Below are positions 1-37,394 of a DNA stretch of 37,394 bases, in pieces. A program made the position numbers and the translations under genes. Each line of letters opens with the position of its first letter. The first letter of the stretch is position 1. Under the pieces are notes generated by a model. The model saw nothing but the letters and a program-made list of their open reading frames with translations. It ran no database searches and was not told where the DNA came from. Origin of the DNA: an uncultured Alphaproteobacteria bacterium. Its GTDB lineage: Bacteria; Pseudomonadota; Alphaproteobacteria; Rhodobacterales; Rhodobacteraceae. The stretch covers positions 1-37,394 of the forward strand of contig CABZEG010000016.1 in assembly GCA_902524655.1 (NCBI GenBank). Reading direction: 5' to 3'.

Positions 1-867
1 CAACACTTTTCCCATCATCCAGGAGAACTTAATGAAATTTGGTTTCCTGTTCGAAGAAAGGATGTCTCCATTCAACTTGAAAAGTTTTTAGAAGAAAGAT
101 TAAATTCTTTTGGAGTGTATGAAGATGCTCTAGTTGAGGGTAAAAACTTCTTATTTCATAGTTGTTTGAGTTTGTTACTCAATATTGGATTAATCATTCC
201 TGATGAAATAGTAGAAAAAGCCTTAGAAGTATATGAAAAACATCAGCTTCCGCTCAACTCGGTTGAAGGTTTTTTGAGACAAATAATTGGTTGGAGAGAG
301 TTTATTAGAGGGATTTATCAAGAAAAAGGCGATTTTCAAACTAAATCAAACTTTTTTAAACACAGCAGATCGTTAGCATCTAGTTGGTATCAGGGAACAA
401 CAGGAATTCTGCCTTTAGATGACTCTATTAATAAAGCAATAAGAGATGGTTATAATCATCATATACCACGCCTAATGGTAATCAGTAACATTATGAACCT
501 CTGCGAAATAAATCCAAAATACATCTATAACTGGTTTATGGAAATGTATATTGACTCGTCTGATTGGGTAATGGTGCCAAATGTGTTCGGGATGGCTACT
601 TACTCAGATGGAGGTTTGATGTCGACTAAACCTTACACATGTGGATCCAACTATATTTTAAAGATGAGTAATTATAAACGGGGTGATTGGTGTGATACTT
701 TAGACGGCTTATATTGGCGTTTTATTGAAAAGCATATTGATTTTTATAAATCTAATCCAAGATTGTCTTTTATTCATAAAACGTTAGAGAGAATGCCTTC
801 CGAAAGAAAGCTTCATATTTTTGAGAAGGCAAAATTATTTATTGAGAATAATACCCATGAAGGATGA
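1..867 (+). CDS. Cryptochrome/photolyase-related protein (FeS-BCP/PhrB type), 5' truncated
   Basis: The reading frame is open from base 1, so the gene begins before the window and the first GTG at 115 is only an internal codon. The visible part is the C-terminal FAD-binding helical domain of the 'deoxyribodipyrimidine photolyase-related' family, which includes bacterial (6-4) photolyases and cryptochromes carrying an iron-sulfur cluster. Seen in the sequence: the family-typical [12 protein letters not shown] segment (about bases 277-312), a [18 protein letters not shown] segment (about 562-615) and [10 protein letters not shown] (about 631-660). Known members use a CxxC pair after the MSxY motif as part of the [4Fe-4S] site. 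Here that region reads [10 protein letters not shown], a shorter loop with one cysteine, so the cluster may be ligated differently or be lost. It overlaps the downstream DUF2256 gene by 11 bases. The family call is secure; the repair or signalling role is inference. Confidence 0.88.
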
Positions 868-985
868 GAAAGTTTGTAAAGTCTGCAAAAAACCTTTTAC
901 CTGGCGAAAAAAATGGAAAAAAGACTGGGAGCAAGTCCTCTATTGTAGTGAGCGCTGTAGAAGAAATAAAAATAAAGTGAAATGA
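857..985 (+). CDS. DUF2256 small zinc-finger protein
   Basis: A 42-residue protein with two cysteine pairs, CKVC near the start and CSERC near the end, around the sequence [13 protein letters not shown]. This is the DUF2256 pattern, which looks like a small treble-clef type zinc-binding fold. Members of this family are often found beside cryptochrome/photolyase-related genes, and here the ATG lies inside the last codons of such a gene with an 11-base overlap, so translation is probably coupled. The function of DUF2256 is not established. A role as a small partner of the photolyase-like protein is suggested only by position. The gene is short but its conserved residues make it convincing. Confidence 0.85.
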
Positions 986-1017
986 AATATTTCCTATACG
1001 CTTTGATGAGCCTTTAT

Positions 1018-2253
1018 TTATTTTTTTTCATATAGTTTCTGTGTAAACAAGAGGAAAAAAGTTAAAATAGCGCAAATAGAGAGTGTCATAATAACCACGA
1101 TTGGTGTTCCGTCAAAAAATGTTGATGCTGAGCCACTAACTATCAGTGCGATAAATGTGGATAATGCCCCAATAACAGACGACGCATACCCAGCAATGTG
1201 TCCAAAGGGATTTATAGCTAAAGCATTTAAATTGCCAAAAATAAATCCAAAAAAAGAAAAACTCACCATTATAAATATAGAGAACCACGTTAAGTTAAAC
1301 GAGAGGTTATTGATCTGGTATATAAGATTAATTGACGTCCAGATCATTAATAGTAAAGAAAAAGTTTTAGCTAGCTTAACTGCACTAAATTGCCCTACAT
1401 ATCTTGAGTTTAAATATGACGATAGACCTAGCATGGAAGCAATAAGTGCAAAATATAAGGGAAATCTAGATCCAACGTCAAAATAATTAAAATAGAGCGG
1501 TTGGCATATGTTTATAAAAGTAAGTAAGCCTCCTAGGAGAAGGCCTAAACATGTTATATAAATCATTGAAGTTAAATTGCTCAAAACCTCTTTAAAGTGT
1601 TTTATAATAGCGAAGAGACTTATCCACCTCTTTTCCTTCAAGGTTTCTTCAACATTAACTAAAAGAAAGCTTGTTGTTATAAGTGAAAACAAGATAAAAA
1701 ACACGATAATATATTTCCAATAAAAGAAAAATAAAATGCCTTGGCCCAATAGCGGTGCAACAATAGGAACTAAGATAAAAATACTCATAATAAATGAGTT
1801 AATGCTTGCCAACCTATTCCCACTGAATAAATCTCGGCATATAGCCTGCGAAACAACTCTAGGTCCGCCGATTCCAAAACCTTGAATAAATCGTCCCAAC
1901 ACGAATATCGTATATGTGTTGCTTAAAAGGCAAATAAAACACCCAAGCCAGTAAATACTTACTCCTAGTAGTACTGAGTTTTTCCTACCTATACGGTCTG
2001 AAACAGGCCCAAATAGGATCTGACCTAATGAAAAGCCAAGAAATAAAGCTGTTATAATCCAATGCAAATCACGGTCATTAATTAGAAATTTATTTTTAAT
2101 TTCTGTATATGCAGGCAGTAAGGTATCTATTGAAAGAGCAACAAACGAAATCATTCCGGCAATAATAAAGCAAAAGAAATTATTAGAAATTTTCAGAATT
2201 TGCCTCCAGTAGATTAAAGAAAATGTTGTAGGAATATCTGTAGCGGAATACAC
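1018..2253 (-). CDS. MFS efflux transporter, Bcr/CflA type
   Basis: A 411-residue integral membrane protein with about twelve hydrophobic segments. The major facilitator motif A (GPVSDRIGRK, residues 82-91) follows the second segment, and RFIQGFGIGG with the following RVVSQAICRD matches the Bcr/CflA drug-proton antiporter subfamily. It would export a small molecule across the inner membrane; the substrate cannot be read from the sequence. The start is GTG at 2253, preceded by AAGGAA at good spacing, and no ATG lies upstream of the first membrane segment. It is divergent from the thioesterase-carboxylase operon with only 33 bases between the two start codons, so the two units may share control. 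The downstream end faces the DUF2256 gene. Confidence 0.85.
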   Translation of the reverse strand: MYSATDIPTTFSLIYWRQILKISNNFFCFIIAGMISFVALSIDTLLPAYTEIKNKFLINDRDLHWIITALFLGFSLGQILFGPVSDRIGRKNSVLLGVSIYWLGCFICLLSNTYTIFVLGRFIQGFGIGGPRVVSQAICRDLFSGNRLASINSFIMSIFILVPIVAPLLGQGILFFFYWKYIIVFFILFSLITTSFLLVNVEETLKEKRWISLFAIIKHFKEVLSNLTSMIYITCLGLLLGGLLTFINICQPLYFNYFDVGSRFPLYFALIASMLGLSSYLNSRYVGQFSAVKLAKTFSLLLMIWTSINLIYQINNLSFNLTWFSIFIMVSFSFFGFIFGNLNALAINPFGHIAGYASSVIGALSTFIALIVSGSASTFFDGTPIVVIMTLSICAILTFFLLFTQKLYEKK

Positions 2254-2286
2254 TTATTTCCTTATTAAGACAAGAGTTTCTAGCAA
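2254..2286. promoter_or_regulatory. Very short divergent intergenic region
   Basis: Only 33 bases separate the GTG of the efflux gene (minus) and the ATG of the thioesterase gene (plus). Promoters for both directions must overlap each other or extend into the coding sequences. I see a minus-strand ribosome site (AAGGAA) but no clear -10 or -35 box or operator palindrome, and no obvious plus-strand ribosome site. Confidence 0.35.
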
Positions 2287-2688
2287 ATGATTGAAAAAGC
2301 CCAAGATAATAAAAGTAACGCTGCTGAGTTCTTTAGTCTTAAATTAATTAAAGAGACTAAAGAGATGTATGTTTTTTCAGTAATTTTTCCTCAAGCTTCA
2401 AAAAATATTTATGGTGGAGTACAAGGAGGAATGATTTCTGCTGCGATGGATGAAGCAACTTTTGTTAGTATTTTGCGAAGCCAAGAAAATATTAAAAAAG
2501 TAAGCAGTACAAACCATCACGTGTTATTCCATAAACCAGTATTGCTTGGTGAAAATAAAATCGAAACTAAATTTAAAAAAATTGGCAAAAGAGTTATTAA
2601 TATTGAAGGAAATATTTATAGTGCTGATGGCGAGTTAGCAGCTACACTTATACATTCTACTTCAATTATTAGATCAAGTGAGGGATAA
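2287..2688 (+). CDS. Hotdog-fold thioesterase, PaaI-like
   Basis: A 133-residue single-domain protein. The stretch YGGVQGGMISAAMDEA (about residues 41-57) is the PaaI/4HBT hotdog signature, with the acidic residue of MDEA in the position of the usual catalytic acid. Such enzymes hydrolyse acyl-CoA or hydroxyacyl-CoA thioesters in the cytoplasm, often to rescue CoA from dead-end intermediates. It is the first gene of a four-gene plus-strand cluster and ends one base before the ATG of the SDR gene, which argues for co-transcription. A thioesterase beside an acyl-CoA carboxylase and an SDR fits a CoA-linked catabolic pathway, but its exact substrate cannot be deduced. Confidence 0.83.
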   Translation: MIEKAQDNKSNAAEFFSLKLIKETKEMYVFSVIFPQASKNIYGGVQGGMISAAMDEATFVSILRSQENIKKVSSTNHHVLFHKPVLLGENKIETKFKKIGKRVINIEGNIYSADGELAATLIHSTSIIRSSEG

Positions 2689-2689
2689 A

Positions 2690-3556
2690 ATGAACTTTAA
2701 GGAGAAAACTGTTTTTATAACTGGAGGAAGTAGGGGCATAGGGCTAGAAGTAGTAAAAAAATTGGCGATTGACGGTGCCAACATAATTATAGCTGCAAAA
2801 ACAACAGAACCTCATCCAAAACTACCTGGAACAATTTTTACTGCTGCAAAAGAGATCGAAGAATTAGGTGGCAATTGCCTTCCTTTAGAGTGTGATATTC
2901 GTTTCGAAGATAATGTCGTCGCCACAGTGGAGAAAGGCGTGAAGCAATTTGGAGGAATTGACATTTGTATAAATAACGCCAGTGCTATAGTTCCTTTCCC
3001 AACCGGATCCGTTGACATGAAGAAATATGACCTGATGCAAGACATCAATACTAGAGGAACTTTTTTAGTATCAAAAACGTGTTTGCCTTATCTAAGGAAA
3101 AGTGATCATGCACACATATTAACTTTTTCTCCTCCTCTGGATCTAGATGATAAGTGGTTTGCACCACATGTTGCTTATACGATTTCTAAAATGGGTATGA
3201 GTTTGCTAACACTTGGGCACGCACGAGAGTTCAAAAAATTTGCAATCGGAGTAAACTCACTCTGGCCTTTAACTGCTATTGATACAGCAGCTGTAAGAAA
3301 TGTTCTGGGTGGAGAAAATACTGCAAAAAGTAGTCGAGATGTTAGTATAATGGCCGATGCAGCATATGAAATTTTAAGTAAAGATCCAAAATCTTGTACA
3401 GGTAATTTTTTCATTGATGAGGTTGTTTTGAGAAACGCGGGCGAAACTGATTTTGAAAAATATCGTATTTCAGATAATGAACTAATTAGAGATTTTTTTG
3501 TTCCCGATGATGTGGCAAACGAATTACCAACAAAAACAGTTACTATCTACAAATGA
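2690..3556 (+). CDS. Short-chain dehydrogenase, HSDL2/citronellol-dehydrogenase-like
   Basis: A 288-residue classical-type SDR. The Rossmann motif TGGSRGIG lies at residues 11-18, NNAS follows the cofactor domain, and the catalytic Tyr-x-x-x-Lys is Y163/K167 in YTISK. The segment AAKTTEPHPKLPGTI and the SPPLDLD stretch around the catalytic serine are typical of the HSDL2 group, which also includes the AtuB-like enzymes of acyclic terpene degradation. It would oxidise or reduce a hydroxy/keto group using NAD(P). I chose ATG 2690 rather than GTG 2678 because GAGGGA stands just upstream of the ATG and because the protein then starts in the standard way. It lies between the thioesterase and the carboxylase in one operon. 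Confidence 0.85.
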   Translation: MNFKEKTVFITGGSRGIGLEVVKKLAIDGANIIIAAKTTEPHPKLPGTIFTAAKEIEELGGNCLPLECDIRFEDNVVATVEKGVKQFGGIDICINNASAIVPFPTGSVDMKKYDLMQDINTRGTFLVSKTCLPYLRKSDHAHILTFSPPLDLDDKWFAPHVAYTISKMGMSLLTLGHAREFKKFAIGVNSLWPLTAIDTAAVRNVLGGENTAKSSRDVSIMADAAYEILSKDPKSCTGNFFIDEVVLRNAGETDFEKYRISDNELIRDFFVPDDVANELPTKTVTIYK

Positions 3557-3586
3557 TATAACAATGTATCTTTTAAAGAGTGTTCT

Positions 3587-6500
3587 ATGACTATTATAAA
3601 TTCAGTTTTAATTGCTAATAGAGGCGAAATAGCTATTAGGATTTCTAAGACCTTGAACGAGATGGGGATAAAGGCTTATGGGATTTATAGTAAAGATGAT
3701 AGTTCAAGTGCACATCTTTCGTATTGCTCTGAAGTATTTGAATTAAACGGTACAGGACCTTCTGCGTACCTAAATATTGATGAGATCATATCTCTCGCAA
3801 AAAGTAAAAAAATTAAGGCTGTGCATCCTGGATATGGGTTTTTGAGTGAAAACCATGCATTTGCCGCTAGTTGTGCAAAGAATGACATCATTTTTATAGG
3901 CCCAAATGAAAAAACATTAAAAAATTTTGGTAATAAAGAAAAAGCAAAAAAAATAGCTCAAAAATTAGGGATACCTATATGCTCTTCATCGGGGCCAATA
4001 CAAAAAAAATCAGATATCCTGAGTTTTTTTAATGAGATAAAAAAAAATAAAATAATCTTAAAAGCAAATTTTGGTGGTGGGGGAAGAGGATCAAGAATAA
4101 TTCATAAAAAAGATGATTTTTCTGAAGTATTTTCTTTAGTAAAAGAAGAAGCAAAGTCATTTTCTGGCTCTAATTTAATTTTTGCAGAGGAGGTAATTGA
4201 AGAGGCTAGACATATTGAGGTTCAAATTTTGGGTGATGGACAATCGTGTATTCATCTTTTCGAAAGAGATTGTTCCTTTCAAAGAAGTTTTCAAAAATTT
4301 ATCGAATTTTGTCCCGCACCAAATCTTTCAAGCCAAGCTAAAGATAAGCTATATAATTATGCAATTAGTTTGTGCGAAAGTGTTGCTTACAAAGGTTTGG
4401 GCACAGTTGAATTTTTGGTCGATAAAAATGAAAAAATCTATTTCATGGAAGTTAATCCAAGGGTGCAGGTAGAGCATACTATTACAGAAGAACTTACTGG
4501 AATTGATCTCATACGATCCCAGATCAGCGTTTTCAATGGAAAATCTCTTAAGGATCAGAATATTAAAGCGGGAATTGTGTTAGGAAAGCGTGCTTCAATA
4601 CAGGCTAGGCTTAATATGGAAAGCTATGATAACAAAAACCAACTTGTTCCAACAACCGGAACTATAAAAGAGTATGATATTGTTTCCGGTCCTGGAATAC
4701 GGATTGATGGTGCAGGAAAAGTTGGCTATATAAATAATGGTCTTTACGACTCATTGCTTGCTAAAGTTATTGCTACTAGCGAATTTGGTTTGGGTGAGGC
4801 TGTAAGAAAGCTAGATTTTACTTTAAGAATGTCTAATATTTCAGGAGTAGAGACAAATAAAAATTTAATTATCGAGATATTGCGACAAGAAGTCCCTCAA
4901 AACGGATCGGTAAATATTTCTACAATTGATAATCATATCGAAGTTTATCTTCAAAAACTGAATAGAGATACCCAAATAGGCGTCCAAGAGAATAATAAAA
5001 ATGAAATTCCTAACAGGCCTCTAATAAATAGCGCTTTAACAGAGAACACAATTCAATCTGAGCTTGTTGGTACAGTAATAGACATAAAGGTATTGCCAAA
5101 TAAAAAGATTAAGCAAGGAGATACTGTCCTAGTTCAGGAATCTATGAAAATGCATCATCCTATTAAAGCCAACGCAAATGGATTCGTATCAAACTTTTTT
5201 GTTGATATTGGAGATACTGTTTCAACAGGATCACCTCTTTTTGAATTCATTCCTGAAAAAGAAAGTAGCCAAAAAAAACTGACGAAAGGCAAGTCAAAAA
5301 AGTCAAAAAAAATGAGAGGAGATCTCGAAAATCTTTTGGAAAGAAGGAAGCTTACATTAGATAAAAGTAGGCCCATAGCAGTTAAAAAAAGGAAAAAAAT
5401 TGGGAAAAGAACTGCTAGAGAGAATATAAAGTCTTTAATTGGCAATAATGACTTTTTTGAGTATGGGGATCTGGTTTATGCGGCACAACGATCGAGAAGA
5501 TCGCTTGATGATCTGATAAAAAATACTCCCGCAGATGGATTAATAACAGGTTTGAGCTATGTAAACTCGGATTTGTTTGCCAAAGAACAAACTAAGACTG
5601 CAATTATGCACTACGACTATATGGTTCTAGCAGGAACGCAGGGTATAAATAATCATAAGAAGCTAGATAGAATGATTGATGTTATTAGAGGTTTAAAAGT
5701 TCCTTTGATATTTTTCTGTGAAGGGGGAGGAGGGAGACCAGGAGATGTTGATGCAGGAGATCAAAATATCGCTGGTTTGAACATTCCTTCTTTTCATGAT
5801 TTTGCGCGTCTTTCTGGAGAAGTGCCGTTAGTTGGAATTGGTTCAGGTAGGCTTTTTGCGGGTAATGCTGCTTTATTGGGTTGCTGTGATGTAATAATCG
5901 GTACAAGAGATCTTAATCTGGGTATGGGTGGCCCAGCAATGATTGAGGGAGGAGGGTTAGGAGTGTACAAACCCGAAGAGGTTGGTCCAACAAGCGTTCA
6001 ATATCCCAATGGTGTTATTGATATTTTAGTTGATAACGAGGATGATGCTATTGTAATAGCAAAAAAATATTTATCATATTTTCAGGGAAACCTAGGCTCT
6101 TGGGAAGCTCCTGCTGTAGAAAATTTAAGGTACGTTATTCCTGAAAATAGGTTGGAGGTTTATGATATTAGGGAGGTTATTGATAATATTGCTGATATAG
6201 GCTCTGTATTGGAAATAAAGGCTGGTTTTGCAAAGGGTATGTTCACAGGCTTTATAAGAGTTAAAGGTAAGCCGTTGGGATTAATTGCAAATAATCCACT
6301 ATTTTTGGCTGGGGCGATAGACAGTGATGGAGCGGATAAGGCTTCTAGATTTATTAAATTATGTGAAAATTATAATATTCCTATATTAAGTCTTTGTGAT
6401 ACTCCCGGCATGATGGTGGGCCCTGAAATTGAAGAGACTGGCCTTGTACGCCACTGTTGTCGCTTATTTCTAGCGGGAGCTAATGTAACGGTACCAATGA

Positions 6501-6871
6501 TGACCATTGTCTTAAGAAAAGCTTATGGCCTTGGAGCACAAGCAATGGCTGGTGGCAGTTTTATGGCACCACAATTTGTTGTGGGTTGGCCAACCGCTGA
6601 GATTGGAGCTATGGGTTTGGAAGGTGCTGTTAAGTTAGGGTACAGAAAAGAGCTAGAAGCAGAAAGTGACGCAGAGAAGAAAGAAAAGCTTTTTAAAAAA
6701 TTAGTTGATGACCTTTATGAAAAAGGAAAGGCAATTAATGCCGCAAGCTTGTTAGAATTTGATACAGTTCTAGATCCTATAGAATCTCGTGATTGGATAT
6801 CTATGGTAGTAGAAAGTCCTATTAATAGTTCTGAAAAAGTCCCAAAAAACAGGTATATAGATTCCTGGTAA
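3587..6871 (+). CDS. Single-chain acyl-CoA carboxylase (BC-BCCP-CT fusion)
   Basis: A 1094-residue biotin-dependent carboxylase with all parts in one chain. Residues 1 to about 450 are biotin carboxylase, with the ATP-grasp glycine loop FGGGGRGS and the active-site block FMEVNPRVQVEHTITEE. Residues about 488-555 are the biotin carrier domain, with the biotinylated lysine K521 in ESMKMHHPI. A lysine-rich linker (about 555-580) leads to a carboxyltransferase of the acyl-CoA carboxylase beta type, with FFCEGGGGRPGDVD in the N half and AMAGGSFMAPQFVVGWPTAE in the C half. The order and length match the single-chain long-chain acyl-CoA carboxylases described from mycobacteria and pseudomonads. It carboxylates an acyl-CoA using ATP and bicarbonate; chain length or branching is unknown. 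The second Glu of the usual KxIEEAP motif is Phe here (KFIEFCPAP). Its operon partners point to catabolism. Confidence 0.93.
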   Translation: MTIINSVLIANRGEIAIRISKTLNEMGIKAYGIYSKDDSSSAHLSYCSEVFELNGTGPSAYLNIDEIISLAKSKKIKAVHPGYGFLSENHAFAASCAKNDIIFIGPNEKTLKNFGNKEKAKKIAQKLGIPICSSSGPIQKKSDILSFFNEIKKNKIILKANFGGGGRGSRIIHKKDDFSEVFSLVKEEAKSFSGSNLIFAEEVIEEARHIEVQILGDGQSCIHLFERDCSFQRSFQKFIEFCPAPNLSSQAKDKLYNYAISLCESVAYKGLGTVEFLVDKNEKIYFMEVNPRVQVEHTITEELTGIDLIRSQISVFNGKSLKDQNIKAGIVLGKRASIQARLNMESYDNKNQLVPTTGTIKEYDIVSGPGIRIDGAGKVGYINNGLYDSLLAKVIATSEFGLGEAVRKLDFTLRMSNISGVETNKNLIIEILRQEVPQNGSVNISTIDNHIEVYLQKLNRDTQIGVQENNKNEIPNRPLINSALTENTIQSELVGTVIDIKVLPNKKIKQGDTVLVQESMKMHHPIKANANGFVSNFFVDIGDTVSTGSPLFEFIPEKESSQKKLTKGKSKKSKKMRGDLENLLERRKLTLDKSRPIAVKKRKKIGKRTARENIKSLIGNNDFFEYGDLVYAAQRSRRSLDDLIKNTPADGLITGLSYVNSDLFAKEQTKTAIMHYDYMVLAGTQGINNHKKLDRMIDVIRGLKVPLIFFCEGGGGRPGDVDAGDQNIAGLNIPSFHDFARLSGEVPLVGIGSGRLFAGNAALLGCCDVIIGTRDLNLGMGGPAMIEGGGLGVYKPEEVGPTSVQYPNGVIDILVDNEDDAIVIAKKYLSYFQGNLGSWEAPAVENLRYVIPENRLEVYDIREVIDNIADIGSVLEIKAGFAKGMFTGFIRVKGKPLGLIANNPLFLAGAIDSDGADKASRFIKLCENYNIPILSLCDTPGMMVGPEIEETGLVRHCCRLFLAGANVTVPMMTIVLRKAYGLGAQAMAGGSFMAPQFVVGWPTAEIGAMGLEGAVKLGYRKELEAESDAEKKEKLFKKLVDDLYEKGKAINAASLLEFDTVLDPIESRDWISMVVESPINSSEKVPKNRYIDSW

Positions 6872-6900
6872 ATTAGGTTTTACATATTGGAAAGAGAAAA

Positions 6901-7950
6901 ATGAGCAGAAATGATCAAGAATTAATAGCTCCTTTGGAAAAACATAAATTCAACACCGATAATCTAGTGACATGGATGGAGTCCAATGAGATAGAGAGCA
7001 CAGGATTAAAGGTAAAGCAGTTTCAAGGAGGAATGTCTAACCCAACTTTTTTTCTTGAGAGTGAAAACAATAAATATGTCTTAAGGAAAAAACCTCCAGG
7101 AAAGCTGTTGCCAAAGGCACATGCGGTTGACAGAGAATTTAAAGTAATGAACGCTCTTGGAAAAATAGATTTCCCTGTGCCTAAGATGCTTGGTTTTTGT
7201 GATAACCCGAGTGTGATAGGTACTGAATTTTTTATAATGGACTACATAGACGGCAGAATAATTACAACTCCGGGAATAAATGGATTCTCAAAAAATGAAA
7301 GAAACACCATCTGCGTATCTTTAGCAGAGACGCTAGCCAAACTGCACAATGTAGATTACAAATCAATCGGCCTCGAGTCTTTTGGAAGACCAGAAGGCTA
7401 CATCCAGCGTCAAATAAAATTATGGTCTGATCAATTCCAAAGATCAAAAGAAGATATTACTGTAAAGGCCAACTTTAAAGAAATGGATTTACTTAGTATA
7501 TGGCTTAAAGAAAATTCTATCATTGAGGATGAATTTGCTATTGCCCACGGTGACTACCGATTAGGTAATACGATAATTGATAAAAATAACTCAACAGTGA
7601 TTGGTGTACTTGATTGGGAATTATCAACATTGGGCCACCCCTTAGCTGATCTGGGTTATTATTGTATCCCCTACCGATATGGGTTTGAAGACTTAAATCT
7701 AAAACAACTGGGTATACCCTCTGAAGAAGAATTTCTTGAACTATATATGAAGTTTTCAGGTAGAAGCTCAATTCCGAATTGGCCTCTATTTTTATCATTC
7801 GCTCTTTTTCGTAGTGCGGCGATTATTTTTGGAGTAGCTGCTAGAACCCTGCTTGGAAATGTTAGCTCAGAAAGCTCTAATGTCTTTGAGCAAATAAAAA
7901 GAGCGGAAGATATGGCTCGAATTGGCTATAGTATTTGCTCCAACTCTTAA
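6901..7950 (+). CDS. APH-fold phosphotransferase, ACAD10-like kinase
   Basis: A 349-residue protein of the aminoglycoside phosphotransferase/choline kinase fold. Visible motifs are QGGMSNPTFFL in the nucleotide-binding lobe, the Brenner motif HGDYRLGN (H216-D218 to N223), and the metal-binding LDWE with the following LGHPLADLGYY. This arrangement is that of the kinase domain of ACAD10/ACAD11 and of stand-alone bacterial homologues that act with acyl-CoA dehydrogenases, where phosphorylation of a hydroxyacyl-CoA precedes dehydration. Here there is no acyl-CoA dehydrogenase next to it; it follows the fused carboxylase by 29 bases. A GGAAAGAG ribosome site supports the ATG. I infer that it phosphorylates a hydroxyl group of a CoA-linked substrate rather than an antibiotic. 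Confidence 0.85.
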   Translation: MSRNDQELIAPLEKHKFNTDNLVTWMESNEIESTGLKVKQFQGGMSNPTFFLESENNKYVLRKKPPGKLLPKAHAVDREFKVMNALGKIDFPVPKMLGFCDNPSVIGTEFFIMDYIDGRIITTPGINGFSKNERNTICVSLAETLAKLHNVDYKSIGLESFGRPEGYIQRQIKLWSDQFQRSKEDITVKANFKEMDLLSIWLKENSIIEDEFAIAHGDYRLGNTIIDKNNSTVIGVLDWELSTLGHPLADLGYYCIPYRYGFEDLNLKQLGIPSEEEFLELYMKFSGRSSIPNWPLFLSFALFRSAAIIFGVAARTLLGNVSSESSNVFEQIKRAEDMARIGYSICSNS

Positions 7951-7964
7951 AATATTTTTATAAC

Positions 7965-9155
7965 TCAAAGTGGTGGCCAACAAGTTTGTTTTAGGTTATT
8001 GTCTCTTTGGTACAGGCCTATTGCACGCCTTGTTTTGTACCCTATTAGACCGTCTATGCCACCCGTGTAATATTTTCTAGATAGCTTTTCCTGTATACTT
8101 ATTATTTCATTTTTTGTTAAATTTTCGGTTGCTTTCCAATTTTTAAAAAAGTTGTGGCTGTTATATTTAATTTTGTCTGCAATGAACCCAACAGATAAAG
8201 CATATAAATCGGAGTTATTGTATTCTTTAAGTGTATAAAAGTTCTTGCTTACTAAATAAATAGGTCCGTGTATTCCAGCCGGAAACATCAAACTGTATGA
8301 CTCATTAAGATCATCTGGAGGAAATTCTTCTCCCTTAAATCTTGATGCTCCTAGCTTTTTCCACTGTCTCAAGCTTCTTGAATGATCTGGTCCCTCTAGG
8401 TAGCAACTGATGCTGTTTGACAGTTGAACTTCATATCCCCATTCTAAGTTATTATCCCATCCAAACTGATGTAAATAGTTTGCAATAGAAGCCAATATAT
8501 CTGGCCGACTGTTCCATATGTCTTTATTTCCGTCATTATCATAATCTACAGCGAATTTAACAAGAGTGGAAGGTAGGAACTGAGGTTGTCCAAGAGCACC
8601 CGCTTTCGAAGCTTTTAAATATTTAATATTTATTTCATTTTCTATTGCAAAATCAATTAGATAAACAAGCTCATTTAAGTAACCTAGTCTATTTGATGAT
8701 GAAAAGCTGAGTAGAGATAGTACTTGAAGACTGTCTAGCCTTGGCCTAACTCTTCCAAAGAATGTCTCGTTAGCCCATATAGCAAGCAAAAAATGTCTAT
8801 CTACTTCATATAAATTTTCGATATTTTCTAATATTTTTTGAAGGCTTTTTTTATATTTTTTGCCTACTTTGGTTTTTTGTAAAATTAGTTTTTTATTGAA
8901 ATACTTTGCAGGATCAGAAAACTCAGCCTGCTCGTTTTTATTGAGTAACCTTTTTAATTTTATCACAGAGCCTATGTTGTCTTTGAGATGCGTTTCAATT
9001 TCACCAATAATTTTATGGCTATTAAATTTTTGCTGGAGTTTTGGTAGCAAAAACTTATCCAGCCAGTATTCATACACTTTTGTACTCTGCGGAAAAATAG
9101 GTGCCGGTAAGGATATGAAAATTATACACAAAATAATTTTGAAAGTGTTCTTCAA
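7965..9155 (-). CDS. Lytic murein transglycosylase, MltB family
   Basis: A 396-residue exported protein that cleaves peptidoglycan glycan strands in the periplasm. It begins with a signal peptide (about residues 1-23, hydrophobic core IILCIIFISLPAPIFP). The catalytic glutamate is E130 in AIWANETFFGR, followed by GALGQPQFLPST and DIWNSRPDILASIANYL, all typical of the MltB/SLT_2 family. A C-terminal putative peptidoglycan-binding domain (about 335-396) includes YYTGGIDGLIGYKTRRAI. There is no lipobox cysteine, so it is probably soluble. The start is TTG, overlapping the TGA of the upstream SDR gene (TTGA); no ATG exists before the signal peptide, and no clear ribosome site is seen, so translational coupling is likely. 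It converges on the kinase gene with a 14-base gap. Confidence 0.9.
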   Translation of the reverse strand: MKNTFKIILCIIFISLPAPIFPQSTKVYEYWLDKFLLPKLQQKFNSHKIIGEIETHLKDNIGSVIKLKRLLNKNEQAEFSDPAKYFNKKLILQKTKVGKKYKKSLQKILENIENLYEVDRHFLLAIWANETFFGRVRPRLDSLQVLSLLSFSSSNRLGYLNELVYLIDFAIENEINIKYLKASKAGALGQPQFLPSTLVKFAVDYDNDGNKDIWNSRPDILASIANYLHQFGWDNNLEWGYEVQLSNSISCYLEGPDHSRSLRQWKKLGASRFKGEEFPPDDLNESYSLMFPAGIHGPIYLVSKNFYTLKEYNNSDLYALSVGFIADKIKYNSHNFFKNWKATENLTKNEIISIQEKLSRKYYTGGIDGLIGYKTRRAIGLYQRDNNLKQTCWPPL

Positions 9156-9994
9156 GACAAAAATCTATTTATTAATTTAGTGCTTTCTTGCCATAAACGA
9201 TCTGCAATATCCGATTTTAAAGCCTCTTTTGAGGGGTTTGATTCACTTCTCTTTATGAAATACTTACCAGAAACGTTTTGCACCGTCTCGTTCGTTGCTA
9301 GATAGACAAGAGTGTCTGCGCCATCCTCAGGTGATATGCCTCTATATTTTAAAACTAACCTAATAATAAACTGTAAAAATCCTTTATGATCTTGACCTAT
9401 GTTCGTATTTACGATTCCTGGATGTACACAATTTACAGATATATTTTTTTCGTTAAGATTTTCCGATAACTTTAGTGTAAACAACAAATTACATAACTTA
9501 GACCTTGAATAACGTTCGTACCAACTTTTCGAATTGCTACTGTCTAAATTATTAAAATCTAGAACTGCGGTTTTATGAGCGCTACTCCCTACGTTAATTA
9601 TTCTGCCGCCTTCATGTATTAAATTTTTTTCAAGAAGCCTATTTGTAAGATAAAAGGGACCTAGATGGTTTGTTGCAAAGACTTTTTCAATTCCCACACT
9701 ATTATACGATTTCTTAAACAAAATAGTTCCTGCGTTATTGATCAGACAATTTAGTTTTATCTTAGATTTGCTAAATACATTCACAATTTCATTAATATCA
9801 TCAGGCTCAGACAAATCACATCTTAAGAAACTTACCTGTTTGTCGTCGCAAAATGACTTAAGTTCATATTTTACAGCATCTAATTTATTTTTATTTCGAT
9901 ATGTAATAAAAAGCCGATGGTTCATTGCTAATAAGGACCTCGCAGCGGAAAGTCCAATCCCGTCAGTTCCTCCAGTAAGAAATATATTTTGCAT
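9152..9994 (-). CDS. Short-chain dehydrogenase, retinol-dehydrogenase-like
   Basis: A 280-residue SDR with TGGTDGIG at the amino terminus, NNAGTILF after the cofactor domain, INVGSSAHK containing the catalytic serine, and YSRSK as the Tyr-x-x-x-Lys active site. The RCDLSEPD and VNCVHPGIVNT segments resemble the retinol dehydrogenase/WWOX-like branch. The substrate is unknown. I place the start at the ATG at 9994, because AGGGAAGG stands directly before it; an upstream in-frame start at 10024 would add ten residues ahead of the Rossmann strand. It is transcribed with, and overlaps, the lytic transglycosylase gene, though a shared task is not evident. It is divergent from the RND exporter gene. 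Confidence 0.85.
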   Translation of the reverse strand: MQNIFLTGGTDGIGLSAARSLLAMNHRLFITYRNKNKLDAVKYELKSFCDDKQVSFLRCDLSEPDDINEIVNVFSKSKIKLNCLINNAGTILFKKSYNSVGIEKVFATNHLGPFYLTNRLLEKNLIHEGGRIINVGSSAHKTAVLDFNNLDSSNSKSWYERYSRSKLCNLLFTLKLSENLNEKNISVNCVHPGIVNTNIGQDHKGFLQFIIRLVLKYRGISPEDGADTLVYLATNETVQNVSGKYFIKRSESNPSKEALKSDIADRLWQESTKLINRFLS

Positions 9995-10095
9995 AAACCT
10001 TCCCTGTAGAAATCTTCCATCCAAAAATTGGCATTCTTTTATACAATAATTATTATTTTAGCCCCTTTTCTATTAATACTAAATAGATAATAAAT

Positions 10096-10108
10096 TTACG
10101 CAACGTAA
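10096..10108. promoter_or_regulatory. Short inverted repeat in divergent region
   Basis: TTACG and CGTAA stand three bases apart (TTACGCAACGTAA) in the 169-base region between the SDR start (minus) and the RND exporter start (plus). It could be a regulator site, but a five-base arm can arise by chance. The rest of the region is AT-rich, with no confident -35/-10 pair. The exporter has a strong ribosome site, GGAGGAG, at 10150-10156. Confidence 0.3.
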
Positions 10109-10163
10109 GCCTTGTATTAAATAACTCAATGCATTATTTCACGTTCATCGGAGGAGAGGTTTT

Positions 10164-12482
10164 ATGATAGAGGCTTGGTCAAATCAAGTAATTAAGAATA
10201 GAATTTTCATACTTATAGTAACAGTTTTACTGATTTTAGTGTCAGTTTTTTCTATCTCTAAAAACCCTATAGGGGTTAATAATTCAAATGAAATGTGGTT
10301 CCTTGAAGGCGATCCAACGCTTTTAGCTCATGATAAAATGAGAGATCTATTTGGAAGCACTGAGTCTCTAGTTGTCGGTATAGAAGCGAGACCAAAAGAT
10401 AAAGACCTTTTCAATCTTGAAACTGTAAAGATGATTGAAGAAATTCATGCAATGTTGGAAGAACATGAGGTGGTTGAGAAGGTTGATAGTCTAGCCAGAT
10501 ATCAGAGGACATATAATCGAGGTGGGGTTGTTGCTACAGACTATATTTTCGAGGACATAGAGAATTTAGATGATAATTTAGATCAATTAGACACGGCTAG
10601 GATTGCCATGCAGGATGAAAACCTAGCGCTCGACACCCTTATAAGCAAAGATTTTAGGCATACCAGAATAATTGCAAGAACGGAATATATTGTTAACGGA
10701 CTTGATCACAAGCTTAAAGTTGTAATGGATTTACGTAACTTTATAAGTGAGATGGGATATTTGGAAAAGGGATATGATATAAAGTTTGGAGGACAACCGG
10801 TTTTAAATGAACGTTTCACCGTAATCAGTAACTCAGATGCCGCTTGGCTAAATCCTACTGTTGCTGCTATAATGATGATTGTCTTAGGCATTGTTTTTAG
10901 GTCTTTGACCGGTATTTTGGCTCCCTGGGTCGTTATTGGTACAGCAGTCACAATGATGACCGGTTTACAAGCGTATCTTGGCTATAATATAACGCCAGTA
11001 AACCAAGCTTTAATTCCTATCACAATGTTGTTAGGTATGGCGTGCACGGTTCACGTTATGTCTGAGTTTTATAGCTTAAGAACTCTTTCCAAGCACACAG
11101 CTTTAGACGCATCTAAAGAATTAATAAAAAACCTTTTTAAGCCTATATTCTTTACGCAATTCACCACTTCAATTGGATTTGCTGCGCTGTATATAACAAA
11201 ATTATCCCCTGTGCGTGAGTTTTCGTTGCTAGCAACGATACTACCAATGATTATTTTTATTCTCTCAATGACTTCGTTGCCTGCTGCTTTATCGTTTTTA
11301 AACAGACTCTCACCAGCTACGAAGAAAGCTTATGACAATGATTGGCTTACACGTGTGACCTCCAGTCTTCCAAACTTTTCCTACAAAAATAGATTTAGTA
11401 TTTTAATGGTGGGACTGCTATTCATCTCTGTAAGCTTTTTTAGCGCAACCTACATTAAAGTTGATACGAATATTTTTAAATTTTTTAAAAGTGATCTCAA
11501 AATATCAGAAGACTTGAGGTATTTTGATAGAGAGTTTAAAGGATCATCAAATATTGATATGATGCTAGACTCTGAATTAGAAGAGGGGATTAAAGAGCCC
11601 AGCTTTCTCACAAAACTTGACGCTCTCGAGGCTTTTCTTGAAAAACAAGAAAAGTCAGGGAAAATAGTCGGTTATCTGGATCAACTTAAGCAAATCAGGA
11701 AGGCGTTTTCAGATAACAAAAAAGAGTTTTACAAAATACCAGATAGTAAACCCATGACTAGCCAGCTTTTGTTATTGTTCGAAAACTCAGGTCCTGATGA
11801 TGACCTTTCAGATATTAAAGATTTTGATGAGCGATTTACGAGAATAACTTTACCGACAATTAATATGGATGCTAGTGAATATAATCAGTTTCTGGATGAT
11901 ATGATGCAAACAATAAACAAAGATTTTCCAGACTTGAATGTTACTCCTACCGGTCCAATGGTAATGTTTCAAGCTCAAAATGAGTATACCGATAAAGGGA
12001 TTAGCCAATCATTCATGCTTTCATTAACCTTTATAAGTGTTGTTCTTTTTATTATCTTTTGGTCTATTAAACATGGCGCGATTGCCGTGTTCCCAGCAGT
12101 CGTTCCAATAGTTTTTGCTGGTGGATGTTTTGCAATGTTGGGTAAGGATTTGAATTTGGGATCATTAATAGTGGGGGCTATGACAATGGGTATTGCCATT
12201 GATGACTGTATTCATGTCGTCAGTAGATATAAGTTAGCGAGATCTCTAGGAAGTTCCGTAGAACACTCAATAAAGAGAGCTATGACAGAGTCAGGAAGAG
12301 CCATTATCACTACGTCATTGGCGCTTGTTATTGGGTTCAGCACTTTTTTGTTTGCACGTTTAGTACCTATGATTGATATTGGATGGCTCACCACTGTGAT
12401 TTTTACTTTGGCTTTGTTAGGGTGCCTATTGTTTATACCCGCGCTACTCTTTATATTCGAAAAAGAAGAAAAACCCACCTAA
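10164..12482 (+). CDS. RND/MMPL-superfamily exporter
   Basis: A 772-residue inner-membrane protein with the RND layout: one membrane segment, a large periplasmic domain (about residues 35-225), five membrane segments, then a repeat of this plan with a second periplasmic domain (about 430-610). The segment MGMAIDDCIHVVSRYK in the second half and TMLLGMACTVHVMSEF in the first are equivalent intramembrane acidic or polar motifs of the MMPL/HpnN type. It is shorter than drug-pump RND proteins (about 1000 residues) and fits the lipid-exporting branch. It is preceded by a strong GGAGGAG ribosome site. The two genes behind it encode a LolA-like periplasmic protein and an outer-membrane barrel, so the three probably move a lipid or hydrophobic compound between the membranes. 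The cargo is unknown. Confidence 0.88.
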   Translation: MIEAWSNQVIKNRIFILIVTVLLILVSVFSISKNPIGVNNSNEMWFLEGDPTLLAHDKMRDLFGSTESLVVGIEARPKDKDLFNLETVKMIEEIHAMLEEHEVVEKVDSLARYQRTYNRGGVVATDYIFEDIENLDDNLDQLDTARIAMQDENLALDTLISKDFRHTRIIARTEYIVNGLDHKLKVVMDLRNFISEMGYLEKGYDIKFGGQPVLNERFTVISNSDAAWLNPTVAAIMMIVLGIVFRSLTGILAPWVVIGTAVTMMTGLQAYLGYNITPVNQALIPITMLLGMACTVHVMSEFYSLRTLSKHTALDASKELIKNLFKPIFFTQFTTSIGFAALYITKLSPVREFSLLATILPMIIFILSMTSLPAALSFLNRLSPATKKAYDNDWLTRVTSSLPNFSYKNRFSILMVGLLFISVSFFSATYIKVDTNIFKFFKSDLKISEDLRYFDREFKGSSNIDMMLDSELEEGIKEPSFLTKLDALEAFLEKQEKSGKIVGYLDQLKQIRKAFSDNKKEFYKIPDSKPMTSQLLLLFENSGPDDDLSDIKDFDERFTRITLPTINMDASEYNQFLDDMMQTINKDFPDLNVTPTGPMVMFQAQNEYTDKGISQSFMLSLTFISVVLFIIFWSIKHGAIAVFPAVVPIVFAGGCFAMLGKDLNLGSLIVGAMTMGIAIDDCIHVVSRYKLARSLGSSVEHSIKRAMTESGRAIITTSLALVIGFSTFLFARLVPMIDIGWLTTVIFTLALLGCLLFIPALLFIFEKEEKPT

Positions 12483-12502
12483 GCTTTGAGATTGATAATT
12501 AT

Positions 12503-13309
12503 ATGAACTTTAATATGATATTTCCAAAATACTTTTTGTTTTTTCTTGTGTTACTTTTCCCAAATGTATCTGTGTCCATGACCGCTTACGAGATCATGAA
12601 AAAAGTTGATCAGAGGTATACAGGAGAAACTATAGAGCAGACATCTACTCTTGTTTTGATCGACAAGAAAAATAGAAAAAGAGAGAGAAAACTAAAGGGT
12701 TTTACAAAAGAAGTTTCAACCGGAACAAAAAGCATCTCTTTTTTCTTGAGCCCTTCCGATGTGAAGAACACCTCCTATTTGTCTTACAACTGGGACGATC
12801 CGTCAAAAGATAATGACTCCTGGTTGTATCTCCCAAGTCTTCAAAAAACTAATAGGATTTCTGGTGGAGATCGGTCCAATTCTTTTATGGGTAGTGATTT
12901 TACATATGCTGATTTAGATGGAGTAGAAATTGAAGACTATACTTACAAAATTGTAAAAGATAGTGATGTAGTTGATGGTGCAGATTGTTGGGTAATTGAG
13001 GCTACACCAAAATCAAAAGATGTAATAAAGGAAACAGGTTACTTAAAAACACTTACTTGGATTAGAAAAGATATATTCTTTGGTGTCAAAGGCAGAATAC
13101 TTGTAAAAAAGGGAAAAAAAGTTAAGCTCTGGTCAGCAAAGGATATTAAAAAAATTGATGGTGTCTGGGTTGCAAAGACACAACAGATGACTACTACAAA
13201 AAAGAAAAAGCGTGAGCATTCAAGTATTTTTATTATTGACACAATAGCGTTCAATAAAAAATTAAATGATAGCTTGTTTGAATCCGAGGCCATGCAGCGA
13301 GGCTATTAA
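12503..13309 (+). CDS. LolA-like outer-membrane lipoprotein-sorting protein
   Basis: A 268-residue exported protein with a signal peptide (about residues 1-26) and a body of the 'outer membrane lipoprotein-sorting protein' LolA-like type: TAYEIMKKVDQRYTG at the start of the mature protein, then VLIDKKNRKRERKLKGF, DSWLYLPSLQKTNRISGGDRS and SFMGSDFTYADL. These blocks are characteristic of the group found beside MMPL/RND exporters. Such proteins bind lipid in a half-barrel and could hand it between the exporter and the outer membrane. The ORF could extend upstream into the exporter gene from 12383, but ATG 12503 directly precedes the signal peptide, only 20 bases after the exporter's stop. The ribosome site is weak, so coupling is possible. 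Confidence 0.85.
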   Translation: MNFNMIFPKYFLFFLVLLFPNVSVSMTAYEIMKKVDQRYTGETIEQTSTLVLIDKKNRKRERKLKGFTKEVSTGTKSISFFLSPSDVKNTSYLSYNWDDPSKDNDSWLYLPSLQKTNRISGGDRSNSFMGSDFTYADLDGVEIEDYTYKIVKDSDVVDGADCWVIEATPKSKDVIKETGYLKTLTWIRKDIFFGVKGRILVKKGKKVKLWSAKDIKKIDGVWVAKTQQMTTTKKKKREHSSIFIIDTIAFNKKLNDSLFESEAMQRGY

Positions 13310-13314
13310 TAAAC

Positions 13315-14724
13315 GTGTTCAGGCTCGTAAATTTACTCGTTTTTATTACATTTCTTTACTCGACAGTATATGCACAATCAGATGACGATTTCCTATCTGA
13401 TTTTGGTGGAGATGATTTCGAGGAAATAGAAAGTGAACTTGATATTGTTACAACGAATGTTGTTAAAGAAAAATTTTCTGACATTTCAATTGAAAAAAAA
13501 CAAACCAATGAAAGTTTTGATTGGGATGCTATTTTCTCTCAAAAGTTATACTATGGCCTTGAATCTCCAGCTGTCCCTTTTTTCAGGAGAGCTCCAGGGA
13601 TTGAGGCAATACATAGCAATATTAATTTAGGGTTAAATACAAAATTTGCGGAAGTTATTAACTTCAAGTTCTCTGGTGACGTCAATTGGGACTGGGGGTA
13701 TTTTGAAAGCTCTAAGTACTCTTATGGTCCTACAGCTGCAGATTTTAAGTTAAGAGATTTATACATTGACTTTTATCCAATCGATGGACTTTGGTTAAGA
13801 GTTGGGAATCAAATAATTGCGAGAGGAGAGTCAAACTTACTAATTTCAAGTGATATTACTAATCCAAGAGATCTATCTACTATTGGGCTGCAGGATCTGG
13901 ATGAAATAAGATTAAATATTCCCTCTATATTAGCTGGGTACAATATTGGTTCGTTAAAGCAAGAGATTATTGTTTTTTTGGATGAAAAAAGAAATAAAGT
14001 TGCAAGATCTGGAACGGCATTTGATCCTGAAGCTGCTTTTTTAGGTGCGTCAATAATTACCGATGTTTCTCCTGTGCAATATAATATAAGTTTCGCCTTA
14101 AGAAATAAAATCCTTTTATCGGGTTTTGAATTGGATTTGTCCTTAGGAGAATATAATAATAAGCAGTTATCAACATTGAGTTCCTCTGTGTCAGGAAATG
14201 TAACTACGCTTAGCACTCAGCAGGATAGAATAGCTTTCTTGGGTTTAAATGGTAATATTGCGATTTCAGACTTCGTTCTAAAATTCGATACCTCTCATAA
14301 AAAGGGAAAAAGATTTCCTTATTCCAACCCTTTGATAGGCCCTTGGTCTAAAAATGAGGTGTCTGAATTTTCTTTAGGCGCTGATTATTCTGGTCTTAAG
14401 GATTTGAACATAAGCATTGAATTAGCTAGTACATATATTCATGATCACGTTGCGCAAATGGTAAATAAGCAGAATGAATATGGATATAGTTTTAGGTTTG
14501 ATTGGAGATTGTATAACGATCTTTTAGATATTTCTCTGCAGCATGCAAATATTTTGGGAGATAATGGGAGTTTTTCATCAGTATCAGCGGTTTATGAATT
14601 AAGTGACAGCATCAATATTGGTAGCAAATTTATTTCCTTTGATAGCTATAGCAATAGTCAGCAATTATATCCCTACAGGCATCAAGATTTGATAGAGCTT
14701 ACACTAGATTACTATTTTAATTGA
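13315..14724 (+). CDS. Outer-membrane beta-barrel protein, DUF1302-like
   Basis: A 469-residue protein starting at GTG five bases after the LolA-like gene. It has a signal peptide (about residues 1-21, cleaved near YAQ), an acidic segment (SDDDFLSDFGGDDFEEIESE) and then alternating amphipathic strands to a C-terminal LTLDYYFN, ending in an aromatic residue as barrels do. LRDLYIDFYPIDGLWLRVGN with SSDITNPRDL matches the pattern of the DUF1302 family. It probably forms the outer-membrane component of the exporter module. Its last 8 bases overlap the end of the convergent SLC13 gene. The aspartate/glutamate-rich mature amino terminus may be a periplasmic contact segment; that is inference. Confidence 0.75.
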   Translation: MFRLVNLLVFITFLYSTVYAQSDDDFLSDFGGDDFEEIESELDIVTTNVVKEKFSDISIEKKQTNESFDWDAIFSQKLYYGLESPAVPFFRRAPGIEAIHSNINLGLNTKFAEVINFKFSGDVNWDWGYFESSKYSYGPTAADFKLRDLYIDFYPIDGLWLRVGNQIIARGESNLLISSDITNPRDLSTIGLQDLDEIRLNIPSILAGYNIGSLKQEIIVFLDEKRNKVARSGTAFDPEAAFLGASIITDVSPVQYNISFALRNKILLSGFELDLSLGEYNNKQLSTLSSSVSGNVTTLSTQQDRIAFLGLNGNIAISDFVLKFDTSHKKGKRFPYSNPLIGPWSKNEVSEFSLGADYSGLKDLNISIELASTYIHDHVAQMVNKQNEYGYSFRFDWRLYNDLLDISLQHANILGDNGSFSSVSAVYELSDSINIGSKFISFDSYSNSQQLYPYRHQDLIELTLDYYFN

Positions 14725-16495
14725 TAGGCCAAAATATCAATAGTAGTGGAATACTTGTTATAATAATTAAGACTTCGAGAACTAAACCCATTCTCCAGTA
14801 GTCCCCAAATCTGTAGCCGCCAGGCCCCAAGATTATGGTATTATTTTTATGTCCAATCGGAGTTAGAAAAGCACAAGATGCTGATACTGCGACTGCCATA
14901 AGAAATGTGTCTGTATTTAAATTTAGTGTTTGCGCTAATTGTATGCTTATAGGTGCAATAACTAAAGTCGTAGCAGTATTATTTAAGATATCTGATAGTG
15001 TCATGGTAATAATCATAATTATCGCTATTATCAACCATGGTTCCATTGATGAGGCATATTTTGTTAAAATCTGGACTATTATTTCTGTTGTGCCATTGCT
15101 CTCAAGAGCGGCTCCTAAGGGTATTACAGAGGCTAAGAGGATAATTACGGGCCATTCCACACTAGAATAAACCTCTCTAGGAGGTACTATTTTAGTAAGG
15201 CAGTATAATATTATCACTAAGCCCAAAACGATGGGTAACTTAAGTAGGCCTACGCTTGCGACTATCAGGCCAACAAAGAAAATACTCAGAGCTGCGGTCA
15301 TTTTGCGTGTATCCGTAATGTTTAAGCCTCGTGCTGCGAGAGGGAGGCACCCAATCCAATTAATTACCTCATTAAAGCTTTCTTTGGGCACAAGAATCAA
15401 AAGCATATCGCCTTCTCTTATTATTGTTCTCCGAATTTGTTTTCTTATGGGGCGTCCTTTTCTTGATATTCCAAGTAACACTGTAGCTTTTCGCCAAGCC
15501 AATCCAACTTTTATTGCAGACGTATTTAATAGACGAGACGTGTCTGTAACGACAACTTCAATAGGAATATAATTATCTGATTCAGCTAAGATCCGATCTT
15601 TTTTAAACGGGAATTCAAGTTTTTGTATCGATCGAAATTCATCTAAAGACTCTGGGATTGCATCTATAATAAGTTGATCATTTTCCCTAATTTTTAAATT
15701 TCGACTACCTTTATCTATTCTTATCGAGTTTCTTATTATACCCAGTACTGCAGCATCACATTTTTCTGCTGCTTCATAGATCTCGTGAAGATTTTTTCCT
15801 AATACAAGTGAATTTTGTGATACTGTTAAATTTGATACATATGAAGCTATCTCCATTAATTCTTTCCCTGCGTCATCATTTTGTGAGGTCTTTGGTATTA
15901 AACGCCAGCCAATTAAGGCGACAAATGCAAGCCCAATTATTGCGGTTATTCCTCCTACTGGAAAAAAGTCAAACATCTTAAATGGTTCACCGGTGTGCTC
16001 ATAGCGAATGCTTGATATTATTATGTTTGGAGGCGTACCTATAAGGGTAGCCATGCCTCCAAGAATTGTTGCGAAAGATAAGGGCATTAGTGTCTTTCTT
16101 GGTGGCCAATTAGATGCTCTAGCTTTATTTATATCTATGGGCATTAAGAGCGCAAGCGCTGCAACATTATTCATGAAAGCCGAGAGAATAGCACCTATAA
16201 AACCTATAATTGATATATGTCCCCACAGATTTTTCCCAAATGCAGATATTTTTTGGCCAATAAAAAAAATTGCTCCGGAGTTAATCAAGCCTTTTGATAC
16301 TACTAATACTAATGCAACGATAATAGTTGCCGGGTGAGCAAAGCCATCAAACGCATTGTTGTACGGAACAACACCAATAGCTACAGATATTATGAGAATG
16401 GAAAAAGCAACTAAATCATAACGAAATTTTCCCCAAAGCAACAAAGAGAAAAGTAAACAAAAAATTGCCACTAATAAAATCTGTTCGGAGTTCAT
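14717..16495 (-). CDS. SLC13/DASS-family permease with RCK_C domains
   Basis: A 592-residue inner-membrane transporter. The first about 200 residues hold membrane segments with the family motif AFMNNVAAL and the GTPPNIIIS loop. A cytoplasmic middle part (about 210-385) carries two RCK_C/TrkA_C-like domains (VLGKNLHEIYEAAEKCDAAV and the related LNTSAIKVGLAWRKATVLLG). The rest is membrane again, with a second LNNTATTLV motif and PIGHKNNTII. Members carry anions such as sulfate, dicarboxylates or other organic acids with sodium; the RCK domains may sense a ligand. The substrate cannot be set. It is the last gene of a minus-strand run after the dienelactone hydrolase (9-base gap) and overlaps the barrel gene tail to tail by 8 bases. 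Confidence 0.9.
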   Translation of the reverse strand: MNSEQILLVAIFCLLFSLLLWGKFRYDLVAFSILIISVAIGVVPYNNAFDGFAHPATIIVALVLVVSKGLINSGAIFFIGQKISAFGKNLWGHISIIGFIGAILSAFMNNVAALALLMPIDINKARASNWPPRKTLMPLSFATILGGMATLIGTPPNIIISSIRYEHTGEPFKMFDFFPVGGITAIIGLAFVALIGWRLIPKTSQNDDAGKELMEIASYVSNLTVSQNSLVLGKNLHEIYEAAEKCDAAVLGIIRNSIRIDKGSRNLKIRENDQLIIDAIPESLDEFRSIQKLEFPFKKDRILAESDNYIPIEVVVTDTSRLLNTSAIKVGLAWRKATVLLGISRKGRPIRKQIRRTIIREGDMLLILVPKESFNEVINWIGCLPLAARGLNITDTRKMTAALSIFFVGLIVASVGLLKLPIVLGLVIILYCLTKIVPPREVYSSVEWPVIILLASVIPLGAALESNGTTEIIVQILTKYASSMEPWLIIAIIMIITMTLSDILNNTATTLVIAPISIQLAQTLNLNTDTFLMAVAVSASCAFLTPIGHKNNTIILGPGGYRFGDYWRMGLVLEVLIIITSIPLLLIFWPIN

Positions 16496-16504
16496 CTAGA
16501 GAAC

Positions 16505-17266
16505 CTATTTTAACTTTCTAGAAAATAGATCAAGTATTCTAAACCAGTGGGTTTCGGCATGCCTCCTGTTATATAGTTGACCTCTATTTGGAAATGCAAA
16601 CCCATGATGAGTTTTTGGAAATATCTCAATTTTATAGTCAACTGAAGTTGCAGAGAGATGTTTTTCCAGAGCATTTATCATTTCTAATGGAGCATAGCTA
16701 TCTGTTTCTGCACAGCCAAAATAAAGCTCACCTATTACACTATTAATAAATAGATGAGGGGAATCTTCACTCTCTGTTACCAACTTTACACCATGTATTG
16801 AGGCCGCTGCTGCGACTTTTTCTGGTAATTTTCCAGCTGCATAGAAAGCAAAGGGACCACTCATACAATATCCAACTAATCCAATAGAACTATTTTTGGC
16901 GCTATTTTGATTTTCACAAAATTCAATCATGTGATCTATGTCCTCTAAAACTAGGGCATTAGATAGGTTGTCCATATTTTTAAACATCAATTCTCTTGAG
17001 GCTTCTGGAGAGTAACCTTCGATAAAATTAAGGTTCGGTTTATTCCATTCAAAAGGCTTAGCTGTTCTATAATAGAGGTTAGGGCATAGTACGTAGTAAC
17101 CGCAAGCAGCTATTCTGGATGCCATGTCGTGAAGTTCCTGCCTGATACCAGGAGCATCCATTAACAGAATAACAACGGGATATATATTATCGTCGCTTGG
17201 GTACACAATAAATGTAGGCATTTTTTGATTTTCAGAAACTTTAATTTCTACTATTTTTTCTATCAT
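16505..17266 (-). CDS. Dienelactone hydrolase family protein
   Basis: A 253-residue alpha/beta hydrolase. The catalytic triad of the family is visible: the nucleophile C134 in GYCMSG, an acid in AETDSYAP (about D189) and the histidine H221 in THHGFAFP. The early segment LLMDAPGIRQELHDMASRIA is usual for carboxymethylenebutenolidase-like proteins. Classical members open dienelactones in aromatic degradation, but many genomic homologues hydrolyse other esters or lactones; no aromatic pathway gene is near. GGGGGTG stands seven or so bases before the ATG. The neighbours (protease upstream, SLC13 permease downstream) share orientation and short gaps but do not define the substrate. Confidence 0.87.
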   Translation of the reverse strand: MIEKIVEIKVSENQKMPTFIVYPSDDNIYPVVILLMDAPGIRQELHDMASRIAACGYYVLCPNLYYRTAKPFEWNKPNLNFIEGYSPEASRELMFKNMDNLSNALVLEDIDHMIEFCENQNSAKNSSIGLVGYCMSGPFAFYAAGKLPEKVAAAASIHGVKLVTESEDSPHLFINSVIGELYFGCAETDSYAPLEMINALEKHLSATSVDYKIEIFPKTHHGFAFPNRGQLYNRRHAETHWFRILDLFSRKLK

Positions 17267-17287
17267 AAAGTCACCCCCATAATTGAT

Positions 17288-18160
17288 TTAAAATATACAA
17301 TAAATTTTGCGAATAACCCCCTGTTTCCGCAAAGTTTTTCCATTTGATGAAAAATTTTTATTTGTAGTTATCAACCTAACACTATTGTTACTTTCAATCG
17401 AAGTTGTAAGCATATTTGTTTCTTCTAAAAGCTCGAATAATGACTTATTTTCTACTAATATAGCAAGGGCTCTTCTAGCATTTTCAGCGACTAGTATTCC
17501 GCTTAATCTATTGTTTTTAGAAAAAGCCGGCCCTCCACTGAGGCCACCAATTGAGTTAAGACTGAATGGTGATCTGTCTGTGATGCTATAAACAAGGCCT
17601 CTTTCAAAAACTCCATATGACTTGTTTTCTAATCCTACGTGTCCAAGATAATTTAATGCTAAATCACCAGGATTTCCTGCTGGGTATCCTGAAGAAAAAG
17701 CTTCTTCTTTATATCTAGTGATTTCAAAATAGGGGAGATCTATATCTTCTTTATTCTTGAAAATTGCCAAATCTGAATTGGGATGGATATATATATCTTT
17801 TATTATCATTTGTTTTTTTCCAAATGACATTATAACTTTTGGGCATTGATTTATAACATGCCTTGCGGTAACCCAAGTATCTTGACCAACATAAAATGCT
17901 GTTCCAGACCCACCTTGACGGCGAATTTTACTTTCTGATTGAATTGTAAATTTTGGAAGAGATCGAAGATTTTTTTTGTTACTTGTAGGTGTATTCATAT
18001 TGTTGGAATAGTCAATTGTCTTAATTGATGTAATATTTTTGTTTGAAAAGCTATCGGATTTAGGCCTTGATGAGCCGTCTTTTTCGAATGAGGATGCGAA
18101 CGACCATAGTATCGCTATAATTGCAATTAAAAAATAAAATCCATTACTAATGAATCTCAT
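17288..18160 (-). CDS. Membrane-anchored trypsin-like serine protease
   Basis: A 290-residue protein with an amino-terminal hydrophobic segment (residues 7-24), either a signal anchor or a signal peptide, then a low-complexity stretch rich in Ser, Asn and Lys and an S1 protease domain from about residue 80. The triad is visible: H101 in VTARHVINQ, D130 in PNSDLAIF and S208 in GGLSGGPAF. There is no PDZ domain, unlike DegP/DegS. It lies in the periplasm or on the outer face of the inner membrane. Its ATG follows the stop of the DUF350 gene by two bases, so the two are probably made together and may act together in the membrane. The target is unknown. Confidence 0.85.
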   Translation of the reverse strand: MRFISNGFYFLIAIIAILWSFASSFEKDGSSRPKSDSFSNKNITSIKTIDYSNNMNTPTSNKKNLRSLPKFTIQSESKIRRQGGSGTAFYVGQDTWVTARHVINQCPKVIMSFGKKQMIIKDIYIHPNSDLAIFKNKEDIDLPYFEITRYKEEAFSSGYPAGNPGDLALNYLGHVGLENKSYGVFERGLVYSITDRSPFSLNSIGGLSGGPAFSKNNRLSGILVAENARRALAILVENKSLFELLEETNMLTTSIESNNSVRLITTNKNFSSNGKTLRKQGVIRKIYCIF

Positions 18161-18162
18161 GT

Positions 18163-18585
18163 TTATCCAGAGATTGCCGCACTATTTAATAGCGCAACCG
18201 ATATTTTTATAGAAAATAAAAGAATAGACGAAGAAATCTCACCATTTTCAATTCTCTTTGGAAGATCATTTATTAAGACGTCAACGGCTTTGAAGCAAAA
18301 AAGCTGAATAATTATTGCTACAAACCCCCAAACGATGATCTCATAGATGGATCCACTAGCGGATAGAGAACTTGCAAGTGGTAAAGCTAAACCAATTAAA
18401 GCACCAGAAAAACTTACAGCGGCGGCAGTATTTTTCTGTCTTATTAAAGCTATTTCTTTCATTGGCGTAATGAATAGATAGATGATTACACCAATTAAAA
18501 GCACGATAACTGACGTTACAAAATGGCTAATAAGAAAGGGAAGCCCGTTTAATAACCCTCCAAAAATAAGACCGAAATCACCCAT
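18163..18585 (-). CDS. DUF350 family inner-membrane protein
   Basis: A 140-residue integral membrane protein with four hydrophobic segments. The conserved DUF350 (UPF0719/YjfL) block is clear: IRQKNTAAAVSFSGALIGLALPLAS (about residues 48-72, an Asn and several small residues in a membrane segment), followed by a third segment and the FKAVDVLINDLP tail. The function of the family is unknown; in enterobacteria YjfL sits with a PspA-like gene. Here it is two bases upstream of a membrane-anchored trypsin-like protease, a pairing that suggests a joint envelope role. No ribosome site stands out apart from a short AGGAAA before the ATG. Confidence 0.85.
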   Translation of the reverse strand: MGDFGLIFGGLLNGLPFLISHFVTSVIVLLIGVIIYLFITPMKEIALIRQKNTAAAVSFSGALIGLALPLASSLSASGSIYEIIVWGFVAIIIQLFCFKAVDVLINDLPKRIENGEISSSILLFSIKISVALLNSAAISG

Positions 18586-18635
18586 ATTTTTTCCTATGCA
18601 TTTAGTTTATTAATTATATTAAAAAACAACAATTT

Positions 18636-19139
18636 TTATACTAGATCAAGAGATGATATCAGTTTTTCTTGTTCTCTTGTCTCTATGGCGCCAGGACGAT
18701 ATTGCCGAATAAAGGAAATAGGCTCCTCTACTATACCAAGCTTTTTGCATAATAAAGCGGCAATAAGACCAGATCTTCCAAGTCCAGCATTACAATGTAT
18801 AAGAATGTTTTTATCTTTTTGAATTTCATCGCACAAATTATCAAGAAATCGATGTAAGTGTACTTTATTTTTTGGTACAGACTTATCTTTGATAGGAAAA
18901 TAGTAGTGACTAAAGTTATGCTTCTTTATAAGTTCGAAGAGGTTTGCAATCTGTAATGACGCTAACTCTTTTCTCTCTAAAAGTGATGCGACAATATCTA
19001 TTTTTCTTTTTTTAAGTTCTAATAAATCCATCTCTGCTTGAATAGCCTTATTCCCGATGTCTCTCTTGCCGGGATAATGAGATATCCATAGTTGACCTTT
19101 TGTTAAAGGGTTTAAGGGAATATTATCAGGGAAAATCAC
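18636..19139 (-). CDS. Dual-specificity/tyrosine phosphatase family protein
   Basis: A 167-residue phosphatase of the CDKN3/DSP type. The P-loop HCNAGLGRSG holds the nucleophile C116 and R122, and the general acid is probably D85 in FPIKDKSVP. The carboxy-terminal segment IRQYRPGAIETREQ is typical of these small enzymes. It could dephosphorylate a protein tyrosine or a small phosphorylated molecule in the cytoplasm; no kinase is adjacent. The start is GTG without a clear ribosome site, 20 bases after the end of the aldehyde dehydrogenase gene on the same strand, so it may be read through from it. Confidence 0.85.
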   Translation of the reverse strand: MIFPDNIPLNPLTKGQLWISHYPGKRDIGNKAIQAEMDLLELKKRKIDIVASLLERKELASLQIANLFELIKKHNFSHYYFPIKDKSVPKNKVHLHRFLDNLCDEIQKDKNILIHCNAGLGRSGLIAALLCKKLGIVEEPISFIRQYRPGAIETREQEKLISSLDLV

Positions 19140-19159
19140 TTTATATTTTAAAGCAGTGT

Positions 19160-20608
19160 TTAATTAGCTCCTAATTTTATCGCAATATTTTTTGTTTGGA
19201 CATAATTTAAGAGCGCTTCTCGTCCTTTTTCTCTTCCATATCCAGACTTTCCATATCCCCCAAACGGTGTTTCAACACCACCAGCAAACCACTCATTTAT
19301 AAAGAATTGGCCTGCTCTGACTTTTTGTGCACAATGCATAGCTCTGTCAAGGTCTTTAGTAAATACACCGCCTACGAGACCGTATTCGGTTCCGTTCGAG
19401 ATACTTATGGCTTCGTCATCATCTTTAAATTTAAGTATTGATAGCACTGGTCCAAATATTTCGGTTTGAGCTATTTCCATATTCTGATCAACATCGGCAA
19501 AAACTGTAGGTTCTAAGAAAAATCCCTTATTATTTAGTTTTCTTGCACCTGTTACAGCCTTTGCTCCTTGCTTTTGGGCTTCATCACAGATTGAAACCGC
19601 TCTATCTCGTTGTTTTAAGGAGATCATAGCGCCCATGTTATTTGCAAACTCGTCTCTTTCAATACCTATTCCTACAGACATATTCTTTGCAACATCTTCT
19701 GCCAAACCAACAACCTCGTCATAAACTTTCTCATGAACTACTAATCGTGACATTGCTGAGCAAACTTGTCCTGCATTGAAGAAAATGCCTTTTCTGATGT
19801 TTTCTCTCAAGTTAGTCATTGAAGCGTCTTGATAAACAATCCCCGCTGATTTTCCACCGAGTTCTAATACAGTGGGTACTATATTTTTTGCAGCCGCCGT
19901 TGCAATAGCAGATCCCGTTTTAACTGAGCCTGTAAAAGCTATTTGGTTGATATTTTTATGAGAGCATAAATATTCACCAGCCGTTCCGCCTATTCCGCAA
20001 ATAATATTTACAGTTCCAGCTGGAAAATCTGCCGCTTCTGCAGCTTTGGCAAAGAAATATTGGGTTATCGGTGTAAGTTCTGGAGATTTAATTACACACG
20101 CATTCCCCGTCGTTAAACCAGTAGACAAAGATCTCGCTGTCATCTCCATCGGGAAATTCCAAGGAATGACTTGAGCAGACACACCGTAAGGTTCATAGGA
20201 AGTGAAATCATAGTATGCTGATCCAAGAGGTATTGAACGACCTTCTAGCGTTTCGGCCTGGTTCCCATAATATTCAAAGTATCTAGCAGCATTTGTTACT
20301 TCAAATTTGGCTTCAAAAAGCGTTTTACCGGCTTCCATAGACAATAATGGAGCAATTTCTTCTAAATTTTCTATTAAATACGCACCGATTTTTTTTACCA
20401 TTCTTGCACGTTCTACTGGGCGCATATTTGTAAGAAAACCGCTTTCATGAACCTTCTTCGCAGCAGAAACAGCCTTATCAACGTCATCATTATCCGCAAT
20501 GGCTTGGTCAGCTAATTTCTCCCCTGTACCTGGGTTATCTACTTGAATTACACCCGCACCACCATCAACAAATTTTCCATCTATATAATTCTGCCAGTAA
20601 TCCTTCAT
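19160..20608 (-). CDS. NAD(P)-dependent aldehyde dehydrogenase
   Basis: A 482-residue member of the ALDH superfamily of usual length. Catalytic residues are visible: N151 in VIPWNFP, E249 in TVLELGGKS and the nucleophile C283 in FNAGQVCSAM. The remainder (FGPVLSI, GYGKSGYGREKG) is standard. It resembles the betaine-aldehyde/gamma-aminobutyraldehyde type, but substrate specificity cannot be assigned from the sequence. GAGAGGT stands before the ATG. It heads a minus-strand set with the phosphatase and is divergent from the glutathione transferase gene. Confidence 0.92.
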   Translation of the reverse strand: MKDYWQNYIDGKFVDGGAGVIQVDNPGTGEKLADQAIADNDDVDKAVSAAKKVHESGFLTNMRPVERARMVKKIGAYLIENLEEIAPLLSMEAGKTLFEAKFEVTNAARYFEYYGNQAETLEGRSIPLGSAYYDFTSYEPYGVSAQVIPWNFPMEMTARSLSTGLTTGNACVIKSPELTPITQYFFAKAAEAADFPAGTVNIICGIGGTAGEYLCSHKNINQIAFTGSVKTGSAIATAAAKNIVPTVLELGGKSAGIVYQDASMTNLRENIRKGIFFNAGQVCSAMSRLVVHEKVYDEVVGLAEDVAKNMSVGIGIERDEFANNMGAMISLKQRDRAVSICDEAQKQGAKAVTGARKLNNKGFFLEPTVFADVDQNMEIAQTEIFGPVLSILKFKDDDEAISISNGTEYGLVGGVFTKDLDRAMHCAQKVRAGQFFINEWFAGGVETPFGGYGKSGYGREKGREALLNYVQTKNIAIKLGAN

Positions 20609-20701
20609 TGCAAGACCTCTCGTTAACTATTCAAGACAAATTTAAATTTTAATTATATAATACAACAATAAATTTCAAATTATCAATTTTATAGGAAAAA
20701 G
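20609..20701. promoter_or_regulatory. Divergent promoter region with a TATAAT box
   Basis: This 93-base AT-rich region lies between the aldehyde dehydrogenase (minus) and glutathione transferase (plus) starts. A TATAAT occurs at 20656-20661 on the plus strand within TTATATAATA, which is nearly symmetric and could serve either strand. No convincing -35 box is seen at the right distance. Confidence 0.3.
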
Positions 20702-21337
20702 ATGATATTTTATGATTGTAATACTGCGCCAAGCCCTCGCAGGGTTCGTATGTTTATCCAAGAAAAAAAAATCAACATCGAGACTAAGAACGTTGATTTA
20801 AGAAATTCAGAACAAATGGAGGATTGGTTTTCAAAAATAAATCCACGAAATACAGTTCCTGTCTTAGTTTCTAAAGAAAACAACATCTTTTATCACAGTC
20901 TTTCTATATGTGTTTATCTTGAGCAAGAGTTTCCTGAAATAAATCTACTTGGAAGCACAAACGAAGAAAAAGGACAAATAATAAACTTAATTAATGACGT
21001 TGAAAGTAATTTATTTATAGCAATTGCAGATTGTTTAAGAAATACGTCTAAAGCTATGAAAAATAGAGCTATTACCGGTCCAAAAAATTATGAACAAATT
21101 CCAGAATTAGCAATTAGGGGAAGAGAAAGGGTTAAATCATACTTTGAAATATTAAACCACCAATTAAGTGGTAAATCCTTTTTGTGCTCAGATAGGTTTA
21201 CGGCAGCCGATATATGGGCGTTTGTTGCTGTTGATTTTACGAGAGCCATCAAAGAGCCAATACCTGATTTCATGACCGGTTTGAGGGATTGGTATGAAAG
21301 AGTTTCTAAGAGGGATAGTGCACAATTAAAACTATAA
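20702..21337 (+). CDS. Glutathione S-transferase family protein
   Basis: A 211-residue cytoplasmic protein with an amino-terminal thioredoxin-like domain (about residues 1-78; FYDCNTAPSPRRVRMFI at the start, NPRNTVPVLVS with the cis-proline, and the HSLSICVYLE helix) and an all-helical carboxy-terminal domain (RFTAADIWAFVAVDF). The layout is that of a canonical bacterial GST. The substrate is unknown. AGGAAAAAG precedes the ATG. It stands ten bases upstream of the RNase D gene in the same direction, so the two may be cotranscribed. Confidence 0.9.
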   Translation: MIFYDCNTAPSPRRVRMFIQEKKINIETKNVDLRNSEQMEDWFSKINPRNTVPVLVSKENNIFYHSLSICVYLEQEFPEINLLGSTNEEKGQIINLINDVESNLFIAIADCLRNTSKAMKNRAITGPKNYEQIPELAIRGRERVKSYFEILNHQLSGKSFLCSDRFTAADIWAFVAVDFTRAIKEPIPDFMTGLRDWYERVSKRDSAQLKL

Positions 21338-21347
21338 AGGGAATTAC

Positions 21348-22505
21348 GTGTCAATAATTGATACTACTCAGGATCTTGAGGCTTTTTGTTTGGCGGCCGC
21401 AAATTATCCCTATGTAACCATTGATACGGAGTTTATGCGTGATAAGACTTATTACGCTAAACTATGTTTAATTCAAATTGCTTATCCTAAAAAAGGTAAA
21501 GACAGTTTTGCGTTAATAGATCCACTATCAGAAAAACTATCCCTAAAACCATTTTTTGACCTTTTAGCAAATGAAGGTATTTTAAAAGTTCTGCATTCAG
21601 GAAGGCAGGATCTAGAAATCTTTTTCAATAAAACAGGCGTACTTCCAAAACCTATATTCGATACTCAAATCGCTGCTATGGTTTGCGGCTTTGGTGATCA
21701 AGTTGCTTATGAGACTTTAGTAAATCAAATTGCAGAGAAAAAAATAGATAAATCTAGCAGGTTTACAGATTGGTCAAAGAGACCACTTTCAGATAAGCAG
21801 ATCAATTATGCCTTAACTGATGTAACTTATTTAAGAACTATTTATGAAAAGCTTAAAGATGAAATAAATAACTCTAATAGACTTTCTTGGGTAAAAGAAG
21901 AATTTGATATTCTTAAAAACCCTAAAACGTATTCCACTGATCCAGACGAGTCTTGGAAAAAGATAAGGCTTCGAAGGAAAGATCAAGATTTTGTTAAAAT
22001 TATAAAGAGTATTTCTTCGTTTAGGGAAAATGAAGCTCAGAAAAGGGATTTACCAAGAGGACATATTTTAAAAGATGAAGAAATAATTCAAATAGCTTCT
22101 CAGAGGCCAAAAAAACTTCAAGATCTTTATAGCTCTAGATTACCATCTAAGGCACTAAAAACTGGATGGATTGCAAAAGGTATAATAGAGTGTATAGAAA
22201 GCTCTAAATCTTTACCCGACGAGCCTATAGAGGACTATCAATATATTCCCTTATCTTCGAGCCAGTTAGCCCTCGTTGAGCTTTTGAAAGTTCTTCTTAA
22301 ATTTAATGCCTCTTGTCATAATGTGGCAACAAAATTAATTGCTAGTTCGAAGGATATTGAAATGATTGCACGACATAAAAATCCAAATGTGAGAGCTTTA
22401 GAGGGATGGAGGTTCAAAATTTTTGGTGAAGATGCATTGAAACTAAAAAATGGTGAAATATCTCTTACATTCAATGATAATGGGCTACATCTTATAACAG
22501 TATAA
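21348..22505 (+). CDS. rnd: Ribonuclease D
   Basis: A 385-residue 3'-5' exoribonuclease that trims tRNA precursors. The DEDD exonuclease domain is at the amino terminus: IDTEFMRD (first Asp and Glu), SGRQDLEIFF (second Asp) and YALTDVTYL (Tyr and third Asp). A HRDC domain follows (about residues 205-290; FRENEAQKRDLPRGHILKDE). The start is GTG, ten bases after the GST stop, with AAAGGGAAT as a plausible ribosome site. Length and domain order agree with alphaproteobacterial RNase D. Confidence 0.93.
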   Translation: MSIIDTTQDLEAFCLAAANYPYVTIDTEFMRDKTYYAKLCLIQIAYPKKGKDSFALIDPLSEKLSLKPFFDLLANEGILKVLHSGRQDLEIFFNKTGVLPKPIFDTQIAAMVCGFGDQVAYETLVNQIAEKKIDKSSRFTDWSKRPLSDKQINYALTDVTYLRTIYEKLKDEINNSNRLSWVKEEFDILKNPKTYSTDPDESWKKIRLRRKDQDFVKIIKSISSFRENEAQKRDLPRGHILKDEEIIQIASQRPKKLQDLYSSRLPSKALKTGWIAKGIIECIESSKSLPDEPIEDYQYIPLSSSQLALVELLKVLLKFNASCHNVATKLIASSKDIEMIARHKNPNVRALEGWRFKIFGEDALKLKNGEISLTFNDNGLHLITV

Positions 22506-22525
22506 AGCAATTGAGGAATATACAC

Positions 22526-22939
22526 ATGCATTTCGATCAAATTAAGGAAGACCTCGATTTATTTAGTGAGTGGGAAGATAGATACGGATATATAATCGAT
22601 TTAGGAAAGCAGGTCTCCCTCCCAGATGAAATGAAAACAGACAAAAATAAGGTAAATGGTTGCGCAAGTCAGGTTTGGCTAGACATGAATTGGAACATAT
22701 CTAACAGTTCTAAAGTATTTAATATAGAAGGAGACTCTGATGCTCTAATAGTTAAGGGCTTAATAGCAATTCTTTTAAGCCTATATAAAGGCAAAACACT
22801 TGTCGAAGCACAAGCCGTTGATCCAAGGGCAGAGTTTGAGAAATTAGGCTTAAATGCTCACCTTTCTTCACAAAGATCAAATGGGTTAAAATCTATGATT
22901 GACCAAATTAAAATTTTCGTGAACACTGAAGAAAATTGA
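22526..22939 (+). CDS. sufE: Cysteine desulfuration protein SufE
   Basis: A 137-residue SufE. The active-site cysteine is C46 in VNGCASQVW; the leading FSEWEDRYGYIIDLGKQ and the DPRAEFEKLGL tail are typical. It accepts sulfur from the cysteine desulfurase SufS for iron-sulfur cluster assembly. GAGGAA stands nine bases before the ATG at 22526, favouring it over the TTG at 22511. It follows RNase D and precedes the corrinoid protein on the plus strand. The other suf genes are not in the window. Confidence 0.92.
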   Translation: MHFDQIKEDLDLFSEWEDRYGYIIDLGKQVSLPDEMKTDKNKVNGCASQVWLDMNWNISNSSKVFNIEGDSDALIVKGLIAILLSLYKGKTLVEAQAVDPRAEFEKLGLNAHLSSQRSNGLKSMIDQIKIFVNTEEN

Positions 22940-22960
22940 GTCTCTTTGTGGAGGTTTGGT

Positions 22961-23671
22961 ATGTCTGACGAAGAAGAAATTGACGAAGAAATTATTCTTA
23001 GTGAGCTTAATGACGATGAGCTCGTTCTCCAAATGCACGATGATTTATATGACGGTCTTAATGATGAGATCGTTGAAGGCGTAAATATCCTTTTGGAGAG
23101 AAAATGGCAACCTTATGATGTTTTAACAAAAGCATTAGTAGAGGGCATGCGGATAGTAGGAGAGGACTTTCGTGATGGTATATTGTTTGTACCGGAAGTT
23201 TTATTAGCAGCTAATGCCATGAAGGCAGGAATGGCAATTCTTAAGCCACTGTTAGCAGAAACAGGTGCGCCGCGCTTAGGAAAGCTTGTGATTGGCACAG
23301 TGAAGGGTGATATACACGATATTGGAAAAAACCTTGTTATCATGATGATGGAAGGTGCAGGCTTTGAGGTTAGAGACTTAGGAATAAATAATCCTGTTGA
23401 AAACTACTTAACAGCGCTAGAGGAAGAGGATCCAGACTTTTTGGGTATGTCTGCGTTATTGACAACAACTATGCCCTATATGAAGGTGGTAATTGATACC
23501 TTAGTTGAAAAAGGATTAAGAGATAAGTACATGGTTTTAGTTGGTGGAGCACCTTTGAACGAAGAATTTAGCAAATCAATTGGCGCTGACGCATATTGTA
23601 GAGATGCTGCTGTTGCCGTTGAAACAGCTAAAGACATGATGAAAAGAAAGCATAATCAATTAAAAGCTTAG
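22961..23671 (+). CDS. Corrinoid (B12)-binding protein of the methyltransferase type
   Basis: A 236-residue protein with an acidic amino terminus (SDEEEIDEEIILSELNDDE), a helical B12-binding cap domain (about residues 25-100) and a cobalamin-binding Rossmann-like domain. The cobalt-ligating motif is complete: D117-x-H119-x-x-G122 in VKGDIHDIGKN, with GMSALLTTTM and VLVGGAPLN following. This is the MtbC/MetH-fragment family that carries the methyl group on the corrinoid. In some alphaproteobacteria such a protein has been reported as the B12 subunit of a split methionine synthase; methylated-amine use is another option. No methyltransferase or reactivation partner is in the window. A GGAGG stands seven bases before ATG 22961, favouring it over TTG 22946. 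Confidence 0.88.
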   Translation: MSDEEEIDEEIILSELNDDELVLQMHDDLYDGLNDEIVEGVNILLERKWQPYDVLTKALVEGMRIVGEDFRDGILFVPEVLLAANAMKAGMAILKPLLAETGAPRLGKLVIGTVKGDIHDIGKNLVIMMMEGAGFEVRDLGINNPVENYLTALEEEDPDFLGMSALLTTTMPYMKVVIDTLVEKGLRDKYMVLVGGAPLNEEFSKSIGADAYCRDAAVAVETAKDMMKRKHNQLKA

Positions 23672-23705
23672 TCCATTTAATTTAAAGAAAGAGTAATTAT
23701 TTCAG

Positions 23706-24365
23706 TTAGAAATTTGATAAAACTGACTCAAACATCCTTAATCCGGATACGCTACCTAACTCCTTATCAACTGCTCTTTCTGGATGTGGCATCATTCCGA
23801 TAACGCGCTTGTTTTTTGAGCAAACTCCTGCGATATCTTTGATTGAACCATTTGGATTGTCTCTATACTTTAAAACAATTCCTTCATTTTGTTCTAATTC
23901 CTCAATTTCTGGGCCATTTAAAAAATACTGACCGTCATGATGCGCTATAGGAATTGAAATAGTTTTATTGTGCTCAAAATTAGAGGTAAAAAATGTTTTA
24001 TTGTTTGCCACAATCAAATCTTGGTCCTTACAAATAAATTTTTGATTAGTATTTGGTATTAGTGCTCCCGGTAATATCTTTGTCTCTGTTAAAATTTGAA
24101 ACCCATTACAAATTCCGATAATAAATCCCCCAATCTCATAAAAGTTTTTAACAGCTTTCATAATAGGAGATTTTGCCGCTATCGCTCCGCATCTGAGATA
24201 GTCACCATAGGAGAATCCTCCCGGAAGTACAACGAGGTCAACTTTTGGAAGGGTTGTCTCTTTATGCCAGATCATTTTGACATCAAATTCAGGGAATATT
24301 TCAAAAGCTCTTTGACAATCTTTGTCACAATTAGAACCAGGAAAAACTATGACTCCACACTTTAT
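23706..24365 (-). CDS. purQ: FGAM synthase glutaminase subunit PurQ, apparent ATA start
   Basis: A class I glutamine amidotransferase subunit that feeds ammonia to PurL in purine synthesis. The catalytic Cys is in GICNGFQ (C86), and the His/Glu pair is in MMPHPERAV. The first ATG (24275) would remove the conserved amino terminus: the frame continues upstream and encodes KCGVIVFPGSNCDKDCQRAF, which belongs to the family. No ATG, GTG or TTG lies between the purS stop and this segment. The codon in the place of the usual Met is ATA at 24365-24363, overlapping the purS stop (TAATA), with GAGG ten bases upstream. With that start the protein has 219 residues, the usual length. A true ATA start or a sequence error in an ATG are the two explanations. 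Confidence 0.9.
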   Translation of the reverse strand: MKCGVIVFPGSNCDKDCQRAFEIFPEFDVKMIWHKETTLPKVDLVVLPGGFSYGDYLRCGAIAAKSPIMKAVKNFYEIGGFIIGICNGFQILTETKILPGALIPNTNQKFICKDQDLIVANNKTFFTSNFEHNKTISIPIAHHDGQYFLNGPEIEELEQNEGIVLKYRDNPNGSIKDIAGVCSKNKRVIGMMPHPERAVDKELGSVSGLRMFESVLSNF

Positions 24366-24631
24366 TATTCTGAAACCTCATAATATGTAAATTCTTCAAT
24401 TACGGAATTAGTAAGCAAATCTGCACAGATTCTTTCTACTTCCTTAATAGCTTGCTCCCTATTTTTTGATGATGCCGTTAATTCAAAGAGCTTTCCTTGT
24501 TTTACATCCAAAATATTTCCTAGATTATTTATATTGATAGATTGCTTGATAGCCTCTCCTTGTGGGTCAAGAACACCTTTTTTAAGTATAACTTCAACTT
24601 TAAATTTGAAAACTTTTTCATTAAGGGTCAT
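24365..24631 (-). CDS. purS: FGAM synthase small subunit PurS
   Basis: An 88-residue PurS, the dimeric bridge between PurL and PurQ in bacteria with a multi-subunit formylglycinamidine synthase. LKKGVLDPQGEAIKQSI near the start and FELTASSKNREQAIKEVERICADLLTN toward the end (conserved residues only; the helix carries the Glu and Cys) are clear family features. Its ATG overlaps the purC stop by four bases (ATGA), and its TAA shares one base with the proposed purQ start. Position and length are standard. Confidence 0.93.
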   Translation of the reverse strand: MTLNEKVFKFKVEVILKKGVLDPQGEAIKQSININNLGNILDVKQGKLFELTASSKNREQAIKEVERICADLLTNSVIEEFTYYEVSE

Positions 24632-25380
24632 CGTACGGCACTTCTCACATTTTTTGGTAATAAATCAAATCTATCCGCTACTTCAGTGTATGCAATTGAA
24701 ATACTACCTTCATTCAATCTAAAAACATCTTTATCGAGGCGTTTTTTTGTTTTTGAGTCCCATAGACGACAGGTATCAGGACTTATTTCATCAGCAATAA
24801 TAAGTTTTTCGCCCTCTGATCTGAAGCTTCTGCCGATTTCAATCTTGAAGTCTACAAGTGTCAGATTAACTGCAGAAAGCAGGCCACATAGAAAATCATT
24901 TGTTCTTAAGGCTATCTCAAATATCTCTCCTAGTTCTGTTTCTGTAGCCCACTCAAAAGTACTTATTTGACTTTCAGTAACCAATGGATCGTTTAGACTG
25001 TCGTCCTTGTAGTAAAACTCCACTAATGGTCTAGGTAAGCGTTTACCTTCCTCTATGCCCAATCTTTTTGATAAGGAGCCAGCTGCGATATTTCTGACCA
25101 CTACTTCTAAAGGTATGATGTCACACTTTTCTACCAATTGCTCGCGCATATTTAATCTACTAATAAAGTGGGTTGGAACATTAACAGAATTAAGTTTTTG
25201 CATAAAAAATTCTGACAAAAAATTATTTAGAACTCCCTTACCTTCTATTACCTCCTTTTTTTTTGCATTAAAGGCGGTTGCTTCATCCTTGAAATGCTGG
25301 ATTAAGCTATAGGAGTCTCCCGTAGAGTACAAAATCTTCGCCTTGCCTTCATAAAGTTTTTTCTTTTTTTTTATAGTCAT
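24628..25380 (-). CDS. purC: SAICAR synthetase
   Basis: A 250-residue phosphoribosylaminoimidazole-succinocarboxamide synthase. It joins aspartate to CAIR using ATP. Family blocks are present: KLYEGKAKILYST at the start, VVRNIAAGSLSKRLGI, DFKIEIGRSFRSEG and ADEISPDTCRLWD. Its start shares one base with the purB stop (TAATG), and its end overlaps purS by four bases, so purB, purC, purS and purQ form one translationally coupled unit. Confidence 0.96.
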   Translation of the reverse strand: MTIKKKKKLYEGKAKILYSTGDSYSLIQHFKDEATAFNAKKKEVIEGKGVLNNFLSEFFMQKLNSVNVPTHFISRLNMREQLVEKCDIIPLEVVVRNIAAGSLSKRLGIEEGKRLPRPLVEFYYKDDSLNDPLVTESQISTFEWATETELGEIFEIALRTNDFLCGLLSAVNLTLVDFKIEIGRSFRSEGEKLIIADEISPDTCRLWDSKTKKRLDKDVFRLNEGSISIAYTEVADRFDLLPKNVRSAVR

Positions 25381-26687
25381 TATTTGGTGCCAAAAACTCT
25401 CTTAAATAAAGTGTCAACAAATTTTGTATGATACTCCAGTTTAGAAATCTCCAATAGCTCATTTTCATTTATATGTGACTTTATAAAACTATCTCTTTGA
25501 GCTTCTTCTATGAAGTCCAAATTTTCTGAGTTCCAAACCTTCATTGCAACTTTCTGTACGTTAGCATAAGCATCCTCACGGCTAACTCCTTTCTGGGTCA
25601 ACATAAGTAATAACTGCTGTGAATTGTAAAGGCCCTTAGATTTTCCCATATTCCTTTTCATATTTTCTGGATAAACACGCAAATCCTTTATAACTTTTGT
25701 AAGACGTGTGATGGCAAAATCTAACGTAATAGTTGTATCTGGACCAATATTTCTTTCTACCGAGCTATGAGAAATATCTCTTTCATGCCAAAGCGTAATA
25801 TTTTCAAGTGCGGGGATTACGGCCATCCTAATTAATCTTGCTAAACCAGTGAGGTTTTCTGTAAGTACTGGGTTTCTCTTATGTGGCATAGCGCTTGAAC
25901 CTTTTTGACCTTCCGAAAAGTTCTCTTCTGCCTCAAGTACTTCAGATCTACTCAAATGTCTAATCTCTGTTGCGATTCTTTCGATAGAGGAGGCTACAAT
26001 TGCCAACACAGAAAAAAACATTGCGTGTCTATCTCTAGGAATGATTTGGGTTGATATTATTTCGGGATTGAGATTAAGTTTTTTACACACCATTTCCTCC
26101 ACCCTCGGATCAATGTTCGCAAAAGTTCCAACAGCGCCAGATAGTGCGCCAGTTGAAATTTCTATCTTAGCATTCTGTAATCTCAAAAGATTTCTTTTCA
26201 TCTCGGCGTATGCCTGCGCGAGTTTTAAACCAAAAGTTGTTGGTTCTGCAAATATCCCATGACTGCGCCCTATACAAATAGTATTTTTATGTTCGAAAGC
26301 TCTTACCTTTACAACATCTAACAAGTCTTGTAAGCCTTTTTCAAGATAGTTAGATGCGTTAACTAATTGTATGTTGAAACATGTGTCAAGCACATCAGAA
26401 GACGTTAAACCTTGGTGCACAAATCTTGAGCTCTCTCCAACAAACTTTGAAAGATATGTAAGAAAAGCAATTACGTCGTGCTTTGTTATTTTTTCAATAG
26501 CATCAATTTCATCAATGTCATAATCGATACCACTAGCCTTTAACACATTTTTCGTTGTTCCCTTAGGAATAAGGCTTATACTTTCCATAGCTTCGCAAGC
26601 ATATGCTTCGATTTCAAACCAAATTTTATACTTTTCTTGCTGTGACCATACTTTTATCAGTTCTGGTCTAGAGTAACGCTTTATCAT
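25380..26687 (-). CDS. purB: Adenylosuccinate lyase
   Basis: A 435-residue lyase of the fumarase/aspartase superfamily that acts twice in purine synthesis, on SAICAR and adenylosuccinate. The signature SSAMPHKRNPVLTEN, the HQGLTSSDVLDTC block and the GRSHGIFAEPTTFG block are all present. It is the first gene of the pur unit. The 62 bases upstream (26688-26749) hold a possible minus-strand -35 (TTGCAC, 26745-26740), but a matching -10 is weak; transcription could also come through miaA. I see no purine riboswitch in so short a gap. Confidence 0.96.
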   Translation of the reverse strand: MIKRYSRPELIKVWSQQEKYKIWFEIEAYACEAMESISLIPKGTTKNVLKASGIDYDIDEIDAIEKITKHDVIAFLTYLSKFVGESSRFVHQGLTSSDVLDTCFNIQLVNASNYLEKGLQDLLDVVKVRAFEHKNTICIGRSHGIFAEPTTFGLKLAQAYAEMKRNLLRLQNAKIEISTGALSGAVGTFANIDPRVEEMVCKKLNLNPEIISTQIIPRDRHAMFFSVLAIVASSIERIATEIRHLSRSEVLEAEENFSEGQKGSSAMPHKRNPVLTENLTGLARLIRMAVIPALENITLWHERDISHSSVERNIGPDTTITLDFAITRLTKVIKDLRVYPENMKRNMGKSKGLYNSQQLLLMLTQKGVSREDAYANVQKVAMKVWNSENLDFIEEAQRDSFIKSHINENELLEISKLEYHTKFVDTLFKRVFGTK

Positions 26688-26749
26688 CTCTTAAATTTCA
26701 TTGGGACACTAGTTTATAGTTATTATTTATTAATGTAGAGTGCAACGAT

Positions 26750-27661
26750 TTAATTGTTTTCTTTTACTTTTTTAACTATTTTTTTGATATCTAGCCTATT
26801 CAATTCAAGAGTATTAATGGGGCTCCAGTCTTTCATATAATTTCTTTGCCAAGTTCTTTGTCTTTTTGCAAATTGGCGTGTCTTAAGGGCAAGATTTTGG
26901 AATAGTTTTTCAAAACTTATTTCCCCATTTAAGTACCTAACTATATCTTCTGCGCCTATTGCTTTTGTAAAAGGTAATTTTTTATCCCAACAAGTGTTAT
27001 AGACCTTCTCTACTTCTTTTATAACACCACACTCCAACATATGATTGACCCTATTACTTATCCTATTAGCCAAACCTTCTTTTTCTAATTCAACTAATAA
27101 TAAAGTTGCATTTGATGCAGAAATTAATGGGGACGAATTCTTGCTTTGCCAATATAATATACTCTTTCCGGTTGCTTCTAGCACTTCCCATGCTCTTTGA
27201 ACTCTTCGTCTGTTATTGGTATCTATTTTCTCTAAAATACCAGGATCATTCATATTTAAACCCTCTAAGAAAAAAGATAGATCACGTGAATTTGCAAAAT
27301 CTCTGATCTCTTCTGGAATTTGAGGAATTTGTGACAAACCGTTTAATAATGCGTTAAAATATAATCCTGTACCACCAACAAAAATAAACGTTTTTGAGTT
27401 TTTTGAATATAGATCAAAAATATTTTTGACATCTTTGATCCAATCTCCAACGCTATAATTAACACGACATGAAACATGACCATAAAGATCATGCAATGTC
27501 TTCTTTTCTGTTGGGCGATCTGTAAGTATTTTCCAACAATCATACACTTGTAGAGCATCGGCATTAATTATCACAGGGCTTTCAAAATAATCAGAAAGCT
27601 CCATAGCAAAAGAAGATTTCCCCGAGGCTGTACAACCACTTATACAAATAAATTTGTGCAT
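26750..27661 (-). CDS. miaA: tRNA dimethylallyltransferase
   Basis: A 303-residue MiaA that adds an isopentenyl group to A37 of tRNAs reading UNN codons. The P-loop is GCTASGKSS at the start; INADALQVYDCWKILTDRP, FVGGTGLYFNALLNGL and NRRRVQRAWEV are standard, and the FAKRQRTWQRN segment near the end is the tRNA-binding part. It stands between the MATE pump and purB on the minus strand. Length is normal. Confidence 0.95.
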   Translation of the reverse strand: MHKFICISGCTASGKSSFAMELSDYFESPVIINADALQVYDCWKILTDRPTEKKTLHDLYGHVSCRVNYSVGDWIKDVKNIFDLYSKNSKTFIFVGGTGLYFNALLNGLSQIPQIPEEIRDFANSRDLSFFLEGLNMNDPGILEKIDTNNRRRVQRAWEVLEATGKSILYWQSKNSSPLISASNATLLLVELEKEGLANRISNRVNHMLECGVIKEVEKVYNTCWDKKLPFTKAIGAEDIVRYLNGEISFEKLFQNLALKTRQFAKRQRTWQRNYMKDWSPINTLELNRLDIKKIVKKVKENN

Positions 27662-27705
27662 AGATCCAAAGTACTATTATTTGATAAGTTTAATACAGAT
27701 ATAAT

Positions 27706-29076
27706 TTATCTTATAGTTTCTTCTTTAGGTATTATTTTTCTATTCCAAGCGCCAAGATATATTGCTCCAGATGTTATTAGTGCTTGAACGACGAATGCAA
27801 TAGATATGAGAGAAAAGTAATGATTAACGGAACCTGTAGTGTATCTTGAAACAATGATACTGCCTATTATAACGATTAATAAACGAATAATTGCTGCGAT
27901 TGCAGGCCAGAGAACTCTTCCTGCACCCTGAGATGCAAAATATAAACACAACCCACTAGCAAAAAAGATATAGAAAGGACCAACAATTTCTAAGTAAGTT
28001 TTGCATACTTCCTGAGCATTCGGGTCAGATGTAAATGCATTAGACCAAAAACTAGGGTAGAAATAGGCACCGAACCCTATTAAGCCAGCTGCCAAAGCAC
28101 TATAAAAGGTAGCAACCCATCCAATGTTTAAAGCTCTCTTTAATTTATTAGCACCAATATTTATCCCTATTAAAGCAGTTGATGCTGCTCCAAAGCCAAA
28201 AACAATTGGAATAATAAGAAATTCCAAACGTGCCCCAACACCATAGCCTGCGAGTGTCTGAACATCAAAATTTGTCATGTACGCGGTTATAACAACAACT
28301 GACCCCCAAGTGCAAAATGCATTTATTGACGCTAAAGATCCTAATTTAACAATAGAAATAATGCTACTAGGATTAAAAAACCGGATTGATATCTTTAGTT
28401 TTAATGCGTTACTTTTGTGCATTAGCCAAAATAGCAAACAAAAGGCAGCTACCCCATTTCCTATAACAATGGAAAGTGATGATCCTGCAATACCCATGCT
28501 TTGTATAGGGCCTATGCCAAATATGAATATCGCTCCCAATATTATTTGAACCAATGACCCAATACCTAAGAAAAGTGCGGCAATGAACATGTTGCCTGTT
28601 GCTCTTACTACGCCAGCCATACCATTTGCAACCCAGATGGTAAATGACCCAGCAAAGAGAACGTTAGAGTATTTCAAAACTTCTTCTAAAACTTCTTTGC
28701 TAGCCCCAAGGCTTACATAAATTACCTCACCGAATACTAAAAAAATAATGGCAAATAGTATACCTAGACCAAATGTGAGTATTAGACCACTTAATGCAAT
28801 CTCTTCCGCTGCCTGAACATTATTAGCGCCGAGCTTTTGAGCCACTAAACCGGTAATGGCGCCACCTATTGTTCCAGCTGATAGCATTAAGAGCAAAAAG
28901 AGCATTGGAAAGCCCAAGGCCAAGCCACCTAGTGGTATCACCCCTAGTTGTCCAATGTAAAAGCCTTCTATAATGAAAGTAATAATCCACATAGACATTG
29001 TGAGCATGTTAGGAATAGCTAGTATAAGAACTATTGATCCAATATGCGCATTGAGTAATTCCGACTTGTTTATCAA
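27706..29076 (-). CDS. MATE family efflux transporter
   Basis: A 456-residue protein with about twelve membrane segments of the MATE family, seen from LAIPNMLTMSMWIITFIIEG at the start, GLVAQKLGANNVQAAEEIALSG after segment two and GFGAASTALIGINIGANKLKRA in the second half, the duplicated loop motif. It would export cationic or organic compounds by sodium or proton antiport. I place the start at TTG 29076, because AAGGA lies seven bases before it; the upstream TTG at 29100 lacks a ribosome site. It is divergent from the class II aldolase gene. Confidence 0.9.
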   Translation of the reverse strand: MINKSELLNAHIGSIVLILAIPNMLTMSMWIITFIIEGFYIGQLGVIPLGGLALGFPMLFLLLMLSAGTIGGAITGLVAQKLGANNVQAAEEIALSGLILTFGLGILFAIIFLVFGEVIYVSLGASKEVLEEVLKYSNVLFAGSFTIWVANGMAGVVRATGNMFIAALFLGIGSLVQIILGAIFIFGIGPIQSMGIAGSSLSIVIGNGVAAFCLLFWLMHKSNALKLKISIRFFNPSSIISIVKLGSLASINAFCTWGSVVVITAYMTNFDVQTLAGYGVGARLEFLIIPIVFGFGAASTALIGINIGANKLKRALNIGWVATFYSALAAGLIGFGAYFYPSFWSNAFTSDPNAQEVCKTYLEIVGPFYIFFASGLCLYFASQGAGRVLWPAIAAIIRLLIVIIGSIIVSRYTTGSVNHYFSLISIAFVVQALITSGAIYLGAWNRKIIPKEETIR

Positions 29077-29122
29077 TCTATATTCCTTGAAGTTATACAA
29101 ATAAACGCAGAATGTGTTACAA

Positions 29123-29149
29123 TTGATTTAATGATACTATAAATATAAA
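29123..29149 (+). promoter_or_regulatory. Possible promoter of the class II aldolase gene
   Basis: TTGATT (29123-29128) and TATAAA (29144-29149) are 15 bases apart, about 50 bases before the GTG start. The spacing is shorter than ideal. A small hairpin (AAAGGT and ACCTTT, 29154-29168) follows. The region is AT-rich, so the match is weak evidence. Confidence 0.3.
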
Positions 29150-29197
29150 CTCGAAAGGTGTTACCTTTAATTAAATAATTTTTGGCTTGAATATAAA

Positions 29198-29986
29198 GTG
29201 AAAATTGCATTTAAAAATTCATACCCAAAATGTCCAAAGGGAATGTCAGTGAATGAGTGGAAAGCTAGAGTTGACTTAGCTGCGATCTATAGATTAACTG
29301 ACTACTATGGTTGGACTAGCGTTGTGTATAACCATATAACCTTAAGAATCCCAAATACTGATACTTTTCTAATTAATCCCTTTGGCCTTAGATACGACGA
29401 AATTAATGCATCGAATTTGATTAAGATTGATTTAGATGGAAATAAGTTGGACCCTAACGATTGGCCGATAAACCAGGCTGGATATAATATTCATTCTGCT
29501 ATACATAAAGCAAGAAATAAAGACCTTCATTGCGTTATGCATACCCATGAACCAATGAGTCAAACAATTGCAGCGCTTAAAGAAAAGGTTATACCTATGT
29601 TTCAAGAGGCTTGCCAATTATATGAAAGGGTAGGCTATCATGATTTTGAGGGTATAGTTCTGGACACCTCGGAGAAAAAAAGACTTATTAAGTCTCTTGG
29701 TAAGTCAAATCATACATTAGTTTTAAGAAATCATGGCTTAATTACTGCTGGACCAAGCGCTATTTGGGCGTTTATTAGGCACCAAGTGTTTATTAGGAAT
29801 GCCGAAATACAACTAAGAGCAATGAGTTCTGGTGGTAAGATTATAAAAATTCCAAAAAAAATTATGGTTCATACTAGAAAACAGTTCGAAGGTGGGGCAG
29901 CACAGGGAGGAGCCGAAGTGAGGCATCCTGAGTGGCCAGCTTATTGGAGATTGCTGGACAAGCTTGATCCAAGTTGGAAAAAATAA
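29198..29986 (+). CDS. Class II aldolase/adducin family protein
   Basis: A 262-residue protein of the fuculose-aldolase/adducin fold. Metal ligands are visible: H115 and H117 in VMHTHEPM, and H179 in RNHGLITAG. Early segments YGWTSVVYNHITLRIP and FLINPFGLRYDEI are typical. Members cleave or epimerise phosphorylated sugars or hydroxy acids, but a large part of the family has unknown substrates. Start is GTG 29198 with no clear ribosome site; ATG 29243 (residue 16) is a possible alternative. It converges on the HAD gene with a three-base gap. Its location beside the RraA, HAD and ABC-importer genes suggests a part in catabolism of the imported compound. Confidence 0.85.
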   Translation: MKIAFKNSYPKCPKGMSVNEWKARVDLAAIYRLTDYYGWTSVVYNHITLRIPNTDTFLINPFGLRYDEINASNLIKIDLDGNKLDPNDWPINQAGYNIHSAIHKARNKDLHCVMHTHEPMSQTIAALKEKVIPMFQEACQLYERVGYHDFEGIVLDTSEKKRLIKSLGKSNHTLVLRNHGLITAGPSAIWAFIRHQVFIRNAEIQLRAMSSGGKIIKIPKKIMVHTRKQFEGGAAQGGAEVRHPEWPAYWRLLDKLDPSWKK

Positions 29987-29989
29987 ATG

Positions 29990-30643
29990 CTAAATTTTAA
30001 ATATTTCTTCCATTAGATTGAAGCTCGGCTTTACTTCCTTCGTGTAGTTTGAATATTCTCCAGGATATAGGATACTGTTGATGTCTGCCGCTATTGATGC
30101 CCCAAGATTTACTTGAGTATCTTCTATCGCGACGGCCTCGCATGGACTAACCCCAATTTTTTTGAGCGCGTTTCGATAAATTTCGGGATTTGGTTTTGGA
30201 TGTAAGCAGTCTTTGGATGTAGTGATTATATCAAAGTCATTAAAGTTTACTTTATCTTCAAGTGCTTTAGATAACGACTTTATATTTGTCTCTGAAGTAG
30301 TTGTTATTAAACCAACTTTTAAATCGCTTGCTTTGCTATGGTGAAATACTTCAACAAACTCAATCCGTGATATATCTTCTTGCTCTATAAGTTCTGCATA
30401 AATCTCTTCTTTTAGATTATGAATTTTATCAACCAAGTCTTCTGCAATGTCTGGTATTGTGAAATTTCTTATTCTATCTTTGCCGCCGGGGACTTTAAGC
30501 ATTTCGCAATAGTTTGCAACGTTCCAGTAACAGTCAATGTTTAATCTTTTAAAAGCTAAATTATAACTCCGTCTTTGTATCTCAGATGTTTCAGCAACTG
30601 TTCCAATAGACCCAAATAAGACTGCTTTTAAGTTTTTATTCAC
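29990..30643 (-). CDS. HAD-superfamily protein, CbbY-like, lacking the nucleophile Asp
   Basis: A 217-residue protein aligned by eye to the CbbY/beta-phosphoglucomutase branch of HAD hydrolases: LKVPGGKDRI in the cap, then LITTTSETN (motif II), the lysine in HPKPNPEIYRNAL (motif III) and AIEDTQVN (motif IV). Motif I, normally FDxDGT, reads LFGSIGT: both aspartates (positions 11 and 13) are replaced by Gly and Ile. Without the nucleophile the usual phosphate-transfer chemistry should not work, though the other motifs are kept. It could be a binding or regulatory protein or use another mechanism. The start is GTG with GGAGG seven bases upstream. It lies behind the RraA-like gene on the same strand. 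Confidence 0.82.
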   Translation of the reverse strand: MNKNLKAVLFGSIGTVAETSEIQRRSYNLAFKRLNIDCYWNVANYCEMLKVPGGKDRIRNFTIPDIAEDLVDKIHNLKEEIYAELIEQEDISRIEFVEVFHHSKASDLKVGLITTTSETNIKSLSKALEDKVNFNDFDIITTSKDCLHPKPNPEIYRNALKKIGVSPCEAVAIEDTQVNLGASIAADINSILYPGEYSNYTKEVKPSFNLMEEIFKI

Positions 30644-30680
30644 TCCATACCTCCACTAGATTTTGTACCCCTTAAAATTT

Positions 30681-31376
30681 TTATTTGATATCCCATGATG
30701 CCTGGAATGCCTTTTTTAATTTCTCAATATTAAAATCTTTTTGTCTAGCCGCCTCTAAAATTGGAACCTCTTTCTTTACAACAAGGTCCAACGCATTAGG
30801 CAATGCATCCAAATACTTTTTCGGCACTGTCATAGCACCATGCTGATCAGCATGTATAAAGTCTCCAGGCTTTATTTCTAATCCCAATATATTTACAGGT
30901 GTGTCTAACTCAGTGAGGTGTACAAAGGCGTGACTAGGCCCTATGCTTCCCGCGATAACTTGATACCCAGAATCCAGCATTCCTAAATCTCTTAGCAGTC
31001 CATTAGTAACAGTGCCTTTAATTTTCAATCCCTTATGTACAGCAACATTAAGCTCCCCCCAAAAAGCCCCAATACAGTTGGGAAAGTCCGTGTCCTCTAT
31101 AACTACTACAGGGTTTTCTTCATTTTTGACGATGTATTCGTAATATTCCATACGGATATTGTTAATTTCTTTTTGAGATATGAGTGGGGGTGAAGAGGCA
31201 CGTATTTTAGCCGTTTTTGCAAAACCAACAACGGGCTGGGTAGAATTTTGAGCTGTAACCATCGAGCTTTTAGTAAATCCTAAAGCGGATCTGGTGCCTA
31301 ATATAATATCCATAGCATTACACATTGTTGGCGTATCGTATTTAGAAGTTGTTTTAATAAGTTGATCAATATTCAT
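30681..31376 (-). CDS. RraA-like family protein (putative aldolase/decarboxylase)
   Basis: A 231-residue protein of the RraA/dimethylmenaquinone-methyltransferase-like family, which includes 4-hydroxy-4-methyl-2-oxoglutarate aldolase and oxaloacetate decarboxylase. The motif GTVTNGLLRD (R129 and D130), PSHAFVHLTELDTPVNI and GDFIHADQHGAMTVPK are typical. Metal-dependent cleavage of a pyruvate-releasing hydroxy acid is a likely activity. It is not the RNase E regulator of enterobacteria by context. It lies 31 bases from the SnoaL-like gene and 37 bases from the HAD gene, all minus strand, so a three-gene operon is likely. Confidence 0.87.
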   Translation of the reverse strand: MNIDQLIKTTSKYDTPTMCNAMDIILGTRSALGFTKSSMVTAQNSTQPVVGFAKTAKIRASSPPLISQKEINNIRMEYYEYIVKNEENPVVVIEDTDFPNCIGAFWGELNVAVHKGLKIKGTVTNGLLRDLGMLDSGYQVIAGSIGPSHAFVHLTELDTPVNILGLEIKPGDFIHADQHGAMTVPKKYLDALPNALDLVVKKEVPILEAARQKDFNIEKLKKAFQASWDIK

Positions 31377-31407
31377 TGTCTATTCTTTACTCAATTTTCT
31401 GCTGCCA

Positions 31408-32412
31408 TCAAGGTGATATTTTCGTTGTTCTGTCCAATATGTCGATATCCTGCATCTTCCAAAAATAAAGAAGATCTATGAATACCCAGTTTTCCTTAAG
31501 CTTCTTTCCTTCTCTCCTGTAAATATCAATTACCCGCATATCGCCTCTTTTCCCTGTGGATGGCATCCCCATAAATCCTCCTGAATGGACCAACGAAAGA
31601 TTTGGCCAACCAAAAAACCCTCCAAAAAATCCTTCTGTTATCCTACAAATATGCCCATTAAACTGGCGTTCCTTAAAACTTTCTCTGAATGGTCTGCAGT
31701 GTTGCTCGGCATATCTTTCTATTGTATACGTTGCTCCTATTCCTGATGGACCCCACCATAACATATCTTGGTGCCAGCTTTTTTTAAGCTCCTTTATTAA
31801 TGAAACTTTATCAGTTGATTTCCAAACCTTTAGATCATCGATCATAACTTCAATAGCTTTTTTAGTTTTAATAGTTTCTGCCGCATCTTGATCGTCAAAT
31901 AATAAACCATCATGTGATGAAGGACCGGGCTGAACAAGGCTAGCCCCAGTTTGATAATGGAAAGGGTATACCCCTGCTTGAGACATAAAGTGAGGAATAT
32001 CAAAAAACATTGCTGTTTCCACGATTTTATTTGAAACAATTTTGTTGAATTCTGCATATCGCAGAAAAGTCAGTTTTTTATTTGGTGATATTTTTAGCCA
32101 TGGTTTATCAAAGAGACCCATCAAGTGGCCCATTGACGCCACCCAAACACCTTCGTTACCCGAAATAGTGTTGTTTCCTGCAAAAAAAATATCCATTCTT
32201 CTTGTAAGGTTAGACAAACTGGATTTCAAAGGGTTCCAGAAAAGCTCACATACAGAACCGCAACCATTTATTTTATTAAAAGGATGAAAACCACGCCATA
32301 TAATGTCTTTTGAACAATATTTCAAAAAAACATTTTTCGTATCTTCTATATCGGATGTTTGTAATGCCTTATAAAACTCAAGCACTAAGTTTTTTTCAGT
32401 TAGAAAACTCAC
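31408..32412 (-). CDS. Tandem SnoaL/NTF2-like domain protein
   Basis: A 334-residue protein with two SnoaL-like polyketide-cyclase domains. The first is about residues 5-165 (VLEFYKALQT, YCSKDIIWRG, FDIPHFMSQAG) and the second about 185-325 (MLWWGPSGIGATYTIERYAE, HICRITEGFFGG, ENWVFIDLLYFW). Such NTF2-fold proteins are isomerases, dehydratases or lyases acting on small hydroxy or keto compounds; this double form is often found with sugar-importer loci, but the reaction is unknown. The start is GTG. It heads the minus-strand operon with RraA and HAD, and is divergent from the ABC ATPase gene across the operator region. Confidence 0.78.
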   Translation of the reverse strand: MSFLTEKNLVLEFYKALQTSDIEDTKNVFLKYCSKDIIWRGFHPFNKINGCGSVCELFWNPLKSSLSNLTRRMDIFFAGNNTISGNEGVWVASMGHLMGLFDKPWLKISPNKKLTFLRYAEFNKIVSNKIVETAMFFDIPHFMSQAGVYPFHYQTGASLVQPGPSSHDGLLFDDQDAAETIKTKKAIEVMIDDLKVWKSTDKVSLIKELKKSWHQDMLWWGPSGIGATYTIERYAEQHCRPFRESFKERQFNGHICRITEGFFGGFFGWPNLSLVHSGGFMGMPSTGKRGDMRVIDIYRREGKKLKENWVFIDLLYFWKMQDIDILDRTTKISP

Positions 32413-32511
32413 TTACTTCTTCTTTAATTAATCATAGTTATGGGCTTCTTATGGTCCTTATTATGTCAGGTTAGAGCAAATTACAAAAATACTTGCTAGA
32501 ATCTGAGTTTA

Positions 32512-32517
32512 TATAAT
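32512..32517 (+). promoter_or_regulatory. -10 box of the ABC importer operon
   Basis: TATAAT occurs in TTTATATAATAAC, 55 bases before the ATG of the ATPase gene. The nearest -35-like sequence, TTGCTA at 32493-32498, is only 13 bases away, so the -35 assignment is uncertain. A LacI-type palindrome follows immediately downstream, which makes this a likely regulated promoter. Confidence 0.5.
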
Positions 32518-32534
32518 AACATTTTAATATCTAC

Positions 32535-32550
32535 TTGCAAACGTATGCAA
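32535..32550. promoter_or_regulatory. LacI-family-type operator palindrome
   Basis: TTGCAAACGTATGCAA is a 16-base palindrome with one mismatched pair and a central CG, the form typical of LacI/GalR-family operators. It lies 17 to 33 bases downstream of the TATAAT and 22 bases before the ATPase ATG, a position where a repressor would block transcription. No LacI-type regulator gene is in the window. The family assignment follows from the general shape, not from a known regulon. Confidence 0.6.
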
Positions 32551-32572
32551 TAAGTTTATTTTGGAAACTTAA

Positions 32573-33622
32573 ATGGCTGAAATTCAACTTAAAAAACTTA
32601 CCAAACGTTGGGGTAATTTCACGGCTGTAGATGATTTTAATTTAATAATAGCTGATAAAGAATTTCTTGTACTATTAGGGCCATCAGGCTGTGGAAAAAC
32701 AACAACTATGAGAATGATTGCTGGCCTAGAAGACGCAACCAACGGTGATATCTTAGTAGATGGCAAAAAAATAAATGACCTTGAACCAAAGGATCGTGAT
32801 GTCGCGATGGTGTTTCAGAGTTATGCACTTTACCCAAACATGAATGTGTACGAAAACATAAGGTTTCCTCTTAAGGTCAGGGGTATAGATAAATCTACGC
32901 ATAATGAAAAAGTTATGCGCGCTGTAAAAATGGTAGAATTAGAGAATTTTCTTCATCGTAAGCCTGCTGAATTATCAGGGGGTCAGAGGCAGAGGGTAGC
33001 TTTAGCGCGCGCTATCGTAAGAGAGCCAAACGTATTTTTAATGGATGAACCTTTATCAAATCTCGATGCCAAGTTAAGAGTATCTACACGCGCTCAAATA
33101 AAAAACCTTAGCCATGAACTTGCCGTCACAACTGTCTATGTGACGCATGACCAAGTTGAGGCTATGACACTTGCAGACAGAGTAGTTGTTATGAAAGAGG
33201 GGATTATTCAGCAGGTAGGTAGTCCTACGGAGATATATGATAACCCCGCTAACGCTTTTGTAGCAAGCTTTATAGGCTCTCCTGCCATGAATTTAATTGA
33301 CGGAGAGGTTATTAATAAAAAATTCACTGCTGATTTGACCTCGGTAAGTGGGTTAAATGTTAAAAACTCAAAAGTCACATTAGGTTTCAGAGCCGAAGAC
33401 GCTAGCGTTGTGAAAAGTGGCGGTCAAATAAATGCTCCAATTTACACATTAGAAATCTTAGGTGATGCGACTATGGTTACTGTTAAAATTGGGCAATCAT
33501 TGGTAAGCATAAAAACAGAAAAAGATTACAGAGCGAATATTGAGGATTATGTTTCAATTCATATTCCATCAAAGAAATGTCACCTGTTTGATCATAAAAC
33601 GGGGGATCGAATTGGGAGGTAA
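32573..33622 (+). CDS. ABC importer ATP-binding protein (UgpC/MalK type)
   Basis: A 349-residue nucleotide-binding subunit of a carbohydrate-type ABC importer. The Walker A motif GPSGCGKT, the signature LSGGQRQR, Walker B VFLMDEP and the switch histidine in VTHDQVEAM are all present. An oligomerisation OB-fold domain (TOBE) occupies about residues 240-349. The protein powers the permeases of genes 35010 and 36038. GGAAA precedes the ATG. It is the first gene of the importer operon, behind the LacI-type operator, and precedes the binding-protein gene by 80 bases holding two hairpins. Confidence 0.93.
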   Translation: MAEIQLKKLTKRWGNFTAVDDFNLIIADKEFLVLLGPSGCGKTTTMRMIAGLEDATNGDILVDGKKINDLEPKDRDVAMVFQSYALYPNMNVYENIRFPLKVRGIDKSTHNEKVMRAVKMVELENFLHRKPAELSGGQRQRVALARAIVREPNVFLMDEPLSNLDAKLRVSTRAQIKNLSHELAVTTVYVTHDQVEAMTLADRVVVMKEGIIQQVGSPTEIYDNPANAFVASFIGSPAMNLIDGEVINKKFTADLTSVSGLNVKNSKVTLGFRAEDASVVKSGGQINAPIYTLEILGDATMVTVKIGQSLVSIKTEKDYRANIEDYVSIHIPSKKCHLFDHKTGDRIGR

Positions 33623-33636
33623 TTTTTCCCATAATT

Positions 33637-33652
33637 TCTCGAGAAATCGAGA
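33637..33652 (+). other. RNA hairpin with GAAA tetraloop
   Basis: TCTCGA, GAAA, TCGAGA form a six-base-pair stem closed by a GNRA-type tetraloop, starting 15 bases after the ATPase stop. There is no T-tract after it, so it is not an intrinsic terminator. It may stabilise or guide processing of the downstream binding-protein transcript. Confidence 0.55.
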
Positions 33653-33660
33653 CAAACCTA

Positions 33661-33680
33661 GTGCTTTTAATATGAAGCAC
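33661..33680 (+). other. RNA hairpin upstream of the binding-protein gene
   Basis: GTGCTT and AAGCAC form a six-base-pair stem around the loop TTAATATG. It stands 8 bases after the first hairpin and 22 bases before the ATG of the substrate-binding protein gene. No T-tract follows. Together the two look like a processing or stability element rather than a terminator. Confidence 0.5.
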
Positions 33681-33702
33681 AAAACTATCATGGAGTTTTA
33701 TT

Positions 33703-34944
33703 ATGATTAAAAATATTATGCGGTTGGTTGTAGCAAGTGCTATAGCTGTTTTTGCTGCCCCTATTTTTGCTGATGGTCACGGATGTAAAATATCAGCAAG
33801 GGTTAGCATTGTAGGTAACGAGTTTCCAGCAATCCACGCAGTTGCCGATGGTGCAAAGGTATGTAAGGGATCAGAAGTTAAGGCTAACTTGACAGCTGAT
33901 CACCAAAAAATAAATGTTGCTGGTATGAGTGGTAATCCAGCGGAGTATACTTCTGCCATTATAGCCAATTCATCAATAGTTGCGTTAATGAATAATGATG
34001 TGATTAGACCATTAGATGATCTTGTTGCAAAACATGGAAAAGGCCTAAAGAAAAACCAGCTCATCACGATTAATGGTAAAGTTATGGCCGTTGCTTTTAT
34101 GGCAAATGCACAACATTTGGTTTATCGTTCAGATATTTTAGAAAAAGCTGGCATATCAGCTCCAAAAACCTATGAAGAAATGCTCGCTGGAGCAAAAATC
34201 ATAAAAGATAAAGGTTTAATGGATTATCCTCTAGGAGGTGCCTATAAAGCTGGCTGGAATTTAGCTCAGGAATTTACAAATATGTATATTGGTCATGGAG
34301 GTGAATTTTTTAAGCCGGGTTCAGCTGAAGTGTCAATTAATAATGCAAAGGGAGTAGCTACACTTGAGATGTTAAAAGCCCTTTCCACATACATGAATCC
34401 GGATTTCTTGACTCATGACTCGAACGCTACTTCAGCTGAGTGGAAAGCTGGTAATGTAGCTATGATGAATATGTGGGGATCAAGAATGGGTCCTTTGATG
34501 GATCCTGAGCAGTCAACTCCAACGGTAGTAAAAACAACTACACTAGGAGATCCTATGACTGTTGGAGGAGGATCAACTCCTGCAACAACACTTTGGTGGG
34601 ACGGTTGGACTGTTGCTAAAAACATCTCAGATGCAGAAGCTGAAGCCACGTTTATAGCAATGATGAATGGTATTAATCCTAAAAGATTGGACGATAAAAT
34701 GATGCCATTAGCTGTTTGGCTGATCGAAGGATTTAAACCTGGTCCAGCAAATGTAGGCGTTGCTGCTGCAGCAAGGATGAACGCAATTCCATATCCTATG
34801 CTACCTTATCAAGGACTTCTACACTCAGCTCTTGGTAGTGAAATTGTAGACTTTATGCAAGGTAAAGAAGGTGCAGCCACTGCTCTTGCAGACGTTGAAG
34901 CTGCTTATACTGCAGCCGCAAAAGAAAAGGGTTTCCTTAACTAA
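33703..34944 (+). CDS. Substrate-binding protein of a sugar-type ABC importer
   Basis: A 413-residue periplasmic protein. A signal peptide ends near residue 23 (VFAAPIFA before DGHG). The body is of the extracellular solute-binding family 1 (MalE/UgpB type), seen in the domain blocks DVIRPLDDLVAKHGKG, TINGKVMAVAFMANAQHLVY, KAGISAPKTYEEMLAG and the late GWTVAKNISDAEAEATFIAMMNG. It captures the substrate in the periplasm for the permeases; the substrate is not known. Its mature carboxy-terminal part is rich in alanine. TGGAG precedes the ATG, two hairpins stand upstream and a terminator-like hairpin follows, an arrangement that raises its level relative to the permeases. Confidence 0.9.
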   Translation: MIKNIMRLVVASAIAVFAAPIFADGHGCKISARVSIVGNEFPAIHAVADGAKVCKGSEVKANLTADHQKINVAGMSGNPAEYTSAIIANSSIVALMNNDVIRPLDDLVAKHGKGLKKNQLITINGKVMAVAFMANAQHLVYRSDILEKAGISAPKTYEEMLAGAKIIKDKGLMDYPLGGAYKAGWNLAQEFTNMYIGHGGEFFKPGSAEVSINNAKGVATLEMLKALSTYMNPDFLTHDSNATSAEWKAGNVAMMNMWGSRMGPLMDPEQSTPTVVKTTTLGDPMTVGGGSTPATTLWWDGWTVAKNISDAEAEATFIAMMNGINPKRLDDKMMPLAVWLIEGFKPGPANVGVAAAARMNAIPYPMLPYQGLLHSALGSEIVDFMQGKEGAATALADVEAAYTAAAKEKGFLN

Positions 34945-34955
34945 ATGTGATCTTG

Positions 34956-34992
34956 TATCAGGGAAGCTTAATACTTCCCTGATAATTTTTTT
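34956..34992 (+). terminator. Intrinsic terminator between binding protein and permease genes
   Basis: TATCAGGGAAG (34956-34966) and CTTCCCTGATA (34974-34984) pair perfectly over 11 bases around a seven-base loop, and a run of seven T (34986-34992) follows. This is a textbook rho-independent terminator, but it lies inside the importer operon, 17 bases before the first permease ATG. Partial read-through would make the binding protein more abundant than the permeases. Confidence 0.85.
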
Positions 34993-35009
34993 GTTCAAGA
35001 GTTTATTTA

Positions 35010-36041
35010 ATGAAACATAAAACTTTTTTTTGGTTCTTTTTGCCTACAGCATCTGCAATGCTACTTTTTATTGCTTTGCCAATTTTTTCAATTGTCATTC
35101 AGTCACTATTTACCCCTCATGATGCTGTAATTATCGTTACAGAGAACTGTGATCCTTTTGGTTGCAAGCAAGAAACGACAATTGATCAAGAAGCAACGAG
35201 AGATTTAAAGAAATCCGAACCATTAGGAAAGTTTGTTGGTTTAGAAATTTATAAGGACAGAGGCCATCTTGCGGTAAACGAAATAAAAGAAATATGGGTA
35301 GAGTCCAATAATTTCGCAGAATTTAGAAATAATATTGGGAACCTACCTTTTTATAGAGCTATGGCTTTTACTTTGACATTCACATTCACAGTGACACCGT
35401 TAATGCTCGTTTTTGGTTTTATTATTGCACTGGCTGTGAATTCCCTTCATCAGAATTTAAAGGGTTTAACTATCTTTTTCTCCCTTCTTCCAATGATTGT
35501 CTCTCCTTTGATAGGGTCTCTTGTCTTATTTTGGATGATAGACAGTAGAGGAATAATTGGTGAAGCACTGCAATATGTATTTGAAGACCCTGATTTATCT
35601 CTAAAAGCATCTACTGGTCTAACTTGGGTTATGTTGATAGTTTATGGCGTTTGGCATGCGGCTCCTTTTTCATTCGTTGTCTTTTATGCAGGATTACAAA
35701 CCTTACCGATGGACACTATAGAAAGTGCTAAAATTGATGGTGCGTCAAGGTTACAACAAGTTTGGTATGTAGTGATACCTCATCTAATGCCGCTTATTAC
35801 TTTTGTAGCATTGATGCAATTAATGGATAATTTTAGAGTCTTTGAACCTATAGTTGGCTTTAGTGCTGAAGCACATGCTCAATCTCTTTCATGGTTTATT
35901 TTTAATGACTTAGGGGGAGAAACTAGATTGCTTTCGTCTGCAGCAACATCTTCAGTTTTAACAATAATAGGTGTCTCTATTCTATTATTTCCTGTTTTGA
36001 TTAGAACTTGGTGTGATTTCAACGAAAAGAGTGCAAAATGA
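35010..36041 (+). CDS. ABC importer permease 1 (MalF type)
   Basis: A 343-residue inner-membrane permease with six membrane segments. The ATPase-docking EAA loop is present (ESAKIDGASRLQQVWYVVIP, about residues 240-259). Between the first and second membrane segments is an unusual periplasmic stretch of about 70-75 residues containing CDPFGC (C47 and C52) and LGKFVGLEIYKDRGHL. MalF-type permeases have an enlarged loop there. The start is ATG after AAGAG, behind the terminator hairpin. Its end overlaps the start of the second permease by four bases (ATGA). Confidence 0.9.
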   Translation: MKHKTFFWFFLPTASAMLLFIALPIFSIVIQSLFTPHDAVIIVTENCDPFGCKQETTIDQEATRDLKKSEPLGKFVGLEIYKDRGHLAVNEIKEIWVESNNFAEFRNNIGNLPFYRAMAFTLTFTFTVTPLMLVFGFIIALAVNSLHQNLKGLTIFFSLLPMIVSPLIGSLVLFWMIDSRGIIGEALQYVFEDPDLSLKASTGLTWVMLIVYGVWHAAPFSFVVFYAGLQTLPMDTIESAKIDGASRLQQVWYVVIPHLMPLITFVALMQLMDNFRVFEPIVGFSAEAHAQSLSWFIFNDLGGETRLLSSAATSSVLTIIGVSILLFPVLIRTWCDFNEKSAK

Positions 36042-36919
36042 TAAATCACTCTCTTAAACTTCCTATCTCGCTCAAAGTTTCCATATCGATATTTATTGTT
36101 TTTTGGTTAATTATTGCAGCTTTTCCGTTCATTTGGACTCTTTGGGGATCTTTTAAGATAGAAGCCGACTTCTTTTCAAAAGCAGATTGGATGAACGCTC
36201 TGTTTGCACCACGTACTATTGCCGAGAAAGGTGGGGCCTTTACGGGAGATGGTTATTATGGAGCTTGGGTGCAAGAGAACTTTTGGCAAGCGGTCATAAA
36301 TACAACTCTAGTATGCTTCTTCGTAGTAGGGACGTCTTTAACAATTGGGACACTAGGCGGGTATGCGCTTTCAAGATCATCTTACAAGTATACCTTTTGG
36401 CTGTTGATAACTGCTCTTATTTTTAGAGCTATGCCTCCGATAACTTTAGTAGCTGGTTATTTGTTACCATTTTATGAGTGGAATTTGTGGGGACATTTAG
36501 CAACCACAGTCATAGTCTTGGTCGCCATCAATCAGCCTTTTACATTATGGATGTTGCATAGTTTTTTTCAAAAAATTCCGAAAGAATTAGATGAAAGCGC
36601 AAAAGTCGACGGATGCACGCAGTTTCAGGCTTTTAGGCACGTTATTATACCCGTGATGTGGCCGGGCGTTATTACAACAGGACTGTTTAGCTTTTTATTG
36701 GCTTACAATGATTTTGCTATAACATCTATGCTCTTATCACAAAACAACCAAACCATGATGCCCAAGATAGCTAGTTTTATGGGAACTACACAAACTGAGG
36801 GAAATGTAATGTTTGCTGTAGCAGCAGTTGTTTCGACTACTGCACCCTTATTTATTATGGTCATGTTTTTTCAAAGGCAGATTGTAAGTGGACTGACTGC
36901 TGGGGCAGTTAAGGGATAA
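36038..36919 (+). CDS. ABC importer permease 2 (MalG type)
   Basis: A 293-residue inner-membrane permease with six membrane segments and the EAA loop DESAKVDGCTQFQAFRHVIIP. It forms a heterodimer with permease 1; their genes overlap by four bases, so translation is coupled. The length and loop match carbohydrate-type permeases. The HpsN-like dehydrogenase gene starts 63 bases downstream on the same strand, with no terminator between them, which suggests a common transcript. Confidence 0.92.
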   Translation: MINHSLKLPISLKVSISIFIVFWLIIAAFPFIWTLWGSFKIEADFFSKADWMNALFAPRTIAEKGGAFTGDGYYGAWVQENFWQAVINTTLVCFFVVGTSLTIGTLGGYALSRSSYKYTFWLLITALIFRAMPPITLVAGYLLPFYEWNLWGHLATTVIVLVAINQPFTLWMLHSFFQKIPKELDESAKVDGCTQFQAFRHVIIPVMWPGVITTGLFSFLLAYNDFAITSMLLSQNNQTMMPKIASFMGTTQTEGNVMFAVAAVVSTTAPLFIMVMFFQRQIVSGLTAGAVKG

Positions 36920-36982
36920 ATTTTGAGAAGAAATAATTGAAGAAAAATTTTTTTATTAATTTTAAAGGTAGAGGTTTAAAAA

Positions 36983-37394
36983 ATGGCGGTTAGAAAAATT
37001 AAAAACAGTAAATCAGAGGGTGAAAAGCTTGAAGAAGATTTTAATGTAAGGACTGTGGTCGAAAAAACATTGAAAGAAGTTGAAGTGAAAGGAGATGAAG
37101 CTGTTCGTGAGCTTTCAAAAAAGTTTGATAACTTTGACCGTCCAAATTTTTTGCTAACAGAATCCGAAATTGACGCCGCAATGCAAAAAGTTTCTACGCG
37201 TGATATGGAAGACATTAAATTTGCTCAAAATCAGATTAGAAGGTTTGCAAAAGAGCAGATGAATAGTATGAGTGATGTAGAGGTCGAAACTTTGCCAGGA
37301 GTAATTTTAGGTCATAAAAATATCCCAGTGCAATCAGTAGGGTGTTATGTTCCTGGAGGCAAGTTTCCAATGGTTGCCTCTGCACACATGTCAG
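36983..37394 (+). CDS. HpsN-like dehydrogenase of the histidinol dehydrogenase family, 3' truncated
   Basis: The first 137 residues of a larger protein that continues past the window end. The start is ATG with AGAGG eight bases upstream. The segments VETLPGVILGHKNIPVQSVG and YVPGGKFPMVASAHMS are typical of the HpsN branch (sulfopropanediol 3-dehydrogenase), which oxidises 2,3-dihydroxypropane-1-sulfonate to sulfolactate with NAD. True biosynthetic HisD has a different version of this region, and no his genes are near. It follows the sugar-type ABC importer, so the imported compound may be its substrate. The call of HpsN rather than another polyol dehydrogenase is likely but not proven. Confidence 0.78.
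   Translation, partial: MAVRKIKNSKSEGEKLEEDFNVRTVVEKTLKEVEVKGDEAVRELSKKFDNFDRPNFLLTESEIDAAMQKVSTRDMEDIKFAQNQIRRFAKEQMNSMSDVEVETLPGVILGHKNIPVQSVGCYVPGGKFPMVASAHMS

Follow-up and report, generated by a model that had tools for sequence, protein, structure and literature searches.

The window, by which we mean the whole stretch of 37,394 nucleotides analysed, carries four intact plus-strand genes between positions 2287 and 7950, encoding a hotdog thioesterase, an HSDL2-type SDR, an LCC-type carboxylase and an ACAD11/LvaA-type kinase. Together with the pump gene next to them, they are listed below.

1018..2253, minus strand: MFS pump of the Bcr/CflA type (TIGR00710, 187.7 bits, just below the cut-off of 200.9; start codon uncertain)
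2287..2688, plus strand: hotdog-fold thioesterase of the 4HBT type, 133 aa (GGVQGGMISAAMDEA; Pfam 4HBT, 27.9 bits, cut-off 20.6)
2690..3556, plus strand: HSDL2-type SDR, 288 aa from the ATG at 2690 (PRK08278, 411.9 bits, cut-off 250; adh_short)
3587..6871, plus strand: biotin carboxylase, biotinyl and carboxyltransferase (CT) domains in one chain, LCC type, 1094 aa (Pfam BC 4-448, biotinyl 494-553, CT 604-1087)
6901..7950, plus strand: APH-fold kinase of the ACAD10/11 and LvaA type, 349 aa, a predicted 4-hydroxyacyl-CoA kinase (APH, 145.9 bits, cut-off 23.2)

The ORF call placed the four frames, all on the plus strand, at 2287-2688 (133 aa), 2678-3556 (292 aa from the first GTG), 3587-6871 (1094 aa) and 6901-7950 (349 aa). 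Genome G018 has a stop codon just ahead of the ATG corresponding to 2690, which makes this ATG the most likely start of the SDR and leaves a gap of 1 base after the thioesterase gene. The gaps across the set are 1, 30 and 29 bases and are nearly identical in the relatives. The tight same-strand spacing described in the earlier note was thus confirmed by the ORF call and by the relatives, and the family names it gave to the four proteins were right, with Pfam or curated-model scores over the cut-offs. A scan of positions 2000-8300 revealed no excess of promoter-like sites (12 found, 21.2 expected) or of terminator-like sites (3 found, 3.4 expected), and it is therefore by gene spacing alone that we call the set an operon. 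All four genes are under purifying selection (pN/pS 0.07 to 0.26, window against L121).

The thioesterase is 64-95% identical in the six relatives aligned. Its pattern GGxxGGxIxxAxDxA is present in 19 of 20 genus rows, drawn from 15 genomes, the exception being L121, in which C replaces one G. The pN/pS of this gene was 2.1 against L034, a value resting on very few changes, and 0.22-0.37 in the other comparisons; the L034 value for the second SDR, distorted by a reading-frame error, was disregarded. As for the Bcr/CflA pump that had been placed 33 bases away in divergent orientation, the divergent MFS frame is present, but its TIGR00710 score is below the cut-off and the 33-base gap hinges on an uncertain GTG start. 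Similarity over the N-terminal codons of the pump fades in L119, the most distant relative aligned.

The SDR scored 295 bits against human HSDL2 (PDB 3kvo) and carries the Rossmann TGxxxGIG and YxxxK motifs, in keeping with the HSDL2-type SDRs (PRK08278). Pfam gave no match to a C-terminal SCP2 domain in the 288-aa protein, which is therefore classed as an SDR of the HSDL2 type and not as HSDL2 proper. According to PMC11141617, no endogenous ligand is known for HSDL2.

The carboxylase, noted earlier as a BC-BCCP-CT fusion, turned out to be of the LCC type. It shares the one-chain domain order of PDB 4rcn ('long-chain acyl-CoA carboxylase'), to which it scored 950 bits over residues 6-1073, and of the single-chain carboxylase 5fif, to the CT chain of which it scored 569.5 bits; the SMKM motif is present in the genus carboxylases. 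Among the matches listed, identity to LCCs outside the genus was at most 47% over the full length and up to 57% for the CT half alone. In a tree of 102 of 103 LCC sequences (one was removed by the length or stop filter), the genus formed a single clade with a long stem (0.97 substitutions per site), the midpoint rooting making its sister group meaningless. The structure and the substrate range of LCC carboxylases are known; for their physiology, PMC6491548 gives only a proposed role in carbon and nitrogen metabolism.

The kinase scored 250 bits against the kinase domain of ACAD11 (PDB 8v3v) and 258 bits against 3dxp. It has HGDYRLGN at 216 and DWE at 238, that is, the HGD..N and DWE motifs of ACAD10/11-LvaA-type kinases, and the ACAD10/11 assignment made earlier therefore holds. 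While this kinase is free-standing, those of ACAD10 and ACAD11, which act in 4-hydroxy acid catabolism, are fused to an ACAD domain. In ACAD11, the catalytic Asp and the following Asn are reported as D220 and N225, and the arginines holding CoA as R86 and R176 (PMC12440821). The equivalents of D220 and N225 are conserved in the window kinase, as is the Arg counted as the R176 equivalent. The Arg beside the alpha-C Glu is also conserved, although the count along the printed chain gives 84 and not 86. The target is most likely a C4 hydroxyl; the chain position cannot be read from the sequence.

Pfam found no ECH, ACAD or AtuA-like gene and no CoA ligase within the operon. The lack of a partner acyl-CoA dehydrogenase there, on which the earlier note had remarked, is thus real for the operon but not for the cell. 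Of the eight ACADs found in the genome (71% complete), only the one on contig C7 carries the HCMR motif of ACAD10/11, and a second kinase lies one gene away from it. This ACAD scored 440 bits against 4hr3 ('putative acyl-CoA dehydrogenase'), 401.7 against ACAD11 and 148.7 against the best medium-chain ACAD; its neighbours are kinase, histidine phosphatase, thiolase, MaoC, TesB, ECH and CoA ligase genes. A genuine absence of the enzyme from the cell was accordingly rejected. Nor does the missing dehydrogenase distinguish the locus from known kinase loci, as had been supposed. Among the matches listed, 66 of 102 kinase places in the class also have no ACAD11-type gene within 10 kb, so that the absence defines no new kind of kinase locus. 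At least 36 of the 102 have such a gene (the ACAD11-type places being the matches listed plus one place in G242 from region reading); adjacency is usual, not defining.

The four-gene order is kept beyond this strain. It is complete in 14 of the 18 other genomes of the genus that have the carboxylase, the other four being cut by contig ends. A copy was counted as complete at 85% or more of each query, which includes G006, whose kinase is cut at 91% by a contig end. In every complete copy successive genes lie within 45 bases, down to 64-82% identity. The carboxylase was not found in G005, G016 and G017 (62-77% complete). The pump gene is syntenic in those genus loci with room for it, and synteny is likewise kept for the lytic transglycosylase, second SDR and MMPL transporter genes flanking the set. 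Since the flanking genes are equally syntenic, the conserved order is weak evidence for one pathway.

Outside the genus, the four-gene set was not found in 101 genomes of the own group and its relatives, 289 class genomes, 378 phylum genomes, contig LCC loci or plasmids. The search covered LCC in the 101 and 378 genomes; SDR, kinase, LCC and ACAD11-type genes in the 289; the best 80 of 577 LCC loci in genome contigs, these 80 being confirmed and 5 of them from the genus; and SDR and LCC on plasmids, where the gene contexts of 6 matches were read. Among the matches listed in the class genomes, none of 47 LCC places had a close kinase, SDR or ACAD11-type gene at a distance of 50 kb or less. Pairs within 10 kb numbered 1/38 for SDR-kinase and 0/47 each for LCC-kinase and LCC-SDR. 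These counts used E thresholds of 1e-75 for SDR and kinase, 1e-120 for LCC and 1e-100 for ACAD11-type genes, at which kinases as distant as those of L081 and L105 go uncounted, and 47 of 53 LCC places, omitting the own genome and the last five rows. None of 145 LCC regions (143 distinct LCC stretches, two loci occurring twice; 30 with a flank shorter than 5 kb on one or both sides) holds an HSDL2-type SDR or this thioesterase. Counting was by six-frame tblastn; at some GC-rich loci the ORF callers chose shadow ORFs. Of the query families tried, the one that most often lies directly beside LCC elsewhere is an AMP-binding CoA ligase (12 of 145 regions). Neighbour clustering also ranked such a ligase first, with 14 of 26 members at most 300 bases from LCC; unlike those loci, the window LCC has no adjacent ligase. 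Each enzyme family is known, and it is the combination that is new, with no second occurrence in the genomes searched. Literature searches in an open-access library brought up no title on an LCC-kinase operon.

The SDR resembles, by its PRK08278 score, the SDRs of fatty-acid operons, and its relatives often lie in beta-oxidation operons, for example in the order thiolase-FadB-ACAD-SDR in Alloyangia and within a beta-oxidation cluster in Haematobacter. Several follow thiolase-FadB-ACAD600 or ACAD600-MBL, whereas the window SDR follows the thioesterase and precedes LCC. Eight SDR regions were read, namely seven of the ten best SDR places and G242, which was chosen for its adjacent kinase and has the order kinase-ACAD11-SDR. 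In four of the eight, an ACAD of about 600 aa lies at most 4 kb from the SDR, and in three a 4HBT_2 hotdog thioesterase adjoins it. In L212 and L216 the SDR comes after ACAD600-MBL and adjoins a Sua5-like gene, while contig C27 of the own genome keeps Sua5-ACAD600-MBL without the SDR (Sua5 identified by eye). The SDR thus looks as if it had been relocated to the present locus from that context.

On the strength of what was observed, namely the genes present, their intact motifs, purifying selection, an order shared across the genus and the ACAD11-type gene in trans, we favour, with a probability of roughly 0.4, a genus-specific operon for oxidised (oxo- or hydroxy-) and otherwise awkward acyl-CoAs, which would work beside ordinary beta-oxidation and feed the ACAD11-type enzyme in trans. 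The SDR would interconvert oxo and hydroxy acyl-CoAs. By analogy with the ACAD11/LvaA family, the kinase would phosphorylate the acyl-CoA hydroxyl, most likely at C4, and the enzyme encoded on C7, whose presence is observed, could convert the phospho-acyl-CoA to a 2-enoyl-CoA. The carboxylase may act on a medium or long acyl-CoA at its alpha carbon, as its family suggests, this being the least certain step, and the thioesterase may free CoA from dead-end or excess acyl-CoAs. The gene set probably handles oxidised fatty acids, a predicted function; gene order does not demonstrate a single pathway. The single route of phosphorylation, carboxylation and trimming put forward earlier was likewise not demonstrated, the genes being rarely or never neighbours outside the genus and the flanks being syntenic inside it.

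A reading to which we give the same weight, short of even odds, is that there is no single pathway and that, in a small genome, four independent acyl-CoA enzymes happen to be expressed from one promoter: the SDR would serve beta-oxidation, the kinase would be a second copy of that on C7 and the carboxylase would have its own substrate. The restriction of the set to the genus, the equal synteny of the flanks and the apparent arrival of the SDR agree with it, but the tight spacing (at most 45 bases between successive genes) holds in all complete copies, even where identity falls to 64-82%, and argues against it, as does the recurrence elsewhere, though rare, of SDR-kinase and LCC-kinase-ACAD11 neighbourhoods. 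Membership in the known acyclic-terpene (Atu) or leucine (Liu) carboxylation pathway is very improbable. AtuB and AtuG are SDRs, and an SDR relative in G340 has, some 4 kb away, a match to biotin carboxylase (36%, 236 bits) accompanied by ECH and ACAD genes, a setting that is nearer to a carboxylation pathway and counts against our favoured reading. The Atu pathway is described as having the citronellol/citronellal dehydrogenases AtuB and AtuG and the CoA carboxylase AtuC/F (PMC4847356). The CT domain of the window, however, favours LCC (600.9 bits) and the best PCC chain (230.7) over geranyl-CoA (142.1) and methylcrotonyl-CoA carboxylase (127.3). A separate CT on contig C24, for which geranyl-CoA carboxylase is the top match (552.4 bits; next 431.6), is grouped there with a CoA ligase, ECH and a biotin-carboxylase chain. 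With the two-subunit GCC/MCC, lyase, hydratase and ACAD not in the cluster, membership was rejected; the AtuB link drawn earlier found no confirmation, and the locus belongs to neither pathway.

It is hardly credible that the carboxylase is the acetyl- or propionyl-CoA carboxylase of the cell and the operon one of fatty-acid synthesis or propionate housekeeping. LCC enzymes are reported to accept C2 to C16 acyl-CoAs (PMC6491548), but PccB is encoded on C2 (916 bits to 3n6r), adjoining a 665-aa biotin-carboxylase chain, and two further Carboxyl_trans matches on C13 (325-aa frame) and C1 (315-aa frame) are AccA/AccD-like by size and matched part; this assignment was rejected. We consider improbable a levulinate-like route in which a short 4-oxoacyl-CoA would be reduced by the SDR, its hydroxyl would be removed by the kinase together with the C7 ACAD, and the carboxylase would take the resulting propionyl-CoA. 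The lva operon of Pseudomonas putida (levulinate) also holds an SDR and yields propionyl-CoA. The window kinase, compared here with ACAD11, is of the same wider family, and the own genome has an ACAD with the same special motif. LvaA kinase and LvaC ACAD are described as the pair of that operon (PMC12440821, PMC11342911). Unlike it, the window locus has its ACAD in trans, no ligase, and an extra carboxylase and thioesterase; propionyl-CoA carboxylase is encoded elsewhere, and the Km of LCC is reported to be far lower with palmitoyl-CoA than with acetyl-CoA (PMC6491548).

The favoured reading, an operon for oxidised acyl-CoAs, would suit bacteria that, if marine, meet oxidised lipids; the genus, made up of uncultured bacteria, is probably marine, judging by the names of its members. 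Through a conserved locus in which LCC is linked to an HSDL2-type SDR and a hydroxyacyl-CoA kinase, LCC and HSDL2 would gain a testable physiological setting. A broader idea, which we regard as unlikely, is that LCC carboxylases and ACAD10/11-type kinases form a recurrent undescribed unit, in which an oxidised long-chain acyl-CoA would be reduced, phosphorylated, stripped of its hydroxyl and alpha-carboxylated to an alkylmalonyl-CoA, to be disposed of by thioesterase or beta-oxidation; the genus of the window would have fixed the unit without an ACAD in cis. A kinase and an ACAD11-like gene occur together in three of the 145 LCC regions, which is a lead that LCC and hydroxyacyl-CoA removal may sometimes cooperate. 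In strain SO-S41 (L081), a Xanthobacteraceae MAG (L091) and a Micrococcales MAG (L105), LCC, the ACAD11-like gene and an APH kinase lie within about 9 kb. They differ from the window in gene order, in having the ACAD and in having no HSDL2-type SDR or matching thioesterase, and the kinases of L081 and L105 are merely 29-31% identical to that of the window.

Four tandem ORFs, all on the + strand, were found in the window, and Pfam and NCBIfam assigned them to the following families:

2287-2688, + strand, 4HBT hotdog thioesterase (27.9 bits against a cut-off of 20.6)
2678-3556, + strand, HSDL2-type SDR (PRK08278)
3587-6871, + strand, fused biotin carboxylase-biotinyl-carboxyltransferase protein of the long-chain acyl-CoA carboxylase type (hereafter LCC)
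6901-7950, + strand, APH-fold kinase

In sequence searches of the PDB, the LCC matched 4rcn, a 'long-chain acyl-CoA carboxylase', with 950 bits across residues 6-1073, and also the carboxyltransferase (CT) chain 5fif. The kinase matched 3dxp (258 bits) and the kinase domain of ACAD11 (250 bits), and the SDR matched human HSDL2 (295 bits). The ORFs and the Pfam, NCBIfam and PDB matches bear out the four same-strand genes and the families named in the earlier note; the thioesterase assignment is the weakest of the four. The motifs SMKM, HGDYRLGN, DWE, TGGSRGIG and YTISK, which we take to serve catalysis or cofactor binding, are kept in the operon proteins.

The operon is real and not an artefact. 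Its own genome (1.77 Mb, 71% complete) contains the window as contig C16, and the carboxylase was found in 18 of the 21 other genomes of the same genus. All four genes occur in the same order in 14 of these 18, where a complete operon was defined as at least 85% of each of the four genes; G006 was counted although its kinase stops at 91%, at a contig end. The gaps in the 14 complete copies are 1-4, 30-42 and 23-31 bases. In the remaining four genomes the gene set runs into a contig end, cutting the kinase in G019 and the SDR in G010 and G021, while in G020 the thioesterase and SDR lie past the end. The lowest identities, all in G009, were 64% (thioesterase), 82% (SDR), 67% (LCC) and 69% (kinase), and pN/pS between the window and locus L121 was 0.26, 0.07, 0.17 and 0.09, respectively. 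Records of this genus that carry names, AG-916-C10 and AG-349-J18 among them, belong to uncultured Alphaproteobacteria and are presumably marine single-cell genomes. In G020 (L016:72-4434), one frame change each was seen in the carboxylase and kinase matches, which may reflect either sequencing error or decay.

The neighbours of the operon, namely a Bcr-like pump, a transglycosylase, a second SDR and an MMPL transporter, are also syntenic in the genus. Since they keep their order as well, gene order alone is no proof of shared function. Downstream of the operon, genes for an MMPL/HAE3 transporter, a LolA-like/DUF1329 protein and a DUF1302 protein are consecutive (10164-14724), and the three may together serve the transport of lipids or hydrophobes.

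The four-gene order, which the earlier note proposed to seek elsewhere, is thus kept within the genus, but the set was not found beyond it in the surveys described here. Among the genomes searched in other genera of the family, LCCs were present in G026, G048 and G059 at 42-45% identity; a further class genome, G101, gave a match of 51% over the CT half, and the 75 non-genus loci among the best 80 of 577 matches showed 42-47%. A survey of 289 genomes of the class under strict thresholds counted 102 kinase, 38 SDR and 47 LCC places. An ACAD11-type gene (ACAD, acyl-CoA dehydrogenase) lay within 10 kb at at least 36 of the kinase places, and a kinase lay within that same distance of the SDR at only one SDR place, in G242. 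Among the matches listed, no LCC place had a kinase, SDR or ACAD11-type gene within 50 kb; when the distance was widened to 100 kb, one place had both a kinase and an ACAD11-type gene. In a sample of 145 LCC regions (143 distinct; 30 with less than 5 kb on a side), the operon thioesterase had no match, and the best match to the operon SDR reached no more than 85 bits (32% identity), whereas its HSDL2-type relatives score above 260 bits. Among the open-access titles listed in literature searches, no described locus of this kind was seen. The operon is an arrangement specific to the genus, built from known enzyme kinds.

Of the gene families used as queries, the one most often found directly beside LCC on the same strand was the AMP-binding CoA ligase (12/145 regions). 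LCC also adjoins such a ligase in L344:5265-10264 and L340:8001-16111, and settings of this type carry genes for a TRAP transporter in Pseudosulfitobacter and for urease in Deinococcus. An ACAD11-like gene directly adjoined LCC in two of the 145 regions, and both a kinase and an ACAD11-like gene were near LCC in three, from unrelated bacteria:

L081 (SO-S41), 6896-13348, SDR, kinase, ACAD and LCC, tightly spaced on one strand
L091 (Xanthobacteraceae MAG), 8068-15994, ligase, LCC, ACAD with HCMR, kinase
L105 (Micrococcales MAG), 210-13225, enoyl-CoA hydratase family (ECH) gene, ACAD with HCMR, SDR, kinase, further ACADs, thiolase, ligase, LCC

The L081 ACAD carries HAMR in place of HCMR, 6-8 kb separate LCC from the kinase and ACAD in L105, and the L081 and L105 kinases are just 29-31% identical to the window kinase. 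Weak kinase matches in L060, L063 and L096 were left out of the count; in L104, 9 kb separate LCC from an ACAD11-type gene, and no kinase was seen in the region. The two immediate adjacencies compare with well under one expected by chance, by a rough estimate with no computed control. This excess hints at cooperation of LCC with the kinase and ACAD11, but the class sample (0/47) speaks against it, and we regard it as suggestive only. Interest in the operon would rise if LCCs and hydroxyacyl-CoA kinases work together, for which these three regions are independent, sparse parallels.

The genome has six Carboxyl_trans matches: the LCC, one each on C2, C24 and C21, and short ones on C13 and C1, whose length and matched portion resemble AccA and AccD. 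The C2 carboxyltransferase is a propionyl-CoA carboxylase (PCC; 916 bits to 3n6r). The C24 CT matched geranyl-CoA carboxylase (GCC) best (552.4 bits), followed by a 'PCC beta' chain (431.6 bits) and methylcrotonyl-CoA carboxylases (MCC; 410-416 bits). It adjoins a partial ligase, an ECH gene that reached no equivalog model, and a biotin-carboxylase chain (G000:C24, L337:38-5275), a cluster that possibly represents an acyclic terpene route in these bacteria. Since these other carboxylases are encoded on C2 and C24, the LCC is an additional enzyme, and the reading of the operon as the terpene or leucine locus was rejected. On C21 (L338:3622-10241), a carboxyltransferase of 523 aa gave 274 bits to mmdA, far below the mmdA cut-off, and no biotin-carboxylase chain was seen among the ORFs listed nearby; the run also holds an ACAD and, named by eye, MOSC, CobW-like and amidohydrolase genes.

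The partner ACAD, described earlier as missing, is indeed absent from the operon, yet the cell encodes an ACAD11-type gene on C7. Of the eight ACADs that PF00441 detected in the genome, this one carries three ACAD10/11 features, namely the HCMR motif, the Arg ahead of it and the ADGPD segment; the roles of these residues are taken from PMC12440821. Its best PDB scores were to 4hr3, a 'putative acyl-CoA dehydrogenase' (440 bits), and then ACAD11 (401.7 bits); the best medium-chain ACAD match was 148.7 bits. One gene away from this ACAD lies another kinase, which shares 36% identity with that of the operon, and the histidine phosphatase between kinase and ACAD may be a partner. Thiolase, MaoC, nitronate monooxygenase, TesB, ECH, SDR and CoA ligase genes surround them (G000:C7, L140:31-10072). 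A kinase-ACAD pair of the ordinary type is therefore encoded in the cell, and the C7 ACAD could also be supplied in trans by the kinase of the operon; PMC12440821 reports that the phospho-intermediate needs no channelling.

In the mechanism we propose, the kinase would phosphorylate a hydroxyacyl-CoA, most likely at C4, and the ACAD11-type enzyme, whose gene is present, would act in trans in an elimination that gives a 2-enoyl-CoA. The SDR would interconvert oxo and hydroxy acyl-CoA, and the thioesterase would release CoA. The LCC would carboxylate the alpha position of an acyl-CoA, as expected from the chemistry of its family, because its CT domain resembles PCC chains more closely than those of GCC or MCC. 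The pathway interpretation of the earlier note is partly supported: its family names hold, and a single route joining carboxylation to the other steps is a tentative reading.

Relatives of the SDR were examined in eight regions (seven of the ten best class places, and G242, chosen for its adjoining kinase). An ACAD of ~600 aa (ACAD600) lay at most 4 kb upstream in four, and a 4HBT_2 hotdog thioesterase, of a different hotdog family from that of the window, adjoined the SDR in three. The order in G242 is kinase-ACAD11-SDR, and in G340 ECH and ACAD genes and a match to biotin carboxylase (36%, 236 bits) fall within ~7 kb. Three of 37 plasmid records were read for context: thiolase-FadB-ACAD-SDR in Alloyangia pacifica, a beta-oxidation cluster in Haematobacter massiliensis, and ACAD, CoA transferase, then SDR in Rhodococcus. 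Loci L212 and L216 show the order Sua5-like (named by eye), ACAD600, MBL-fold gene, SDR, and contig C27 of the genome (G000:C27, L143:4816-8638) has the first three, Sua5 again by eye, without the SDR. This fact suggests that the SDR moved from that locus into the operon.
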